Shown here: positions 1 to 64,000 of the stretch, in pieces
Layout of the letters: the number at the start of each line of letters is the position of its first letter
Numbering within the stretch: position 1 is the stretch's first letter
Source of the DNA: Anaerococcus sp. Marseille-P3625
Lineage (GTDB): Bacteria; Bacillota; Clostridia; Tissierellales; Peptoniphilaceae
Direction of reading: 5' to 3'
DNA length: 64,000 nt
Assembly: GCF_900232825.1 (NCBI RefSeq)
Contig: NZ_OCTP01000009.1
Span: 1 to 64,000, forward strand
The notes under the pieces: generated by a model
Seen by the model: only the letters and a program-made list of their open reading frames with translations
Databases searched by the model: none
Told to the model about the DNA's origin: nothing
Program-made: the position numbers and the translations under genes

Positions 1-82
1 ACCATACCGAACACAGAAGTTAAGCCCAACAACGCCGATGGTACTCGGAGGGAAGCCTCCCGGTAGAGTAGGAAGCTGCTAA
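1..82 (+). rRNA. rrf: 5S ribosomal RNA, 3' part (5' end outside window)
   Basis: The window opens inside a 5S rRNA. The conserved ACCGAACACAGAAGTTAAGC block of loops B/C and the late GGTAGAGTAGG block are both present. The 5' strand of the terminal stem lies upstream of the window, so the 3' end near base 82 is an estimate. A U-run hairpin follows directly, so this is probably the last gene of an rRNA operon. Confidence 0.93.
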
Positions 83-92
83 ACAAATTAAA

Positions 93-117
93 CTGATACA
101 TGAGTATCAGTTTTTTT
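93..117 (+). terminator. Intrinsic terminator of the rRNA operon
   Basis: A perfect 7-bp stem (CTGATAC/GTATCAG) with a 4-base loop is followed by seven T residues. It begins about 10 bases after the 5S rRNA. Confidence 0.9.
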
Positions 118-251
118 GTGCCTTTTTTTATTAGAATTTTCTTTGATATTTTTATTTTTTTAAATAATTGTCTATTATTTATTTATATTTCAATTATTAG
201 ATTATGTTTTTTAATATTTTAGAAGAGTAAATAAATTCTGAATTTAAAAAT

Positions 252-1145
252 TTAGTCAAGGGCAAAAATCTTCCTGTACCTATCCTCAGCACCGTAAGTT
301 TTTGCTAGGATTTTTTTGATTTTTATATTATTTTCGTAGATAAAACTTAAGACTTGGTTGATTTTTGAATCTTTAAGGTTAAAAATTATGGAATTTTCAG
401 CTTCTTTTATCTGGTATTTTATATTTTCTGAATTTGTATCTAAAAAATTTTGTAAAACTTTCATATCGTCTGAATTTTCTAAAAATATCCTATATTCAGT
501 TTGCTTATAAATTTCTATATCTTCGTAGATTACAGAACCGCCTTTTAGAAAAAGTATATCGTTAGTAATGTAATCAAGCTCATTTAAGCTATGAGAAGAA
601 ATTAGAATTGTCGTATTATTTTCGCCAAGGTTTTTTATCAAATCTCTAAATTTAAAAATACTATCAGTGTCAAGACCGTTTAGAGGCTCATCCATAAGTA
701 TAAGCTTAGGATTATTACAAAGAGCCATAGCAAGAAGAAGCCTTTGCTTCATGCCAAGTGAGTAGGAGCTTACGATTTTTTTATAAAAAGATCCTATATC
801 AGCAAGTTCTATAACTTCTTCAATTCTTTCTTGGGGGATTTTTTGTATATCGCAAATGTATTTAAGATGGTCAAAGCCTGTTAGATATGGATATAAAACT
901 CTATTATCTTTTAGAAAAGAAACTTCTCTAAAAATCTCATAATCTTTATTAGATTTGCCCAAAATTTCAATCTCGCCACTATCAAAGCTTATAAGATTCA
1001 TCATACAATTCATAAGAGTAGATTTGCCAGAACCGTTTGGACCGATAAGGGCTAGGACTTGGGGTTTTTCTATCTTAAATGATAGGTCATTTAAAACTTT
1101 GTGCTTGCCATAAGATTTATTTAAATTTTTTACGTCAACAATCAT
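252..1145 (-). CDS. ABC transporter ATP-binding protein
   Basis: ATPase subunit of an ABC transporter, 297 aa. Visible motifs are Walker A GPNGSGKS (35-42), the signature SYSLGMKQ (127-134), Walker B LILMDEP (148-154) and the H-loop histidine (H185). After the nucleotide-binding domain comes a C-terminal extension of about 90 residues, as in DrrA/CcmA-type or bacitracin-type exporter ATPases. A GGAGAG site precedes the ATG. It is transcribed divergently from the large ABC-2 permease at 1226, its obvious partner, with only 80 bp between them. The substrate cannot be told from the sequence; an export or membrane-stress role is typical of the family. Confidence 0.93.
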   Translation of the reverse strand: MIVDVKNLNKSYGKHKVLNDLSFKIEKPQVLALIGPNGSGKSTLMNCMMNLISFDSGEIEILGKSNKDYEIFREVSFLKDNRVLYPYLTGFDHLKYICDIQKIPQERIEEVIELADIGSFYKKIVSSYSLGMKQRLLLAMALCNNPKLILMDEPLNGLDTDSIFKFRDLIKNLGENNTTILISSHSLNELDYITNDILFLKGGSVIYEDIEIYKQTEYRIFLENSDDMKVLQNFLDTNSENIKYQIKEAENSIIFNLKDSKINQVLSFIYENNIKIKKILAKTYGAEDRYRKIFALD

Positions 1146-1225
1146 AATACTCTCCTTGATTTTGTGCTATAATAATTATAACATGATAATGTAATAAAAT
1201 ACACAGATAAAGCAGTGGGGAAATT

Positions 1226-3745
1226 ATGATTAGACTTGAGATAAAGAAATTTTTTAAAAATGGCAATTTTTGGGCGGTTTTTTTGCTTGCCTTAATTCTT
1301 ACTATTTATGGCAACTTTTTTTCAATAAATATGTTTGATAGGCAAATTGATGAGGCGGTTGGAGATTTTGATTTTTTGTATGAAGTTGTATCTGGCCAAG
1401 AAGATGCTCCATTTCTTGAGCAGATAAGCATAAATGAATATGCTTGGCAAGGAAAAAGCAAGGAATTTAATGAAGATTATACAAAAATACAAAAAATGAA
1501 GGGCGATGACGAAGAAAGAAGCGAAAAAGAGATTCGTTATGATTTTTCTTATCCAGCTGTTAACCATGATTACATCAATGAGATTAAAAATTTTATAAAT
1601 AAGTATGATCTAAAACTAACAAAAGAATATGAGGAAAAACTTTCTTATTATGATGTGGCTTACCAATATTTGGATAAAAACAAGGTCGATGTGGATAAGT
1701 TTTTAAATGACAATTACCAAAGCTCTGCCAATATTTTATTTACCAACTTAAATTTATATTTTGGCTTTATTCCTTGTATTTTGCTGGGATTTTTGTTGGT
1801 AAATTCCATAGGAGATGATTACAAAAAAGATAATATCTTATTGTATTTCACAGAGCCTTTTTCTAGAAAAAGATATTTGCTAAATAAAATCATAAGTTTT
1901 ATCGGCTTGGGTCTATTTTATAGCCTATTAATATTTTTCTTTTCTTTTATCTGTGGATTAATTAAAAAAGATATAAATTTCTTGCTGGATTTTCCTATTA
2001 GAATTTATGAATATAAGGAAATTTACATCTTATTTTATCAATATCTACAAAAAGTAGTAGGACTTTTTATTTTTAAAAGCCTTTTGATTTTTGCCCTTTC
2101 AAGCTTAATAATTTTAATTTTTAAAGACAATAGTATTGCAACCATCATTCAAAGCTCTATTTTTGCCCTTTTATATATAGTGACCGATGTTTTTGACAAA
2201 CTAAAAAATCTCTACAATCCTATATATTTTACCTACGATAAGTTTTTCTTGGGAGCTTATGAGCTAGATCCAAGTCTAAATGGAGTTTCAAACAATCCTT
2301 TTGTCTATGTGGGTCCAAGGGTAAGGGTCATGTTTTTTGTAATATATTTAATTCTAATATTTGTCCTATTATTGATCTCCTTTAGATTCTTGGCCATTGA
2401 TAAGATGATAAAACTAAAGTATAAGGCTATTTCAAGAACAAAGCCAACGTCTATTATGGGATTTGAATTTTACAAAAGCGGGAAATTCTTAGATCAAAAA
2501 ATTCCTTATATTCTAGGAGGATTTTTGATAGTTGTTTTAATTTCATCCAATTTGTACTATGTAAATAATGTTGGAAAAGAATATTTTCAGGCGGATATGC
2601 TAAAATTAGCCTTAACAATGAGCATTGAAAATAATAAAGAAGAGCATTTTTATCCAAAATCTTCTTATATGGAAGAAAATCGCAAAGAATTTGAAGAATC
2701 GACCAGGCGACTTGAAGAATACAATAATTTGGAAAATCTTTATAGGGAAAAGGATCCGAACTTTTACAAGTTGCTATATGAAACCAACGCCTATATTGAT
2801 GGACTTGATCGAGATTATAGGGGCAATGTTTTTGCTGAAGAAAGCGTAAATATCAATCCACTTACTCTAAAAAATGGGGACTTGTCAGTATTTTCTAAAG
2901 AAGTTAGGGAAAATTATAAAAAACTTTTGCTAGAGAAAGATCTAAAGCCGATGAAAGTTTTATTTAACAGGTCTCTTAGCTGGTATGACGAGGATAAAAA
3001 TCCTAAAGATTTAGACTTTGCCATGGCAAGACAAATTCCGCTTGATATTTCTTCTTTTATGCTAGTTTATAGATTTATCTACAAATACAATTTGCCAGTA
3101 CTTTTGATTTTGCTTTGCCTTTATCTTTTCGGGACAAATTATAATAGAGATTTTGAAAAAAGCGATTCTTTGGATTTCTTATACACAAATCCAATAGATA
3201 AGGGAAAATATTATGATAAGAAATACTTGGTTGGTTTGCTAGAATCCTTGAAATATTTTGCCTTTGTACTAGCTCTTATACTTATCATTGGACTTATCTT
3301 TGACCCTCGCAAAACACTAGCTTATCCGATTTTAAGATATGAGGGAGCAGTTAAAAATCCTATGGAAAATATGGATTATTCATCCTATTACACTTATATC
3401 AGCCTTGGAAAATATCTCTTAGAAGCTTTGGCGCTTTCGCTAAGCCTACTTGTTTTGCTCTATACTTTTGCCCACAGCCTAAGTGTAAAAATCAAAAATA
3501 GATATAAGATTTATTTTATTATGACACTTGTTGGATTAATCCTAATACTTGCTGTAAGATATTTGCCAAATACTAGTAGTTTTAATCCTTTGGCATATTT
3601 TTCAATCAACGATGTAGTCGATGGATCAATAGCTGTAAAGAAAAATATCCTGGGAATAAGTGTCGCTAAGGGCATAAGTCTTATGCTAATTTTAAGTGGA
3701 ATAATTTATTTTGTAGGAAGAAAAATAAGCACTAGAGTTGATTAA
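1226..3745 (+). CDS. ABC-2 type permease, double-length
   Basis: Membrane protein of 839 aa. It has an N-terminal membrane segment (about 15-33), an extracytoplasmic stretch, and a cluster of hydrophobic helices (about 175-400). A second half repeats this plan, with a helix near 430, a charged loop at 450-625, and helices at 630-650, 672-692 and 735-830. It therefore looks like two ABC-2 permease units in one chain, which would let it pair with a homodimer of the divergent ATPase at 252-1145. The start is an ATG after a weak GGGGAAA site. Assignment rests on topology and context, not on a strong motif. Confidence 0.75.
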   Translation: MIRLEIKKFFKNGNFWAVFLLALILTIYGNFFSINMFDRQIDEAVGDFDFLYEVVSGQEDAPFLEQISINEYAWQGKSKEFNEDYTKIQKMKGDDEERSEKEIRYDFSYPAVNHDYINEIKNFINKYDLKLTKEYEEKLSYYDVAYQYLDKNKVDVDKFLNDNYQSSANILFTNLNLYFGFIPCILLGFLLVNSIGDDYKKDNILLYFTEPFSRKRYLLNKIISFIGLGLFYSLLIFFFSFICGLIKKDINFLLDFPIRIYEYKEIYILFYQYLQKVVGLFIFKSLLIFALSSLIILIFKDNSIATIIQSSIFALLYIVTDVFDKLKNLYNPIYFTYDKFFLGAYELDPSLNGVSNNPFVYVGPRVRVMFFVIYLILIFVLLLISFRFLAIDKMIKLKYKAISRTKPTSIMGFEFYKSGKFLDQKIPYILGGFLIVVLISSNLYYVNNVGKEYFQADMLKLALTMSIENNKEEHFYPKSSYMEENRKEFEESTRRLEEYNNLENLYREKDPNFYKLLYETNAYIDGLDRDYRGNVFAEESVNINPLTLKNGDLSVFSKEVRENYKKLLLEKDLKPMKVLFNRSLSWYDEDKNPKDLDFAMARQIPLDISSFMLVYRFIYKYNLPVLLILLCLYLFGTNYNRDFEKSDSLDFLYTNPIDKGKYYDKKYLVGLLESLKYFAFVLALILIIGLIFDPRKTLAYPILRYEGAVKNPMENMDYSSYYTYISLGKYLLEALALSLSLLVLLYTFAHSLSVKIKNRYKIYFIMTLVGLILILAVRYLPNTSSFNPLAYFSINDVVDGSIAVKKNILGISVAKGISLMLILSGIIYFVGRKISTRVD

Positions 3746-3802
3746 TTTAGAAGATTTATAAATAATATTGACAATAGTGCTTATAAATGTTAAGTTAATA
3801 TC

Positions 3803-3962
3803 AAGAGATTTAGATAATCCTTAGGGAAAGTACACTTATTTAAATCTTTTTTGAGCTAATTAATGATTATTATGGAACTAAAAGCTTAGGTTTTCCTAAA
3901 AAGTACACGCTTTTGGTTGTATTTGCTATGTGCAAATTTCCATAAGAATCATTAATTTTTTT
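3803..3962 (+). promoter_or_regulatory. Tandem structured 5' leader / attenuator of the corrinoid operon
   Basis: A candidate promoter (TTGACA 3768-3773, 17 bp, TAAGTT 3791-3796) would start transcription just before this element. Unit 1 is a stem at 3806-3812/3841-3847 followed by six T. Unit 2 is a 20-position stem at 3858-3877/3938-3957 with one mismatch, followed by seven T. Unit 2 encloses a stem 3880-3885/3909-3914, a hairpin 3886-3890/3895-3899 and a hairpin 3921-3926/3932-3937. Both units carry TTAGG and then AAAGTACAC in unpaired positions (about 3821-3835 and 3886-3908). Both hairpins look like intrinsic terminators, so this is probably a riboswitch-like or protein-controlled attenuator. 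It matches no class I can recall; B12-box elements are absent. Confidence 0.55.
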
Positions 3963-3996
3963 GTGGAAAAAACTTTTAAAGCTTGTGAGGAAAATT

Positions 3997-4776
3997 ATGA
4001 TTAGATCTTATAAGTGCGTGGATAATCCAAGTCGTGCCATAAATAAAGAAACTTATACAAATCCAAAGCTTATGGCAGAATTTGCCAAATCGGGCAGATA
4101 TATTTCACTTCCAATCATTCCCATAATTTCTGTTTGTTTGGGAGTCGAATTTGAAAATGGGATAAAAGCTGTCCCAATTTTTGAAAAAATTGAAGAAATT
4201 GATTTGCAAATGGATTATGAAAATCAAGCTTACAAAACTATGGTACAATCCTTGGAAATTCTAGATCCAGCAAAAACTGTAATAGAAATTAGAGGACCTT
4301 TGGCAACACTTGATAATTTTCTCGAACTTACAAAAGTTATGCGAGCTATGAAGAAAAAAAGAGAAATTTTAAATGATCTTTACGACAAACTTTCAGATAT
4401 TTACATAGATTTTATTAAAAAAATGCTTGAAAAAGATGTAAAAGTTTTTTCTTTTTCTGAAAGTATCCTTGATCCCAAAGTTTTGGGAGAAAAAGAAATT
4501 GCAAGATATGTAGACGATTTTTTGGAAAAATTTTTAAAAAAAGTTTTGCTATTGGGAAAAAATTACGAATTTACTTTTCACCTTTGCCCCAAATCAACTT
4601 TTGCCCTCATTGACTTAGATAAGGCTTATTTTGAAGAGATAAAATTTGAAAAACCTAAAAAATACATAGATATTTTGTTTAGCGAAAATTCCCTTATGGG
4701 CGATAGATGCATAAATTTAGCTGATAAAAGTTTTGATAAAGTAAACAAGATTAAAATAGGGAGGGAAAATGCCTAG
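3997..4776 (+). CDS. Short UroD/MtaA-like corrinoid methyltransferase-related protein
   Basis: First gene of the corrinoid operon. The ATG at 3997 is preferred because GTGAGG lies just upstream; a longer TTG frame from 3961 would run into the terminator-like leader. The 259-aa product is about 110 residues shorter than the two MtaA-like proteins downstream. It keeps an HLC motif (H195, C197) that aligns by eye with their zinc-ligand-like HIC motif. No signal peptide or membrane helix is visible. It overlaps the corrinoid protein by 8 bp, indicating translational coupling. I infer a divergent member of the uroporphyrinogen-decarboxylase-fold methyltransferases, but similarity is weak and it could be an accessory protein. 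Confidence 0.5.
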   Translation: MIRSYKCVDNPSRAINKETYTNPKLMAEFAKSGRYISLPIIPIISVCLGVEFENGIKAVPIFEKIEEIDLQMDYENQAYKTMVQSLEILDPAKTVIEIRGPLATLDNFLELTKVMRAMKKKREILNDLYDKLSDIYIDFIKKMLEKDVKVFSFSESILDPKVLGEKEIARYVDDFLEKFLKKVLLLGKNYEFTFHLCPKSTFALIDLDKAYFEEIKFEKPKKYIDILFSENSLMGDRCINLADKSFDKVNKIKIGRENA

Positions 4777-5416
4777 GAAAGAAGAATATTTTGATAAGAT
4801 GGCACAGATGGTTATAGATGAAGAAGATGAGGAAATTGCAGATCTTTGTAGGGCTTATCTAGCTGAAGGCTACGATCCAGAAGAGGCGATTTTTAAGGGG
4901 CTTATCAAAGGAATGAACGAGGTTGGCAAACTTTTTGAAGAAGAAGAATATTATATTTCAGATCTTCTAATTTGCTCTGATGCCATGTATAACGGTATCG
5001 ATGTTCTAACAGAAAAAATGGAAAGTCACCAAGAAAAAAATTTGGCGACAGCAGTTATTGGCGTTGTCGAGGGCGATACTCACGATATAGGTAAAAATTT
5101 AGTAAAACTTATGCTAGAAATAGCTGGTTTTAAGATGATAGATTTGGGAAAAGACGTTCCTTGCGAAAAATTTATAGATGAAGCCTTGGCAAATGATGCA
5201 AAATTTATAATGATGTCAACTCTTATGACGACAACCATGGAAAATATGAAAAAAGTTATAGATATGCTAAAAGAGCGAGGCCTTCGCGATAAATTTATTG
5301 TGATGATTGGAGGAGGCCCAGTTTCAGAAAGCTTTGCCCAAAAAATCGGAGCAGATGCCTATAGCGAAAATGCAACAGAAGCTGTAAAAGTAGCCAAAAG
5401 TTTTATTGGAAAATGA
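4769..5416 (+). CDS. Corrinoid (B12-binding) methyltransferase protein
   Basis: Corrinoid shuttle protein of 215 aa, of the MtaC/MtbC/MtvC type. An N-terminal helical cap (about 1-90) precedes a B12-binding Rossmann domain (about 91-215). The DTHDIG motif (103-108) supplies the lower-axial ligand His105. Family proteins carry a methyl group on cobalt between a substrate-specific methyltransferase and an acceptor methyltransferase. It overlaps the upstream gene by 8 bp and the RACE protein by 4 bp (ATGA), so the three are translationally coupled. The substrate is not readable from this protein. Confidence 0.93.
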   Translation: MPRKEEYFDKMAQMVIDEEDEEIADLCRAYLAEGYDPEEAIFKGLIKGMNEVGKLFEEEEYYISDLLICSDAMYNGIDVLTEKMESHQEKNLATAVIGVVEGDTHDIGKNLVKLMLEIAGFKMIDLGKDVPCEKFIDEALANDAKFIMMSTLMTTTMENMKKVIDMLKERGLRDKFIVMIGGGPVSESFAQKIGADAYSENATEAVKVAKSFIGK

Positions 5417-6984
5417 AAATAAAAATCGAAAATTTAGACACAGAATTTCAAGCAAGTGGAGAAGATGTCCTAAAAGATTTTTTGGAAAATTCTGTAAAGA
5501 TCAATAATTTTTGCAATGGCAAAGGAACTTGTGGCAAATGCAAGATAAAAATTTTATCTGGAATTGTAAATCCACCAAGCGAAAAAGAAAAATTGCTTTT
5601 AAGCAAAGAAGAAATTAAGGAAAATATCAGACTTGCCTGCCAAATTTCTCCGCAAACTGATATAAAAATAAGAAATTTTTACGAAAATTCAAAACTAGAA
5701 ATATTAGATGTTGGGGAAATTCCTGATTTTAAAAAAGATTATAGATCTGGCTATGGTTTTGCCATAGATATTGGAACTACGACAATTGCCGTTTATTTGG
5801 TAGATTTATCAACTGGTGAAATCGTGGGCAAAACTTCATCTATTAACCCTCAAAGCAAATACGGTCTTGATGTAATGACTAGAATTAGCTTTGAATATGA
5901 AAACTCCAAGGGAAAAGACCTATTAAAAGAAGTTTTAGTAAAAAGCTTAAACGAGCTTTTGCATAGACTCATAGAAGATTTTGAAATCGAAAAAAATTTT
6001 ATCAAAGAAATTATTGTAGCTGCCAACACTACTATGTTACACATGCTAGTAGGAGCTGATGCAAGAAAACTTGGGAGATTTCCCTATGAGGCGGAATTTT
6101 TACAAGGGCAAAAATTTTACGCAAGAGATTTGGCCATAGATTTTCCCGCAAATCTTTACACTTTGGCAAATGTTTCAGCTTTTATAGGCAGCGACATAGT
6201 AGCTGGAGTTTATCTTACAAAACTAAAAGAAAAGGAAAATACCTTATTTATAGATATTGGAACAAATGGTGAAATGGTTCTAAAAACTAGAAATAAATTG
6301 TATGCTTGCTCAACTGCAGCAGGGCCAGCCTTAGAGGCGATGAATATATCATCTGGTATGCGTGCAGAAAGAGGAGCTATTGAAGAAATAAAAATAGAAA
6401 AAGATCAAATAAGACTAAAAATTATAGGAGGTAAAAAAGCTAAGGGCATATGCGGAAGCGGCCTACTAAGCGCCGTAGCAGATGCGATTGAGAATAAATT
6501 AATTAACAAAAGAGGAAGGATAATAGATCCAAAAAACTTGGAAAATTCTGATTTTAGAAAAAACTATATCAGAGAAAATGAAAATGGTAAGAGATTTATA
6601 ATTTTAGATAAGGAAAATAAAATTTACCTAAGCCAAGATGATATAAGAGCAGTTCAACTTGCCAAAGGCGCGATTTTATCGGGATTTTTAACACTTTTAC
6701 AAATAGAAAAAGTTGAAATAGAGAACTTAAATTCTGTAATAATTGCTGGTGCTTTCGGCTCGCATCTAAAAAAATCTGACATAAGCAAAGTTGGAATTTT
6801 GCCAAAAGAAGTAGAAAATTTGATAACTTATGTGGGAAATTCGTCCCTAGTTGGGGCATATATGGCTCTTATGAATCCCCAAATAAAAAATGAAATGGAA
6901 GACTTGGCCAAGGAAATTTCCTATGTGGAACTTTCAACAAGCAAAGATTATGAAAAAACATTTGCAAGAGCTATGCAATTTTAG
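5413..6984 (+). CDS. RACE protein: ferredoxin-ASKHA reductive activator of corrinoid enzymes
   Basis: ATP-dependent reductive activator of corrinoid proteins, 523 aa. An N-terminal plant-type [2Fe-2S] domain has Cys34, Cys40, Cys43 and Cys76. A linker follows, then a C-terminal DUF4445/ASKHA ATPase domain with the phosphate-loop sequence DIGTTTIAVYL near residue 120 and a second one, DIGTNGEM, near 280. Family members (RamA, RACo, MtvA-type activators) return inactive Co(II) to Co(I). Its ATG overlaps the stop of the corrinoid protein, which is very likely its client. Length and domain order are typical. Confidence 0.93.
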   Translation: MKIKIENLDTEFQASGEDVLKDFLENSVKINNFCNGKGTCGKCKIKILSGIVNPPSEKEKLLLSKEEIKENIRLACQISPQTDIKIRNFYENSKLEILDVGEIPDFKKDYRSGYGFAIDIGTTTIAVYLVDLSTGEIVGKTSSINPQSKYGLDVMTRISFEYENSKGKDLLKEVLVKSLNELLHRLIEDFEIEKNFIKEIIVAANTTMLHMLVGADARKLGRFPYEAEFLQGQKFYARDLAIDFPANLYTLANVSAFIGSDIVAGVYLTKLKEKENTLFIDIGTNGEMVLKTRNKLYACSTAAGPALEAMNISSGMRAERGAIEEIKIEKDQIRLKIIGGKKAKGICGSGLLSAVADAIENKLINKRGRIIDPKNLENSDFRKNYIRENENGKRFIILDKENKIYLSQDDIRAVQLAKGAILSGFLTLLQIEKVEIENLNSVIIAGAFGSHLKKSDISKVGILPKEVENLITYVGNSSLVGAYMALMNPQIKNEMEDLAKEISYVELSTSKDYEKTFARAMQF

Positions 6985-6993
6985 GAGGAAAAT

Positions 6994-7407
6994 ATGAAAA
7001 AAATCAACAAATATCTATTAGCAATTTTAACAATCACAAGTCTAAGCCTAAGCGCTTGTAACAATCAAGCAAAAGAAGCGCCAAAAGAAGAAACAAAAGT
7101 AGAAGAAAAATCTGAAACTCCAGAAACTACAAGTGTAAAGATAACAATTTACGATAAGGTTAATGACAAAGAAATCCTAACAGAAGATGCAGAAATAGGA
7201 AAAGATGGTCTAGAAAAATACCTAGAAGAAAAACACCAAGCTAAATTTGAAAATGGAATGATGACAGAACTAGCAGGCATAAGCCAAGATAAGGATAAAA
7301 ACCAATACTGGATGTATTATGTAAACGACCAAATGGCAGAAGTTGGCATCGGCGATTATGAAGTCAAAGAAGGAGATAAAATAGAATTTAGATTTGAACA
7401 AATGTAG
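6994..7407 (+). CDS. DUF4430 lipoprotein (transcobalamin-C-like)
   Basis: Secreted lipoprotein of 137 aa. A signal peptide ends in the lipobox LSAC with Cys22, followed by a Glu/Lys/Pro-rich linker. The compact domain from about residue 48 has the DUF4430 hallmarks (YWMYYVNDQ, then GIGDYEV, then GDKIEFRFE). DUF4430 is the fold of the C-terminal domain of eukaryotic transcobalamin. AGGAGG lies 5 bases before the ATG. It sits between the corrinoid activator and an ECF S-component, and its stop abuts that gene's start. Capture of cobalamin at the cell surface is the natural inference, but ligand identity is not proven by sequence. Confidence 0.82.
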   Translation: MKKINKYLLAILTITSLSLSACNNQAKEAPKEETKVEEKSETPETTSVKITIYDKVNDKEILTEDAEIGKDGLEKYLEEKHQAKFENGMMTELAGISQDKDKNQYWMYYVNDQMAEVGIGDYEVKEGDKIEFRFEQM

Positions 7408-7920
7408 ATGGATACTAGAAAACTTACAAGACTTGCAAGTCTTATCGCCATTTGTGTGTTAAGTAGAATTAATTTTCAACTTATTCCCAATGTGCAAATT
7501 TTATCAGATATTATCCTAATTCTTGCCATTGATGGAAAGCTTGACGAAGCGATAATTGTAAATGCCATAACCATGACAGTGACAAGCTTTTATCTGGGCT
7601 TTGGTTATTGGGTGATTTTTCAAATTGTAGATTTTGCCATACTAAGCCTAATAAATTTTATAATTTTTAAAAAAATTAATAAAACTGATTTGACCAAGGC
7701 CCTAGCTCTTGGCGGATCAGGATTTATTTACGGGCTATTAATTACCTTAATGCAAGTTTTGATAATAGATGCAGGCAAAATTTCATTTATTGCCTTGTAT
7801 GTGGGTTCAATTCCCTTTGATATCAACCATATGCTGGGAAATATTGCCATTTATTTTATCCTAATCAAAAGATTGGAAGAATACATCACCGGCAAGAAAC
7901 ATTTTAGAAGTCTAACTTAG
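7408..7920 (+). CDS. ECF transporter S-component, probably for cobalamin/corrinoid
   Basis: Integral membrane protein of 170 aa with about five to six hydrophobic helices, the size of an ECF substrate-specificity subunit. The ATG begins immediately after the TAG of the DUF4430 lipoprotein, so the two are co-translated. S-components of this look next to DUF4430 lipoproteins are often annotated as cobalamin-type (CbrT-like). The energising EcfA/EcfA'/EcfT module is not in the window, which is normal for group II ECF systems. The corrinoid assignment rests on context. Confidence 0.7.
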   Translation: MDTRKLTRLASLIAICVLSRINFQLIPNVQILSDIILILAIDGKLDEAIIVNAITMTVTSFYLGFGYWVIFQIVDFAILSLINFIIFKKINKTDLTKALALGGSGFIYGLLITLMQVLIIDAGKISFIALYVGSIPFDINHMLGNIAIYFILIKRLEEYITGKKHFRSLT

Positions 7921-7928
7921 GAAGAAAA

Positions 7929-9041
7929 ATGAACAAAGAAGAACTGGAAAAAGAACTTAAAAAATACCCATCACAGATGAATTCACATGAGAGATTGAAG
8001 GCTTATCTAAGTGGACAAAGAGTCGATCATCTGCCCTACAATATAATGAGCTTGGATGTGGTTTATGGATATAATTTAGGCTATTCTATAAAAGAATTTT
8101 CAAATATCGACAGGCAAATTGAAGTTACCGACAAATTAGCAAATGAATATAAGATTTTTGGAATTTCTCAAGGCCTAAATCTTAGAACCATGGCCTACGC
8201 CCTTGGATCTACTGGGATTTTCCCAGAAAATGGAATAGATCGTGTCGATAAATATTTCCTAGATGAAAAGCTTGATGTAAATCTTTTGCAAATGCCAGAT
8301 CCTTACAAAAATAAGATTTTGGCAGAAAAATTAGCAAATGCAAGAAAATTAAGAGAAAAATTTCCCGACCATCCTATTAGAACTTTTCTTGCTGGACCAA
8401 TTTCCACGGCAGCAGCTCTTAGACCTTTAAGCAAATTACTAAGAGATTTAAGAAAAAATCCAGAAGAAGTGAAAAAATTATTGGAATTTTGCCTAGAAGC
8501 AAATATGAAATGGGCAGAAGTTTTTTATAAGGAATTTGGACCAGGAAAAATTATGATTGCAGATCCAGTAGCTTGCGATGATATTTTATCTCCCAAACAA
8601 GCCAAGGAATTTTCATATCCATATTTAAAAGCTTTGACAAGTGGACTTAGAAAACTTAATGGCATAAAGCCAGACCTACATATTTGTGGCCACACCAAAA
8701 GGCAGTGGGAAGATTTAAAAGATTTTGATATAGAATTTTTTAGCGTGGATAATTGCCATGATTTAGAGGAATGCAAAATTGCCATAGAAGACAAATTAGG
8801 CTTAATGGGCAATCTTCCACCAGTTGATATTATGAAAAATGGGACCATTGATGATGTAATTGATGCTGTTAAAGCTTGTATAAAAAAGGGAGCGGATGCA
8901 AAAAATGGATACATACTTGCAACAGGCTGTGGGACTCCAGCAGAAACTCCCAAGGAAAATGTCGATGCCTTTGTCTATGCAGTAAGAAAATATAGCAAAG
9001 ATGCAAGAATTAATGAAATACCAAAAGCTCTTTATCAATAA
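7929..9041 (+). CDS. UroD-family (MtaA/CmuA-type) methyltransferase, copy 1
   Basis: Soluble 370-aa protein of the uroporphyrinogen-decarboxylase superfamily branch used in corrinoid methyl transfer. Zinc ligands are expected at His251 and Cys253 (HICGHT) and Cys334 (ATGCGTP). These match the H-x-C...C thiol-activating set of MtaA/MtbA rather than the catalytic residues of true UroD. AGGAAG precedes the ATG. No haem biosynthesis genes lie near, and a corrinoid protein and activator lie upstream. It is closely related to the next gene and the two have identical length. It may move a methyl group between the corrinoid and a thiol or selenol, or demethylate the substrate. Confidence 0.85.
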   Translation: MNKEELEKELKKYPSQMNSHERLKAYLSGQRVDHLPYNIMSLDVVYGYNLGYSIKEFSNIDRQIEVTDKLANEYKIFGISQGLNLRTMAYALGSTGIFPENGIDRVDKYFLDEKLDVNLLQMPDPYKNKILAEKLANARKLREKFPDHPIRTFLAGPISTAAALRPLSKLLRDLRKNPEEVKKLLEFCLEANMKWAEVFYKEFGPGKIMIADPVACDDILSPKQAKEFSYPYLKALTSGLRKLNGIKPDLHICGHTKRQWEDLKDFDIEFFSVDNCHDLEECKIAIEDKLGLMGNLPPVDIMKNGTIDDVIDAVKACIKKGADAKNGYILATGCGTPAETPKENVDAFVYAVRKYSKDARINEIPKALYQ

Positions 9042-9086
9042 TGATAATTTAAGCTTTTTGTATAAATACTTATGAAAGGAGGATTG

Positions 9087-10199
9087 ATGGATAAAGAAGA
9101 ACTAAAAATAGAAATGGAAAATTATAGGCCAAAGATTAGTTCGGGTGAAAGGATTTCCGCCTATCTAAATGGTCAGGTGGTGGATCATCTTCCCTTTGCA
9201 ATAATGTCCACCAATAGGATAATTGCAAATTGTCTTTCTTATAGCATTAGCCAATTGGAAGATGTCGATGTCCTAACTGATATTGTAAAATACAAATACG
9301 ATCACTACAAAATAGTTGGACTAACAGAGGAGCTTTCTCTTAGAACTATGGGCCAAGCTGTAGGATCAAAGCTTGTTTTTCCAGAAAATGACATAGATTA
9401 TATAGAAAAATTTGTCATGGAAGATCAGCTTAATATGAATCTAATAAAAATGCCAGATCCCTATAGCAACGAAGTTTTGCTTGCAAAGCTAAAAAGAGGA
9501 AAAATCATGAAAGATAGATTTCCTGATATGGTAATTGAAACTGAAATCCCAGGGCCAATTACAACGGCAGCAGCCATTAGACCAGTGGATAAACTTCTTA
9601 GAGATCTTAAGAAAAATCCTGATGGAGTAAAAAAACTTTTAGATTTTTGCTATGAGGCTAACTTATCTTGGGCAAAAGCTTTCAAAAAGGAATTTGGACC
9701 GACAAGCGTAATGGTGGTTGACCCAGTAGCTTGCGATGATATTTTATCGCCAAAACAAGCTTTGGAATTTTCCCTACCTTATCTAAAAAAACAACTAAGT
9801 GCCTACTATGAACTAAATGGAATCAAGCCAAATTTACACATTTGTGGCCATACCAACAGACAATGGAAATATTATAAAGATTTTGATATAGATTTTTTCA
9901 GTGTCGATAATTGTGAGGACTTAGAAGCTTGCAAAAAAGCAATCGAGGATAAGCTTATAGTTGTGGGAAATGTTGCACCAGTAGAAGTGATGCGCTATGG
10001 AAGTATTGATGATGTAATAGAAGCTGTAAAAACTTGCATAAAAAAAGCAGCAGATGCCAAAAGTGGCTATATAGCAGCTACAGGCTGTGGCTCACCAGTA
10101 GGAACGCCAATAGAAAATTTAAATGCTTTTATCTACGCAATCAATAAATATGGCAATAATGCCAAAATCGGTCAAATGCCAGAAGCTATTAAAAGCTAG
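9087..10199 (+). CDS. UroD-family (MtaA/CmuA-type) methyltransferase, copy 2
   Basis: Tandem paralogue of the preceding gene. A longer frame begins at 9072, but AGGAGG lies inside that extension. Starting at the ATG at 9087 gives 370 aa, which aligns end to end with copy 1 and places His251 and Cys253 at the same numbers. The C-terminal Cys of ATGCGSP is also kept. The copies share long blocks such as DPVACDDILSPKQA but differ over much of the first 120 residues. This fits one protein binding the methyl donor and the other the acceptor. It is separated from copy 1 by 45 bp and belongs to the same operon. Confidence 0.85.
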   Translation: MDKEELKIEMENYRPKISSGERISAYLNGQVVDHLPFAIMSTNRIIANCLSYSISQLEDVDVLTDIVKYKYDHYKIVGLTEELSLRTMGQAVGSKLVFPENDIDYIEKFVMEDQLNMNLIKMPDPYSNEVLLAKLKRGKIMKDRFPDMVIETEIPGPITTAAAIRPVDKLLRDLKKNPDGVKKLLDFCYEANLSWAKAFKKEFGPTSVMVVDPVACDDILSPKQALEFSLPYLKKQLSAYYELNGIKPNLHICGHTNRQWKYYKDFDIDFFSVDNCEDLEACKKAIEDKLIVVGNVAPVEVMRYGSIDDVIEAVKTCIKKAADAKSGYIAATGCGSPVGTPIENLNAFIYAINKYGNNAKIGQMPEAIKS

Positions 10200-10211
10200 A
10201 GAGGATAAAAA

Positions 10212-11582
10212 ATGGAAACTTATAAAAACACTAAAGCTAATGCCTATGCCTTGATACCCTTATTAGTCTTTGTAATAATTTATTTTGTAACAGGAATTAT
10301 TTTGCAAATTCAAGGCGTGGAAAATGCTTTTTATCAAATGCCAGCACCAGTTGCAGCTTTTGTCGCTGTAATAGTTGCCTTTATACTTTTTAAAGATGAC
10401 TTAAATTCGAAATTTTCTATATTTATAGCAGGCTGTGGCGATGAAAATATCATAACTATGTGCCTAATTTACTTACTTGCAGGAGCTTTTTCTACAGTTG
10501 CTCAAGCAAGCGGTGGTAGGGATGCAGTAGTTAATCTTGGTCTTAGATTTGTCCCGGCCAATCTTATAATTGCAGGAATTTTTATAATAGCAGCTTTTAT
10601 GTCAACAGCAACTGGTACATCAGTAGGAACCATCTCAGCTCTTACAACAGTTACAATAGGCCTTGCCCAAGGAGCTGGTCTAAATCTTGCTATGAGCCTT
10701 GCAGCCTTAGTGTCTGGTTCAATGTTTGGAGATAACTTATCCATTATTTCCGATACGACCATAGCTGCAACAAAGACTCAAAATGTAGATATGAAAGATA
10801 AATTTAACCTAAACCTAAAAATCGCACTGCCAGCAGCTATCATTACTTTGGTATTATTTATAGCTTTTGGTAGACCAGAAACTGTAATTCCAATAGAAAC
10901 AAGCCAAATAGAAATAGTAAAAGTATTGCCATATTTACTTGTCTTGGTAACAGCCCTTATTGGAATCAACGTATTTGTAGTTTTGACCAGTGGAATAATT
11001 TTTGCAAGCGTAATTATGCTTTTCCAAAATTCCTTTGATTATATAGGTCTATCAAAACTTATCTATGAAGGTTTTACATCAATGACAGAGATTTTTATCT
11101 TGTCAATGCTTATTGGTGGACTCTCCTACATGGTTAATAAAGAAGGTGGACTTGATTTTATAAACAAAAAAGTTTTGGGCTTTGTAAAAGGAAGAAAATC
11201 TGCGGAAATTGGAATTTGCCTAATAGTATTTTTGATGGATATAGCTGTAGCCAACAACACCGTAGCCATTGTAATTGCAGGACCTATAGCCAAGAAATTA
11301 TCAAAAGATTATAAGGTTGACCCAAGAAGATCGGCCTCACTTTTGGATATTTTCTCTTGCGTTGGTCAAGGACTTATCCCTTATGGAATTCAGCTTCTAA
11401 TAGCAGCAAAAATTACCCAAGGACTCCTTGCACCAGTTGACATAATGCCATTTCTATTTTACCAGTACCTACTAGCAGCTTTTGCAATCTTATCAATATT
11501 TGTAGATTTTGCAAAAACTAAAGATAAGTGGAATTTTGAAAAAGACATGCCAGAAAGTGCAATTTTAAAAGAAAATTTATAA
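10212..11582 (+). CDS. NhaC-family antiporter/transporter
   Basis: Integral membrane protein of 456 aa with about 11-12 hydrophobic helices. The GDNLSIISDTTI signature (173-184) is characteristic of the NhaC superfamily, which includes Na+/H+ antiporters and substrate/cation antiporters such as malate/lactate MleN. A GAGAGG site precedes the ATG. Its place between the methyltransferases and YedE suggests it could bring in the methylated substrate, or export a product, by cation exchange rather than serve general Na+ homeostasis. That functional reading is inference. Confidence 0.82.
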   Translation: METYKNTKANAYALIPLLVFVIIYFVTGIILQIQGVENAFYQMPAPVAAFVAVIVAFILFKDDLNSKFSIFIAGCGDENIITMCLIYLLAGAFSTVAQASGGRDAVVNLGLRFVPANLIIAGIFIIAAFMSTATGTSVGTISALTTVTIGLAQGAGLNLAMSLAALVSGSMFGDNLSIISDTTIAATKTQNVDMKDKFNLNLKIALPAAIITLVLFIAFGRPETVIPIETSQIEIVKVLPYLLVLVTALIGINVFVVLTSGIIFASVIMLFQNSFDYIGLSKLIYEGFTSMTEIFILSMLIGGLSYMVNKEGGLDFINKKVLGFVKGRKSAEIGICLIVFLMDIAVANNTVAIVIAGPIAKKLSKDYKVDPRRSASLLDIFSCVGQGLIPYGIQLLIAAKITQGLLAPVDIMPFLFYQYLLAAFAILSIFVDFAKTKDKWNFEKDMPESAILKENL

Positions 11583-11601
11583 AAAATAATCGGAGGATTT
11601 T

Positions 11602-12663
11602 ATGGAAATTAATAAAAATCGTAAAACAATAAACCTAATAGCAGGTTTGATAATCGGTGCCATAGCCGCATTTTTGGTAAAAAATGGCAACCCTGGTAAC
11701 ATGGGTTTTTGCCTTGCTTGTTTCTGGAGAGATATAGCAGGAGCAATCGGCCTTCACTCAGCAGCAAAAGTTTCATACATTAGACCAGAAATTATAGGCT
11801 TTATATTAGGAGCTTGTATAATGGCTAATATCAGAGGAGAATTCAAATCTAAGGGAGGATCTGCTCCAATTTTAAGATTTACTCTTGGATTTACCTCAAT
11901 GATAGGAGCTTTGATGTTTTTAGGTTGCCCACTTAGACTAATACTTAGACTTGCAGGTGGAGATGCCAATGCAATTGTCGGCTTATTAGGTTTTATTTGT
12001 GGTATAGCAATCGGCGTATATTTCCTAAAAAAAGGATTTTCTCTAGGACGTGCTCATGATCAAAGCAAAATTGCCGGATATTTTATGCCAGCATTTATGG
12101 TTTTATTATTAGTATTTTTGCTAGTAAAACCAGAATTTATAGTATTTGCAACAGAAGGACCAGGATCTAAACATGCTCCAATTATAATGTCAATAATAGC
12201 AGGATTAATCGTTGGATCCTTATTCCAAAGAACAAGACTTTGTACAGCAGGAGCATTTAGAGATATAATTTTAGTAAAAGATAATACCTTATTTATGGGA
12301 GCTCTTGGAATTTTCATCGGTGCTTTAGTAATGAACCTAGTATTTGGCCAATTTAAATTTGGCTTTGCTGAACAACCAGTAGCTCACAGCAATCACTTGT
12401 GGAATTTCCTAGGAACACTATTGATGGGATTCTCATCAGTATTAATGGGTGGTTGCCCAATTAGACAAACAGTATTATCAGGTCAAGGCGATAACGATGC
12501 AGCAATTACAGTAATAGGATTAATCATAGGGGCTGCATTTGCTCACAACTTTGGACTAGCATCAAGCCCAGAAGGTCCAACAGTTAATGGAATGATAGCA
12601 GTAGCAATTTGTTTTGTAATAAACTTACTAATAGCAAGTATGTCAAAAAGGAGTAATGCATGA
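11602..12663 (+). CDS. yedE: YedE family selenium/sulfur transporter
   Basis: Membrane protein of 353 aa of the YeeE/YedE family. The repeated cysteine signatures are visible: MGFCLAC (Cys37, Cys40), FLGCPLR (Cys109), RTRLCTAGAFRD in the middle, and MGGCPIRQ near residue 290. In characterised YeeE relatives such cysteines relay thiosulfate across the membrane. The YedE branch is linked by genome context to selenium use. The stop overlaps the start of a TusA-like gene (ATGA), the same arrangement as thiosulfate transporter plus TusA-like protein elsewhere. The cargo could be a selenium or a sulfur species. Confidence 0.88.
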   Translation: MEINKNRKTINLIAGLIIGAIAAFLVKNGNPGNMGFCLACFWRDIAGAIGLHSAAKVSYIRPEIIGFILGACIMANIRGEFKSKGGSAPILRFTLGFTSMIGALMFLGCPLRLILRLAGGDANAIVGLLGFICGIAIGVYFLKKGFSLGRAHDQSKIAGYFMPAFMVLLLVFLLVKPEFIVFATEGPGSKHAPIIMSIIAGLIVGSLFQRTRLCTAGAFRDIILVKDNTLFMGALGIFIGALVMNLVFGQFKFGFAEQPVAHSNHLWNFLGTLLMGFSSVLMGGCPIRQTVLSGQGDNDAAITVIGLIIGAAFAHNFGLASSPEGPTVNGMIAVAICFVINLLIASMSKRSNA

Positions 12664-12866
12664 AAGAAGTAGATACAAGAGGATTAAGCTGTCCAGAACC
12701 AATAATGTTAACCCAAGAAGCAACCCTAACAGGCGAAAACAATATCGAGGTTTTAGTAGATACAGAAGTAGCCAAAGAAAATGTAATAAGATTTCTAGAA
12801 AATGCTGGTTACAAAACTAGTGTAAATGAAGAAAAAGATTATTACAAAGTTATTGGAAATAAATAA
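12660..12866 (+). CDS. TusA/SirA-like sulfur (selenium) carrier protein
   Basis: Small soluble protein of 68 aa with the TusA-family motif GLSCPEP; Cys11 is the expected persulfide/perselenide carrier. It overlaps yedE by 4 bp. Size and motif match single-domain TusA. Next to a YeeE/YedE transporter it probably receives the chalcogen on the cytoplasmic side. The N-terminal domain of YedF at 39408 is a second TusA-like protein in this window. A terminator follows 10 bp downstream, closing the operon. Confidence 0.9.
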   Translation: MKEVDTRGLSCPEPIMLTQEATLTGENNIEVLVDTEVAKENVIRFLENAGYKTSVNEEKDYYKVIGNK

Positions 12867-12876
12867 TAAATGAGCT

Positions 12877-12912
12877 AAAAAGGTCTTTGTAAATTTTTGC
12901 AAGGATCTTTTT
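12877..12912 (+). terminator. Intrinsic terminator of the corrinoid/yedE operon
   Basis: A 13-bp stem with two G-T wobbles (12877-12889/12900-12912) ends in a run of five T. It lies directly after the tusA-like gene. Confidence 0.85.
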
Positions 12913-12970
12913 AAATAAAATTATCCAAAAAATAAAATTTGTGTTAATATATAAGGGTAAATAAGATTAT

Positions 12971-13046
12971 TGGGATATAGCCAAGTTGGTAAGGCACCAG
13001 ATTCTGACTCTGGAGATCGTAGGTTCGAGTCCTACTATCCCAGCCA
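12971..13046 (+). tRNA. tRNA-Gln (anticodon CTG), CCA encoded
   Basis: Complete cloverleaf. The acceptor stem TGGGATA pairs with TATCCCA, and the D arm is GCC/GGC. The anticodon stem CCAGA/TCTGG has loop TTCTGAC, giving anticodon CTG. The T arm has the GGTTCGAGTCC loop sequence. G73 and a genomic CCA follow. The U1-A72 pair is characteristic of glutamine tRNA. Confidence 0.95.
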
Positions 13047-13130
13047 AAATATTTTAATTATAAGGGAAAATCGTATGCGACAAAGCTAATCAAAGTTATA
13101 ATTTATGTGTCAATTGTAAAATTATGCTGT

Positions 13131-13206
13131 ATTACGATAGCCAAGTTGCTAAGGCATAAGATTCTGCGTCTTACGATCGTAGGTTTGCGTCCTACTATCC
13201 CAGCCA
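13131..13206 (+). pseudogene. Decayed tRNA-Gln copy
   Basis: A second tRNA-like sequence lies 84 bp after the intact tRNA-Gln. The 3' side of the acceptor stem and CCA (TATCCCA G CCA) are identical to the intact gene. The 5' side has become ATTACGA, so only one acceptor pair can form. The conserved GG of the D loop and the TTCGA of the T loop are also lost (GC and TTTGC). The CTG anticodon is retained, and the anticodon stem is still fully paired (TAAGA/TCTTA). It is very unlikely to be a functional tRNA. Confidence 0.85.
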
Positions 13207-13213
13207 TTTTACT

Positions 13214-13238
13214 AGATCGAGTATGTCGGTCTTTTTTT
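13214..13238 (+). terminator. Intrinsic terminator after the tRNA region
   Basis: A 7-bp stem AGATCGA/TCGGTCT with one G-T pair and a 5-base loop is followed by seven T (13232-13238). It would end transcription from the tRNA and its pseudogene. Confidence 0.75.
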
Positions 13239-13415
13239 ATACTTATTTTTAGTTTTCTTAAAAAAATATTGGAAATAATCATTTGTCTGTATAAATTTAT
13301 GTATATTAGCAAGATAAGTCAAATTACTTTGAAATAAATTTATTAGCTAAAAATATATTTGACAAAACGTTTTCTTAGAACTAGAATTATAGTAAGAACA
13401 CATAAGGAGGTTTTG

Positions 13416-15341
13416 ATGTTATTTAAGACTACAGATGAGCATGAAGCTCTACGTAAAAAAGTTAGAGCATTTGCAGAAGAAAAAGTAAAACCTATTGCTT
13501 TTGATCTAGATCAAAAAAATGAGTTCCCAGATGATATTGTAAAAGAAATGGGACAACTTGGATTTTTGGGCATACCTTATCCAAAAGAATACGGCGGCCA
13601 AGGTCTAGATGTTTTAAGCTACGCTATTACAGTAGAAGAATTATCTAGAGTAGATGGTGGTGTTGGTGTAATTTGCTCAGCACATACATCTCTTGGAAGC
13701 TACCCAATTTTTGCCTTTGGTACAGAAGAACAAAAACAAAAATATCTTGTTCCACTAGCTAAAGGTGAAAAAATCGGTGCTTTCGGTTTGACAGAAGAAA
13801 ACGCTGGTTCAGATGCTGGTGGTACAGAAACAACAGCAGAACTTGATGGAGATAGATATATCCTAAATGGTAAAAAAATATTTATCACCAACGCTCCAAA
13901 AGCTGATACTTATGTTGTATTCGCAGTTACAACTCCAGGTATCGGAACCCATGGTATTTCTGCATTTATCGTAGAAAAAGGCATGGAAGGATTTACATGC
14001 TCTGATCACTATGATAAATTAGGTATTAGATCATCATCTACTGCAGAATTACACTTTGACAATGTAAAAGTTCCAAAAGAAAACTTACTTGGCAAAGAAG
14101 GTCAAGGTTTTAAGATTGCTATGGCAACTCTTGATGGTGGTAGAATTGGTATTGCTTCACAAGCATTAGGTATTGGCCAAGGTGCTTACGAATCAGCTCT
14201 AGCTTATGCTAAAGAACGTGAACAATTTGGTATGCCAATAGCTCACTTACAAGCAAATACATTCAAACTTGCTGATATGGCAACTCAACTTGATGCTGCA
14301 AGACTTATGATTTACAGAGCTGCAGAACTAAAAGAAAATCATGAAAGATATTCTGCAGAAGCAGCTATGGCTAAACAATTTGCTTCAGATCTTGCTATGA
14401 AGATTACAACAGAAGCTATCCAACTTTACGGTGGTTCTGGATTTATCAAGGGTGTTGATGTTGAAAGATTCTTTAGAGATGCAAAAATTACCCAAATCTA
14501 TGAAGGAACTAACGAAATCATGAGAGTTGTTGTCGGTGCAAACACAGTCGGACGTGCACCCAGAGTCCAAGCAGTTGGAAGAAAATCAAAACAAGGTCCA
14601 ATTGCAGGGATCAGAAAAGGGGAGATCTTTGAAGGAGATCCTAAAGAAGCGGTTAAAAATTTAGTAGCAGCTTTAAAGAAAGATGGATACGACTTTACAG
14701 TTGGTATAGATCCATGGACACCAGTTACAGAAGCTGAAAGAATAGTTGTTGCAGGTCGTGGTATCGGTGAAAAGAAAAATATGAAATTAATAGAAGATCT
14801 TGCTTACCAAGCAGGAGCAGCTATTTCATCATCAAGACCAGTAGCAGAAACATTAAAATATGTCCCACTTGATAGATACGTTGGTATGAGTGGTCAAAAC
14901 TTCAAAAATAACCTATATATAGGTGTCGGAGTTTCAGGCGCTGGCCAACACTTAAAGGGAATCCGTGATGCATCTACAATAGTTGCAATTAACAACAGCA
15001 AAAATGCACCAATCTTTAACAACTGTGATTATGGTATAGTTGGGGACTTTGCAGAAGTTTTACCATTACTAATCAAAGAATTAGATAACGGCGAAGCTAA
15101 GAAACCTGCTCCACCAATGAAGAAAGTTAAGAGAAGCAAACCTCGTAAGATGGCACCAAAAGAAGATATTTATCTTGACTTAGGTTCAGGTTATGAATAT
15201 AACCCAGAAATCGGTGATCCAACACAAGGAATCGAACCAGGTACACCATTTGACAAATTGCCAGATAGCTGGGTATCACCAGTATCAGGTGAAGCTAAAG
15301 AAGAATTCATCAAATTTGAATTCCCAGAAGATAGAAAGTAG
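13416..15341 (+). CDS. Acyl-CoA dehydrogenase - EtfA C-domain - cysteine-less rubredoxin-like fusion
   Basis: Protein of 641 aa from the ATG at 13416, which follows AAGGAGG; an upstream in-frame codon at 13359 has no such site. Residues 1 to about 385 are a complete acyl-CoA dehydrogenase ([13 protein letters not shown], then YGGSGFIKG...[16 protein letters not shown]). Residues about 400-570 match the FAD-binding C-terminal domain of EtfA ([21 protein letters not shown]). After a Lys/Pro linker, residues 585-641 have a rubredoxin framework ([22 protein letters not shown]). All four iron ligands are replaced: D588, S591, S621, S624. Such fusions occur in anaerobic amino-acid fermenters. It is co-transcribed with a flavodiiron protein 5 bp downstream. 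Confidence 0.93.
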
Positions 15342-15346
15342 GGATT

Positions 15347-16600
15347 ATGTATACAGTTAGAAAAGTAACAGATGACTTATATTATGTAGGTGGGGATGAT
15401 AGAAGACTAGCCCTATTTGAAAATATTTTTCCAATACCACAAGGCGTATCATATAACTCCTACCTATTAATGGATGAAAAAACAGTTTTAGTAGATGCAG
15501 TAGACTGGTCAATTACTCGTCAATATATAATCAACGTTAGCCGTGTACTTAACGGTCGTGACCTTGACTATATGATAGTTAACCATATGGAACCAGACCA
15601 CTGCTCATCAATCGAATTAATGCTTGAAAGATATCCAAATCTAAAAATCATTTCTTCTGAAAAGGGAGTAATGTTTATGAGACAATTTGGTTATCACGTA
15701 GATGATAGATATATAGAAGTAAAAGAAGGCGACACCATGAACTTCGGTAAGCATACACTTGCTTTCGTAGAAGCTCCAATGGTTCACTGGCCAGAAGTTC
15801 TAATGACATTTGATGTAACAAACGGAGTATTATTCTCAGCTGACGCTTTTGGTTCATTTATCGCTAACAACGGTAGATTATTTGCCGATGAAGTTGATTG
15901 GGATCGTGATTATCTAGATGAAGCTCGTCGTTATTACACAAATATCGTTGGTAAATATGGTACATTCGTACAAAAAGCTCTAGCAAAAGCTGGCGGACTT
16001 GATATTAAATACATCTGCCCACTTCATGGACTTGTATGGAGAGATAACTTTGGTTATATCTTAGATAAATATACACATTGGGCAACCTATGAACCAGAAG
16101 AAGATGGTGTACTAATTGTATATGCATCTATGTATGGTAACACAGAATTTGCAGCTCAAGCACTTGCATCAAAATTATGTGAAGCAGGAATTACAAATAT
16201 CAGTCTAAGAGATGTATCAAGCACTCACGTATCTACACTAATAGCAGAAGCTTTCAAATACTCAAACATAGTTCTAGCATCAGTAACCTACAACCTAGGA
16301 ATTTATCCACCAATGCTTAACTTCCTAGAAGATATGAAAGCACTTAATGTTCAAAACAGAGCAGTTACAATTATAGATAACGGAACATGGGCTCCACAAG
16401 CAGCAGAAAAAATGGAAGCTTTCATAGACAACGAAATGAAAGTAATGGATGTTCTTCCAGAAAGTCTAAACATAGTAAGTTCACTAAAATCAATGAAAGA
16501 ACCAGAAATGGATGCTATTGTTGAAGGTATCAAGGACTCTATGAAAAAACGTAAAGAAGAAAAAGCAAAAGTAGCTGCACAAAAAAAACAATCTAAATAA
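15347..16600 (+). CDS. FprA-type flavodiiron protein (O2/NO reductase)
   Basis: A-type flavoprotein of 417 aa. The N-terminal metallo-beta-lactamase-like domain carries the diiron ligands HMEPDH (His80, Glu82, Asp84, His85), then VHWPE and a CPLHGLVW histidine near 227. The C-terminal flavodoxin domain (from about 255) has the FMN-binding ASMYGNTE loop. The family reduces O2 to water or NO to N2O with electrons from rubredoxin or a coenzyme, protecting anaerobes. It lies 5 bp after the acyl-CoA dehydrogenase fusion with GGGAT as a modest ribosome site, so the two are one operon. The last 20 residues are a Lys-rich tail. Confidence 0.95.
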   Translation: MYTVRKVTDDLYYVGGDDRRLALFENIFPIPQGVSYNSYLLMDEKTVLVDAVDWSITRQYIINVSRVLNGRDLDYMIVNHMEPDHCSSIELMLERYPNLKIISSEKGVMFMRQFGYHVDDRYIEVKEGDTMNFGKHTLAFVEAPMVHWPEVLMTFDVTNGVLFSADAFGSFIANNGRLFADEVDWDRDYLDEARRYYTNIVGKYGTFVQKALAKAGGLDIKYICPLHGLVWRDNFGYILDKYTHWATYEPEEDGVLIVYASMYGNTEFAAQALASKLCEAGITNISLRDVSSTHVSTLIAEAFKYSNIVLASVTYNLGIYPPMLNFLEDMKALNVQNRAVTIIDNGTWAPQAAEKMEAFIDNEMKVMDVLPESLNIVSSLKSMKEPEMDAIVEGIKDSMKKRKEEKAKVAAQKKQSK

Positions 16601-16608
16601 TAGATAAT

Positions 16609-16650
16609 AAAAATGCCAGTAAGGGAAAAGCCCTCAGCTGGCATTTTTTT
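16609..16650 (+). terminator. Intrinsic terminator after the flavodiiron gene
   Basis: Stem AAAAATGCCAG/CTGGCATTTTT encloses a smaller AGGG/CCCT hairpin and ends in a run of seven T. It lies 9 bp after the flavodiiron stop. Confidence 0.92.
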
Positions 16651-16718
16651 GCTTTAAAACAAAGTGTATTTTATTAATCGATTTAGAAAGATCTATTATT
16701 TTCTAAATTTTTAGCAAA

Positions 16719-18317
16719 TCAAATTGCAAATTTTGCTGCGTTTGATATATAAGAAGAAATTCTTTCCATGGCAGTTAAGGTCTTTTCAAAGATCAAACCA
16801 CTTTCTGGATCGCAAGATCTATCTCTCATTCTTAACATATGATTGTTTCTGTAAATATTAACATCTTTTTGGATTTCTTCGTTAGAATCACGCATCTGTT
16901 TTACAATACCTACACTATCAATATCGCCAATGATAGCATCAAACATTTTAAGAATAATATTATTTAGGCCATCAAGTTCCTTAACTGCATCATCGGTAAA
17001 AATCATTTTTTCCTCATGCTTTAACTTTGCAACATCGGCAATATTTTTTGAGTGATCTCCAATTCTTTCCATATCCCTAGAAATTCTAAGATAAGAGGCA
17101 AAATGTGAAGATGTTTCCTCATTCATTGACAAACCCAAAGAATCTATAATAAAGGCTGAAATTTCCTTATTAAGATAATTTATAACTTGCTCTCTATGAA
17201 AAATTTCATCGTATATATCTTCATCAAATTTATACAAAAGAGCCATAGCTTCTTTGTAATTTTGGTTGATAAGCTCAAGCATTCTATTAATTTCTGCCCT
17301 AATATCTGTAAATGTTGCTGAAGCATCTTTTACAATATGCTTGTTGATAAATTGAAGGCTCATCTCTTCTTGTTCCTTATCAACTCCAGGGATTAACTTG
17401 AAAGAAAGATCTGCAAGTTTTCTTGAGAAAGGGAAAAGGATGATACTTGTAGCTATATTAAACAAGGTGTGTAAATTTGCAATTTGTGCTGCTGGAACAT
17501 CCCTTGAGAAGCTAGTAACAATTTGATCAATAGGTATGAGAAATGCCACTAGTACAAAAATAATTGTTCCAATAATATTAAATAATACGTGGACAAGGGC
17601 TGTTCTTCTTGCGTTTTTTGATGATCCGATAGAGGATAATACTGAAGTTATACAAGTTCCAATGTTAAAACCAAATACAATATACATAGATGATCTTAAA
17701 GGAATAACTCCTTGGTTAGCAACAGCCTGCAAGATACCCAAAGATGCAGAAGATGACTGTATAATTGCAGTAATAGTTGTACCAGCCAAAACTCCAAGTA
17801 TTGGATTTTCAAATTTTGTCATCAAAGTTATAAAGCCAGGATACTCTCTTAATGGCTCCATGGCCTTACTCATAAATTCCATACCCATAAACAAAAAACC
17901 AAGACCCATTACAGCTTGACCAATATATTTAATTTTTTTCTTAGAAGAAAAAGTATTTTGCAAAAATCCTACAAAAGCAATTATAGGTGCAATTTGAGAA
18001 ACATTTAGGGCAACAAGTTGACCAGTAACGGTAGTACCAATATTTGCCCCCATTATTATTCCGACTGCTTGATAAATAGTCATAAGACCTGCATTAACAA
18101 AACCCACTACCATAACTGTTGTGGCAGAAGAAGATTGAATAATAGCAGTTACAAAAGCGCCGACAAGAATAGCCTTAAAAAAATTTGAGGTCATCTTTTC
18201 AATTACAACACGTAGCCTATCGCCTGCAACAAGCTCAAGACCACCACTCATCATTTCCATACCGTATAAGAACAAGGCAAGACCGCCCAAAAGTTCTATG
18301 AAATACTGAACCGACAT
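16719..18317 (-). CDS. Na/Pi cotransporter family protein with PhoU-like domain
   Basis: Protein of 532 aa with two NptA/YjbB-type Na+/phosphate cotransporter repeats. Each contains the conserved QSSSATT or QSSSASL helical hairpin (near residues 61-67 and 187-193). They are followed by a cytoplasmic helical PhoU-like domain (about 340-530). The family imports or exports phosphate with sodium. The start ATG has GGAGGA 4 bases upstream. It is monocistronic and convergent with the flavodiiron operon. Confidence 0.92.
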   Translation of the reverse strand: MSVQYFIELLGGLALFLYGMEMMSGGLELVAGDRLRVVIEKMTSNFFKAILVGAFVTAIIQSSSATTVMVVGFVNAGLMTIYQAVGIIMGANIGTTVTGQLVALNVSQIAPIIAFVGFLQNTFSSKKKIKYIGQAVMGLGFLFMGMEFMSKAMEPLREYPGFITLMTKFENPILGVLAGTTITAIIQSSSASLGILQAVANQGVIPLRSSMYIVFGFNIGTCITSVLSSIGSSKNARRTALVHVLFNIIGTIIFVLVAFLIPIDQIVTSFSRDVPAAQIANLHTLFNIATSIILFPFSRKLADLSFKLIPGVDKEQEEMSLQFINKHIVKDASATFTDIRAEINRMLELINQNYKEAMALLYKFDEDIYDEIFHREQVINYLNKEISAFIIDSLGLSMNEETSSHFASYLRISRDMERIGDHSKNIADVAKLKHEEKMIFTDDAVKELDGLNNIILKMFDAIIGDIDSVGIVKQMRDSNEEIQKDVNIYRNNHMLRMRDRSCDPESGLIFEKTLTAMERISSYISNAAKFAI

Positions 18318-18510
18318 AAGTCCTCCGAAAAATATTAGGCAAAAAAATATATCAGAAATTATGATAAAATTTTTCTAATCATAAAATTTTAAAACCTACA
18401 TCTATTTTACAAGAAATATTAATAATATTCAAAAGATAATGACAATCAATTATATAAAAATTTCATTAAGAAAAAATTATGGATTTATGAAGAAAAAGTA
18501 AAATTTGCAA

Positions 18511-18537
18511 AAAAAAGAGCTCATTACAAGCTCTTTT
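18511..18537 (-). terminator. Terminator of the low-complexity lipoprotein gene
   Basis: A perfect 9-bp stem AAAAGAGCT/AGCTCTTTT with a 7-base loop lies 1 bp beyond the stop codon of the minus-strand gene at 18539. Its flank reads as a T run on the minus strand. Confidence 0.85.
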
Positions 18538-18538
18538 G

Positions 18539-19249
18539 TTATGATGTTATTAGTACGCTTTTTACTAGACCGTCTTTAACAGTGATTACAAGGCCAAGTC
18601 CTGAGTTTTTTACTTCCTTATAAAAATTGTTAAATTCTTCGAGGGTTTTATAGTAAGTTGGATTAGCCATGCCTCCACCTGATAAAAATTCAGTATTTTC
18701 ATCGATTTTGAAAGTATAGCTATTATTTTCTAATTCTTCCAAATTTTTGTAGTCGTTAAGATCTACTTGATAATCTATGGAACCCTTTACTGTAAGCTTT
18801 CCTTCTTCTGCAAGGATGTCATAGACACTTGCTGTTTGAAGTTCAGCTTCTCTTTCGCCATTTTTCTCACTCATCAATGAAGATGAGTAAACGCCATCTT
18901 TTTCTTTTGAGTTTTTGTCTAAAGCCTTACTAGAATCTTTTTTATCGGTTGATTCTTTCTTATCGGCAGTATTTTTATCTTTATTTTCTTTACTATCTGA
19001 TTTTTTTACTTCAATGGTAGTAGTTTTATCAGCATCATCATCTGTTTTATTTTCTTTGATATCTGTATTTTCCATATCGTTATCAGCCTTAGCTTCTTCT
19101 ACTATTTCATTAGTATTGTCATCGCTATTTTCAACTTGATCTGTGTTAACATCTGGGCTTGTTTGTTGGGAAGTGTTGGAAGTACAAGCTGCAAGTGATA
19201 AACTTAATAGAGCAAGAATCATAGCTTTATTTAGTGTTTTTACTTTCAT
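18539..19249 (-). CDS. Low-complexity linker lipoprotein, function unknown
   Basis: Lipoprotein of 236 aa. The ATG at 19249 is chosen because AGGAGG lies just upstream; a longer frame from 19276 would add nine charged residues. The signal peptide ends at LAAC (Cys22). Residues about 25-125 are Asp/Glu/Lys/Asn/Thr-rich and disordered-looking. A folded C-terminal domain follows (about 140-236), ending in a predicted beta-rich segment (GLGLVITVKDG). I do not recognise the C-terminal domain. It lies behind a PepSY lipoprotein in the same orientation, 61 bp away. Confidence 0.8.
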   Translation of the reverse strand: MKVKTLNKAMILALLSLSLAACTSNTSQQTSPDVNTDQVENSDDNTNEIVEEAKADNDMENTDIKENKTDDDADKTTTIEVKKSDSKENKDKNTADKKESTDKKDSSKALDKNSKEKDGVYSSSLMSEKNGEREAELQTASVYDILAEEGKLTVKGSIDYQVDLNDYKNLEELENNSYTFKIDENTEFLSGGGMANPTYYKTLEEFNNFYKEVKNSGLGLVITVKDGLVKSVLITS

Positions 19250-19310
19250 AAAATCCTCCTTCTTATATTTTACCACCTTTAATTATTTAGTAAATTTAAT
19301 AAGCGGTCAA

Positions 19311-19907
19311 TTAATTTGTTTTTTCGTAAGCGTCAATTTCCATATCGTCAGCATTTTCTATATCAAGTTCATAAACAGCTTTGCCATTTTCTATAGAAAG
19401 CTCCCATTCCTTGACATAAGCATTTTCTTTGCCTTCTAAGGCCTTGGTAATTACATCATTAGGATCTTTTAATAGAGTAAAATCTAATACTTCTTTGTTT
19501 TCATTTTCTGCCTCGCTTTTGGATTCTATAATATCTCCAGTATTTGCATCAATTTTTGCCTCATATTCCTTATTATCCAAAAATCCATCTATCTCATAAT
19601 AGTATTTGCCATTGTCATTATCAAGAGAAAGGCTTGTGATTCCAATATCGCCTACACCAAATTCTAGGTCGAAAGCTTTTTTGGCGTCGTTTATACTAAG
19701 ACTTACTTCAGGGTAGAGGCTATAATTTGAAGCTTGTTGATCTTTAGTTTCATCTGCTATTTTATTAGCATCATCGGTGTTTTTTACTTCTATAACTTGT
19801 TTTGAATCTTCATTCTCATTTGCCCCATTAGGACTTTCACTTACGCTACAACTTGCCAAAATAAAACTTGTAGCTAACACTAGTGAAAATATTTTTTTGT
19901 ATTTCAT
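19311..19907 (-). CDS. PepSY-domain lipoprotein
   Basis: Lipoprotein of 198 aa. Signal peptide with lipobox LASC near Cys20, then a short acidic linker. Residues about 70-145 resemble a PepSY domain (VSLSINDAKKAFDLEFG, YYYEIDG, then YEAKIDANTGDII). A second partial copy lies at 150-198 (WELSIENGKAVYELDI). PepSY proteins are thought to inhibit or sense extracytoplasmic proteins. GGAGATA precedes the ATG. It is divergent from a two-component system 223 bp away, a common pairing, so it may be a target or sensor partner of that system. Confidence 0.85.
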   Translation of the reverse strand: MKYKKIFSLVLATSFILASCSVSESPNGANENEDSKQVIEVKNTDDANKIADETKDQQASNYSLYPEVSLSINDAKKAFDLEFGVGDIGITSLSLDNDNGKYYYEIDGFLDNKEYEAKIDANTGDIIESKSEAENENKEVLDFTLLKDPNDVITKALEGKENAYVKEWELSIENGKAVYELDIENADDMEIDAYEKTN

Positions 19908-20130
19908 AATATCTCCTTATATTTTTATTTATTTTCAGAGTAATTTTCTAAAGTTATTTAATATGATTATACTATAAATTTATAAAAGCACAATTTTCGC
20001 TTTTTGATTAAAAAAATAGTAGACAGCTAGTGACTAATAATTATAATTTTAATTTAAGATAAAAGGAAATTTTAAAGTTTTATACAAATTTAACAAATCT
20101 TATAATATAATTAAGTAAAAGGAGGGAAAG

Positions 20131-20802
20131 ATGCGAGTTTTAGTTGTTGAAGATGATTTAGATTTGATAGAACTATTAGCGGAAGGTCTTACAATGTATG
20201 GTTATGCTGTTGATAAGGCTTACGATGGCGAAGAAGCAATTGATATGGCCTATGTGGAAACTTACGATGTCATAGTTTTAGATATTAATTTGCCAAAAAA
20301 AGATGGTTTCCAAGTCTTAGATGAAATTAGAAAATTTAACCAAGAAGTAAATATAATAATGCTTACGGCAAGAAGTGATATAGACGACAGGGTAAAGGGC
20401 TTAGATTATGGGGCAAATGATTATATGGTAAAGCCTTTTGATCTAAAAGAGCTTGATGCAAGAATGCGAGCACTTTTAAGACGCAAATCTGTAACAGAAA
20501 ACACAATCTTAAAGGCTGGCACTTTAAGCTTTGATACCACTACAAGAGAAGCCTTTGTTGGCGAAACTAAGGTCAACTTAACTGCCAAAGAAACTGCGAT
20601 TTTGGAATATTTATTTTTAAATCGCCAAAAATATGTTTCAAGCGAAGAGTTAATCGATCATGTTTGGGATTCAAATGCAGATAGCTTTTCAAATTCTGTA
20701 AGAGTTCATATGTCATCTCTTAGAAAAAAAATCAAGGAAATTGACGGAGAAAATAAGATAGAAAATGTAATAGGCAAGGGTTATAGGATCTATGAAGGAT
20801 GA
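20131..20802 (+). CDS. OmpR/PhoB-type response regulator
   Basis: DNA-binding response regulator of 223 aa. The N-terminal receiver has acidic residues E7/D8/D9, phospho-acceptor Asp51 (VLDINLP) and the KPFD lysine near 101. The C-terminal winged-helix domain (about 125-223) ends in the typical VRGKGYRI-like GKGYRIYEG. AGGAGGG precedes the ATG, and a TATAAT box lies at 20101-20106. It overlaps the histidine kinase gene by 11 bp. Confidence 0.96.
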   Translation: MRVLVVEDDLDLIELLAEGLTMYGYAVDKAYDGEEAIDMAYVETYDVIVLDINLPKKDGFQVLDEIRKFNQEVNIIMLTARSDIDDRVKGLDYGANDYMVKPFDLKELDARMRALLRRKSVTENTILKAGTLSFDTTTREAFVGETKVNLTAKETAILEYLFLNRQKYVSSEELIDHVWDSNADSFSNSVRVHMSSLRKKIKEIDGENKIENVIGKGYRIYEG

Positions 20803-21904
20803 AAAATTTTATAAATCCATAGTTTTTAAGCTGATATTCGCAGTCGTGATTATTTTTATAGCCATGATTACAATCACAAATTACATGATAAATCAAAAGC
20901 AAATTCAAATGACTGACGAATTGCTTGAAAATATCAAACAGTGGATGCCAAATTACCAAAATTCTATAGTGGTAACTGTAAATAACGCTCACTTGCAATC
21001 ATCGGCAGATTTTAAAATTTATACATTTATTGTAACCTTAGTTGTAATTTTGATTGGGTCTTTGATATTTGCCCTAATAATTTCAAAAATTCTTGCCCCA
21101 CTTAAAGAGCTTCAAAAAAATATAGGAAAAATCGACATCGATAAGCCAGAAACCTTCGCCGAAAAACTTTTACTAGAAGAAGGTTCAAGCGAAATAGTCG
21201 ATTTATCAGAAAGCTTTAACAATCTTATGGGAAGAATCTACAGAGATTACAAAAGACAGAAAGATTTTTCTGCCAATGTTGCCCACGAGCTAAGAACGCC
21301 AGTTGCTGTTATGAAGGCTCAAGTTGATGTTTTTTCAAGGAAAAACCAAGATCCAGAAACCAAAGATTTTTTGGAAAGAATGGATAAAAGCTTAGAAAAA
21401 CTAAAAAATCTCATAGAGGCCGTTCTCTTATTTTCCAAAAATCAAGAAATAAATATAAGCGATGTTTCTATAAATTCCCTAATAGAAGAGATAATTTTTG
21501 ATCTTGAAGATAAAATTTCAGCAAAAAATATAAATCTAAACTTTCACAAAAATGCCGACATTTGCCTAAAAACTGACGATGCACTATTGCAAAGATTACT
21601 TTTTAATATAATAGAAAATTCTATCAAGTACAACGTAGAAGGCGGCAAAATTGATATTTTTCTAAAAGATTCAGATGAAAAGCTACAAATTGATGTAATC
21701 GACACAGGCATTGGCATAAGTGATGAGCAGAAGGGAAAAATATTTGATCTCTTTTATCAGGTGGATAATTCCCGTCACAAAGAAGGTTTTGGAATTGGAC
21801 TTTCTCTATCCAAGCAAATTGCTGATTCTTTAAAGGCAAAAATAGAAGTTTCTGACAATTTGCCAAAGGGCAGCAAATTTTCTTTGACATTAAAAAAATC
21901 TTAA
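20792..21904 (+). CDS. Sensor histidine kinase
   Basis: Membrane sensor kinase of 370 aa. Two transmembrane helices (about 12-32 and 72-95) flank a short extracytoplasmic loop of about 40 residues. A HAMP-like linker follows, then the phospho-acceptor H-box NVAHELRTP (near 163-171). The ATPase motifs are N-box NIIENSIKYN, G1 DTGIGIS and G2 GFGIGLSLSK. The small loop suggests it senses a membrane or partner-protein signal rather than a large ligand. It is translationally coupled to the response regulator. Confidence 0.95.
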   Translation: MKDEKFYKSIVFKLIFAVVIIFIAMITITNYMINQKQIQMTDELLENIKQWMPNYQNSIVVTVNNAHLQSSADFKIYTFIVTLVVILIGSLIFALIISKILAPLKELQKNIGKIDIDKPETFAEKLLLEEGSSEIVDLSESFNNLMGRIYRDYKRQKDFSANVAHELRTPVAVMKAQVDVFSRKNQDPETKDFLERMDKSLEKLKNLIEAVLLFSKNQEINISDVSINSLIEEIIFDLEDKISAKNINLNFHKNADICLKTDDALLQRLLFNIIENSIKYNVEGGKIDIFLKDSDEKLQIDVIDTGIGISDEQKGKIFDLFYQVDNSRHKEGFGIGLSLSKQIADSLKAKIEVSDNLPKGSKFSLTLKKS

Positions 21905-21920
21905 CATCAATTTAACAAAT
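21901..21920 (+). promoter_or_regulatory. Candidate response-regulator box before the redox operon
   Basis: Two TTAACA direct repeats at 21901-21906 and 21912-21917 are spaced 11 bp start to start, the geometry of PhoB/PhoP-type boxes. A CATAAT sequence at 21931-21936 could be the -10 element. The 12-mer AATTTAACAAAT of this site recurs at 20087-20098, before the response regulator gene. This points to the neighbouring system as the likely controller and autoregulator. Confidence 0.4.
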
Positions 21921-21951
21921 AACTTGTTATCATAATATTCGAGGTAAGGAT

Positions 21952-22098
21952 ATGATAAAAAAAGACAAAAGAATAATTAGCAAGCTTTTATTAATTATCT
22001 CTATAGCTTTTGTGGTATATGGAGCTTATAGAGGTGAAGTAAATACAGTTTTTTCTAAAGCAATCAATCTGTGTTTGGAGTGTGTAGGAATTGGATAA
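21952..22098 (+). CDS. CD1871A-type CXXC small membrane protein
   Basis: Small gene of 48 codons. GAGGTAAGG precedes the ATG. The product has a basic N-terminus, one hydrophobic helix (about residues 11-26) and a C-terminal CLEC motif (Cys41, Cys44) followed by VGIG. This matches the short CD1871A family of CXXC-motif membrane proteins. It overlaps the start of the 4Fe-4S membrane protein gene by 8 bp, so the two are probably translationally coupled. A redox relay at the membrane is the likely role, inferred from the motif and neighbours. Confidence 0.82.
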   Translation: MIKKDKRIISKLLLIISIAFVVYGAYRGEVNTVFSKAINLCLECVGIG

Positions 22099-23014
22099 AA
22101 TAAAAAATATTTCAAGACTAAAAATTCAAGCGCTGATGGCTTTGGCTCACAACTTACATATACCTAACTTTTTTAAGGGAAGAATTTATCAAGGCTCTGG
22201 TAAAAAAATATGTTTACCAGGTTTAAATTGCTATTCTTGTCCTGGAGCTTCAGGCTCTTGCCCCATAGGCTCAATGCAAGCTGTAATGGGAGCAAAAAAA
22301 TATAGATTTTCATATTATGTTTTTGGCATAATGGCATTTTTTGGCGTCATGGTAGGTAGACTCATCTGCGGGTTTATTTGCCCAATGGGATTTTTTCAAG
22401 ATCTCCTCCATAAAATCAAAACGAAAAAATTCTCAACAAAAAAATTATGGCCACTAAGATATGTCAAATACCTAATATTGATTTTTCTAGTACTAGCCCT
22501 AGGAATTTTCCTAAGAGATAAATACGAAGTTATTCCTCCATACTTCTGTAAATATATTTGTCCTCAAGGAATTTTAGAAGGAGCAATACCACTTAGCCTA
22601 AAAAATCCATCCCTAAGACTTGCCTTAGGCAATTTATTTAAGCTAAAGTCAGCTATTTTGATAGTAACAATAATATTATCAATCTTATTTTACAGACCTT
22701 TTTGCAAATGGATTTGCCCACTTGGAGCATTTTATTCTCTCTTTAACAAATACTCTTTCTATCAAATGGAAGTGTCAGAAGATAAATGTATAAATTGTGG
22801 CAAATGTGCTAGAGTTTGCAAAATGGATGTAGATATTAGAAAAAATGACCACCATTTAGAATGTATCAGATGTAATGAATGTCTCAAAGCTTGTCCGACA
22901 AAAGCCATATCTACCTATTTTATCAAAAGGAGTAATAATGAAAAAGATAAACAAAATACTAGTATTAGCCCTAATGGGACTAACTCTTGCAAGTTGCAAC
23001 AATCAAGCAAATAA
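22091..23014 (+). CDS. Membrane 4Fe-4S protein, NapH/YccM-like
   Basis: Protein of 307 aa with a TTG start inside the end of the CXXC gene. It has about four to five membrane helices and several Cys clusters: CLPGLNCYSCPGASGSC (about 37-53), CGFICPMG, CKYICPQG and CKWICPLG. Two ferredoxin-type motifs follow: CINCGKCARVC and CIRCNECLKAC. This is the plan of NapH/NosR/YccM electron-transfer proteins. The last 26 codons run on through the start and signal peptide of the next gene, an overlap of 77 bp. The tail is polar and unlike the family. In this operon it may pass electrons across the membrane to the TlpA-like lipoprotein. Confidence 0.88.
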   Translation: MDKIKNISRLKIQALMALAHNLHIPNFFKGRIYQGSGKKICLPGLNCYSCPGASGSCPIGSMQAVMGAKKYRFSYYVFGIMAFFGVMVGRLICGFICPMGFFQDLLHKIKTKKFSTKKLWPLRYVKYLILIFLVLALGIFLRDKYEVIPPYFCKYICPQGILEGAIPLSLKNPSLRLALGNLFKLKSAILIVTIILSILFYRPFCKWICPLGAFYSLFNKYSFYQMEVSEDKCINCGKCARVCKMDVDIRKNDHHLECIRCNECLKACPTKAISTYFIKRSNNEKDKQNTSISPNGTNSCKLQQSSK

Positions 23015-23630
23015 AGATGTAGATGAAAAAGCAAAAGTAGAAACAAAAGAAGAAATGCCAGCAGAAGCTGACAAAAAAGAAGAAGCACCAGCCAAAGAAG
23101 CTAAAGAAGAAGGCAAAACCATGGAAGAAACTGAAGGCGAAGTAGCAAAACCAGAAAGCGCAAAAAGCTTACCAGAATTTAAGTCAACAGACCAAGATGG
23201 TAATCCTTTTGGTCTAGAAGATATTGCAAAAAATGATGCAACAGTAATCAACCTATGGTTTACAGGATGCTCTGCTTGCATAGGCGAAATGGATGAACTA
23301 AACAAAGTGGCAGATGATCTTAAAAAAGAAGATGGAGTAGACTTTATTTCTATGTGTACAGACGTAAACTACGATCAATCAACCAAAGAAGCTTACCAAA
23401 GAATAGTAAAAGAGAAAAAGCCAACCTACAAAGCACTAGCAGTAGAAAATGATGGAGATATGAAAACATACCTAGAAGGAATCTTCGTATATCCAACAAC
23501 AATAGTAGTAGACAACAAAGGAAATATAATAGGCGATCCAGTAGAAGGGACCCTACTAGAAAAAGATCAAATAGCAAAATTAAAAGAAAATATAAAAATG
23601 GCTAAAGAATCTTCACAAAAGAACAAATAA
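22938..23630 (+). CDS. TlpA/ResA-like thioredoxin lipoprotein
   Basis: Lipoprotein of 230 aa. The start is the ATG at 22938, preceded by AAAGGAG; a longer frame from 22875 lies within the upstream gene. The lipobox is LASC (Cys20). A Glu/Ala/Lys-rich linker runs to about residue 75. A thioredoxin-fold redoxin domain follows with the active site CSAC (Cys111, Cys114) and a cis-Pro segment VYPTTIVVD. Such proteins reduce disulfides or methionine-sulfoxide reductase partners outside the membrane. The CXXC and 4Fe-4S proteins upstream are plausible electron donors, taking the place of CcdA. Confidence 0.92.
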   Translation: MKKINKILVLALMGLTLASCNNQANKDVDEKAKVETKEEMPAEADKKEEAPAKEAKEEGKTMEETEGEVAKPESAKSLPEFKSTDQDGNPFGLEDIAKNDATVINLWFTGCSACIGEMDELNKVADDLKKEDGVDFISMCTDVNYDQSTKEAYQRIVKEKKPTYKALAVENDGDMKTYLEGIFVYPTTIVVDNKGNIIGDPVEGTLLEKDQIAKLKENIKMAKESSQKNK

Positions 23631-23635
23631 TAATT

Positions 23636-23657
23636 GCGTCCGACAGGGCGCTTTTTT
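23636..23657 (+). terminator. Intrinsic terminator of the redox operon
   Basis: Short GC-rich stem GCGTCC/GGGCGC with one G-T pair, a 4-base loop and six T, starting 5 bp after the TlpA-like gene. Confidence 0.85.
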
Positions 23658-23695
23658 CTTTGCCAATTTTGGGTAGAAATATTTAGAGGTGCTTT

Positions 23696-24136
23696 ATGTA
23701 TTTTGAAGATTATGTAATTGGGCAAATTTTTGATAGGGAAATTGAGCCTGCTATTTTGACAGAAGAAGAGATTATAGAAAATGCCAAAGAGTATGATCCA
23801 AGGGATATTCATTGCGATAAGAATTTAGCTGAAAAATCAAGATTTAAAGGGATAATATCTTCTGGTATTTTTTCTATTATGACATTTTGGTCAAAGTGGG
23901 TCAAAACTGGTATTGATGCTGACGGAATGATTTGTGGGGTTAGCATTGAAGGGGCAAAGTGGTTAAGACCTGTTTATCCAAATGTTAGATATGATATAAA
24001 AGTTAAAATATTTGATAAGAAAATTAGAAATGAAAAGCAAGATGGCTTTGTGACTTACCAAATGATTGTGGAAAATCCAGAAAAAGACTTGGTTTTAGAT
24101 TTTCTAGTCACAGGCTTGGTGAAATGTAAAAGATAA
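23696..24136 (+). CDS. MaoC-like hotdog-fold dehydratase
   Basis: Protein of 146 aa with a single hotdog fold. The (R)-hydratase active-site motif YDPRDIHCD (33-41) contains the catalytic Asp/His pair, followed by the SGIFSIMTFW helix. MaoC proteins hydrate or dehydrate enoyl-CoA/acyl thioesters. The gene stands alone between two terminated units, so its pathway is not clear from context. AGAGGTG is a modest ribosome site. Confidence 0.88.
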   Translation: MYFEDYVIGQIFDREIEPAILTEEEIIENAKEYDPRDIHCDKNLAEKSRFKGIISSGIFSIMTFWSKWVKTGIDADGMICGVSIEGAKWLRPVYPNVRYDIKVKIFDKKIRNEKQDGFVTYQMIVENPEKDLVLDFLVTGLVKCKR

Positions 24137-24290
24137 TCCTAAGAAAAATCATAAATGATTGGTGAATTTTGCTAAATTAATTTTATAAATGAATGTTCTT
24201 AAAAAATTTTGGCGAAAAATTTTATTTGTTGTAAATATGAGATATAATATAGGAGCAAAGGTTTACATAAAAATTCAATAAGGAGAGCTT

Positions 24291-25523
24291 ATGGGAGCTT
24301 TTAAAAAACTTGGACTTGTTCCAAAATTAATTATTGCAATTATTCTTGGTATCTTAATTGGCAGATATCTACCAGTTGGAGTTACTAGATTATTTGTAAC
24401 ATTTTCTAAGATCTTCGGATCATTTTTATCATTCATCATCCCACTAATGATTCTTGCTTTTGTAACTAAAGGTATTGCAGACCTAGGAGAGGGAGCTGGA
24501 AAATTATTGGGCATTACAGTACTAATTGCCTATATTTCAACTTTAGTAGCAGGAAGTTTATCTTACATTATGGCTAGTAATATTTTCCCAAAATTTATTA
24601 CTACAGCACAAGTAGATGCCATTACGGCGGCTGAAGGAAAAACCTTGGATCCATATTTTAGTGTTCCAATTACACCGTTTTTTGATGTAACAGGGGCATT
24701 GATTTTTGCCTTTATGATGGGTATAGCTATTTCATGGTTACGTAAAAACAACAATGGTGAAGTACTTTATAAGGCAGTTTCAGAATTTAATATTATTATT
24801 ACTAGAGTTCTTGAAGTTGCAATAGTACCAGTTCTTCCATTTTTCATTTTAGGTAATTTCGCAGAAATGAGCTATAGCGGATCAGTTTTCGCAGTATTAA
24901 GTATATTCTGGAGAATTTTCCTATGCATAGTAATCCTACACCTACTATATGTAACAGTAATGTTCTTGGTATCTGGATCTTACACAGGAAAAAATCCTTT
25001 TGCTATGCTTAAAAATGAAGTTAGGGGTTATATGACAGCTATAGGTACTCAATCTTCAGCTGCTACAATTCCAGTTAACCTACAATGTGCAAGAAATAAC
25101 GGTGTTAGCCGTGAAATTGCTGATTTCGTAGTTCCATTGGGAGCGACAGTTCATATGCCTGGATCTATGATTACAATTACAGGTTGTACTTTTACAATTC
25201 TTTATATGTATAATCTTCCACATTCATTTGGACTAATGTTATCATTAATAGCAACTTTAGGTGTTGCTATGGTAGCTGCTCCTGGAGCACCAGGTGGAGC
25301 TGTTATGAGTGCACTTCCATTTTTACCAATAGTTGGAATTGCACCAGAATCAGCAATGGCAAGTTTATTAATTTCACTTTATCTAACCCAAGATTCATTT
25401 GGTACAGCTGCCAACGTATCAGGCGATGTTGCCATAGCAGCTGCTGTAGATAAATTCTACAACAAAGTTATCTTAGGTAATAAAGATTGGAAAGCTGCAC
25501 CAGTGGTAAATAACCCACAATAG
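24291..25523 (+). CDS. Dicarboxylate/amino-acid:cation symporter, probably serine/threonine uptake
   Basis: Membrane protein of 410 aa of the DAACS (GltP/SstT) family. It has eight or so helices, a Ser-rich re-entrant loop (GTQSSAATIPV near 252-262), and a second re-entrant region with APGAPGGAVMS and TAANVSGD. AGGAGAG precedes the ATG. The two L-serine dehydratase genes begin about 80 bp further on, after a terminator, so serine (SstT-like) is the most likely substrate. This is inference; aspartate and glutamate carriers share the fold. Confidence 0.88.
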   Translation: MGAFKKLGLVPKLIIAIILGILIGRYLPVGVTRLFVTFSKIFGSFLSFIIPLMILAFVTKGIADLGEGAGKLLGITVLIAYISTLVAGSLSYIMASNIFPKFITTAQVDAITAAEGKTLDPYFSVPITPFFDVTGALIFAFMMGIAISWLRKNNNGEVLYKAVSEFNIIITRVLEVAIVPVLPFFILGNFAEMSYSGSVFAVLSIFWRIFLCIVILHLLYVTVMFLVSGSYTGKNPFAMLKNEVRGYMTAIGTQSSAATIPVNLQCARNNGVSREIADFVVPLGATVHMPGSMITITGCTFTILYMYNLPHSFGLMLSLIATLGVAMVAAPGAPGGAVMSALPFLPIVGIAPESAMASLLISLYLTQDSFGTAANVSGDVAIAAAVDKFYNKVILGNKDWKAAPVVNNPQ

Positions 25524-25550
25524 TAACTAGAAACCTTTGCAAGAATAAAT

Positions 25551-25578
25551 AAGGGGGTTTTAAAACCCCTTCTATTTT
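25551..25578 (+). terminator. Intrinsic terminator between symporter and sdaAB
   Basis: Stem AAGGGG/CCCCTT with inner TTTT/AAAA pairing, followed by CTATTTT. The weak U-run may allow read-through into sdaAB. Confidence 0.7.
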
Positions 25579-25601
25579 ATGAACATAATAAAGGAGATAA
25601 T

Positions 25602-26264
25602 ATGCCAGTAAATGCATCTATTTTTGATATAATTGGTCCAGTAATGGTTGGACCATCTAGCTCTCATACCGCAGGAGCTTGCAAGATAGCCAATATTGCT
25701 AGAAAAATTGCTGACCCAGGATTTAATGAAGTTGACTTTTACCTTCATGGATCATTTGCCAAAACCTACAAGGGCCATGGAACTAACAGAGCCTTAGTAG
25801 GTGGGATACTAGGATTTGGCCCAGAAGATGATAGGATAATAAATTCCTTTGAATATGCCAAAGAAGCAGGAATTTCTTATAATTTCATACCAACAGACTT
25901 AGGAGATGTTCACCCTAACACTGTAAAAATGGTTTTTAAATACCCTAAAGATAAAAAAGATATAGAAATACAAGGCTCATCAATCGGTGGTGGAGCCATT
26001 GTAATAAATAAAATTTATGGAAATCCAATTGAATATTATGCCAAAAGACCAACCTTATTTATGTCTTATGGCGAACAAAAAGGTATAATTGCCTTTGTGT
26101 CAAATGTGCTTTACAACAATGGATACAATATTTATGAGATGAAAACCATCAAAGATGGCGATAATGTAATGCTAGTTTGCCAATTAGATGAACCACTAAC
26201 AGATGAAATTATTGAAACCATAACAAAGGGTAAGAATTTTACCTTTATTAAGTATTTAGGATAG
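25602..26264 (+). CDS. sdaAB: L-serine dehydratase, iron-sulfur-dependent, beta subunit
   Basis: Protein of 220 aa. The N-terminal signature VGPSSSHTAGA (16-26) is diagnostic for the SDH beta family, and the C-terminal ACT-like domain starts near residue 148. With the alpha subunit it converts L-serine to pyruvate and ammonia, a main energy route of these fermenters. AAGGAGA precedes the ATG. The alpha gene follows after 7 bp. Confidence 0.95.
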   Translation: MPVNASIFDIIGPVMVGPSSSHTAGACKIANIARKIADPGFNEVDFYLHGSFAKTYKGHGTNRALVGGILGFGPEDDRIINSFEYAKEAGISYNFIPTDLGDVHPNTVKMVFKYPKDKKDIEIQGSSIGGGAIVINKIYGNPIEYYAKRPTLFMSYGEQKGIIAFVSNVLYNNGYNIYEMKTIKDGDNVMLVCQLDEPLTDEIIETITKGKNFTFIKYLG

Positions 26265-26271
26265 GGAAATT

Positions 26272-27150
26272 ATGTTAACAACACTCGAGTTATTAAAACA
26301 AAGATGTGAAAAAGAGAACTTGTCACTTTGGGAATTATCTGTAAAAGATGAAATTGAAAATACCAAAGTTAGCGAAGAAGATATATTTAATAGACTTCAA
26401 AGAACCCTAGATGTAATGAAAGAATCATCGCATCAAGCTCTAAAAGTCCCAGTTGTATCAGTAACAGGTATGACAGGCGGAAATGCAAAAAAAATGAACG
26501 ATTATTTCCTAAGTGGTGATACAGTTCTTGGAGATACAGCTGCTTTAGCCATGGCCATGGCCTTATCAACAAGTGAAGTAAACGCAGCCATGGGTAGAAT
26601 TGTAGCTGCTCCAACAGCAGGATCTGCAGGAATACTTCCAGCAACTTTGATGACTATGTATCATAAATACGGTTTTGATGATAGAAAATTAATGGAAGCT
26701 ATGCTAGTTGCCACCCAATTTGGCCAAGTTATCTTTGACAATGCAACATTTGCAGGAGCAGAAGGTGGTTGCCAAGCAGAAACAGGAGCTGCAAGTGCTA
26801 TGGCAGCAGCTGCAGTTTGCTATCTTAGAGGTTATGACATTCATATCCAAGAAAATGCGGCAGTTTGTGCTTTGTTAAACATCTTAGGATTAGTATGCGA
26901 CCCAATTGGAGGAATGGTAGAATTTCCTTGCAATATTAGAAATGCCAACGGAGTAATGAATGCCCTTGCAAGTGCAGATATGGCAATGGCAGGAGTTAAA
27001 GTTTTTGTAACATTTGATGAAGCTGTCGATACTCTAAAAAGAGTTGGAGATAGCCTTCCAGCAGGACTTAGAGAAACAGGCGAGGGTGGAGTTGCAGTTT
27101 GCCCATCAGCTTTAAGACTAAGAAAAAAATACATCGACGGAAATGTATAA
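26272..27150 (+). CDS. sdaAA: L-serine dehydratase, iron-sulfur-dependent, alpha subunit
   Basis: Catalytic subunit of 292 aa. Family blocks are clear: VTGMTGGNAKKM, AAPTAGSAGILPA, and a Cys-bearing region (GAEGGCQAETGAA, CDPIGGMVEFPC) that supplies ligands of the oxygen-labile [4Fe-4S] cluster. It is co-transcribed with sdaAB and complete in length. Confidence 0.96.
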   Translation: MLTTLELLKQRCEKENLSLWELSVKDEIENTKVSEEDIFNRLQRTLDVMKESSHQALKVPVVSVTGMTGGNAKKMNDYFLSGDTVLGDTAALAMAMALSTSEVNAAMGRIVAAPTAGSAGILPATLMTMYHKYGFDDRKLMEAMLVATQFGQVIFDNATFAGAEGGCQAETGAASAMAAAAVCYLRGYDIHIQENAAVCALLNILGLVCDPIGGMVEFPCNIRNANGVMNALASADMAMAGVKVFVTFDEAVDTLKRVGDSLPAGLRETGEGGVAVCPSALRLRKKYIDGNV

Positions 27151-27157
27151 AATCAAC

Positions 27158-27186
27158 AAAAGCCTTGAGTTATTCAAGGCTTTTTC
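27158..27186 (+). terminator. Intrinsic terminator of sdaAB-sdaAA
   Basis: An 11-bp stem AAAAGCCTTGA/TCAAGGCTTTT with a 5-base loop and a T run. It may serve the convergent GNAT gene as well. Confidence 0.92.
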
Positions 27187-27198
27187 TTTTATAAAAAA

Positions 27199-27810
27199 TT
27201 ATTTTTCTTGGTAAATTAAAGTTTCTGGATGGGAAAAATTTAGGACCAGATTCTTATTTGGATTTACTAATAAAGATAAAACTCCAGGTTCTTTTGTCCC
27301 CATAATTGTATCAATTATTACTTTTCTATAAGGCTTAAAGCCAAGATTTTCTTGCATTTTCTTTGATCTTTTATTAAAATCAAAATATCCAGCTGTAAGA
27401 AAATCTAAGTTCAATTCATTAAATAAATAATCTATAAGAGCTTTGATGGCCTCGCTCATAAGACCCTTAGACCGATAATCTTTGCTTAAAACAGCTCCCA
27501 ATTCTCTTGCGTAATAATTGGAAAATTCTGGTAATTTATCCTCAAACCCATATTTTTCAACACCTAAAGAGCCGATCACTTTGTTATTTTCTTTGTAGAC
27601 TAGGGCAAAAGTTTTATCTGATTTTATAAAAGATTTTAAAATATTCAAAGACTCTTCCTTATTTTCGTGATGTTTCCAACCAGCCATTTCGCCTACTCCA
27701 TCTACACAAGCGTAAGCAAAAAAATCGTCCAAATCGCAATATTCAAAAGCTCTCAGAATAAGTCTATCACTTTCTATAACTTTGCCATTTATCCTAAAAT
27801 CAGCGTTCAT
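27199..27810 (-). CDS. GNAT-family N-acetyltransferase (RimJ/RimL type)
   Basis: Protein of 203 aa. After a short N-terminal strand come the RimJ/RimL-type blocks LRAFEYCDLDDF, VIGSLGVEKYG, ELGAVLSKDYRSKGLMSEA (acetyl-CoA binding) and SKKMQENLGFKPYR. Such enzymes acetylate ribosomal protein N-termini, antibiotics or small amines; the substrate is not predictable. It is monocistronic with a weak ribosome site (GATAT). Confidence 0.9.
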   Translation of the reverse strand: MNADFRINGKVIESDRLILRAFEYCDLDDFFAYACVDGVGEMAGWKHHENKEESLNILKSFIKSDKTFALVYKENNKVIGSLGVEKYGFEDKLPEFSNYYARELGAVLSKDYRSKGLMSEAIKALIDYLFNELNLDFLTAGYFDFNKRSKKMQENLGFKPYRKVIIDTIMGTKEPGVLSLLVNPNKNLVLNFSHPETLIYQEK

Positions 27811-27924
27811 TTTTATATCTCCATATTTTTATTTTATAATATTTATACCAATAATTATTCTATAATCAATTTTTATATGACATTAAGATAAATGAATTGT
27901 AAAATATTATAGTCAGGAGGACTT

Positions 27925-29265
27925 ATGAATCAAAATACAAATTTGACCAAGGGTGATATTAGCAAATCCCTTTTTAAACTTTCAATTCCATTAGCTTTAA
28001 CTGCATTTATTCAAATTACCTATAACTTTGTAGATATATTTTTCCTAGGTAGGCTTGGCAAAGATGCCATAGCGGGTGTTGGAATTGCTGGATTTTTGTT
28101 TTGGATTGCCAACGCCATAACTTTGATACCAAAAATTGGAACTGGAGTTTATGCCTCCCATGCTTTTGGTAGATCTGATGATAGAGAAACCATAAAAGTT
28201 TTAAATAATGGTTACATACTTACCATAACCATAAGCGTTTTTTATTCCTTGCTTTTGTTTTTATTTTCCAATTATTATGTAAATTTTTATGGACTTACGG
28301 AAAGTGCCAGCGCTTATGCCAGAGATTATTTGCACATTATAAGTTTTGGGATGATATTTTTCTTTATAAATCCAGTTTTATCTCAATCCTTCCAATCTTT
28401 GGGCAATAGTCTTACTCCCTTTAAGATAAATACCATTGGGCTTATAACTAACATTATCATAGATCCGATTTTGATTTTTGGTTATGGTCCAATTCCAAGG
28501 CTTGAGGCCAAAGGCGCTGCTCTTGCGACAGTTATGGCTCAAATAGTTGTGACCTTGATTTTTGTATTTAATATTTTTAGGAAAAACAAAATTTTAAAAT
28601 CGGCCATTTCAAGTTTTCATTATAAAAGAGCTTGGGTAATTTCAATATTTAAGATGGGTTTTCCAGCGGCCCTTATGAGTTCTTTTATGGCGACAATTAG
28701 CATCATTTTAAATAAATTTATGGCAGATTTTGGTGAAGCGGCAGTAGCAGCCTATACAGTTGGTAGTCAGCTTGAAGCTATAACCTGGAATACAACTGAG
28801 GGCTTGCAAGTTGGAATTGCGGCTATGGTTGGACAAAACTACGGAGCAGGACTTATGGAAAGAGTAAAAGAATCTATCAAAAAATCTTTTGTGATTTTAT
28901 TAGTGATAGGAACAATTTCAATGTTAGTTTTATTTGCTTTTAGATACCAACTTTTCAAACTATTTATCCCAAATGACAAAGAAACTATTGAGCTTGGAGC
29001 TATATATCTGGCAATCCTTTCCTTTTCACAAATTTTTATGTCGACTGAAATTGGTTTAACAGGAGCTTTTAATGGTTTAGGAGATACAAAAACGCCAGCT
29101 ATTATAGGTATGGTTTCTGATTTTTCGAGAATTCCTATATCAAAAATTTTCATGCCAATTTTTGGTGTGGCTGGAGTTTGGTTAGCAATGAGTTTAACTA
29201 GTGTTGCCAAGGGTTTGCTGGTAGTTTTTATGCTGGTTAAAAAAATGAAAAAATCCATTAAATAA
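27925..29265 (+). CDS. MATE family efflux transporter
   Basis: Membrane protein of 446 aa with twelve predicted helices in two homologous halves of six. N-terminal MATE sequence: LSIPLALTAFIQITYNFVDI. The second half contains NTTEGLQVGIAAMVGQNYGAG. The family exports cationic drugs or metabolites with Na+ or H+. AGGAGG precedes the ATG. It stands alone. Confidence 0.94.
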   Translation: MNQNTNLTKGDISKSLFKLSIPLALTAFIQITYNFVDIFFLGRLGKDAIAGVGIAGFLFWIANAITLIPKIGTGVYASHAFGRSDDRETIKVLNNGYILTITISVFYSLLLFLFSNYYVNFYGLTESASAYARDYLHIISFGMIFFFINPVLSQSFQSLGNSLTPFKINTIGLITNIIIDPILIFGYGPIPRLEAKGAALATVMAQIVVTLIFVFNIFRKNKILKSAISSFHYKRAWVISIFKMGFPAALMSSFMATISIILNKFMADFGEAAVAAYTVGSQLEAITWNTTEGLQVGIAAMVGQNYGAGLMERVKESIKKSFVILLVIGTISMLVLFAFRYQLFKLFIPNDKETIELGAIYLAILSFSQIFMSTEIGLTGAFNGLGDTKTPAIIGMVSDFSRIPISKIFMPIFGVAGVWLAMSLTSVAKGLLVVFMLVKKMKKSIK

Positions 29266-29280
29266 TTTAATAAAATTTAT

Positions 29281-29323
29281 AAAAATCATCAGGCAAAGCG
29301 CTTGCAAGCTGATGATTTTTTTT
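29281..29323 (+). terminator. Intrinsic terminator after the MATE gene
   Basis: A 12-bp stem AAAAATCATCAG/CTGATGATTTTT, whose loop itself contains a short GCAA/TTGC pairing, ends in a T run. Confidence 0.93.
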
Positions 29324-29392
29324 ATTTGTTAAGATAAGCTTTATAAGAGTTTATCAATTTAAAAATAAATCTTAAAAACCTTTTCATTTTAC

Positions 29393-29421
29393 TTGTAAGA
29401 AATGCAAATATTCATTATAAT
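29393..29421 (+). promoter_or_regulatory. Candidate promoter of aspA-fumC with overlapping palindrome
   Basis: TTGTAA (29393-29398), a 17-bp spacer, then TATAAT (29416-29421). The -10 element sits in the perfect palindrome TTCATTATAATGAA (29411-29424), which could be an operator. AGGAGGG and the aspA ATG follow. Confidence 0.6.
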
Positions 29422-29438
29422 GAATATAGGAGGGTTAT

Positions 29439-30851
29439 ATGACAGAATATAGAAATGAACTTGATTCTTTAGGGGAAATTGAAGTACCAAAAGACGCCTA
29501 TTATGGGGCAAACAGCTTAAGAGCAAATCAAAACTTCGCTATAACAGGTCTTCCTGTTGACGATAAATTTATAGATGCAATGCTTGAGGTAAAAAAAGCT
29601 TGCGCCATAGAAAACGGTAAAATAGGCTTGCTAAAAGAAGATCAAAAAAATGCAATAGTTGCAGCTTGTGATGATCTTTTAAATGGCAAATACAGGGATA
29701 ATTTTATAGTAGATCCTATCCAAGGTGGAGCTGGAACAAGCTTTAACATGAATGCCAACGAAGTTATTGCAAATATTGCAAATGAATCTTTAGGTGGTGG
29801 ATTGGGAATTTATGATAAAGTCCATCCAAATGATCATGTTAACCGTGGTCAATCAACAAATGATGTAATCCCAACATCAGGTAAAATTGCCTTAATTAGA
29901 TATTTTGAAGAACTAAAAGAAGAAACAGAAAAACTTATAGGATCTTTTGACAAAAAAGCAGAAGAATTCAAAGAAGTTTACAAAATGGGTAGAACTCAAC
30001 TTCAAGATGCAATTCCAATAAGCCTTGGTCAAGAATTTGCAGCTTATGCAAAGGTTATCAGACGTGACCACAAGAGATTTGACAGCGCAATAGAAACTTT
30101 AAGCCAAGTTAACCTTGGTGGAACAGCTATAGGAACAGGCTTAAATGCTGATAAAACTTATGTAGAAGAAATAGTTGGAGTTTTGGCAGAAGTTACAGGT
30201 CTAAAACTTACACAAAATGAAGATTTGATAGATGGAACTCAAAACCTAGATGGTTTCTCTTATGCTTCAGCTATACTAAAAACCTACGCATCAAACTTAT
30301 CAAAAATAGCCAACGACCTAAGATTAATGAGTTCAGGTCCACAAGCAGGAGTTGCTGATATCAAATTACCAGCTCGCCAAGCAGGCTCATCAATAATGCC
30401 AGGAAAAGTAAATCCAGTTATACCAGAAGTTGTAAACCAAGTTGCCTTTAATGTAATAGGAAATGATATGACTGTAACTATGGCAGTTGAAGCAGGTCAA
30501 CTTGAATTAAATGCTTTTGAACCAATAATTTTCTACAACTTATTTGAATCACTAAGAACACTAAAAGGTGCAATAAATACACTAAGAATTAATTGTGTTG
30601 ACAATATCACAGCAAATGAAAAAGCTCTTTCAGATAAGGTTCAAAGAAGCGTTGGACTAGTAACAGCACTTGCTCCACACATAGGATACCAAAAAGCAAG
30701 TGAAATTGCTCATAAGGCAATAGATACAGGCATAAGCATTAGAGAATTAGTTCTAAAAGAAGGCTTACTTGATGAAAAAGAATTAGATAAAATCCTCGAC
30801 TTTAAAAAGATGATCAAACCAGGCATCTTGGATGAAGAAAAGATATTGTAG
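29439..30851 (+). CDS. aspA: Aspartate ammonia-lyase
   Basis: Protein of 470 aa of the aspartase/fumarase superfamily. Key blocks are QGGAGTSFNMNANEVIAN, HPNDHVNRGQSTNDVIPTS and the mobile loop GSSIMPGKVNP with the catalytic serine. The QGGAGTS form and NRGQSTND favour aspartase over fumarase, which has SGSGTQTNMN. It converts aspartate to fumarate and ammonia. AGGAGGG precedes the ATG. A fumarase gene follows after 10 bp, so the pair would turn aspartate into malate. Confidence 0.9.
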   Translation: MTEYRNELDSLGEIEVPKDAYYGANSLRANQNFAITGLPVDDKFIDAMLEVKKACAIENGKIGLLKEDQKNAIVAACDDLLNGKYRDNFIVDPIQGGAGTSFNMNANEVIANIANESLGGGLGIYDKVHPNDHVNRGQSTNDVIPTSGKIALIRYFEELKEETEKLIGSFDKKAEEFKEVYKMGRTQLQDAIPISLGQEFAAYAKVIRRDHKRFDSAIETLSQVNLGGTAIGTGLNADKTYVEEIVGVLAEVTGLKLTQNEDLIDGTQNLDGFSYASAILKTYASNLSKIANDLRLMSSGPQAGVADIKLPARQAGSSIMPGKVNPVIPEVVNQVAFNVIGNDMTVTMAVEAGQLELNAFEPIIFYNLFESLRTLKGAINTLRINCVDNITANEKALSDKVQRSVGLVTALAPHIGYQKASEIAHKAIDTGISIRELVLKEGLLDEKELDKILDFKKMIKPGILDEEKIL

Positions 30852-30861
30852 GGATGGGAAA

Positions 30862-32223
30862 ATGAAATTTAGACAAGAAGAAGATTCTATTGGTGTAATT
30901 GACGTTCCAGAAGAAGCTTTTTGGGGAGCTCAAACTCAAAGATCTCTTACAAACTTTCCTCAAGATGTAGAGACTATGCCAGAAAACTTAATTCGCGCAA
31001 TAGTTTATATAAAAAAAGCTGCAGCAATTGTAAATGCCAATGAAGGCAAATTAGATGAAGAAAAAAGAGATCTAATAATCTATGCTGCAGATGAAATCCT
31101 AAAAGGAAAATACACTGACCAATTTCCACTAACAATCTGGCAAACAGGCTCTGGAACTCAGACAAATATGAACGTAAATGAAGTTATCTCCCACATAGCA
31201 AATGCAAAAAAAGGAGAAAAACTCATCCATCCAAACGATCATGTAAATATGAGCCAATCATCAAATGATGTATTTCCAACAGCCATGCACCTTTCAACAT
31301 TTATAAATTTAAAAGATAACTTATTTCCAGCAATAGAAGAAATAATAAAATCCTTAGAAAAATTGGAAAAAGAAAATGACATAATAAAAACTGGCCGCAC
31401 CCACTTACAAGATGCAACTCCAGTAAAATTATCTCAAGAAATTTCTGGCTGGAAAGTAATGGTTGAAAGAGATTACGAAATCCTAAAAGAAGTAAGCAAA
31501 TATCTAAGAAAACTAGCCATCGGTGGAACAGCAGTAGGAACTGGAATAAATGCCAAGAAGAATTTTGGCGATGAAATGGCAAGCGAGCTATCAAAAGAAT
31601 TAGCTAGCGAATTTGTAAGTGATACCAACAAATTTTATCAATTATCCAGCAAAAATGCCCTAGTAAATACACATGGAGCCATCAAAACCCTAGCAAGTGA
31701 TATGTATAAAATTGCAAGTGATATTAGATTTTCATCTTGCGGACCAAGATGCGGTATTGGCGAGTTAATAATTCCAGCCAACGAACCTGGTTCTTCAATA
31801 ATGCCTGGCAAAGTTAACCCAACTCAAGTTGAATCAATAACAATGGTTGCAATACAAATTATGGCAAATGATCTTGCTATAACTATGGCAAATTCCCAAG
31901 GGCAAATGCAACTAAACACCTATATGCCACTAATTATCTATAATATGGATCAATCAATAAGCTTATTAAGCAAATCATTAACTTGCTTTAGAAAAAATCT
32001 ATTAGAAGGTTTAAAAGCCAACCAAGAAAAAATAAAAGAAAATTTGGATAGATCTTTAATGCTTGTAACAAGCCTTTCTCCACACATAGGCTATGATAAG
32101 GCAAGCAAAATCGCCAAATACGCTTATCAAAAAGGCCTAACCCTAAGAGAAGCAAGCCATGAATTAGGCTATATAGACGAAAAAGATTTCGACAAATATG
32201 TAAAACCAGAAAATATGGTATAA
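30862..32223 (+). CDS. fumC: Class II fumarate hydratase
   Basis: Protein of 453 aa from the ATG at 30862, which follows GGGATGGGA; a longer frame from 30832 would overlap aspA. Diagnostic blocks are WGAQTQRSLTNF, the fumarase form QTGSGTQTNMNVNEVISH, HPNDHVNMSQSSNDVFPTA and GSSIMPGKVNP. It hydrates fumarate to malate without an iron-sulfur cluster. It is co-transcribed with aspA. Confidence 0.93.
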   Translation: MKFRQEEDSIGVIDVPEEAFWGAQTQRSLTNFPQDVETMPENLIRAIVYIKKAAAIVNANEGKLDEEKRDLIIYAADEILKGKYTDQFPLTIWQTGSGTQTNMNVNEVISHIANAKKGEKLIHPNDHVNMSQSSNDVFPTAMHLSTFINLKDNLFPAIEEIIKSLEKLEKENDIIKTGRTHLQDATPVKLSQEISGWKVMVERDYEILKEVSKYLRKLAIGGTAVGTGINAKKNFGDEMASELSKELASEFVSDTNKFYQLSSKNALVNTHGAIKTLASDMYKIASDIRFSSCGPRCGIGELIIPANEPGSSIMPGKVNPTQVESITMVAIQIMANDLAITMANSQGQMQLNTYMPLIIYNMDQSISLLSKSLTCFRKNLLEGLKANQEKIKENLDRSLMLVTSLSPHIGYDKASKIAKYAYQKGLTLREASHELGYIDEKDFDKYVKPENMV

Positions 32224-32228
32224 AAAAT

Positions 32229-32264
32229 AAAGGATGTCTAGTAAAAAACTAGCATCCTTATTTT
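32229..32264 (+). terminator. Terminator between fumC and the convergent HAD gene
   Basis: Stem AAGGATG...CATCCTT with an inner CTAG/CTAG pairing, then ATTTTAAT. It overlaps the last codons of the minus-strand HAD gene and probably works in both directions. Confidence 0.85.
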
Positions 32265-32917
32265 AATAAAGTATTTATATCAAAATCCCAAATTCCTTCA
32301 AGATAAATATCGGAAAATTTTTTGATATCTTCCCATTCATTTTTGTTGTAAGGAAAATCTCTAACTCCACAAGTTTTAATTCCTGATTTATTTGCAGCTT
32401 TTATGGCATAGAGAGCATCGTCAAAAAGCATTATTTCTTCTGGATCTATCTTAAAATTATCTATGGCACTTTGCCAGAATTTCGCATCAGATTTTTTGGA
32501 ATTTAATAAATCTGGAGTGTTATAATAGGTAAAATAATGGTCAATTCCCAAACGATTAAAAGCAAGTTTTAGGTATTTGGAATCAGTTGAAGAAGCTATG
32601 CCCATTTCAATATCGTGATCGTAAAAATCCTTTAGCTTTTCCAAAACGCCATCTTTGGGCATCAGATGATTTTTGTAACCATCTTCAACGATTTCCAAAA
32701 AATAATTGTTAACTTCTTCTTCTGTCATATCTTTTGCTATGTTTTTTGCTATGTAAGTGACCATTCCACTTAAAGGAAGTGCTTCAATTACGCCTTTTTC
32801 TTTTTTCTCCAAGCCTTCAAAACTATAGCCATATTTATTAAAAATTTTATTGATAGGTTCAACCCAAATGTGCATAGAATCAAGCAAAGTTCCATCACAA
32901 TCAAAAAGTAACTTCAT
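32258..32917 (-). CDS. HAD-superfamily hydrolase (phosphoglycolate-phosphatase/beta-PGM-like)
   Basis: Protein of 219 aa. Motif I DCDGTLLDS is at residues 6-14 and holds the nucleophile and the general acid. A helical cap is inserted after it, as in subfamily IA. Motif II (SSTDS) follows, then motif III lysine, and motif IV in LFDDALYAI; a DD pair binds Mg2+. It would dephosphorylate a small metabolite of unknown identity. AAGGAG precedes the ATG. Confidence 0.9.
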   Translation of the reverse strand: MKLLFDCDGTLLDSMHIWVEPINKIFNKYGYSFEGLEKKEKGVIEALPLSGMVTYIAKNIAKDMTEEEVNNYFLEIVEDGYKNHLMPKDGVLEKLKDFYDHDIEMGIASSTDSKYLKLAFNRLGIDHYFTYYNTPDLLNSKKSDAKFWQSAIDNFKIDPEEIMLFDDALYAIKAANKSGIKTCGVRDFPYNKNEWEDIKKFSDIYLEGIWDFDINTLLK

Positions 32918-33050
32918 TAAAACTCCTTATTTTTTTCTTCTTTCCTATATAATATACCCCAATAGCTTTTAAGAATAATTTATTGGTGATTTTCCCAAAT
33001 TTAAAACTTTATCAAAGCTGTGCTATACTATTAGTAGAAAGGAATTTTTC

Positions 33051-33590
33051 ATGAATATTTTATTAGATTTATACTTAACTTTTGCAAAAATCGGTGTTTT
33101 TACCTTTGGCGGTGGCTATGCCATGTTGCCGCTTTTGGAGCGAGAAGTTTGCGATAAGAAAAATTGGGCAAGCCAAGAGGAAATCTTGGATTATTATGCT
33201 ATTGGTCAATCGACACCAGGAATTATAGCCATTAACACCTCGACTTTTTTAGGCTATAAAATGGCAGGGAAAATCGGTGGACTTGTTGCTTCTTTAGGTT
33301 TTATCACACCATCAATTATAATCATTGTCTTAATTGCAAATTTTCTTAAAATTTACAGCCATCTTGCCTTTATCCAACACGCTTTTGCGGGAATAAGAAT
33401 TGGCGTTTGTGCTTTGGTTTTTTATACAGTTATGAAAATGACTAAAAAAAATGCCGACACAAGTCTAAAATTTATAATATTTTTCCTAACATTTCTTGCT
33501 GTGGCGGTTTTGTCAATTTCTCCAGTCATTATTGTTATAAGTCTTGGGATTTTTGGCATACTTTTAGGAAGGGGTAAAGAAAATGCTTAG
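33051..33590 (+). CDS. Chromate transporter (ChrA half), subunit 1
   Basis: Membrane protein of 179 aa, equal to one CHR domain. The N-terminal signature is FTFGGGYAMLPLLEREV, and IGQSTPGIIAINTSTFLGY follows near residue 53. Short CHR proteins come in pairs that replace one long ChrA; they are widely annotated as chromate transporters, but the physiological ion is often unknown. AAGGAA precedes the ATG. It overlaps subunit 2 by 8 bp. Confidence 0.92.
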   Translation: MNILLDLYLTFAKIGVFTFGGGYAMLPLLEREVCDKKNWASQEEILDYYAIGQSTPGIIAINTSTFLGYKMAGKIGGLVASLGFITPSIIIIVLIANFLKIYSHLAFIQHAFAGIRIGVCALVFYTVMKMTKKNADTSLKFIIFFLTFLAVAVLSISPVIIVISLGIFGILLGRGKENA

Positions 33591-34143
33591 ACTAATGTGG
33601 GAATTTTTTAAGGCTGGACTTTTTGCAATTGGTGGAGGCCTTGCAACCATTCCATTTTTGCAGGAGATAGCCAGAAATTATAATTATTTTACTCAAAAAG
33701 ATTTGTTAGATATGATAGCAGTTTCAGAATCAACCCCAGGAGCAATAGGCATAAATGTGGCAACTTTTGCAGGCTTTAAGGCCTACGGGATCCCTGGTGC
33801 AATTCTTGCTACAATTTCACTTGTGACAGGACCTATAATAATTATTCTTATCATAGCAAGAGCTATGGCAAAATTTAAGAACTCAAAAATTGTAAATGAT
33901 ATGTTTTTTACAATTCGTCCAGCAACTGGAGGCTTAATACTTGGAGCTATGAGTTCTGTTATGGCCCTTACGCTTTTGGATATTGATTTATTTAAGATTA
34001 GTGGAAATCTATTAGACTTATTTAGACTTTTGCCAATTTCAATTTTTGCAATTTTTTTATTTGTCCAAATAAAATTTAAAAAAATTAATCCACTTATAAT
34101 AATTGGAATAAGTGGACTTTTGGGCATTGTTTTTTCTCTATAA
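33583..34143 (+). CDS. Chromate transporter (ChrA half), subunit 2
   Basis: Membrane protein of 186 aa, the second CHR domain. Matching signatures are FAIGGGLATIPFLQEIA and VSESTPGAIGINVATFAGF. The 8-bp overlap with subunit 1 indicates a coupled pair forming a heterodimer. A terminator follows after 5 bp. Confidence 0.92.
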   Translation: MLRLMWEFFKAGLFAIGGGLATIPFLQEIARNYNYFTQKDLLDMIAVSESTPGAIGINVATFAGFKAYGIPGAILATISLVTGPIIIILIIARAMAKFKNSKIVNDMFFTIRPATGGLILGAMSSVMALTLLDIDLFKISGNLLDLFRLLPISIFAIFLFVQIKFKKINPLIIIGISGLLGIVFSL

Positions 34144-34148
34144 AAAAA

Positions 34149-34178
34149 AGGAGAGCTTACATTTTTGTAAGTTCTCCT
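34149..34178 (+). terminator. Bidirectional terminator between chr genes and the P-ATPase
   Basis: A 12-position stem with one G-T pair (34149-34160/34167-34178) with a 6-base loop is flanked by A-rich sequence on the left and TAAATTTTA on the right. It lies between two convergent genes. Confidence 0.85.
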
Positions 34179-34183
34179 AAATT

Positions 34184-36853
34184 TTATTTATTAGCTTTTT
34201 TTCTAATTTCACCAATTATTAGCGGTAGGAAGGCTAGTACAATTATTACCAACCATTGCCAAGTAATTAGCTCTAGTTCAAATAATTCTCTTAAAATCGG
34301 TACATACATAACCAAAAGCAACAAAGAGAAGGATAAAATATTTGCCTTTACCAAGGCTTTGTTTGAAAAGAATCCAAGTTCTTTTAGGGTGTATTTTTCA
34401 CTTCTAACGGAAAATGCTCTTAGTAATTCACTTGTGATAAGTGTTGCAAATACCATGGTGTGAGCGCCAGCTATATTATTTGGGAAAATATAATTTAAGC
34501 CTATAATATATGCGGCAAGAACTGCAACTGTTATGGCAATTGATTGCAAGATTACGTGTTGGCCAGTTTCTCCAGATAAGATATTCTCATGAGGATCACG
34601 TGGTGGACGATTCATTATGTCAGCTTCCGCTGGTTCAACCCCAAGAGCAAGAGCTGGGAAAGCATCGGTTACAAGATTTAGCCACAAAAGTTGAATTGGT
34701 GTTAGTGGAGAAGGTAAGCCAAAAAGTATTGACAAAAATACTATGGCAACTTCTGCTATGTTACATGATAAAAGGAAAGATACAAATTTTTTGATATTTG
34801 AAAAAATTACTCTTCCTTCTTCAACTGCATTTACAATAGTTGCGAAATTATCATCAACTAAAATCATATCGGCAGTATCTTTGGCAACATCAGTTCCAGT
34901 TATGCCCATTGATATTCCAATATCGGCGTTTTTGATTGCAGGTGCGTCATTTACACCATCTCCAGTCATAGCTACAATATTGCCGTTTGCTTGGAGGGCG
35001 TTTACTAGTTGAACCTTATTTTGTGGTGATACTCTTGCAAAAATACGTTTTGTCTTTACAATTTCTCTTACTTCTTCATCGCTTTTGTTATTTAAGTCAG
35101 AACCTTGCATAGCTTGGTCGGCATTTTCTGCAATGCCAAGATCCTTGGCAATAGCAAGGGCAGTTTCAAAATAATCTCCAGTAATCATTATTACATCGAT
35201 ACCAGAATTGTGACATTCTTCAACGGCTTTCTTAGCTTCTTCTCTAGGTGGGTCGATCATTCCTGTAAGACCTACAAAAATCATTTCACGTTCTATATTT
35301 TCTGTTGTAAGCTCTTCATTTTCCAAACTTTCATAAGGTTTAAAAGCATAGGCCATAACACGAAGGGCAAGTCTTGCAAGTTTGGTATTTTCCTCCAAAA
35401 CTTTTTTCTTTAAATCATCTGTAAAGTCTTCTAATTTGCCATCGATCATGATTTTTGAAGAATTTTTGATTATAATATCTGGCGCACCCTTGGTCATAGC
35501 ATAGTAAGAATCTTCTATGTTATGGAAAGTTGTCATCATTTTTCTATCAGAATCAAAAGGAATCTCGTCAATTCTTGGATGAGCTTCGTTTAATTTTTCT
35601 TGATTTATGCCCCATTTTTCAGAAAGAGTTAGCATTGCTCCTTCTGTAGGATCGCCTGTAATTTGATACATTCCAGAATCTTCAGTTAAATTTGCATCGT
35701 TACTAAAAGATGCAATTGTCATCAATAATTTTATTTGCTCGTTCTCGTCGATTTTTTCTCCCTTGTGGGAAATTTCGCCAATTGGTGCATAACCAGAACC
35801 GCTAACATCAAATTCTTTAAAATCAGTGTAGACTTTGGTTATGGTCATTTCATTTTGGGTTAAAGTACCAGTCTTATCAGAGCAAATGGCAGTTGTAGAA
35901 CCTAAAGTTTCAACAGAAACAAGATTTTTTACAATGGCTTTTCTTTCAACCATTCTATTCATGCCGATTGATAAAACTATAGTTACAACTGCGGTTAGGC
36001 CTTCTGGAATAGCTGCTACTGCAAGGGAAACTGCAACCATAAAGTTATCAAGTAAATCCATGCTCGTTCTAAAATATCCAACCACAAAAACTAAAGCACA
36101 AACTACAACAACTAAAATCGCAAGTTTTTTTGACAAATTTTTAAGTTGTTTTTGCAAAGGTGTTTCTTTTTCTTCAACAGCATCAAGACTTTTTGCAATT
36201 TGTCCGATTTCTGTTTCGTGACCTGTTTTTGTAATCACTCCTAAGCCGTGGCCGTAAGTTACAATTGATGATGAAAAAGCTTGGTTTTTTCTATCGCCAA
36301 TGCCAACTTCTTCGCTATATTCTTCGTTTGCATCTTTTTCTACTGCGACAGATTCTCCAGTTAGGGATGATTCATCGATTTTTAAATTCCTAGAATCGAG
36401 CAATCTCATATCAGCTGGAATAATATCTCCTGTTTCAAGAACTACGATATCTCCTGGCACAAGTTCTTCAGCTTTTACTTTTATACGTTTGCCATCTCTA
36501 ATTATTGTCGCTTCAGGCGAGCTCATCTTTTGCAAAGCTGCCACAGAATCTTCAGCTTGTCCTTCTTGATAAATACTCATAATAGCATTTAAAACAACAA
36601 TTGCAATAATTATGATAGCTTCGATCTTATCTCCAGTAAAGGCAGAAATGATTGATGCTACTATAAGTAAAATTACCATGGGGTCAATTATTTGATCCAA
36701 AATTTTTTGAATCATTGATTTTTTGTTGGAAGATTCGATTTTATTTGGACCGTATTTTTCAAGTCTTTTGCTTGCTTCGCTTGCACTTAAACCAGATTTT
36801 TCGTTAGATCCAATTTTTTCTAAAATTTCTTCCTTAGAACCTTGGTAGTCCAT
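34184..36853 (-). CDS. P-type Ca2+/Mn2+ ATPase (P2A type)
   Basis: Cation pump of 889 aa. An N-terminal cation-ATPase domain (1-70) is followed by the actuator TGES (165-168), helix 4 PEGL (283-286), the phosphorylated Asp326 in SDKTGTLT, and the hinge motif TGDGVNDAPAIKNADIGI. About ten membrane helices are present in the P2A order, complete to the C-terminus. AGGAGG precedes the ATG. The yybP-ykoY manganese riboswitch in its leader makes manganese export the likely function, with calcium as an alternative substrate as in related pumps. Confidence 0.93.
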   Translation of the reverse strand: MDYQGSKEEILEKIGSNEKSGLSASEASKRLEKYGPNKIESSNKKSMIQKILDQIIDPMVILLIVASIISAFTGDKIEAIIIIAIVVLNAIMSIYQEGQAEDSVAALQKMSSPEATIIRDGKRIKVKAEELVPGDIVVLETGDIIPADMRLLDSRNLKIDESSLTGESVAVEKDANEEYSEEVGIGDRKNQAFSSSIVTYGHGLGVITKTGHETEIGQIAKSLDAVEEKETPLQKQLKNLSKKLAILVVVVCALVFVVGYFRTSMDLLDNFMVAVSLAVAAIPEGLTAVVTIVLSIGMNRMVERKAIVKNLVSVETLGSTTAICSDKTGTLTQNEMTITKVYTDFKEFDVSGSGYAPIGEISHKGEKIDENEQIKLLMTIASFSNDANLTEDSGMYQITGDPTEGAMLTLSEKWGINQEKLNEAHPRIDEIPFDSDRKMMTTFHNIEDSYYAMTKGAPDIIIKNSSKIMIDGKLEDFTDDLKKKVLEENTKLARLALRVMAYAFKPYESLENEELTTENIEREMIFVGLTGMIDPPREEAKKAVEECHNSGIDVIMITGDYFETALAIAKDLGIAENADQAMQGSDLNNKSDEEVREIVKTKRIFARVSPQNKVQLVNALQANGNIVAMTGDGVNDAPAIKNADIGISMGITGTDVAKDTADMILVDDNFATIVNAVEEGRVIFSNIKKFVSFLLSCNIAEVAIVFLSILFGLPSPLTPIQLLWLNLVTDAFPALALGVEPAEADIMNRPPRDPHENILSGETGQHVILQSIAITVAVLAAYIIGLNYIFPNNIAGAHTMVFATLITSELLRAFSVRSEKYTLKELGFFSNKALVKANILSFSLLLLVMYVPILRELFELELITWQWLVIIVLAFLPLIIGEIRKKANK

Positions 36854-36887
36854 AATTCCTCCTATAATAATTTTGCAAAATGGTAAT

Positions 36888-37003
36888 AAAAAAGACTTCT
36901 GACGAATTCGCCAAAAGTCTTGCCACCGTATAAGGGTTTATTCAACCGGAAATAAATTCGTTCTGACGATTAAATAATTGGGCTACTCCCTTTCTGCTAG
37001 GAT
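36888..37003 (-). promoter_or_regulatory. yybP-ykoY manganese riboswitch with terminator
   Basis: On the minus strand the leader reads AAAGGGAGTAGCCC (complement of 36980-36993), then paired arms, then GGCAAGACTTTTGGC. The GGGAGTAG and GCAAGAC blocks are the conserved ligand-binding loops of the yybP-ykoY class, which senses Mn2+. The GCAAGACTTTT strand also forms the 5' arm of a 14-bp terminator (36893-36920) ending in six U (36888-36893). Aptamer and terminator are therefore mutually exclusive. Metal binding should allow read-through into the P-type ATPase. The 200 bases to its right, up to 37211, hold only AT-rich sequence and a small hairpin (AAGCAT/ATGCTT near 37145-37160). Confidence 0.9.
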
Positions 37004-37211
37004 TATTATATAGTAAATTTTTGAAATCTCAATAAGAAAATGAATTTTATTTATTTTTCAGATAAAACATTAACAATAAATTGACAATCAAAGCCTTTGT
37101 CGTTTAGTGGATATATAAATTAAATTTTTCATTTTTCTTACAAAAGCATGGAAAATGCTTGTTTTATACTTGTTTTATAAATGTAGATTTAAATTTTGAA
37201 AGGAGAAATTA

Positions 37212-38363
37212 TTGACAGAACTTGTAAAAGATTTGCCCGAGATATTTGATGATTTTGCCGAAGCAAGGCAAAATGCGTTCTTGTCTGTAAAAGAATTAAA
37301 AGATAAGGGAATTCCACTAGTTGGTCACTATTGCACCTATTTTCCAGCAGAAGTTGCTTGGGCGGCAGGAGCTTCTACCGTTGCACTTTGCTCAACAAGC
37401 GATGAAACCATAGAAGAAGCAGAAAGAGATTTGCCAACAAATCTTTGCCCACTTATAAAATCTTCCTATGGTTTTGCCAAGACAAACAAGTGTCCTTTCT
37501 TTTATTTTTCTGATGTAGTTGTAGGCGAAACTACTTGTGATGGTAAGAAAAAAATGTATGAGTTAATGAATGACATTAAGCCAGTTTATATCATGCACTT
37601 GCCACAAACACAAAATGCCAGAGCCTTACAATATTGGAAAGATGAAGTTATAGACTTTAGAAAATATTTGGAAGGTAAATTTAATACTGAAATAACTGAT
37701 GAAAATCTTAGATATTGGGCAAAAATTGGCAATGATATAAGAGATGCACAAAAAAATCTTGCCGATACTATGGAACTTGAACCAGCGCCAATGAGTGGCT
37801 TAGACTTTTTCCATGTAACCTATGGATCAACTTTCAAAATGGACAAAAAAGCTATTGCCGATGAGATTAATGCCATAGCAAAAAAAGTTCGCGATGAATA
37901 CGATCCATCAACTAGAGAAAAAAAGCCAAGAATTATAGTAACTGGTTGCCCAATGGGCGGAGCTACAGAAAAAGTTATCAATGCTATTGAAAATAATGGT
38001 GGAGTTGTAGTTTCTTTTGAAAACTGCTCTGGAGAGAAAAATTTTGACAACAATATCGACCTTGAAGCAGAAGATATCAACGAAGCTATAGCAAGCAGAT
38101 ACCTTGACATTGGTTGTTCTGTTATGACACCTGATACTAATAGACTAAAACTTTTAAGCAAACTCATTGATAAATACAAGGCTGATGGAGTTTTGGAAAT
38201 GGACTTGGTTTCTTGCCATCCATATATAGTAGAAAGAGAAACAATCAAAAGATTTGTTACAGAAGAAAAAGGCATACCTTATATGTTTGTTGAAACAGAC
38301 TTTTCAAAATCTGATATAGGTCAACTAAACACGAGGATTGCTGCCTTTATAGAAATGTTATAA
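37212..38363 (+). CDS. Double-cubane-cluster anaerobic reductase (HgdB/BcrB-like)
   Basis: Protein of 383 aa of the 2-hydroxyacyl-CoA dehydratase beta-subunit family. TTG at 37212 is the start, with AAAGGAGA five bases upstream. Candidate cluster cysteines lie in GHYCTYFPAEV, NLCPLIKSSYG, NKCPFF and GETTCDGKKKMYE in the first half, and TGCPMGG, FENCSG, IGCSVM and VSCHPY in the second. Single-gene members of this type carry a double-cubane [8Fe-9S] cluster and do low-potential reductions of small molecules. It is 9 bp from selD, a pairing seen in selenium-using clostridia, so a role in reducing a selenium species is possible but unproven. Confidence 0.87.
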   Translation: MTELVKDLPEIFDDFAEARQNAFLSVKELKDKGIPLVGHYCTYFPAEVAWAAGASTVALCSTSDETIEEAERDLPTNLCPLIKSSYGFAKTNKCPFFYFSDVVVGETTCDGKKKMYELMNDIKPVYIMHLPQTQNARALQYWKDEVIDFRKYLEGKFNTEITDENLRYWAKIGNDIRDAQKNLADTMELEPAPMSGLDFFHVTYGSTFKMDKKAIADEINAIAKKVRDEYDPSTREKKPRIIVTGCPMGGATEKVINAIENNGGVVVSFENCSGEKNFDNNIDLEAEDINEAIASRYLDIGCSVMTPDTNRLKLLSKLIDKYKADGVLEMDLVSCHPYIVERETIKRFVTEEKGIPYMFVETDFSKSDIGQLNTRIAAFIEML

Positions 38364-38372
38364 GGAAAATTT

Positions 38373-39386
38373 ATGAGTCAATTAAATGTATGTGGCGGCT
38401 GCAATGCAAAAATTGCCGCAGGAAATTTGGACAAATTATTAGAAGATATCACTCCTTACAAACGTGATGATATAGTTGTAGGCTTTGACAAAAAAGATGA
38501 CGCAGCAGTAATCGACATTGATGGCAAAACTGGAATAATCGAAACCTTAGACTTTTTCCCACCAATGGTAAATGATCCATATTTATTTGGTCAAATTGCA
38601 GCAGCAAATTCAATGAGCGATGTTTACGCTATGGGTGGCGAAGTAATTTGTGCCCTAAACATTACAACTTTCCCATTAGAAGATGATTTTGATATCCTAA
38701 GAGAAATTCTTAGAGGTGGAAATGATAAGGTAACAGAAGCTAAAGCAAGCCTTACAGGTGGTCATTCAATCCACGATCATGTAACCAAATACGGTTTGTC
38801 CGTTACTGGCAAGGTTGCTTTGGATAAAATTTGGAAAAACAACACTCCACACGATAAAGATGTGCTTTTATTAACCAAAAAACTTGGAACAGGTCTTATA
38901 ACAGGATCCTACAACCAGGGTCTTGTAACAGAAGAAAATTTCAAAGCTTGTACAGATCAAATGAAAACTTTAAACAAATACGCTAGAGATATTTTTGTAA
39001 ATTATGATATCCACGCAGCAACAGATGTAACTGGCTTTGGACTTTTAGGCCACTTATCAGAAATGGCTGGAGATGATTTTACAATTATCGTTGATAGCAA
39101 AAAAGTTCCAATCCTTGATCAAGCCCTAGAACTTGCGGGAGAATTTTTATACACTTCTGGTGGTCAAAATAACAGAAATTATCTTGGAGGACGTGTAGAA
39201 TTTTACGAAGATAATTTTGCCCTAAGCGAAGTTTTGTTTGACCCACAAACCTCAGGTGGATTATTAGTTTCCGTTGATAGAGAAACAGCCGATCAAATAA
39301 AAAATGATTTTAAAAGAGAAAAAATGGATATATATGAAATAGGGGAAGTAAAATCCAAAAGATTTTATCCAATTATTGTAAGGTAA
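38373..39386 (+). CDS. selD: Selenophosphate synthetase
   Basis: Protein of 337 aa. The N-terminal catalytic motif is GGCNAKI: Cys10 aligns with the essential Cys17 of E. coli SelD, and the second Cys of the E. coli motif is Ala here. The downstream AIR-synthase fold is intact (MSDVYAMGG, LTGGHSIHD, AATDVTGFGLLGH, PQTSGGLLVSV). It makes selenophosphate from selenide and ATP for Sec-tRNA or tRNA selenouridine. No in-frame UGA is used at the active site. It begins the core of a selenium cluster; selA, selB and selC are not in the window. Confidence 0.95.
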   Translation: MSQLNVCGGCNAKIAAGNLDKLLEDITPYKRDDIVVGFDKKDDAAVIDIDGKTGIIETLDFFPPMVNDPYLFGQIAAANSMSDVYAMGGEVICALNITTFPLEDDFDILREILRGGNDKVTEAKASLTGGHSIHDHVTKYGLSVTGKVALDKIWKNNTPHDKDVLLLTKKLGTGLITGSYNQGLVTEENFKACTDQMKTLNKYARDIFVNYDIHAATDVTGFGLLGHLSEMAGDDFTIIVDSKKVPILDQALELAGEFLYTSGGQNNRNYLGGRVEFYEDNFALSEVLFDPQTSGGLLVSVDRETADQIKNDFKREKMDIYEIGEVKSKRFYPIIVR

Positions 39387-39407
39387 AAAAATTTAAAGGA
39401 GAAAAAA

Positions 39408-40016
39408 ATGAAAGAAATTGATGTATTAGGTAAAGCTTGTCCAATCCCAGTTATTGAAACAAAAAAGGCTTTTAGAGAAAATCCAGATGAGAAAGAATTT
39501 GAAGTTTTAGTTGATAACGAAGTTGCAACCGAAAACTTATCAAAAATGGCAAAAGAATTAAAAATAGATGTTAAAGTAGAAAAACTTGAAGATAGAAAAT
39601 ACAAAGTATCTTTAGAAAAAACAAAAGATTCCCTAGACCATAGCCAAATCGAAAGCTATAGCGTAAATGATGCTACAAGCAGCAACTACATTGTAATTGT
39701 AAGCTCTGATAAAATGGCTGATGGAGATCCAGAATTTTCCAAATCTTTACTAGAAGGCTTTATCTATGCCCTAACCGAACAAGACCATCTTCCAGTTGCT
39801 ATGTACTTCTACAATAGAGGAGTATTTATGACAACAGAAAATGAAAAATCTATTGAAGATCTTAAAGGCCTTGAAGCTAGGGGAGTAAGAATTTATTCTT
39901 GCGGACTTTGCCTACAAAATTATGGCAAAAAAGAAGAGCTAAAAGTTGGCGAAATCACCAATATGTACAAAATTGTAGAAGCAATGAGATCTAATCATGC
40001 CATCTACCCTTGCTAA
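39408..40016 (+). CDS. yedF: Selenium metabolism protein YedF (TusA-DsrE fusion)
   Basis: Protein of 202 aa. The N-terminal TusA-like domain (1-70) has GKACPIPV with Cys11. A DsrE/DsrF-like C-terminal domain (about 88-202) has the motif SCGLCLQNYG near residue 165. This two-domain form is the selenium-associated YedF, always near selD. AAGGAGA precedes the ATG. The likely job is carriage of selenium as perselenide to SelD or to the neighbouring PLP enzyme. Confidence 0.93.
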   Translation: MKEIDVLGKACPIPVIETKKAFRENPDEKEFEVLVDNEVATENLSKMAKELKIDVKVEKLEDRKYKVSLEKTKDSLDHSQIESYSVNDATSSNYIVIVSSDKMADGDPEFSKSLLEGFIYALTEQDHLPVAMYFYNRGVFMTTENEKSIEDLKGLEARGVRIYSCGLCLQNYGKKEELKVGEITNMYKIVEAMRSNHAIYPC

Positions 40017-40272
40017 TAATATAGAATATTTTCTATTTTCTTTTCACAACATTTCTGAAGCCTTGGCAGCTTTAAGCAAAGTTGAACATTTAAAAGGATC
40101 AAGACTTATTCCATTGCCAACAGAAATTGGTACAGGTTGTGGCTATTGCTTGCGAGTAGATAAAGATTTTATCGATGAGGCTATGGAAATTCTAACAAAA
40201 GATGATTATGAGAATTCCTACAGCTTAGGTCATGATGGCAAAAAAAGGGAGATAAAAGAATATGTATTTTGA
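39997..40272 (+). CDS. DUF3343 protein of the selenium cluster
   Basis: Protein of 91 aa. It overlaps yedF by 20 bp and the PLP enzyme gene by 11 bp. An N-terminal strand-rich half with FSFHNISEALAA is followed by the IPLPTEIGTGCGYCLRV block, in which the CGYC pair is conserved in DUF3343. The family is typical of selenium and sulfur-carrier clusters in clostridia; a chalcogen-transfer role is inferred from the CXXC and context. Confidence 0.88.
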   Translation: MPSTLANNIEYFLFSFHNISEALAALSKVEHLKGSRLIPLPTEIGTGCGYCLRVDKDFIDEAMEILTKDDYENSYSLGHDGKKREIKEYVF

Positions 40273-41395
40273 TAATTCGGCGACAACTCTTCACAAACCA
40301 GATGCCTTAAAAGAAAAATTCATAGAATTGCTAAATACCAACGATTTGGGCAACCCTTCAAGAAGCGGCCACATTAAAAGCCAAAACTCCATGATGGGAA
40401 TTTTCCAAACTAAGAAAGACTTGGCAAAACTTTTTCATATAGCAAATCCTAATGATATTGCCCTTACTGAAAATGCAAGTTTTGGCCTAAATTTTGTAAT
40501 CAAATCTTTGGTAAAAGAAAATGACCATGTAATAACTACAACAACAGAGCATAACTCAGTTCTAAGACCGCTTTATCAAAGCGGGGCAGAACTTAGTTTT
40601 ATAGATTTTGATGAAAAGTGCAATGTAGATTTTGACAAAATCCCAGAGCTTATTAGAGAAAACACTAAATTTATCATAACAAATCAAGCCTCAAATCTTT
40701 TGGGCAATGTAAATGATTTGGATAAAATTCACGCTTATGCAAAAAAATATAAGCTCATAATGATAATAGACATTGCTCAAACTGCAGGTTGTTTGGATCT
40801 TGATATTTCAAAATATCCTAATTCCATCTTTGTATTTACTGGCCATAAGTCACTTTATGGACCATCAGGAACAGGTGGAATTATAAAAAATGGCGATTTT
40901 GATTTTTCTAATGTATTTTCTGGTGGATCTGGAGTTAATTCCTTTGACAAAAATCATCCGCTAGATTTTCCGGCAGTTTTTGAAGTTGGAACGAGCAATT
41001 TCATATCACAAATTGCCATGGATGCCAGCATAAAATTTATCTTAGATGAGGGAATTGACAAAATTCACCAACATCTAAAAGAAATCACCAAAAGATTTTA
41101 TGATGGCATAAAAGATATAGAAGGAATAAAAATTTATTCCAAAAAACCAGAGGGTGAATATTCTCCGATAGTTTCAATCAACTTAAAGGATATGGAATCA
41201 TCAGAGCTTGCCCTAATTTTGGATGAAAAATACGACATTCAAACAAGACCTGGAGCTCATTGTGCGCCATTAATTCACGAACATTTTGCAACTGAGGCTC
41301 AAGGAATAGTAAGATTTTCCTTTTCATACTTTAATACTGATGAAGAAATTGACAAGGCTATTGAAGTACTTAGAGAAATAGCTAAAGAATATTAA
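40262..41395 (+). CDS. Class V aminotransferase: cysteine desulfurase/selenocysteine lyase-like
   Basis: PLP enzyme of 377 aa. Lys196 in GHKSLYGPSG is the Schiff-base lysine, and Cys334 in RPGAHCAPL is the catalytic cysteine that would accept S or Se. The ATTTEHNSVLRPL block and FVFTGHK are typical of the SufS-like branch. It overlaps the DUF3343 gene and ends the selenium operon. Mobilising selenium from selenocysteine, or sulfur/selenium from cysteine, for SelD and YedF is the natural role; substrate preference is not readable. Confidence 0.9.
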   Translation: MYFDNSATTLHKPDALKEKFIELLNTNDLGNPSRSGHIKSQNSMMGIFQTKKDLAKLFHIANPNDIALTENASFGLNFVIKSLVKENDHVITTTTEHNSVLRPLYQSGAELSFIDFDEKCNVDFDKIPELIRENTKFIITNQASNLLGNVNDLDKIHAYAKKYKLIMIIDIAQTAGCLDLDISKYPNSIFVFTGHKSLYGPSGTGGIIKNGDFDFSNVFSGGSGVNSFDKNHPLDFPAVFEVGTSNFISQIAMDASIKFILDEGIDKIHQHLKEITKRFYDGIKDIEGIKIYSKKPEGEYSPIVSINLKDMESSELALILDEKYDIQTRPGAHCAPLIHEHFATEAQGIVRFSFSYFNTDEEIDKAIEVLREIAKEY

Positions 41396-41413
41396 TAAAA
41401 AATAGATTAAATT

Positions 41414-41466
41414 AAGGACTATTGTAAGGTAAAGAAGCTTGAAATTACCAACAATAGTCCTTATTT
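41414..41466 (+). terminator. Intrinsic terminator of the selenium operon
   Basis: A 12-bp stem AAGGACTATTGT/ACAATAGTCCTT, with an inner GGTAA/TTACC stem, then ATTTTCTTT. Confidence 0.9.
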
Positions 41467-41705
41467 TCTTTAAAAATAATAAAATTAAAAAAAATTTAGT
41501 AATTTTTGTGTTTTGTTGAAAATAAAACTAAAAAAACGCCGGATTTGCTATATTAAAAATATACTTTTCATAGTATAATATAAGTATAAGAATGGAAAAG
41601 TGTGTGCTATTTTAAAATAGAGCATTTTTCTTTATGAATTTACTTAATTTATGAAAATCTATAAAAAATTACCATACATAAGAATATGAATTTTAAGGGG
41701 AGTAT
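41467..41705 (+). promoter_or_regulatory. AT-rich leader of the giant surface protein gene
   Basis: No gene is visible in this AT-rich stretch. A TATAAT at 41574-41579 is a possible -10 element, but no good -35 lies at the right distance. A palindrome CTATTTTAAAATAG near 41608 followed by AGCATTTTTC may be a weak attenuator. AAGGGGAG gives a strong ribosome site just before the ATG at 41706. Confidence 0.35.
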
Positions 41706-44700
41706 ATGAAAAGCAAATTAAAAAAAGTTTTAGTAAAAATACTGGCGTTGGTTCTAGTATTCACTCTGACATTTCCAAGTCAAATTTTAGCACAAAGTTT
41801 AACAAAAAATCCTAGAAAAATTTACGGCAAAGAAACAAGTTTAATGGGCCTAAAAGCTGTCGAGGACAATCAAGGGGATAAGTCTGCCCAAAATCAGAAA
41901 GAAAGCACATTTTTAAAAAGCGACATAAAAAAAGAAGAACTTGAAAAACTTCAAATAGAAAAATCCGTGAGCCTATCACAAACAACAGGTCAAATATCTT
42001 ATAGAATTGCTATAAAAGCCAAAGAAAATGACTTAGAAAAAATCAAGGCTTTCTTTGCCATAAACAAAAATAGCAAAGAAGAAAAACTAAAGCTTGAAAA
42101 AACAACAACCATAGATGAAAATGGCAATGAAGTAGAAATTGAAAATCAAGTAAAAACTCCAAACATTTTAAATCAAGATAAATACATAGAAACCCTATCA
42201 GCCACCACAGAAAGCGAAAGCCAAGAAGTAGTTTATTACCTAAGCACACAAATAGAAGAAAAAACTTTTGAAAAAATCAAAGAAAATAAAGATCAAATAT
42301 ACTCTTTAGACTTTGTAATCAAAGATCAAAATGAAGAAATACTCCACCAAGAAAGATTAAGCTTTAAGCAAAAAGAAGAAAAAGAAAACCCACAAGAAAT
42401 TATCTTAGAAGAAAACCCAGAAAATTTATACCAACTAGAAATAATAGAAGAAGAAAACCAAATTGAAGGAACTTTCAAAGAAGCAAATCTTCTAGGGGAT
42501 AAAAAAGCAGAAATTTCCTGGACAGATTATCTAATAAATACACAAACAGAAGCTAAGGAAAGCATAAATTATCAAATAAATTTAGACGAAAACCAAGATA
42601 CAAAAGAAAGTCGAATCAAAGTAGACTTCTACCAAGCAGACGAAGAAGGCTTTATCCTAAAAAAAGAATTTAGCCAAGAAATTCCTTTTGCCAAAGAAAG
42701 TGAATTACAAATTCCACAAGGATTTATTGCAAAAATCGCCCTAACAACCAAAGTTAAAAAAGACGCAAACCCAAAAGAATTTACCTACAATAATAAAATA
42801 ATAAAAAACCCTTATTATAAAGAAGAAAGTAAAGATAAAAAATCTGAAGAAGAAAATAAGGATTCAAACGAAGATCCTTTGCCTGATGAAAATAAAGAAA
42901 TTAAAGAAAATTCTTTGCCAGATCAAAGCAAAGAACAAACATCAGCTTCTCCTATCGACCTAAACAAAGATGCTTTGATAAATAAATACAAAAGCGAAAA
43001 TAAACTTAATGAAAACCTACAAGCAAAAGTTGAAGAAATAACTCAAAATATCAAATCTTACAACGATGAAAAAATAAACGAAGAAGAATTTAAAAATAAT
43101 CTAAAAGATCAAGCAAAAGATTTAGACAAAGAAAATTTAAAAGAAATCTTAATAACCCTAACTTCTGGATTAAACGAGGAAAAATTCAAAGTAGCAAAAA
43201 TTGACCTAGAAAAGCTATTAGATGAAATTTATCCAAAAGAAGAAATAAAAGCAAATACCGAAGAAAATCAAAATCCTCAAACAAAAGAACTTACAAAAGA
43301 AAATACTGAGGATAAAGAAAAATCAGAAGAAAATAGCAAAAAAACAAATACTGCCACTGAAAATCAAACAAATCAAGAGGCAGAAATTGACGAGCCAGCA
43401 AAAGAAGATTCAAACAAAGAAGGCTTATTAGGCAAATTAGAAACTTTGCTTTTTGGCAAAGAAAATATACCTACTCCTGTAGGCCGAAGTCCATCACCAC
43501 TAGAAAATAAGAAATTCACAATAAGAACCCGTTTTGACACATCAAATAGACTTGGTCCAATTAAAGTTGACCAATATTTTGATCTCCACCTAGATGAAAA
43601 ACTAATGGTAAAAGACCCATCAACTCTAAAACCAATAGTTTATAATGGACAAGTAATAGCTAATCCAGAATATGATTCGACTACAAACACCATAAGATAT
43701 AAAATATCAAAGGAAATATCTGAAGATATAAACCTTCCTTTAAATATTGACGTAGATTTCAATACTAAAAATATCCCTGCCGATCAAAGTTTCACCGTTA
43801 TCAACAAAGTATCAGGACTTGGTGTTACAAATCCAAAAGCTCTTTTACCAGTGGTAGTAGATAAAAATGGTAATGTAACAAATACTATCATAGAAGATGG
43901 AAGAGATGATGTAGTACAAATTGTAGAATCGGCAGATTATAAGCTAGACCTAGATCCAATTGGAACACCAGTTGTAGAAGATGGAGTAATGACTGGCATG
44001 AGCTGGACTATAAAAGTAAATGCTGATGAAGACCTAAAAGATGGCCTAGGCTTTAACTTAAACCTTACAACAGTCAAAGGATCAGGACTTGGAGAAATTC
44101 AAAACTTCAAGGTAAATGGTCAAGAATTAAAAATAACAAGTGATGGGGCTTTGACAAAAAACCCAATAGATGGAAATCTTGGAATCACAAGTTCAGTTCA
44201 CTACAAACCAGATATAACTGGCAACGAAGCAATATATACTTTCTATACACCTGTTGTAAATAGGCAAGGCTCTTATATGGTCGATATATCTATTTACAAT
44301 GCCAATAAAGGTTTGAAAAAAGGTGCAGTTAGATCAATAAACGACAATGGTTTTAGCCAAGAAGCCATAAGAGATTTCACACCAACTCGTTCAGGAATTA
44401 ATAACAGAACAACAATCCTTGGAGAATTCAAATCTAATAATAAAGCTACTTGGACAATCACAGATGCTGTATCAAGTAAGGATGAAAATAAGGGCCTACC
44501 TCTTGAAGATAGAACTCTAGAAGGTAATCAAAATATAACAAGTGGACAAAGTGCAGTCTACGGTCTAAACGATCAAGGTCAAATGGTTCAAATTGGAACA
44601 ACAAAAAATATCAATTCTCTTCCAACAAAAGAATCTGACCCTCAAGGCAAACAAGAAGTTGGAAATATTGCGGTTTATCAATTAGATACAAGTTTAACAA

Positions 44701-47700
44701 ATGCAGATCAACCAAATAACTATAGTATTTCTGGTGTAAGAATTTCTAAATTCAGAGACCTATACATTGACCAAGTTTGGAACTTGCCAGAGCAAAGCAT
44801 GACTATGCCTGGACAAGACTTTATCGCAAAAGATAATAAAGGAAATGAACTTGGTAAAGTACATGTAGATAAAGGCGCTGCTGGAGAGACCACAAGATTT
44901 GTCACAATTCCTAACGCAAGATATTGGGATATTGACGAAAATTCTCACGAAGCTTCTAAAAGAGAAAATAAAATCGAACAAAAATTCGACCAAGATACAG
45001 TTGGAGTAAATGGAAAAACTTACAAATACAACGAAAATGCCAACTACTATCAAAGAGATACAAAAAGTCAATACATTCACAACTCTGCTATTGATACAAC
45101 AAAACCAAACCCTGTTACATTTACTGTAGTAAAAGTTGATAGCAAGGATCCAAGCAAAAAACTAGCAGGAGCAAGATTTAAATTACTAGGCGATAATCAA
45201 CCATCTATAGTTACTGATAACCAAGGTAAAGCTGCCTTTAATAATGTACTACCTGGAACTTATACTTTAACAGAAGAAAAAGCTCCAGCAGGTTACAAGC
45301 TTGACCAATCACAAAAAACAATCACCATAGCAAAAGATGGTACAATCAGTGTAGATGGTGGCAATATCCAGCTATCAGGTGGCAAAAACGTGACAAAACT
45401 TGTCCAACACGACAGTGCACCTAACTGGCCAGACTATATGAACGCTATGCACTATGGTAAGATAACAACCAATGGAACAACTAATCAAAATGAAGTTGAG
45501 TTCTACCTTTACCTAAAACCAGAAAGCAATAATGGTGCGGATGGTACAAATAGAAATACAAGACTTAATATTTCTATACCAGGCGTAAATATTACAGATG
45601 TAAAAGCTTACGACGTATCTCCAGGACATAGAAATAACGTTAAGTACAGCATGGAACAACAAAATGCTGAAGGATACATTCCTTTACTTGGGGAAAATGT
45701 AATAAATGCTGCAAATAATAACAAAATTACAGGCACAGCAAATACTACAGATCCATACACAGGAAAAACTGGTTACCAAATTTACTTCCCACAACAAAGA
45801 TTTGAAAATGACTGGGGATTCTTAGTAAAAGTTAAAGCAAATGTAGGAAACAAACAATCTATTAGTTTAGACTACGATTGGTTGACAGATAAAGATACAG
45901 CTAGACAAACAAAACTTACTCAAAGCGTTATTTTAAATAAAACAAATGGACAAGGAACTGGCGAAAAAAATCAAATTTTAGTAACAAACGAAGAATTTAC
46001 AAAAAGCCCAATTTCTGCAACAAAATTTGGCGACACATTTGATACCAACGGAAATAGAGAAAGACTTCAAGGTGCAGAATTTGTCCTTAAAGATAGTAAT
46101 GATAATGTAATTGCCAATAAATTTACTGACGACAAAGGTACAGCAGACTTTGGACAATTCCCACCAGGAACATACAGATTAGAAGAAAAATCCGCACCAG
46201 ATGGTTACCAACAAAACGGTGTATATTTTGAAGTTGTAGTTGATGACCAAGGTCAAGTAAGCTACAAGGCAAGATTTGAAGATGGTATTGGAACCCCACA
46301 AACAGGACAAGATTACTACATTGAAAAGGGTGAAGAAACAGGAAGCTCAGCAAAGGCTAAAGTAACTAGTGTTAACCAAAGACTTGAATACCTAGAAAAC
46401 GAACCGGGTGATATTGGTACTAAGACAGGCATTTGGGAAGCATATTCTTATGAATCCCTAAAATACCATGCCGATGTTACTTTAACTAATGTGTCAAAAG
46501 GGTCAAGATTTGAAATTCAATTCGATAGAAACCTTGACTTCACCCAATATTTCTCTGCTTTCCCTAAGATTGTAATTGAGGGTGTAGAAGTTGCAGATCC
46601 ATACTTCGATTATGATACCAACCTATTGACTTATGTATTTAACGATAAGGCAAAAAAAGATGTAACAGCTTCTATTAACCTCAGGGGTATAATTCCAGAT
46701 AAATACTTTGCAAGAGAAACAGGAAAATATACATTTACTATAAAGGTAGCTCCTGGTGTCGCTAATGTGGATGGAAATCCTGTTTTAAACCAAGAAATAA
46801 ATGCGGACTATGGACGCCACCACTCAGGGACAGGCGACTCTAACCAGTCTTACTACTTTAGAGATGTATACCAAAAAGAAGACGGACAATGGTATGTAAC
46901 AGTTCTAACATATCTAAACCCACTTGGTGAAGGTTATAGTGCAAAAACAGTCAGATATAACTGGTTAACAACTGATTTTCAAAACAACCGTATTGCAGAA
47001 TGGTCAGGTAAGGGTTATAAACCTCTATATGAACTTAATGATGTAAAAGTATACGCAACTGATTATGCAAAATATTGGTTAGGAGAACTTCCTTTAAATA
47101 AGTATATGCCTCTATCAATGGGTATAAGACCAGAACAAGATCCAAATATCTACCACTTACTAGCACATCAAGCAATAAATCCTGAAAGTGGGAGTGAAAG
47201 GACACAAAATGGTATATATATTAACTATAATCCAGCTAATATAAAAACCAATGAAAAATTAGCTACAGAAGCTATTAGCAAGGCTCCTCTTGTTGTAAAA
47301 GTACCAAAACCAAGAGAAAAGGGTGGATATGTAGTAGAACAAACATTTAAGATTACCGATATAGACCAGTTTAATAAAAAATGGAGAGCTTTCTATATGT
47401 ATGATGGTAACCTTACATCAGCTTTCGCATCCAAGGCCAATGTAAACACAGCCATAGGTGACCAAACTGGCGGAGAAATACCAAAATATTATAAAGAAGT
47501 AATTGGTTTAATAAATCATAAATATACTCCAGGTTCTTTTAAATTAACAAAATACGACGAAACAAATCAAGGAAAGAAACTTCCTAAAGCAACTTTTGCC
47601 TTAACAGATGAAAATAACAAGACAATTTACAGAACATCTAATGCTAATGGTGAAGTTGATTTTGCTAATATCGCACCTGGAAGATATTCTTTAGAAGAAA

Positions 47701-50700
47701 CTAAAGCACCAAAAGACTATCAGCTTACTAACAAAAAATGGCAAGTTACAGTTCTAAGTGACGGTAGCGTGAGAATAAGAGAAACATCTATTACAGGTGT
47801 AGGTCAACTTTATACTGGAAATAAAATTAATATTCCAGTATCAAACAAACCAGTTGGACAAAAGTTTAGAGTTTACAAAAAGAACGGCAAGGGAGAGCCA
47901 CTTCCTGGAGCAAAATTTAAGATAACAAGTCCAGACGATCCAAATTTCTCAGCTGAAGCAACATCAGGACCAAATGGTATTGTAGAATTTAAAGCAACTC
48001 TAACAGAAGGCAAGAATTATATACTTGAAGAAGATGAACCACCAACAGGCTATAATCCACTTAATAAAAGATGGGTTCTAAGAGTAGAAGATGGCAAAAC
48101 AAAAGTCTACAACTATTCAGATCCAAAAGAAGATGTAACTGTAGAAAAATCACTTCTTGGAGATGAAGGTACAGAATGGGTTGATGTTAAAAATAGGAAC
48201 ACATCAGGCTGGTCAAACTATGACAATAGATGGACTGGTTGGGTAGATAATAATCAAAAGGCTGAGTATTTGGGTACAAGAATTATTGCTATAAATAAGA
48301 AAGAAAAATATGTAGTCCAAAGATATGTAATAAACCCAGAAGCAAGACAAACGGTAGGAGTTGATGGAGTAACTGCAGCTACAATCCATAGAGAAAAACC
48401 AGAATATCCAAATATGGATTGGTATGCGGGCACTGAAGATGTAAAAATATTCACTCTAGAACCGAAAACAGGTGGCAATACTGATGGTAAGGTTACTGGT
48501 CTAATATCAGACTTAAGACTTGCATCTTATAAAGTTACTGAAATTACTGACAAAGTAAAAAAATCTACCAACAATTCCCATTTTGGAGAAACTAGACTAA
48601 AACTAGACCTACCAGTTACAAATAAGCCGATAGTAGTTGATGTCAAAGTACCTTACAAAGACGAAAGCGGTGGAGTAGGTACAGGTATGGACTGGAGAGA
48701 AGGTAACACAACCTACTGGAAGTCCGATTACTACGAAAGAGTTTCCGACATCAAAACTGCAGGCCTTGTAAGTGATACAGGCGGTACAATAGTTGGTTCA
48801 TACCTAGCAGAAGGATCGCTTGATGTAACAAATAGTCTCAAAACATATGGATTTAAAATCAAAAAAGTTAAGGAAGATAAAACTACAGCAATTCCAGGAG
48901 CAGTTTTCAAACTGACAGGACCAGATCCAAGCCAAGACGAAAGATTTATGACCACTGGATCTGACGGTATGGTTTCATTTGACGGTCTAAAACCTGGTAA
49001 ATATACACTAGTAGAAGAAAAACCAGCCCCAGGTTATGAAAAAGCCGATACTGATTGGACAGTTACAATAACTAAAGATGGAAAAATTTATATCAAAGCT
49101 AATAATGCTGGAATAAGTAATCCAAACACAAATCTATCTGTAGAAAATCTTAACAATGTATCAGCAGCATCTGTTAGAAGTTTGTTTGCTAATCCAATGA
49201 GAAGAAACCTATTAGAAAGCTTTAGCAGTGATAATTCTGGCCTTGAAGTTGGCGGAAATTTAGTTGATTTAGCAAATCCGCTAAGAGCTGGAAATGGTTG
49301 GAAAGTTGTAGACAATAAAAGCTCAACTCAACCAACAAAGAGAGAAGATGCTTCCGATTCAGAATTCGGACAGTTAATTGACACAAAGATAATCGAAATT
49401 GACAAAGAACACAATAGATACAAACAAGTATTCATATACAAAGAAGGTTATGCTAAGAAAAATCGTAACATCAAATTCCACAGAGCTTATGATAAGTACG
49501 ATATAAGTCCGAGTGAAGTTACGACAAGAGTTTACCAAGTACCTGATGGTACTAGTCTAGCTAATATCAATAAAAGTTCGGATATAGATGCTATCGCTGG
49601 TAAAACTGATATAAGTAAAAATATTAGATTTACAGCAGAAGGTACCAAGAAAATTCAAACTAATGATATCAACACAAGATATCCAGGAACCATCTTGATA
49701 GAAGTTGAAACAAATTATAATGAAAACTATCCAATAGGTTTAGGTTCAAACTATAACTTTTATACTGGAGGGCAACACGGTAACAAGTGTTGGTTAGAAA
49801 AATCTTATACAAATGAAGCAAATGTGCCAGTCATTGGAAGTAAATACAATATTACTGAATATTCTTCTTTGGGTGGTTCTGTAAGAGCAAATCCAACAAG
49901 CTCTGAAGCAGGAAAAGAGATAAGTCTAACTATTAGTGAAAATCAAGGCTATAAATATAAGGAAAATAGCTTACAAGTATTAGAAAAAGGCACTAATAAT
50001 CCTGTTAGATTAAATGGCAATAAGTTTACAATGCCAGCATCAGATGTAATAATAAGTGCTGTTTTTGAAAAAGTTTATAAAGTTTATATCAATGTTCAAG
50101 AAAACGGAACAATAAGTGCAAGTCCAAGCGAAAATATAAAAGCTGGAGATACCGTTACACTTACATTGACGCCACAAACAGGATTTAAGCTAAAACAGCT
50201 AAGTATTAATAGCACAAGTGGCACTGTGGCATATACAAAAGTAAATGAAACAACATATACTTTTACAATGCCGACCTCAGATGTAGGAGTTAACGTTTCT
50301 TATGAAAAACCACAAGATACTGCTTATAATATTAAGATAGATGAAAATATTATAGATGGAAGAGTAAGTGCAGATGCTAGCACTGCAACAAAAGGAACAA
50401 CTGTAAATCTTAAACCTACACCAAATCCAGGCTTTAAGCTTGGCACACTTATAGTAACAGCTGACAATGGCGATTCTGTACAAGTTACAAATAACTCATT
50501 TACAATGCCAGAATCCAATGTCACAATTTCTGCAACATTTGTAAAAGATCCACAAACTTACAAATACAAGGTTAATATTGCTAGTGATATACAAAATGGT
50601 TCGGTTACTGCAAGTACAGATTCTGCTTTAGCTGGAGCATCAGTCACTCTAACAGCCACAGCAATATCAGGTTATGAATTAGATAAATTTACAGTAACAG

Positions 50701-53700
50701 CTGACAATGGCGATTCTGTACAAGTTACAAATAACTCATTTATAATGCCAGCCGCTAATGTAAGTGTTACTGCAAGCTTTAAGCAGATAGATTTAGGAAC
50801 TGAAATACAGAATGGTCAAGTTGCTCAAATTACCAACAAGCAAACAGGTCTTGATCTTAAGATTTACAAAAAAGACAGATACGACAGAAAACTTGAAGGT
50901 GCTATATTTACCATCAGAAAAACTGATGAAAAATACGAGACATTTGACCAAAACTTTGGAGTAAAAACAGGAACTTCAAATGATAAAGGACTTGTTGAAT
51001 TTAAGGATAAAAATGATAAGCCAGTTAGATTGCCAGAAGGATATTATGTAATTGAAGAAACAGCAGCCCCACTAGGCTATAGAAAAGCAAATGCTCCTTG
51101 GAAAGTACAGGTTGTGGAAGAAAATGGTCAACTAGTAGCAAAATACAAAGGACCAGAAGAAACACCACAAAGCTTTATTGAAAAAAATAAAAATCTTGAT
51201 ATAAAAGAAGCAAATGGTGTAAAATACGCAACAAAAATCACTCATATTGATACAGAATCAAGAACATTTATCCAAAGAGTATATATTGACACAAGAGGAA
51301 AAAATGGAACTGTCAACGTTCAAATTAAACCAAAACACAAAAGAGAAGAAATTGACAGACCAGGACTTCCACCAGTTACTATCAAAGAAGGTGTAAAGAC
51401 AGCTTACAGGTCAACTTATAAGATAACTGGAATAGATGGAGATCCGAACGAAGCTCAAATGATTAAAATCTTAAATGACTATGACGTTTCTTATCCAGAT
51501 GTAACTGTTGTAAACACAGCAAGATGGAGACCATTTGACTGGGGATTTGACGAAGACCAACTAAATCTTGAACCAGGAGTTTACTATATAGACATTGAAG
51601 GATTTTATGATACTTCTATTATAGATAGAAATGTTACTAATGAAGTAGCGATAGATTCTAACTATAACTTTACAAATAAGGAGGGAACTGCATCAAGTAC
51701 TGAACCAGTACTAAAAGATCCTTATGTAAATAACAACAAAACTGATTTACCAGATGAAGATTTAGGAAAGATTGATATTGATATTGAATTCTTTGATGGT
51801 GCAAGAGAATTCCAACAATTATATAACGACAATGGTCGTATAACTTACAAAGCTCTTAAAGATGAAAATGGTAAGGACGAAGCATCTTTCCAAAGTGGTG
51901 CAGAAACACTTAGACAATACTTGGAATATAATTACGGTAAAACTAGAGCAGACAATTGGGCAAATTCTAAACCAGCTGGTCAAAAATATGCTAATGCTTT
52001 AGGTAAGAAAGTATATATAGGAAGCGATCCATATATAACAGGTAAAATAACACCTACAGTTACACCAGGCACTCAAGGATATAAGAACCCATCTAGTACT
52101 ATAAAAACAAGCATCGACATTAGTTCCCTATACTCTTCAAATAAAACAAATACAGTTCCTCAAGAAGGACTTAGTATTGAAAATGATGCAGAAAGATACA
52201 ACATCACCTTCTCTAAACACGGTAAGGAAACTGACAAAGATAGTGTAGAAGAAATCACTAAGAGAAGACTTGAAGGTGCAGTATTCAAGCTTGAAAAGAG
52301 AGTAAGAGAAGGAATCTATGAAGAAGTAGAAGGCTCTTACGTATCATCTGCTTTCAACGGCTACTTTGGTTTTAGAGGACTTGAACCAGGTCGTTATAGA
52401 CTAATAGAAGTACAAGCTCCAAAGGGATACAAACCAATTGATGGACCACTTCTACATTTCTCAGTTGAAACAGTAAGTATAGTTTCAAAATTGATAACCG
52501 ACCCTAGAACTGGTGAAAACATTAAGGTAGATACAGTTGGATTCTATTTCCCAGGAAATGATAAATCTTACAAATTTGAAGAATTAGAAATGCACGATCC
52601 AGTAACTAATGAAGTCATCAAATTTAAGGATGCTAAGAATGCTGATTTGGAAACAACCAGAATTATAAATCCATTGGATAAAACTAAAGAAGTGCCTTTA
52701 AGAGATTTGAGTATCAAATTCCCAGGAGAAATAAAGGACAAAGAAGGAAAGCTTATAAAGGACACATATAAGTTAAGTGAAATCCAAATAACACCAACTT
52801 CTAACGGATATATTTCTCTAGAATACGATAAGGCAAATGGTGTTTACCAATATATCAAAGAAAAATCAACCACTGAAAAAGACGGCTTGCTAGTAGACTA
52901 TGTTACAAGCGCCACTGCCAAGAACATGGGTAAAATCGTAAACGAAAAGCCAGGTAAGGGTAGTGTAATGATCAATAAAGTTGATGAAAATGGAACTGCC
53001 TTAAAAGGTACAGCAAATGACAAAGGCGAACTAACAGCAGGAGCTAAGTTTAGACTTACAAACCTAACAGATGTTTCAAAACCTGTTGAAAAAACAGTAG
53101 GAACAGATGGTAAATTATCATTTGAAGGACTTAAAATAGGTAACTACAAACTAGAAGAAATTGAATCTCCTGATGGACACATTAATACTAAGCAAGTATG
53201 GCACTTTACAGTAGGTGGTGAAGGTCTAGATCCATATTCTGGCGATATTGCAAGAACTGGAAAAGATTTATCAGATAAGATTACTCTTGAAACCACTGAA
53301 ATGAAGGTATTAAATCCAGAATCCAAAACACCAAGAAAAAAAGGAGAAATCCATCCACATTATGGTGAAAGTATGGAATTTACTAATAAGTTCACACTTG
53401 CAGAAAACACAAAGATTAATCCTGGTGACTATTTTGTACTAAATATAAGTGACAATATGGACCTACACGGAATTTTTGAAAACAGCATATCAAATTTGGA
53501 TGTAGTTGCTGATGGAGTAGGTACTATAGCAAAAGCTGATTATAATAGAGAAGCTGGAACTTTGACTTACACATTCACAAAATATGCCGACACTTATACT
53601 TTAATTGATTTTTCAAACAAGCTTACTGGATTTATAGACCTATACAAAGTAAAAACCTCAGATGGAACTTTTGGCGGTCAAAAAGTTGGATTTGGAATTG

Positions 53701-55778
53701 GAAAAGATACAAGTCAATATAAAGACATCAAGGTTATTTATGATCTTAGAATGGAAAAAGATAATAATAGAATTGATTATCTAAATATGACCTCCAAGAT
53801 AGTTAAGTATAATCAAGAAACTGGAGAATTCCTTCACTACTTCTACATTAATAGGGATAAAGAAAATTCACGTACAAATTCTTTCTACTATATTCCTAGT
53901 CAAGATGTAGAAAATGTAGTAATTACTAAGTACAGATTATCCAACAATACTAATGTTGAGAATGATATGCCGGAATCATTTGGAGTTAATGAAAATAGTA
54001 CCAACATAACAAGATCAGGCTATGGTGTATCAAGACAAAGCATGGCTAAAGGAGAATTATTAGAGCTTCCATTTGAAAATGGTATGTCTTCTAGAGACTC
54101 ATATATTGTTAAAGTAACAGGTAGAGTTTCAGGTAAAGATAAATCATCTTATCAAGCAGAAAGTGTTCTTCAATTATATGATTATTATAGAGGAAAATTA
54201 TTTGTTGACAGATTTGATGGGGTCTATGGATTCAAAAATGAATCAACAGCAGATGCCAAACTTTCTATCCAAGCAGTTAACCCTTCAAATAAAATTAAGT
54301 TTAAGAAAGTAAACAATTTTGATGAAGCAGCGCTACAAGGTGCAACATTCCAACTTTACAAAAAGATTGGTGAAGAAAAGTGGAATTCTCATGGCCAACC
54401 AATTACAACTGGTGAAAATGGATTGATTGAATATTCTGAGCTTCCAGAAGGTGAATATCAATTAAAAGAAACTACAGCACCAGAAGGATATGTAAAACCA
54501 GATGGTCCAGTAGCTGAATTCAAAGTAGATGAAAGTGGCAAGATTTTCAGAAAAGAATACTACAAGGATGGAAAGGGACAAAAACAAGAAAAATATGTTG
54601 AAGAACCAGGTGTAGTACCAATAACAATAGTAAACAGGAAAGAACATAAGATCATCTTTAAGAAAACTGGCCCAGACGGAAAAAATCCTCTAACTGGTGC
54701 TGAGTTTGAAGTTTGGTATAAGAAAAATCTTGAGGATAAGGCTTATTCAAAAGATCTTAAACTATATGAAAAGACGGCTAATGGTAAAACTGAAAGATTA
54801 GTCTTAATTAAAGATGAAACAGCTCCGGATGGATACAAAGAAGTACAAAAATTCACCTCAGATGCCAAAGGTCTAGTAGAGTTCAAATTCTATGAAAATG
54901 GCTACTACGCACTAAAAGAAATTAAAGCTCCACATGGTCATATCAGACCTAGAGATTATGTCAAGGAGTTTGCGGTTGCTGATGGAGAAGTAAAAGAAAA
55001 GACCTTTACTGATATTAATATTAAGAAAGATGAATCGAAAGAAAAGCCTAAGGATTTGGAGATGACTTTCATTGTTAATGGAGATAATAAGGAACTTACC
55101 TATTATCCAGGTGATGAGAGTGCTACTTCTACAATCCCAAAATCACACTTTGAACTAATAGCTGATAACATTGGACTTAATTGGAGAGGAAATGGTGCAA
55201 ACGTCTCAGAAGTAAAGATTTACCATAAAAAATCAAAGAATGATGAAACATGGACTGAAGTAAAAGACATCAGCAGTGGTATATTAAGTTCAAACGGTAG
55301 TAATATCTTATTTAGCTTCCATAATTTATTAAAGAAAATCAACGATACAAAATCAACAGATCCTATCAAATCTACTGATAGCTTTAAGATAGTGCTAAGA
55401 GCTAAATTAGAATCTACAAATACTGATGATAGTGGCAATCTAAGCACAAAAACTTCTATCACACAGACATTAAAACTTCCTAAAGGCAATGATGGAGCAG
55501 ATATTGACCAAGTTCGAACAATAAGTATTGAATCTATAGAAAAATCTGTAGAAGCAGGAACTTATGAGAATATAAAATACACTAAGAAAACTGAAGGCGG
55601 CAAAGAAATCAAAGAACCAGATCCGATGGTAATTGTAAACAAACAAGCAATTTATCCATTTACTGGAGGAAATGGAACATTGTTCTACGCTCTTTGTGGA
55701 TTTGTAGTGATGCTTGTGGGAGTTTTGATTTATGATTTTTATCAAAGAAAGAAAAAAACTCTTAGATTAAAGGCTTAG
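41706..55778 (+). CDS. Giant SpaA/Cna_B-repeat cell-wall-anchored surface protein
   Basis: A single open frame of 4690 residues, among the longest for this class. The signal peptide is residues 1 to about 30. A Glu/Lys/Asn-rich low-complexity segment spans about 375-575. Adhesin-like beta domains follow. About ten SpaA/Cna_B domains (pattern K...L.GA.F.L ... G.Y.L.E..AP.GY) lie near 1136, 1433, 1942, 2052, 2379, 3047, 3497, 3752, 4197 and 4314. Four InlB-B-like repeats occupy about 2714-3029. An additional unnamed module recurs near 2189, 2559, 3175 and 4029. The C-terminus has the sorting motif YPFTGG (4650-4655), one membrane helix and a basic tail. SpaA domains often form Lys-Asn isopeptide bonds. 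A host-surface adhesin or pilin-like stalk is likely. No sortase is in the window. Confidence 0.93.
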   Translation: MKSKLKKVLVKILALVLVFTLTFPSQILAQSLTKNPRKIYGKETSLMGLKAVEDNQGDKSAQNQKESTFLKSDIKKEELEKLQIEKSVSLSQTTGQISYRIAIKAKENDLEKIKAFFAINKNSKEEKLKLEKTTTIDENGNEVEIENQVKTPNILNQDKYIETLSATTESESQEVVYYLSTQIEEKTFEKIKENKDQIYSLDFVIKDQNEEILHQERLSFKQKEEKENPQEIILEENPENLYQLEIIEEENQIEGTFKEANLLGDKKAEISWTDYLINTQTEAKESINYQINLDENQDTKESRIKVDFYQADEEGFILKKEFSQEIPFAKESELQIPQGFIAKIALTTKVKKDANPKEFTYNNKIIKNPYYKEESKDKKSEEENKDSNEDPLPDENKEIKENSLPDQSKEQTSASPIDLNKDALINKYKSENKLNENLQAKVEEITQNIKSYNDEKINEEEFKNNLKDQAKDLDKENLKEILITLTSGLNEEKFKVAKIDLEKLLDEIYPKEEIKANTEENQNPQTKELTKENTEDKEKSEENSKKTNTATENQTNQEAEIDEPAKEDSNKEGLLGKLETLLFGKENIPTPVGRSPSPLENKKFTIRTRFDTSNRLGPIKVDQYFDLHLDEKLMVKDPSTLKPIVYNGQVIANPEYDSTTNTIRYKISKEISEDINLPLNIDVDFNTKNIPADQSFTVINKVSGLGVTNPKALLPVVVDKNGNVTNTIIEDGRDDVVQIVESADYKLDLDPIGTPVVEDGVMTGMSWTIKVNADEDLKDGLGFNLNLTTVKGSGLGEIQNFKVNGQELKITSDGALTKNPIDGNLGITSSVHYKPDITGNEAIYTFYTPVVNRQGSYMVDISIYNANKGLKKGAVRSINDNGFSQEAIRDFTPTRSGINNRTTILGEFKSNNKATWTITDAVSSKDENKGLPLEDRTLEGNQNITSGQSAVYGLNDQGQMVQIGTTKNINSLPTKESDPQGKQEVGNIAVYQLDTSLTNADQPNNYSISGVRISKFRDLYIDQVWNLPEQSMTMPGQDFIAKDNKGNELGKVHVDKGAAGETTRFVTIPNARYWDIDENSHEASKRENKIEQKFDQDTVGVNGKTYKYNENANYYQRDTKSQYIHNSAIDTTKPNPVTFTVVKVDSKDPSKKLAGARFKLLGDNQPSIVTDNQGKAAFNNVLPGTYTLTEEKAPAGYKLDQSQKTITIAKDGTISVDGGNIQLSGGKNVTKLVQHDSAPNWPDYMNAMHYGKITTNGTTNQNEVEFYLYLKPESNNGADGTNRNTRLNISIPGVNITDVKAYDVSPGHRNNVKYSMEQQNAEGYIPLLGENVINAANNNKITGTANTTDPYTGKTGYQIYFPQQRFENDWGFLVKVKANVGNKQSISLDYDWLTDKDTARQTKLTQSVILNKTNGQGTGEKNQILVTNEEFTKSPISATKFGDTFDTNGNRERLQGAEFVLKDSNDNVIANKFTDDKGTADFGQFPPGTYRLEEKSAPDGYQQNGVYFEVVVDDQGQVSYKARFEDGIGTPQTGQDYYIEKGEETGSSAKAKVTSVNQRLEYLENEPGDIGTKTGIWEAYSYESLKYHADVTLTNVSKGSRFEIQFDRNLDFTQYFSAFPKIVIEGVEVADPYFDYDTNLLTYVFNDKAKKDVTASINLRGIIPDKYFARETGKYTFTIKVAPGVANVDGNPVLNQEINADYGRHHSGTGDSNQSYYFRDVYQKEDGQWYVTVLTYLNPLGEGYSAKTVRYNWLTTDFQNNRIAEWSGKGYKPLYELNDVKVYATDYAKYWLGELPLNKYMPLSMGIRPEQDPNIYHLLAHQAINPESGSERTQNGIYINYNPANIKTNEKLATEAISKAPLVVKVPKPREKGGYVVEQTFKITDIDQFNKKWRAFYMYDGNLTSAFASKANVNTAIGDQTGGEIPKYYKEVIGLINHKYTPGSFKLTKYDETNQGKKLPKATFALTDENNKTIYRTSNANGEVDFANIAPGRYSLEETKAPKDYQLTNKKWQVTVLSDGSVRIRETSITGVGQLYTGNKINIPVSNKPVGQKFRVYKKNGKGEPLPGAKFKITSPDDPNFSAEATSGPNGIVEFKATLTEGKNYILEEDEPPTGYNPLNKRWVLRVEDGKTKVYNYSDPKEDVTVEKSLLGDEGTEWVDVKNRNTSGWSNYDNRWTGWVDNNQKAEYLGTRIIAINKKEKYVVQRYVINPEARQTVGVDGVTAATIHREKPEYPNMDWYAGTEDVKIFTLEPKTGGNTDGKVTGLISDLRLASYKVTEITDKVKKSTNNSHFGETRLKLDLPVTNKPIVVDVKVPYKDESGGVGTGMDWREGNTTYWKSDYYERVSDIKTAGLVSDTGGTIVGSYLAEGSLDVTNSLKTYGFKIKKVKEDKTTAIPGAVFKLTGPDPSQDERFMTTGSDGMVSFDGLKPGKYTLVEEKPAPGYEKADTDWTVTITKDGKIYIKANNAGISNPNTNLSVENLNNVSAASVRSLFANPMRRNLLESFSSDNSGLEVGGNLVDLANPLRAGNGWKVVDNKSSTQPTKREDASDSEFGQLIDTKIIEIDKEHNRYKQVFIYKEGYAKKNRNIKFHRAYDKYDISPSEVTTRVYQVPDGTSLANINKSSDIDAIAGKTDISKNIRFTAEGTKKIQTNDINTRYPGTILIEVETNYNENYPIGLGSNYNFYTGGQHGNKCWLEKSYTNEANVPVIGSKYNITEYSSLGGSVRANPTSSEAGKEISLTISENQGYKYKENSLQVLEKGTNNPVRLNGNKFTMPASDVIISAVFEKVYKVYINVQENGTISASPSENIKAGDTVTLTLTPQTGFKLKQLSINSTSGTVAYTKVNETTYTFTMPTSDVGVNVSYEKPQDTAYNIKIDENIIDGRVSADASTATKGTTVNLKPTPNPGFKLGTLIVTADNGDSVQVTNNSFTMPESNVTISATFVKDPQTYKYKVNIASDIQNGSVTASTDSALAGASVTLTATAISGYELDKFTVTADNGDSVQVTNNSFIMPAANVSVTASFKQIDLGTEIQNGQVAQITNKQTGLDLKIYKKDRYDRKLEGAIFTIRKTDEKYETFDQNFGVKTGTSNDKGLVEFKDKNDKPVRLPEGYYVIEETAAPLGYRKANAPWKVQVVEENGQLVAKYKGPEETPQSFIEKNKNLDIKEANGVKYATKITHIDTESRTFIQRVYIDTRGKNGTVNVQIKPKHKREEIDRPGLPPVTIKEGVKTAYRSTYKITGIDGDPNEAQMIKILNDYDVSYPDVTVVNTARWRPFDWGFDEDQLNLEPGVYYIDIEGFYDTSIIDRNVTNEVAIDSNYNFTNKEGTASSTEPVLKDPYVNNNKTDLPDEDLGKIDIDIEFFDGAREFQQLYNDNGRITYKALKDENGKDEASFQSGAETLRQYLEYNYGKTRADNWANSKPAGQKYANALGKKVYIGSDPYITGKITPTVTPGTQGYKNPSSTIKTSIDISSLYSSNKTNTVPQEGLSIENDAERYNITFSKHGKETDKDSVEEITKRRLEGAVFKLEKRVREGIYEEVEGSYVSSAFNGYFGFRGLEPGRYRLIEVQAPKGYKPIDGPLLHFSVETVSIVSKLITDPRTGENIKVDTVGFYFPGNDKSYKFEELEMHDPVTNEVIKFKDAKNADLETTRIINPLDKTKEVPLRDLSIKFPGEIKDKEGKLIKDTYKLSEIQITPTSNGYISLEYDKANGVYQYIKEKSTTEKDGLLVDYVTSATAKNMGKIVNEKPGKGSVMINKVDENGTALKGTANDKGELTAGAKFRLTNLTDVSKPVEKTVGTDGKLSFEGLKIGNYKLEEIESPDGHINTKQVWHFTVGGEGLDPYSGDIARTGKDLSDKITLETTEMKVLNPESKTPRKKGEIHPHYGESMEFTNKFTLAENTKINPGDYFVLNISDNMDLHGIFENSISNLDVVADGVGTIAKADYNREAGTLTYTFTKYADTYTLIDFSNKLTGFIDLYKVKTSDGTFGGQKVGFGIGKDTSQYKDIKVIYDLRMEKDNNRIDYLNMTSKIVKYNQETGEFLHYFYINRDKENSRTNSFYYIPSQDVENVVITKYRLSNNTNVENDMPESFGVNENSTNITRSGYGVSRQSMAKGELLELPFENGMSSRDSYIVKVTGRVSGKDKSSYQAESVLQLYDYYRGKLFVDRFDGVYGFKNESTADAKLSIQAVNPSNKIKFKKVNNFDEAALQGATFQLYKKIGEEKWNSHGQPITTGENGLIEYSELPEGEYQLKETTAPEGYVKPDGPVAEFKVDESGKIFRKEYYKDGKGQKQEKYVEEPGVVPITIVNRKEHKIIFKKTGPDGKNPLTGAEFEVWYKKNLEDKAYSKDLKLYEKTANGKTERLVLIKDETAPDGYKEVQKFTSDAKGLVEFKFYENGYYALKEIKAPHGHIRPRDYVKEFAVADGEVKEKTFTDINIKKDESKEKPKDLEMTFIVNGDNKELTYYPGDESATSTIPKSHFELIADNIGLNWRGNGANVSEVKIYHKKSKNDETWTEVKDISSGILSSNGSNILFSFHNLLKKINDTKSTDPIKSTDSFKIVLRAKLESTNTDDSGNLSTKTSITQTLKLPKGNDGADIDQVRTISIESIEKSVEAGTYENIKYTKKTEGGKEIKEPDPMVIVNKQAIYPFTGGNGTLFYALCGFVVMLVGVLIYDFYQRKKKTLRLKA
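49843..50790 (+). repeat. Four tandem InlB-B-like repeats within the giant protein
   Basis: Four units of about 75-80 codons share the pattern GSV.A......G..V.LT..P..GY.L....V......V....FTMP..NV...A.F. The third and fourth units contain an identical 50-bp stretch (50453-50502 and 50693-50742) exactly 240 bp apart, so the last duplication or conversion is recent. Confidence 0.85.
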
Positions 55779-55808
55779 AAAATAAAATTTGTCAAAATTT
55801 TATAAAGC

Positions 55809-55843
55809 AAAAACCAGCTTAGGAAAACCTAGGCTGGTTTTTT
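55809..55843 (+). terminator. Intrinsic terminator of the giant surface protein gene
   Basis: Stem AAAAACCAGC/GCTGGTTTTT, with an inner TAGG/CCTA stem and an AAAA loop, ends in six T. Confidence 0.92.
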
Positions 55844-56022
55844 GTTGGAAATTTTAGGCTGTAGAGATTTTTTTGATTTTTGGTTTTCCAGAAAGGGCAT
55901 TTTTGTATTTTTTAAATATATTTATACACAAATTTAATACAATCATTGCTTAGCTAAGCTTTGGCATAGTAAGCGGAAAACATCGATAGATGTTTGGAGT
56001 CGAAAGATCTCAAAGTAATTCC

Positions 56023-56775
56023 CTAATCTTTTATTTCCTTTCTCTTATCTTCCAAGTCTTTTATAAGGTTTGGGAAGGCTTTTAGGAGTCTTCTTTCTCC
56101 GTATTTGTCGAAAATTTCTCTAATCTCAAGTTTTTTCTCATCTATTTCTTTTTTGCCTTCTGTTAATTTTTCTGCTTTTTCTATGCTTCTTTCGGCTATT
56201 TTTTCTCCAAGTTCGTCTGTAAATTCGCCAATTTTTTCGGAAGATTTTTCTATTTGGGCAAATTTCTTGTTGATTCCAAGGATAGAATTTACTGCGGCGA
56301 ATGTGTCGATGACAAAGGCAATTCCAATTATTACATTTGTTATTATTAAGAAATTCTCCGGGATCTTTCCTACTAATTGGCTGATGCTTGGATGGATCGC
56401 ATCGTAGAAGATAAAGCCAACTGCCGCAAACATCAAGGAATATTCTAGGCAAATATAGCCTAAGAGGTTAAAGTTCCTGTCAGAATAATCCCGCCATTTT
56501 TTGCCAAATAATTTTTCTAGGATAAAACCTGTGATAAATTCAACTGTGCTTGCCACAAACATACTTATGAAAAATAGGGCGATCTTGTTATTTATCTTGA
56601 AAAAATCAAGGCTTATGATTATAAGGATTGCTGCAAGTCCATACATGGGACACCAAGGCCCGTTTAAAACTCCACAGTTGATATATTTTTTGTTTTTTAT
56701 ACCGTTAAAGGCAACTTCTAAGAGCCAGCCTGCCATGGCGTAGATTAGAAAATAAACTGGATAAATTTTAAGCAT
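56023..56775 (-). CDS. CmpB-type putative ABC-transporter membrane protein
   Basis: Membrane protein of 250 aa. The ATG at 56775 is chosen because AAGGAGA precedes it; a frame from 56811 would add 12 residues. The N-terminal half has about five helices and the family blocks AGWLLEV, NCGVLNGPWCPMYG and EFITGFILEKLFGKKWRDYS. These mark the ABC_trans_CmpB family. Residues about 175-250 are a charged helical, probably coiled-coil, cytoplasmic tail. No ATPase or partner lies beside it. Its biochemical role is unknown. Confidence 0.85.
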   Translation of the reverse strand: MLKIYPVYFLIYAMAGWLLEVAFNGIKNKKYINCGVLNGPWCPMYGLAAILIIISLDFFKINNKIALFFISMFVASTVEFITGFILEKLFGKKWRDYSDRNFNLLGYICLEYSLMFAAVGFIFYDAIHPSISQLVGKIPENFLIITNVIIGIAFVIDTFAAVNSILGINKKFAQIEKSSEKIGEFTDELGEKIAERSIEKAEKLTEGKKEIDEKKLEIREIFDKYGERRLLKAFPNLIKDLEDKRKEIKD

Positions 56776-56830
56776 TTTTTCTCCTTTTGTAAATCTTATT
56801 AGTATTATCATCTATTTGCTAAAAATTTTC

Positions 56831-56856
56831 AAAATAAAAACACTCTTTTTAGAGTG
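56831..56856 (-). terminator. Terminator of the CCGG lipoprotein gene
   Basis: On the minus strand a stem CACTCT/AGAGTG with a 4-base loop is followed by TTTTTATTTTG. It starts 9 bp beyond the lipoprotein stop. Confidence 0.8.
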
Positions 56857-56865
56857 CTTATCATT

Positions 56866-57420
56866 TTATTTGATTGCTTCGACAACCTTGATGGTTTCTT
56901 CCTTATCCAAGGTGCTTCTTGCGAAAATTTTGTAAGTTCCTTTGTCTAAAACTATATATCTAAAGGCTCCATCATCCCAAAATTGAGCTTTTTGATCGGC
57001 TATGTCTATTTCTTCTGTTTTGTCAGCTACTTTTACAAATTCCTTGAATGTTTTATCGTTATCGCAAAGTTGGAGGGTTATTTTTTTTGCTGGGCTTTTC
57101 TCATCAACATATTCAACCGTTCTTAGGTCTTTTTTGTTGTCAGAAAAGTTTTCTACAAAGCCTTCTGGCAAGTAAGAAAATTCTTTTTGGTAGATTTCAG
57201 ATTTTTTTTCTTGGTTTGGAACTGCTCCACCACAGCAATCTCCAGCTGGCATAGAATCCTTATTTTCTTCTTTTGCTTCATCCTTATTTTCTTCTTCTTT
57301 TTTGCCATCTTCGCTTACAGTTGCTTGTTTTTCTTCGCTTGTATTTTTGCTAGAGCAAGCTGCTTGTGGTAAAAGTAAGGCAAAAACAAGTGATATTAAT
57401 AAAAATTTTTTGTTTTTCAT
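56866..57420 (-). CDS. Lipoprotein with CCGG motif, function unknown
   Basis: Lipoprotein of 184 aa. Signal peptide with QAAC lipobox (Cys22), then a Glu/Lys-rich linker to about residue 57. A GDCCGGA motif (Cys62, Cys63) follows, then a folded C-terminal domain (about 75-184) that resembles short DUF4367-like lipoprotein domains (LPEGF, then KKITLQLCDND, ending KVVEAIK). The vicinal cysteines may bind metal or be redox-active, which is speculation. GGGGAGAAAT precedes the ATG. Confidence 0.82.
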   Translation of the reverse strand: MKNKKFLLISLVFALLLPQAACSSKNTSEEKQATVSEDGKKEEENKDEAKEENKDSMPAGDCCGGAVPNQEKKSEIYQKEFSYLPEGFVENFSDNKKDLRTVEYVDEKSPAKKITLQLCDNDKTFKEFVKVADKTEEIDIADQKAQFWDDGAFRYIVLDKGTYKIFARSTLDKEETIKVVEAIK

Positions 57421-57597
57421 ATTTCTCCCCTTTTTTTGTGTAATACAGACTAATTATACTATCTAATAAAAATATGCAAAGTTAAAAGAAAAAATTTATT
57501 TTAAAATTAATTGACCAAAAGAATCTGATTAAAATCCTTGTGGGGCTTATTTATTGAAATTTTAAGCTTTTGGCAAGTTTTATCAAAGCTTTGGTTT

Positions 57598-57626
57598 TTG
57601 ACACAATTTGATAATTATTGTATAAT
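57598..57626 (+). promoter_or_regulatory. Consensus sigma-A promoter of the FIVAR protein array
   Basis: TTGACA (57598-57603), 17-bp spacer, TATAAT (57621-57626): both hexamers are perfect. The start would lie near 57633, giving a leader of about 50 bases before the GGGAGAGAG ribosome site and the ATG at 57684. Confidence 0.9.
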
Positions 57627-57683
57627 TATTGTAACTATTAATAGGTATTTTGCCTAGAATTACGAAATACCGGGAGAGAGTTT

Positions 57684-60626
57684 ATGAATAAGAAAAAAGT
57701 TTACACAAGTGTTTTAGCTATTGCTTTATCTTTTGGTACTATTGCACCAGCAAGTAGGAATTTTACCGGAATTTCTTATGCTAGCGAAATTACACAAAAA
57801 GAAGAAAAAACTAGCGAAGATTTACAAAAATTAGTTGATGAGTTTGAAAATATTAAAAATGGTCAAGCTTACAAAAATTCAACTACAACAGAAAAAGAAG
57901 CCTATGAAAAAGCTATAAAAGAAGCTAAGGAAAATACAAAAACCGACCAAGAAACTATAAATGCTTTGTTTGAAAAAATCCAAACAGCTAAGATGGGTCT
58001 TGGAAAAAGCTTTAATGAAAGTTTGGAATCCAGAGAAGCTCTTTCAATAAGCCTTGCTATGGCTGACAAATTAGCCAAAGAAACTCTAGATGAAACCAGC
58101 AAAAACGCTTTGACAGAAAAGATAAATTCTGCAAAAAGCATTTTGGAAGATGTTGAAAAAACAACAGAAGAAATTGATACTGCTAATAGCGATCTTAGCA
58201 AAACAATAAGCTTAATTATCGATGAAAAAGCATTAGATACTGATAAATTAGCTCTTAAAGAAGATGAGCTAGAAAATATCAGCAAATCTGACGCTCAAGC
58301 TTATGCTAGCGTCCACAACAAGCTTTTGAACTTGCAAAAAGAAGCCTACAATTTCTATAAGGAAAACAAGCTTCAAAGCCCAGAAAATGCAAGCATCAAA
58401 GATATAAATATAGTTAAACCTTTATCAGATGCTATAAATAAAGTGGCAAATGTTTTAGGCTCTGCAAATGTTTCTAGCAAAGATTTGACAGATAATTACA
58501 ATGAACTTTTGGCTGCTTATAATAAGGCACTTGAAAGCTTAGATAGCAAAAACACCGAGCTTAATAGACTTACAAAAGAATTAGAGAATTTAGTAAATGA
58601 AAATCCAAGTGATCTTACAAATGCTAATAAGATCGCCCAAAATACTTACAAGAGCGCTCTTGCTAATGGCAAAAATGTTCTAAATAATACAAACAAAGAT
58701 TTAGAAAAAATTCAAAAAGCTATAAATTCTATAAAAGTTGCAAGACTTTCTGTTAAACCACCACAGACAAAAACTGCAGGATCTGAAAAATCTACAAGTG
58801 AAGATCAAAAGCTTAAAAAGGCAAAAGATGAACTTAAAGCCCTTATAGACGAAAATAATAAAGTAAAAGAATCTGATGCATACAAGAACGCTAAAAAAGA
58901 TGCACAAGAACTTTATGATAAGACCATTAGCGATGCTAAGAATAAACTTATAAAAGAAGGCGTAACATCATCAGAAATTGACCAAGCAAAGGCTTTGATA
59001 AATGATGCATTAAAAAATATCGGCTATAATCAATCAGTTGAAGTAAAGACAGACGTTGAAAAATTAATCGAAGACTTAAATAAGCTTGTAAATGAAAATA
59101 AGGAACTTACAGAGAAAGTTTCTTACAAAAACGCAAGTGAAGATAAGAAAAAAGCCTATGACGATGCAATTTCCAAAGCTAAGGAAATCCTAGCAACTTA
59201 TGCAAATGATAAGAGCAAAGTTAGCAAAGAAGACCTTGAAAAGGCGATTGCTGATGTAAATAAAGCTAAAGGTGGAATTTTCTTGGTTGAAGGTTCATCT
59301 TATAAGGATAAGCTAAATGATTTAATCAATAGAGATGGCGAACTTAGAAATTCTGAAAAATATAAGGCAAAAAGTGCAGATCAAAATTCAAAAGAAATTA
59401 TTGGTAAATACGAAAAGTTAATTCAAAAAGCCAAGGAAGATTTAAAAGGAAATAAAGAAGAATCTTATAAAGAAGATTATGAAAAATTAAGCGAATATAT
59501 AAAATTCATCAATGATGAGATGAACGATAAAGAACTTGCCCTTAGAGGAAGTGTAATATCATTTAAAGCATTAAAAGCAAGAAAAGAATACGAAAACTTC
59601 AAAAACTCTACTGAAAAAGACAAAAAAGAATTGATAGCATATTTTGACGAACTTTTAGCAAAAGCTGAAGAAATGCTAAAAAGCAAATCAAAAGATTATG
59701 CTGCTATGAAACTTCTAAGCCAAAAGCTCGACAATGCAATAATAACTATCAACAATCCTAATGAAGAAAATATACTTAAATTTAAGATTACAATGAAAAT
59801 GGAAAATGTGGAAAAATTATATCAAAGCAAAGCTTTCCAAAATACTCCACAAATTGCAAGAGATAGACTTAAAAAAGCTGTAGATCGTGTAAGAAATATA
59901 AACACTGAAACTAAAAAAGATGAGTTAGAATCAATTTTAAGCGATCTTGAAGCAGCTCTTAATGTTAAAGAATTCCAAGAAATCATAAATAACAAAAATC
60001 CAGAAGAAGAAAAGCCAAGCACAACTGTTTCTGATAAGGAAATAATCGAAAAGTTGATAGCTGAAGATTTGGATCTAAAAGCTAGCAAAAAATATCAAAA
60101 AGCTCAAAAGAGCCTAAGAGAAGCTTATGACAAGGCTTTGGCAGATGCAAAAAAACTTATAGAACAAAAAGATAGCAAAGACGAAGACCTCAAAAAAGCT
60201 AAAGATGGATTACTAGAAGCCAAAGAAAAATTAGATGGCGACAAGTTCGATAAACGCTTAGAAGCTTTAGTTAAAAATTACAATGACAATGCATCAAAGA
60301 TTACAGATTTAAAACTTAAAGCTAGTATAAAAGAAAAAATCGAAAGCCTAATCAAATCTGACAAAACAATGGATGATTTAATTGAAGTCGAAAAAGAATT
60401 GACGAATGCAATTCCAAAAGCTGGAGCAAATGCAACAGTAAGAACAACTACACCAATTACAACTACAACTCCAATTACAACAACAAGAAAAATACCTAAT
60501 ACAATAAATCCAGGATCAATAGTAAGAACGGGTATAGAATCATTAGGACCAATATTAGGAGTTCTAGCAGTAGCTTTGGGCGGATATTTCTTATTAAGCA
60601 AAAAAGACAAAAATAAGAAAAAATAA
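57684..60626 (+). CDS. FIVAR-like helical-repeat surface protein with degenerate sorting signal
   Basis: Protein of 980 aa. The signal peptide is residues 1 to about 37 (cleavage near SYAS). About seven to eight helical repeats of 60-90 residues follow, with the pattern LI.EN..L..S..YK.A....K.AY..AI..AK, as in FIVAR and related extracellular three-helix modules. A Thr/Pro-rich wall-spanning segment (about 910-935) precedes IVRTG (946-950), one membrane helix and a KKDKNKKK tail. The layout is that of an LPXTG protein, but Leu-Pro is replaced by Ile-Val. Binding of host protein or wall polymer is the usual family role. It heads an array of related secreted proteins. Confidence 0.88.
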   Translation: MNKKKVYTSVLAIALSFGTIAPASRNFTGISYASEITQKEEKTSEDLQKLVDEFENIKNGQAYKNSTTTEKEAYEKAIKEAKENTKTDQETINALFEKIQTAKMGLGKSFNESLESREALSISLAMADKLAKETLDETSKNALTEKINSAKSILEDVEKTTEEIDTANSDLSKTISLIIDEKALDTDKLALKEDELENISKSDAQAYASVHNKLLNLQKEAYNFYKENKLQSPENASIKDINIVKPLSDAINKVANVLGSANVSSKDLTDNYNELLAAYNKALESLDSKNTELNRLTKELENLVNENPSDLTNANKIAQNTYKSALANGKNVLNNTNKDLEKIQKAINSIKVARLSVKPPQTKTAGSEKSTSEDQKLKKAKDELKALIDENNKVKESDAYKNAKKDAQELYDKTISDAKNKLIKEGVTSSEIDQAKALINDALKNIGYNQSVEVKTDVEKLIEDLNKLVNENKELTEKVSYKNASEDKKKAYDDAISKAKEILATYANDKSKVSKEDLEKAIADVNKAKGGIFLVEGSSYKDKLNDLINRDGELRNSEKYKAKSADQNSKEIIGKYEKLIQKAKEDLKGNKEESYKEDYEKLSEYIKFINDEMNDKELALRGSVISFKALKARKEYENFKNSTEKDKKELIAYFDELLAKAEEMLKSKSKDYAAMKLLSQKLDNAIITINNPNEENILKFKITMKMENVEKLYQSKAFQNTPQIARDRLKKAVDRVRNINTETKKDELESILSDLEAALNVKEFQEIINNKNPEEEKPSTTVSDKEIIEKLIAEDLDLKASKKYQKAQKSLREAYDKALADAKKLIEQKDSKDEDLKKAKDGLLEAKEKLDGDKFDKRLEALVKNYNDNASKITDLKLKASIKEKIESLIKSDKTMDDLIEVEKELTNAIPKAGANATVRTTTPITTTTPITTTRKIPNTINPGSIVRTGIESLGPILGVLAVALGGYFLLSKKDKNKKK

Positions 60627-60646
60627 AAAATAAAAAGGAGAAAATT

Positions 60647-61108
60647 ATGAAAACAAAGAAAATTTTACTTGCAGCTCTTATTGCATGCTTTACACTTACA
60701 GGTTGTGATAAGCTAATGAGCAATGGAAAAGACAATGAAGTGCCAAAAGAAGAAGCACCTGTAACAGAAAATGCAACAGATGATAAAAATGCAGAAAATA
60801 AAGACGAAAATCAAAAAGATGAAAATTCTGAAGAAAAAACAGAAAATAATGATTCCCAAACTGCAGATACAGAAAATACAGATGAAAAAGCAGGAGAAAA
60901 TGCAAACTCTGATGCTGACCCAAAAGCTAGCCTTGAACAAGCAATTTTTGACAACAGAACAAAAGCTCGCGCAATAGAATTATTGTTAGATATGGCTCCA
61001 GAACAAGTTGCAAATATCAAACCACAACTTGAAGAAATGCTTGATAATTCAAATAGCCTACTAGAAGAAGCTCAAAAAGCCTTAGACGAATTGAATAGCC
61101 AACAATAA
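60647..61108 (+). CDS. Lipoprotein with the shared C-terminal helical module
   Basis: Lipoprotein of 153 aa. Lipobox LTGC (Cys20), then about 70 residues of Glu/Asn/Asp/Lys-rich linker. A helical module follows (about 98-150) that begins LEQAIFDNRTKARAIELLL and contains P...V...K..LE.ML..S. It recurs at the C-termini of the next three complete genes. AAAGGAG precedes the ATG, 20 bp after the 980-aa gene, so they are probably co-transcribed. Function unknown. Confidence 0.85.
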   Translation: MKTKKILLAALIACFTLTGCDKLMSNGKDNEVPKEEAPVTENATDDKNAENKDENQKDENSEEKTENNDSQTADTENTDEKAGENANSDADPKASLEQAIFDNRTKARAIELLLDMAPEQVANIKPQLEEMLDNSNSLLEEAQKALDELNSQQ

Positions 61109-61135
61109 AATTAGATCCTTTTTAGGATCTAATTT
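61108..61135 (+). terminator. Hairpin after the lipoprotein, probable terminator
   Basis: A perfect 12-bp stem (61108-61119/61124-61135) with a TTTT loop. The tail TATAAATTAATT has no strong U-run, so termination may be partial. Confidence 0.5.
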
Positions 61136-61232
61136 ATAAATTAATTGTAAAAACTTCAAAAAAACGTTTAATGATTATGAAATCGGGTACATAATTAGTA
61201 CAAGATTGTAATAATATTGTAAGGAGTTTTAT

Positions 61233-61739
61233 ATGCGAAAGAAAAAACTTATAAAAATTTGTGCTATGGCAATTTGCTTGGCAAGTCTAGGGGCAAGTGT
61301 ATCCTACGCAACAGAATCTGATGCTAGAAATCTTATCAATAAAATCTACGATAATATGGATCAGATGGATATATTGACAGGAAATACTCCAACTCCAAGA
61401 GAAAGATTAGAAGTTCCTAATGGTGGAGAAACAACCACCACAACTACAGAATCTGTAGTTCATGGCAAAAATGAAGAAAAAGCTGAAGAAAAGGATTATG
61501 TAAAAAATCTAAGAGAATCATTAAGGAAAAATGATGTAATAGTAAAAGCCTTAGAAGAAATTTTAAACAAATACCCAAAAACTATCAGAGGCAAAGAAGA
61601 AAAATTAGTAAAATTACTTGTTAAATCTGATAAATTGAGAAAAGATGCAGCTGAATTTTTGAAAATCCTAACAGGCGAAGAAGTTACAATTTCAAAAGTA
61701 AATATCCAGGAAAAATACCAAGATTTATTAAAAAAATAA
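61233..61739 (+). CDS. Small secreted protein with the shared C-terminal module
   Basis: Secreted protein of 168 aa. The signal peptide (1 to about 28) ends at SYA, without a lipobox. The middle has a Thr-rich stretch (ETTTTTTESV). The C-terminal module (about 90-148) begins LRESLRKNDVIVKALEEIL and includes YPKTIRGKEEKLVKLL. No wall anchor or membrane helix follows, so it is either released or held by a partner. AAGGAG precedes the ATG. Function unknown. Confidence 0.85.
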   Translation: MRKKKLIKICAMAICLASLGASVSYATESDARNLINKIYDNMDQMDILTGNTPTPRERLEVPNGGETTTTTTESVVHGKNEEKAEEKDYVKNLRESLRKNDVIVKALEEILNKYPKTIRGKEEKLVKLLVKSDKLRKDAAEFLKILTGEEVTISKVNIQEKYQDLLKK

Positions 61740-61780
61740 TTAAGTAAATTAAAATTATTGTAAAAAAAAAGGAGAAATTT

Positions 61781-62842
61781 ATGAAAAACAAAAAATATTT
61801 AAAAGCAGGATTAGTTTTGGCACTTGGAGTATCTTTTTTACTACCAGCAAACAAAATATCTTACGCAAGCTCAACAACTACTGATACAACTATAGTAGTT
61901 ACACCATTAGAAGCTAGCAAAGCAAAATATAAAAAAGCTTATGACACTGCAAAAAGTAAATATGAAGAGCTAAAAAAAGTTAAAGAATCAGTACTTTATA
62001 TCAATGCTACAAAAGAAAGTGCAAAATATGATTTTTCAGTTCTTGTTAATAATTTAATTAAAACACTAAGTGATTATAGTCCTGAAAAAGTAAAAGATTA
62101 TACAAAAGATAGCGAATATGAAACAGCTATAGAAAAATTAACTGATGCATTAAAATATGCTGAAGAAAAAAAGGCAGCTTTAGATGGTAAAGCAGTAGAA
62201 AACTCTGAATTATTTGACCTATATTACAAGGATAAAGAATTCAAAGATACTTACTACAAAAAAGCAACAAAAGCTCAAAAAGAAGCTTATGATAAGGCAA
62301 AAACAGATGCTTACAAGGTCCTATTAAAAGGTGACAATGTTAGCGCGAAAGAATACAATGATGCCCTAAAAGCTTTAAAAGATGCTAGAAATGACATTAT
62401 AAACTCATCCGATAAGGAAAAAGTATTTGAAAATCTTAAAAAAGAAATAGCTGAAGCAGAAAAATTAGATAAATCTTTGTACACAGAAAAATCTTACAAT
62501 GTATTTAAGAAAGCTTTAATAGCAGCAAAAACAACAGCTGAATCTGCAAATTCAACTCTAGATCAATACAAAACAAGCCTTGAAGCTTTACAAGAAGCTA
62601 AAAAATCATTAGTAAAAGTTGATACTAAAGAAGAAAAAGAATTAGCAAAACTAATAGAAGAATTAAAAGCTGCTAAAAAATCTAACGAAACAAAAGTTTC
62701 TGCTGCACAATGGTTATTAGAAAACACACCAGATACAGTTAAAAAAGTTAAGGGCAAATTAGAAAAACTAATCAAAGATTCTAAAGCTATAATCAAAGAA
62801 GTAGACCAATACTTAGCTGAACATGGCAAAACTAGAGGATAA
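61781..62842 (+). CDS. Secreted FIVAR-domain protein with the shared C-terminal module
   Basis: Secreted protein of 353 aa. Signal peptide 1 to about 29 (SYA/S). Helical repeats follow, including a clear FIVAR-type segment (about 210-280: SLYTEKSYNVFKKALIAAK). The C-terminal module (about 288-345) contains TPDTVKKVKGKLEKLIKDSK. No sorting signal. AAGGAGA precedes the ATG. It lies 41 bp after the previous member and 47 bp before the next. A secreted binding protein is likely, ligand unknown. Confidence 0.87.
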   Translation: MKNKKYLKAGLVLALGVSFLLPANKISYASSTTTDTTIVVTPLEASKAKYKKAYDTAKSKYEELKKVKESVLYINATKESAKYDFSVLVNNLIKTLSDYSPEKVKDYTKDSEYETAIEKLTDALKYAEEKKAALDGKAVENSELFDLYYKDKEFKDTYYKKATKAQKEAYDKAKTDAYKVLLKGDNVSAKEYNDALKALKDARNDIINSSDKEKVFENLKKEIAEAEKLDKSLYTEKSYNVFKKALIAAKTTAESANSTLDQYKTSLEALQEAKKSLVKVDTKEEKELAKLIEELKAAKKSNETKVSAAQWLLENTPDTVKKVKGKLEKLIKDSKAIIKEVDQYLAEHGKTRG

Positions 62843-62889
62843 GAAGTAGCTAAAAACTTTTTATTTCCTATTAGAGGGAGTTTTTAACA

Positions 62890-63438
62890 ATGAAAATTAA
62901 AAATAAGTTGTTAGTTTCAATCTTTGCGATAAGCTTTTTTGCAATGAGCTTTAACATGGAAAATAACAAAGCCCTTGCAACAAGCATCGATGAAAATGTA
63001 AATACCCCAGAAAATCAACAAGAACAATTGCAAAAAGCAGTTGATGATACAATAAAAGTTGTAAATTCAGAAGTTTATTATACTTACACAAGCCAAGAGC
63101 TAAAAAGTGAGTATGAAAAAGCCATAGCAAATGCAAAACTTGTTTTGGCAAAAAAAGATGCAAGTTATGACGAACTTAGAGATGCAACAGCTATGGTAAA
63201 TAAGGCTAAAAAAGATATCAAAGATGCCATGATAAAAATTGCTGAAAAAATAAATACCAAAAATCAGTTGGAAAAAGCTTTGAATGATAACAAAATAAAG
63301 GCTAATATGGCAAGAGATTTACTAACAAATTATCCAAAAACAGTTGCAAAAGTAAAAGGCAAACTTCAAAATATACTAAAAAGTTCAGAAGCTCTTGTAA
63401 AAGAAGCTGAAAGCCTATTAAAGCAATTAAATATTTAA
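62890..63438 (+). CDS. Secreted FIVAR-domain protein, short, with the shared C-terminal module
   Basis: Secreted protein of 182 aa. Signal peptide 1 to about 31 (ALA/T). One FIVAR-like segment (about 40-115) contains YYTYTSQELKSEYEKAIANA. The C-terminal module (about 123-180) contains YPKTVAKVKGKLQNILKSSE, nearly the same phrase as the 353-aa neighbour. It is the minimal form of the family: one helical repeat plus the module. GAGGGAG precedes the ATG. Confidence 0.87.
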   Translation: MKIKNKLLVSIFAISFFAMSFNMENNKALATSIDENVNTPENQQEQLQKAVDDTIKVVNSEVYYTYTSQELKSEYEKAIANAKLVLAKKDASYDELRDATAMVNKAKKDIKDAMIKIAEKINTKNQLEKALNDNKIKANMARDLLTNYPKTVAKVKGKLQNILKSSEALVKEAESLLKQLNI

Positions 63439-63447
63439 GGAGCAACA

Positions 63448-64000
63448 ATGATAAAAACTAAAAAAGTAGCAGCTATTGGATTAGCATTAGTCTTTTCCCT
63501 AACAGGACTTGCTGGTGGAAAATCTTATTCAAATGTAAGTTTTGCACAAGGCGAAAAAACATCTTACAAAGATCTTTTGTTAGGATATATCAAAGAAGAT
63601 GCTAATTATAAAGAAAGTGAAGATTACAAAGATTCAAACGATGCCCTAAAGCTAGTTTATGTTTTGGCAATGGATACTGCTAAAACTTTAGTAGAAGATC
63701 AAAATTCAACAGAAGAACAATTTAAAGAAATTTATGAGCAAATACGCAAGGCAAAAAGCGAAATTGCTGATAAAACAAATCCAATTATGGAAAAAGCAAA
63801 ATATAGGGTAGGACTAGAAATTCAAATTTATGAAGCAAAAAATGCCCTAGAAACAATTGGTAGATATGACTATAACAAGAAATACTACGATGATCTAAAG
63901 CTTGAATATAATTATGCCAAAAAACTTGTAGACGATGACAAAACAAGCAACTACGAATTTTTGAAGGAAGCTAAAGATCTTAAAAATGCAAAAGATACAT
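63448..64000 (+). CDS. Secreted FIVAR-like protein, partial (runs off window)
   Basis: An open frame of at least 184 codons starts at the ATG at 63448, 9 bp after the preceding gene and behind AAGGAG. It has a signal peptide (1 to about 34, FAQ) and helical repeats with the same EDYKDSNDALKLVY and RYDYNKKYYDDLKLEY-type pattern as its neighbours. The 3' end is outside the window, so whether it carries the C-terminal module or an anchor cannot be said. Confidence 0.88.
   Translation, partial: MIKTKKVAAIGLALVFSLTGLAGGKSYSNVSFAQGEKTSYKDLLLGYIKEDANYKESEDYKDSNDALKLVYVLAMDTAKTLVEDQNSTEEQFKEIYEQIRKAKSEIADKTNPIMEKAKYRVGLEIQIYEAKNALETIGRYDYNKKYYDDLKLEYNYAKKLVDDDKTSNYEFLKEAKDLKNAKDT

Follow-up and report, generated by a model that had tools for sequence, protein, structure and literature searches.

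The operon and its leader

The window analysed here, a stretch of 64,000 nucleotides from Anaerococcus sp. Marseille-P3625, has at 3997-12866 a set of ten genes, all on the forward strand, which we confirmed as one tight operon (table below). Spacing between adjacent genes ranges from -8 to +30 bases, so a single transcription unit is likely. Nine of the ten proteins match Pfam or NCBIfam families: URO-D (three proteins), B12-binding, RACo/AcsV-like activase, DUF4430, the NhaC superfamily, TIGR04112 and TusA. The tenth, a membrane protein, matches neither collection, and we infer only that it may be an ECF S component; the ECF-like gene occurs together with DUF4430 at eight of 36 cluster loci by tblastn. 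Of the B12 methyl-transfer kit proposed in the initial annotation, the corrinoid protein, the RACE activase and three UroD-type proteins are thus borne out by profile, but for the likely B12 uptake the ECF-like protein is without a family match. The joining of an NhaC-type transporter, YedE and TusA to this kit is upheld by profile matches, common strand and short gaps. The ten genes lie where they had been placed; the operon's start, however, had been set too late, and a structured RNA leader lies upstream at about 3804-3963.

Features of the operon, its leader and the selenium-use operon in the window
Feature	Position	Strand	Evidence
Tandem RNA domain 1: closing stem P1, hairpin P2, unpaired AAGUACAC, core AGTACAC at 3829-3835	3804..3849	+	
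Long outer stem around domain 2, then 7-T run (3956-3962); candidate terminator-like expression platform	3858..3963	+	
Tandem RNA domain 2: architecture as domain 1, core AGTACAC at 3902-3908	3872..3922	+	
Mlp1, short UroD-family methyltransferase, 259 aa, HxC...C	3997..4776	+	profile match, tree, alignment
Corrinoid protein, methyl carrier	4769..5416	+	Pfam/NCBIfam
RACE/RACo-type reductive activase with 2Fe-2S domain	5413..6984	+	Pfam/NCBIfam
DUF4430 lipoprotein, possibly cobamide-binding (putative role)	6994..7407	+	Pfam
ECF S-component-like membrane protein, perhaps for cobamide uptake (putative role)	7408..7920	+	
Mlp2a, MtaA-like Zn methyltransferase, His-x-Cys...Cys	7929..9041	+	Pfam/NCBIfam, motif, tree
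Mlp2b, paralog of Mlp2a, His-x-Cys...Cys	9072..10199	+	Pfam/NCBIfam, motif, tree
NhaC-superfamily transporter	10212..11582	+	Pfam/NCBIfam
YedE, putative selenium transporter, TIGR04112	11602..12663	+	NCBIfam, 505 bits (cut-off 200)
TusA-like carrier, pairs with YedE	12660..12866	+	Pfam/NCBIfam
Terminator-like hairpin after TusA, strong, with T-run	12876-12913	+	z -5.8
Selenium-use operon: double-cubane protein DCCP, SelD, YedF, cysteine desulfurase/Sec-lyase-like	37212..41395	+	

Placement among mlp gene clusters

The initial annotation knew of no described system of this form, and here it must be corrected: the mlp gene clusters of Kountz and Balskus (PMC10418091), with which the operon belongs, and SdmABC already are such systems. 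Three Mlps, CorP and RACE lie on the same forward strand and within the 2 kb maximum spacing of the mlp definition, RACE and Mlp2a being separated by 944 bases with two genes between them. No folate methyltransferase is found within 20 kb (the contig starts 4 kb upstream of the operon), nor does PF00809 match anything in the whole source genome (11 contigs, 99.89% complete) or in any of the seven Anaerococcus cluster genomes, the same search being positive in 13 of 14 controls. The corrinoid protein is 47-63% identical to mlp-type corrinoid proteins outside Anaerococcus. The strict "type 1" assignment, which calls for Mlp2 and Mlp3, fails for want of Mlp3: in the source genome an Mlp3 query retrieved only the window's own Mlp2 and Mlp1, at 20-26%, and in the six other Anaerococcus cluster genomes nothing above 28%, compared with matches of 43-100% in five other genomes searched, one of them the query's own.

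The operon nonetheless resembles type 1 clusters in its multiple MtaA-like Mlps, corrinoid protein, RACE, His-Cys-Cys zinc motif and missing folate methyltransferase, and in its host, an anaerobe with selenium traits; in some relatives a double-cubane protein adjoins the cluster. It differs in that all seven Anaerococcus clusters keep Mlp1 and a duplicated Mlp2 with no Mlp3 in cluster or genome, and in that the window operon includes DUF4430/ECF, NhaC and yedE-tusA. The main text of PMC10418091 mentions no TusA, YeeE, NhaC or Anaerococcus (version 4) and no yedE (version 3). SdmABC of Methanococcus voltae and M. maripaludis likewise pairs a single corrinoid protein with two Mlp2-type methyltransferases that are close relatives of each other, but is archaeal, with coenzyme M as the proposed acceptor; the window operon also has Mlp1 and RACE. 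Biochemically, ClMlp2 methylates selenide using methylcobalamin, with slow action on sulfide also possible, and sdmC, an Mlp2, is required for dimethylselenide use (PMC10418091).

A tree of 103 rows (102 UroD ORFs and M. mazei MtaA, leaving out three UroD ORFs longer than 420 aa and the near-identical loci L004-L006) places Mlp2a and Mlp2b in a B clade of 54 rows (support 0.994) and Mlp1 in a short clade of 23 rows (support 1.0), with MtaA between the B clade and the remainder, matching PMC10418091. By motif, the putative His-Cys-Cys zinc ligands are present in all three window proteins. The "short third" UroD protein of the initial annotation is indeed a third methyltransferase, yet no fragment: it is a conserved form of about 259-303 aa with three invariant cysteines in 23 of 23 aligned sequences, both motif cysteines in all 23 and the HxC histidine in 19, the window Mlp1 included, and a pseudogene is thereby ruled out. 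Our Mlp1/2/3 labels were assigned from tree position, order of the genes and zinc motif rather than from C. ljungdahlii sequences.

Selenium genes and a shared leader RNA

The source genome encodes selA, selB, tRNA-Sec, SECIS_4 and the glycine reductase components GrdA and GrdB, and on this gene content it is predicted to make selenocysteine. The earlier suggestion that a nearby SelD/YedF cluster could use selenium holds, with SelD in the window and selA, selB, tRNA-Sec and glycine reductase elsewhere. Selenouridine was rejected as a selenium use, MnmH being over cut-off in none of the 31 genus genomes. The expected co-occurrence of the cluster with selD is also seen, in 15 of 16 cluster-bearing genomes against 71 of 114 others in the family (p 0.01) and, less sharply, in 7/7 against 15/24 in the genus (p 0.08); SelA is found in 4/7 against 1/24 in the genus (p 0.005), kinship being ignored in each comparison. 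Three of the seven Anaerococcus cluster genomes thus have SelD and lack SelA, and G007, a cluster genome outside Anaerococcus, lacks SelD over cut-off. Family-level cluster status was assigned by our own inspection, excluding G063 (a 4 kb contig) and the two-gene corrinoid/UroD loci of G044-G046, G076 and G096, whose corrinoid protein is 39-43% identical. At class level the label is a corrinoid protein of at least 204 bits, a threshold set at a gap of our choosing. Not all of these loci are complete in the sequence fetched (G346, for example, is without RACE or Mlp3, and G383 without RACE or Mlp2) and some are on short contigs (G413, G098, G185, G430); a missing neighbour is therefore weak evidence there.

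Gene order is another matter. The initial annotation had counted routine absence of yedE/tusA from orthologous operons as evidence against its proposal, and such absence is what we find: the yedE-tusA tail lies beside an mlp cluster in one of 36 genomes examined, 35 of the 36 and six of the seven Anaerococcus clusters being without it, and a conserved tail is rejected. NhaC was likewise rejected as a cluster-specific gene, since it is enriched with the cluster (11/23 versus 36/368 at E 1e-60) yet adjacent in only four of those 23. The pair itself is stable, with YedE and TusA together in 13 of 13 large yedE loci outside the window. In the portion of Lin et al. 2015 (PMC5322559) available, the YedE-SirA/TusA-Sec lyase neighbourhood is similar in that a TIGR04112 YedE adjoins a TusA/SirA-like protein in SelD genomes; unlike it, the window pair shares its operon with an mlp cluster.

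In each of the two leader domains a covarying stem closes off a hairpin and an unpaired AGUACAC, and the leader folds with z -4.9. Covariance model R2 scores 38.5 bits for domain 1 (3810-3843) and 49.3 bits for domain 2 (3878-3916), both rows belonging to its training set. In an alignment fitted to the structure, 98% of pair cells are paired versus 35-64% for slid partners, and double changes occur in 9 of 13 pairs; double-change cells number 41, compared with 11.3 after shuffling. A plain alignment of four mlp leaders gives double changes in just 3 of 32 pairs, weak for the outer stem, and an RNAalifold covariation term of +1.25, no net support. A 7-T run follows the outer stem in all four mlp leaders, and L143 has a T8-ended hairpin, while L099, L100 and L142 show no clear expression platform; a consensus terminator scan of the window did not report the outer stem with its 7-T run, and scanning the leader for promoters gave 2, no more than the 2.6 expected by chance. 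Rfam 15 has no match over gathering threshold, and the four matches of the window leader in an E-value search (best E 0.06, 16.6 bits against a threshold of 48, an animal lncRNA family) were taken as chance, so a known riboswitch is rejected. The Guanidine-II (mini-ykkC) riboswitch is built of two small domains in tandem, with a self-complementary stretch in their unpaired cores. Our leader is similar in its two small tandem domains with self-complementary GUAC in unpaired cores, but has another core, a hairpin with a 3-prime internal loop, other genes downstream and no Rfam 15 match. Neither Rfam nor the literature, as far as it was covered, yielded a selenium-sensing RNA.

In relatives the same tandem element, found ten times in total, lies upstream of yedE-tusA, an ABC transporter and the SelD operon. 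Counting the mlp operon, several unlinked loci with genes of related function thus carry it, and we regard it as a candidate selenium-responsive RNA regulator. A. octavius has the same leader. The window's own SelD operon has no tandem element upstream. We tentatively suggest, as a possibility somewhat short of even, that the AGUACAC element is a new cis-regulatory RNA class, possibly a two-domain riboswitch with interacting GUAC cores, which would be a direct reporter of selenium status, reading selenide, selenophosphate or a methylated form. It would govern a selenium-acquisition regulon in which the mlp operon and yedE-tusA are joined by an Opp/Nik-like ABC transporter and by the DCCP-SelD-YedF operon.

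Two other accounts bear on this proposal. The leader could instead, though we think it unlikely, be bound by a protein or by the selenocysteine apparatus, such as SelB with Sec-tRNA, and exert feedback control with no ligand switch. The element is present in five of five SelA-positive Anaerococcus and missing from every selenium locus examined in six SelA-negative ones, which would suit such a site, but a branch of weak support (64/77) has all five genomes on the same side, and the correlation may therefore be a single event. In bacterial SECIS elements, moreover, it is typically the apical loop and bulge that are conserved, unlike the internal AGUACAC here, and the model found no element at selA/selB genes in the five genomes. 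A little less probable again is that yedE-tusA is a passenger inserted behind the cluster and functionally unconnected with it. Its rare adjacency and its free-standing occurrence elsewhere, beside a cysteine desulfurase at 6 of 13 loci, fit this account. Against it stand the free-standing yedE-tusA of relative G021, where an ABC transporter adjoins yedE and the pair carries the methyltransferase operon's own leader element; the co-occurrence of yedE with the mlp cluster in the class (8/23 versus 29/368, p 0.0005) and the family (8/16 versus 24/114, p 0.025), kinship ignored in both; and the induction by selenium starvation of yedE, tusA/D and an sdm-like operon in M. maripaludis, reported in the part of PMC11097638 available, where yedE deletion gave no clear transport defect. 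Because of the G021 pair and this archaeal co-induction, the selenium reading survives the loss of adjacency, and the leader element is a candidate tie between yedE-tusA and the methyltransferase operon, one that would work through shared regulation and not through position.

Probable methyl-selenium salvage and what it may mean

Overall, we believe that the operon is probably a methyl-selenium salvage (demethylation) system under the control of a tandem structured RNA leader. The initial proposal, that a corrinoid system demethylates a selenium (or sulfur) compound, is still the best reading in a genome able to use selenium, although its novelty is lost. From here we infer the substrates, direction, acceptor, transport roles and RNA ligand. 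The methylated selenium compound, perhaps imported by the NhaC/MetT-like carrier, would be methylselenol, dimethylselenide or a Se-methyl amino acid. Its selenium would bind the His-Cys-Cys zinc of one Mlp, and its methyl group would pass to the corrinoid protein's Co(I), with RACE keeping the cobalt reduced and DUF4430/ECF uptake supplying cobamide. A second Mlp would then pass the methyl group to a thiol; a thiol acceptor is likely because the genome has no PF00809 folate methyltransferase, and the second Mlp is most likely the other Mlp2 copy, since Mlp3 and PF00809 enzymes are both missing. The freed selenide would travel via TusA/YedF to SelD and into the selenocysteine of glycine reductase. 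The leader, with its two AGUACAC domains and terminator-like stem, would set operon expression by selenium status, and yedE-tusA, the SelD operon and the ABC transporter of relatives would be under the same selenium-linked control. A MetE-like PF01717 protein is present in the source genome; as the acceptor enzyme it is disfavoured by its absence from three Anaerococcus cluster genomes and G007.

The same chemistry might act on methylthiols or methionine-derived thioethers, the selenium genes being there for other reasons, and we consider this improbable. His-Cys-Cys zinc suits sulfur as well as selenium, the methionine transporter MetT belongs to the NhaC superfamily (PMC3228920 and PMC2940859, in the portions available), and the SelA-lacking cluster genomes and G007 would be accommodated; yet SelD is universal in the Anaerococcus cluster genomes, whereas the minor, non-selenium branch of mlp clusters belongs to organisms without selenium traits (PMC10418091), and the leader element is common to the SelD operon and yedE-tusA. 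One-carbon or energy metabolism, with demethylation of methoxy, methylamine or betaine type feeding folate, is strongly disfavoured and very improbable: the corrinoid protein and RACE are similar to those of such systems, but the route to folate is rejected on the lack of PF00809, the only substrate methyltransferases among the ten proteins are UroD-type, their zinc motif is of the thiol type, and the tree sets the Mlps around the thiol methyltransferase MtaA.

With methyl-selenium salvage as the preferred reading, the operon is a possible way for a strict anaerobe to regain selenium lost as methylated species. The methyl-transfer system itself is of a kind already described, and the main new result is the shared leader RNA, just outside the operon coordinates first given. 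The shared element lends support to a connection between YedE/TusA and selenium that has long been suspected. It also points to new candidate selenium genes, among them the ABC transporter adjoining yedE in G021, and offers a direct, testable handle on bacterial sensing of selenium supply.

The window operon and its relatives

The operon is a variant of the mlp clusters, corrinoid S/Se-methyltransferase clusters with a proposed role in the recycling of methylated selenium (PMC10418091), and the claim of the initial annotation that no system of this form had been described therefore fails. In that work the methylcobalamin:selenide assay was done for one Mlp2, and SdmABC of Methanococcus voltae is cited as genetic support. 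The predicted components, namely corrinoid protein, activase, three UroD proteins, NhaC carrier, YedE (TIGR04112, 505 bits) and TusA, are indeed all present, among ten genes with intergenic gaps of -8 to +30 bases.

Features of the window and of related genomes (G, genome; L, locus)
Feature	Genome or locus	Coordinates	Strand
5S gene in which the sequence begins; two ABC-transporter ORFs separate it from the mlp operon	window	1-84	
Short UroD, corrinoid protein, RACE activase, DUF4430 lipoprotein, ECF-like membrane protein, two MtaA-like UroD, NhaC-superfamily carrier, YedE, TusA	window	3997-12866	+
Hairpin with T-run, closing the transcription unit	window	12876-12913	
Intact tRNA-Gln, the only one called by ARAGORN	window	12971-13046	
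Degenerate tRNA-Gln-like copy (by eye)	window	13128-13206	
SelD operon, leader that by eye looks decayed	window	36850-37212	
Single 4690-aa ORF	window	41706-55778	
5S rRNA gene about 1 kb upstream of mlp operon	A. octavius L005	3612-3728	
5S rRNA gene about 1 kb upstream of mlp operon	G031 L075	15317-15433	
Opp4A/NikA-like ABC transporter operon	G021 L074	11300-16490	
396-aa MetE C-terminal-like protein (PF01717)	G000 contig C1	784390-785517	
Tandem element before mlp operon	G000 (window genome), G020, G021, G031		
Tandem element before yedE-tusA	G021		
Tandem element before Opp/Nik-like ABC transporter operon	G021		
Tandem element before activase-DCCP-SelD-YedF operon	G016, G020, G031		
Tandem element before desulfurase-Se/S-carrier (PF11823)-activase-DCCP-SelD operon	G021		

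Cluster loci, some of them incomplete, came from 36 genomes: 16 within the family, including the window, and 20 of 391 class-level genomes, chosen by a corrinoid protein of at least 204 bits. In a FastTree phylogeny of 103 sequences, both full-length window UroD proteins fall in one clade (54 rows, support 0.994) and the short one in another (23 rows, support 1.0); 25 rows make up a third group without forming a separate clade, and M. mazei MtaA lies between the full-length clade and the other two groups. This would be the published topology if full-length, short and third correspond to Mlp2, Mlp1 and Mlp3, labels that we infer from tree, gene order and zinc motif. The order reported for C. 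ljungdahlii, Mlp1-Mlp2-CorP-Mlp3-RACE, recurs at locus L105. Mlp3 was found in neither the window genome nor the six other cluster-bearing Anaerococcus, and is present in the five other genomes searched. Mlp2 is duplicated in the window, and in the tree the copies from five Anaerococcus genomes fall into two ortholog groups. Mlp2b has four close named matches at 77-81% identity, in A. vaginalis, A. obesiensis, A. octavius and A. ihuae, which point to Anaerococcus as the genus and whose coordinates match those of the congeneric genomes G035, G036, G020 and G011. His-x-Cys...Cys is kept in all 15 Anaerococcus Mlp2 copies aligned. The window Mlp1 has HxC, with another Cys some 40 residues further on; among the aligned Mlp1 sequences both Cys are present in 23/23 and the His in 19/23, a pattern in line with the Mlp1 exceptions in PMC10418091, where departure from His-Cys-Cys was published for only several Mlp1.

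The yedE-tusA tail proposed as part of the system is not a conserved feature of gene order: the pair adjoins the cluster in the window only (1 of 36 genomes), and six of the seven Anaerococcus clusters lack both genes. The NhaC gene is found at four of the seven. Within the genus, yedE exceeds the cut-off in 2 of 31 genomes, both with the cluster (p 0.045); it occurs in 8/16 cluster genomes vs 24/114 others in the family (p 0.025) and in 8/23 vs 29/368 in the class (p 0.0005), the latter two without correction for kinship. In G314, a cluster genome, yedE lies 35 kb away from the cluster. YedE and TusA are paired in 13/13 large yedE loci outside the window (tblastn), and an excerpt of PMC5322559 already describes the pairing of YedE with SirA-like proteins.

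Several further observations were made. Two genomes have an isolated Mlp2-like gene at some distance from a yedE-tusA pair, about 14 kb in G072 (L087) and about 20 kb in G096 (L089/L090). Three genus-g5 genomes and G314 encode the double-cubane protein within their mlp clusters (L080, L081, L098, L119), and the g5 clusters also have the NhaC carrier. The 4690-aa ORF of the window would by eye encode a very large surface protein: its start is signal-like, it contains domain repeats, and it ends in a membrane anchor.

A tandem RNA element in the leaders

The new part of the finding is a tandem RNA element. Two copies of AAAGTACAC occur in the 250 bases upstream of the operon and nowhere else in the window; each lies 3' of a small hairpin, and a longer stem closes both. 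The second domain is further enclosed by a long stem with seven T at its end. The window leader folds with z -4.9, and those of relatives with z -4.0 (L005), -3.2 (L072) and -2.1 (yedE leader of L074). R1, a covariance model trained on three second domains, placed first domains as well as domains from further loci among its best matches, with weaker false matches ranking lower. In a structure-fitted alignment of the 14 R1 matches up to E 1, standard pairs fill 98% of pair cells, vs 35-64% with slid partners; 9 of 13 pairs change on both sides (25/500 shuffles reach 9), and double changes number 41 cells vs 11.3 +- 2.6 in shuffles, none of 500 being as high. When the four mlp leaders are simply aligned with MAFFT, RNAalifold returns domain 2 and the outer stem, but only 3/32 pairs vary on both sides and the covariation term, +1.25, gives no net support. 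Rfam 15 gave no match over threshold, searches of the literature on selenium and riboswitches listed no such element, and two riboswitch reviews contain no word beginning with "selen".

A second model, R2 (14 rows), was run over 76 loci (1.46 Mb). All 17 matches with E < 0.5 lie within tandem elements; 14 are the training rows, and the other three (L143, L142, L099) are new and stand where a partner domain was expected. Two further partner domains have E 3.5, and two other matches, in L006 and L144 at E 1.8 and 4.6, appear to be due to chance. Of 20 domains, 19 were thus recovered and one, the first domain of L072, was missed. A search of 33 further small loci, and R2 at the loci examined from other genera, gave no element. 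Of 94 AGTACAC sites in all loci examined, overlapping loci counted in, 12 pairs (10 distinct) lie at most 110 bases apart on the same strand, and every one is a tandem element (spacing 57-79).

L074, L099 and L100 were chosen before the motif was noticed, and L142-L147 later as a test; among the latter, the element is at both loci from SelA-positive genomes and at none of four from SelA-negative ones. At the loci examined, it is found in 5/5 SelA-positive vs 0/6 SelA-negative Anaerococcus (6 of the 26 SelA-negative among 31 genus genomes). The five element-bearing genomes lie on one side of a weakly supported branch (64/77) of the SelD+YedF tree, and the correlation with SelA may thus reflect one evolutionary event.

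At the G021 locus, the Opp4A/NikA-like operon adjoins yedE-tusA and has its own tandem element, nearly identical to that of yedE; its product is a candidate selenium-compound importer. The window SelD operon is without the initial activase gene and the tandem element, unlike those of G016, G020 and G031. Upstream of mlp1 in SelA-negative Anaerococcus (L003, L004, L006) stands a terminator-like hairpin (by eye) without AGTACAC domains; the tandem element may have given way there to a leader of another type.

Selenium use, methyl acceptor and control

The SelD/YedF cluster claimed for the same region is indeed in the window, together with a double-cubane protein (498 bits, cut-off 350). A glycine reductase operon of the window genome, which includes GrdA and GrdB as well as a SECIS_4 element and a glycine riboswitch, has selA, selB and tRNA-Sec next to it. 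SelD exceeds its cut-off in 22/31 genus genomes and SelA occurs in 5/31, in 4/7 with the cluster vs 1/24 without (p 0.005, kinship not corrected); MnmH exceeds its cut-off in 0/31. The co-occurrence with selD, proposed as a check, holds for all seven Anaerococcus cluster genomes but not for the cluster genome G007, where SelD does not exceed the cut-off. G007, together with three cluster-bearing Anaerococcus that have SelD and neither SelA nor MnmH, counts against a universal link between cluster and selenium. Orphan SelD, with neither SelA nor MnmH over cut-off, is seen in 17 of the 22 SelD-positive genus genomes. Outside the genus, selD of many relatives has an in-frame TGA and probably encodes a selenocysteine-containing SelD.

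None of the seven cluster-bearing Anaerococcus genomes yielded a PF00809 protein (folate methyltransferases, MetH, FolP), with 13/14 controls positive. Enzymes of this family therefore cannot carry the methyl group to folate; it probably goes to a thiol acceptor, by way of the second Mlp2. The MetE C-terminal-like protein of the window genome, which is without PF00809/MetH, is absent from three other cluster-bearing Anaerococcus.

As for control, a stabilised second domain would favour termination in the mlp leaders, because it is nested in the terminator-like stem, and ample selenium would turn mlp expression off. The two domains could be in contact, given the self-complementary GUAC of their cores. 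The yedE leader of G021 has a GTGTACT further downstream that is able to base-pair with the first core; this points to an alternative fold, under which either direction of control would be possible. In an excerpt of PMC11097638, selenium depletion of Methanococcus maripaludis raises yedE by 5.3 log2, TusA/D by 4.5 to 4.6 and an sdm-like operon by 5.6 to 7.8, and yedE deletion gives no clear transport defect. This co-induction, as excerpted, agrees with shared control of mlp and yedE-tusA in Anaerococcus. Of the salvage of methyl-selenium or methyl-sulfur first proposed, novelty as a system has fallen away; we believe that the methyl-selenium reading is the best supported and probably correct, mainly on the basis of the selenium traits of the genomes and the shared leader element.
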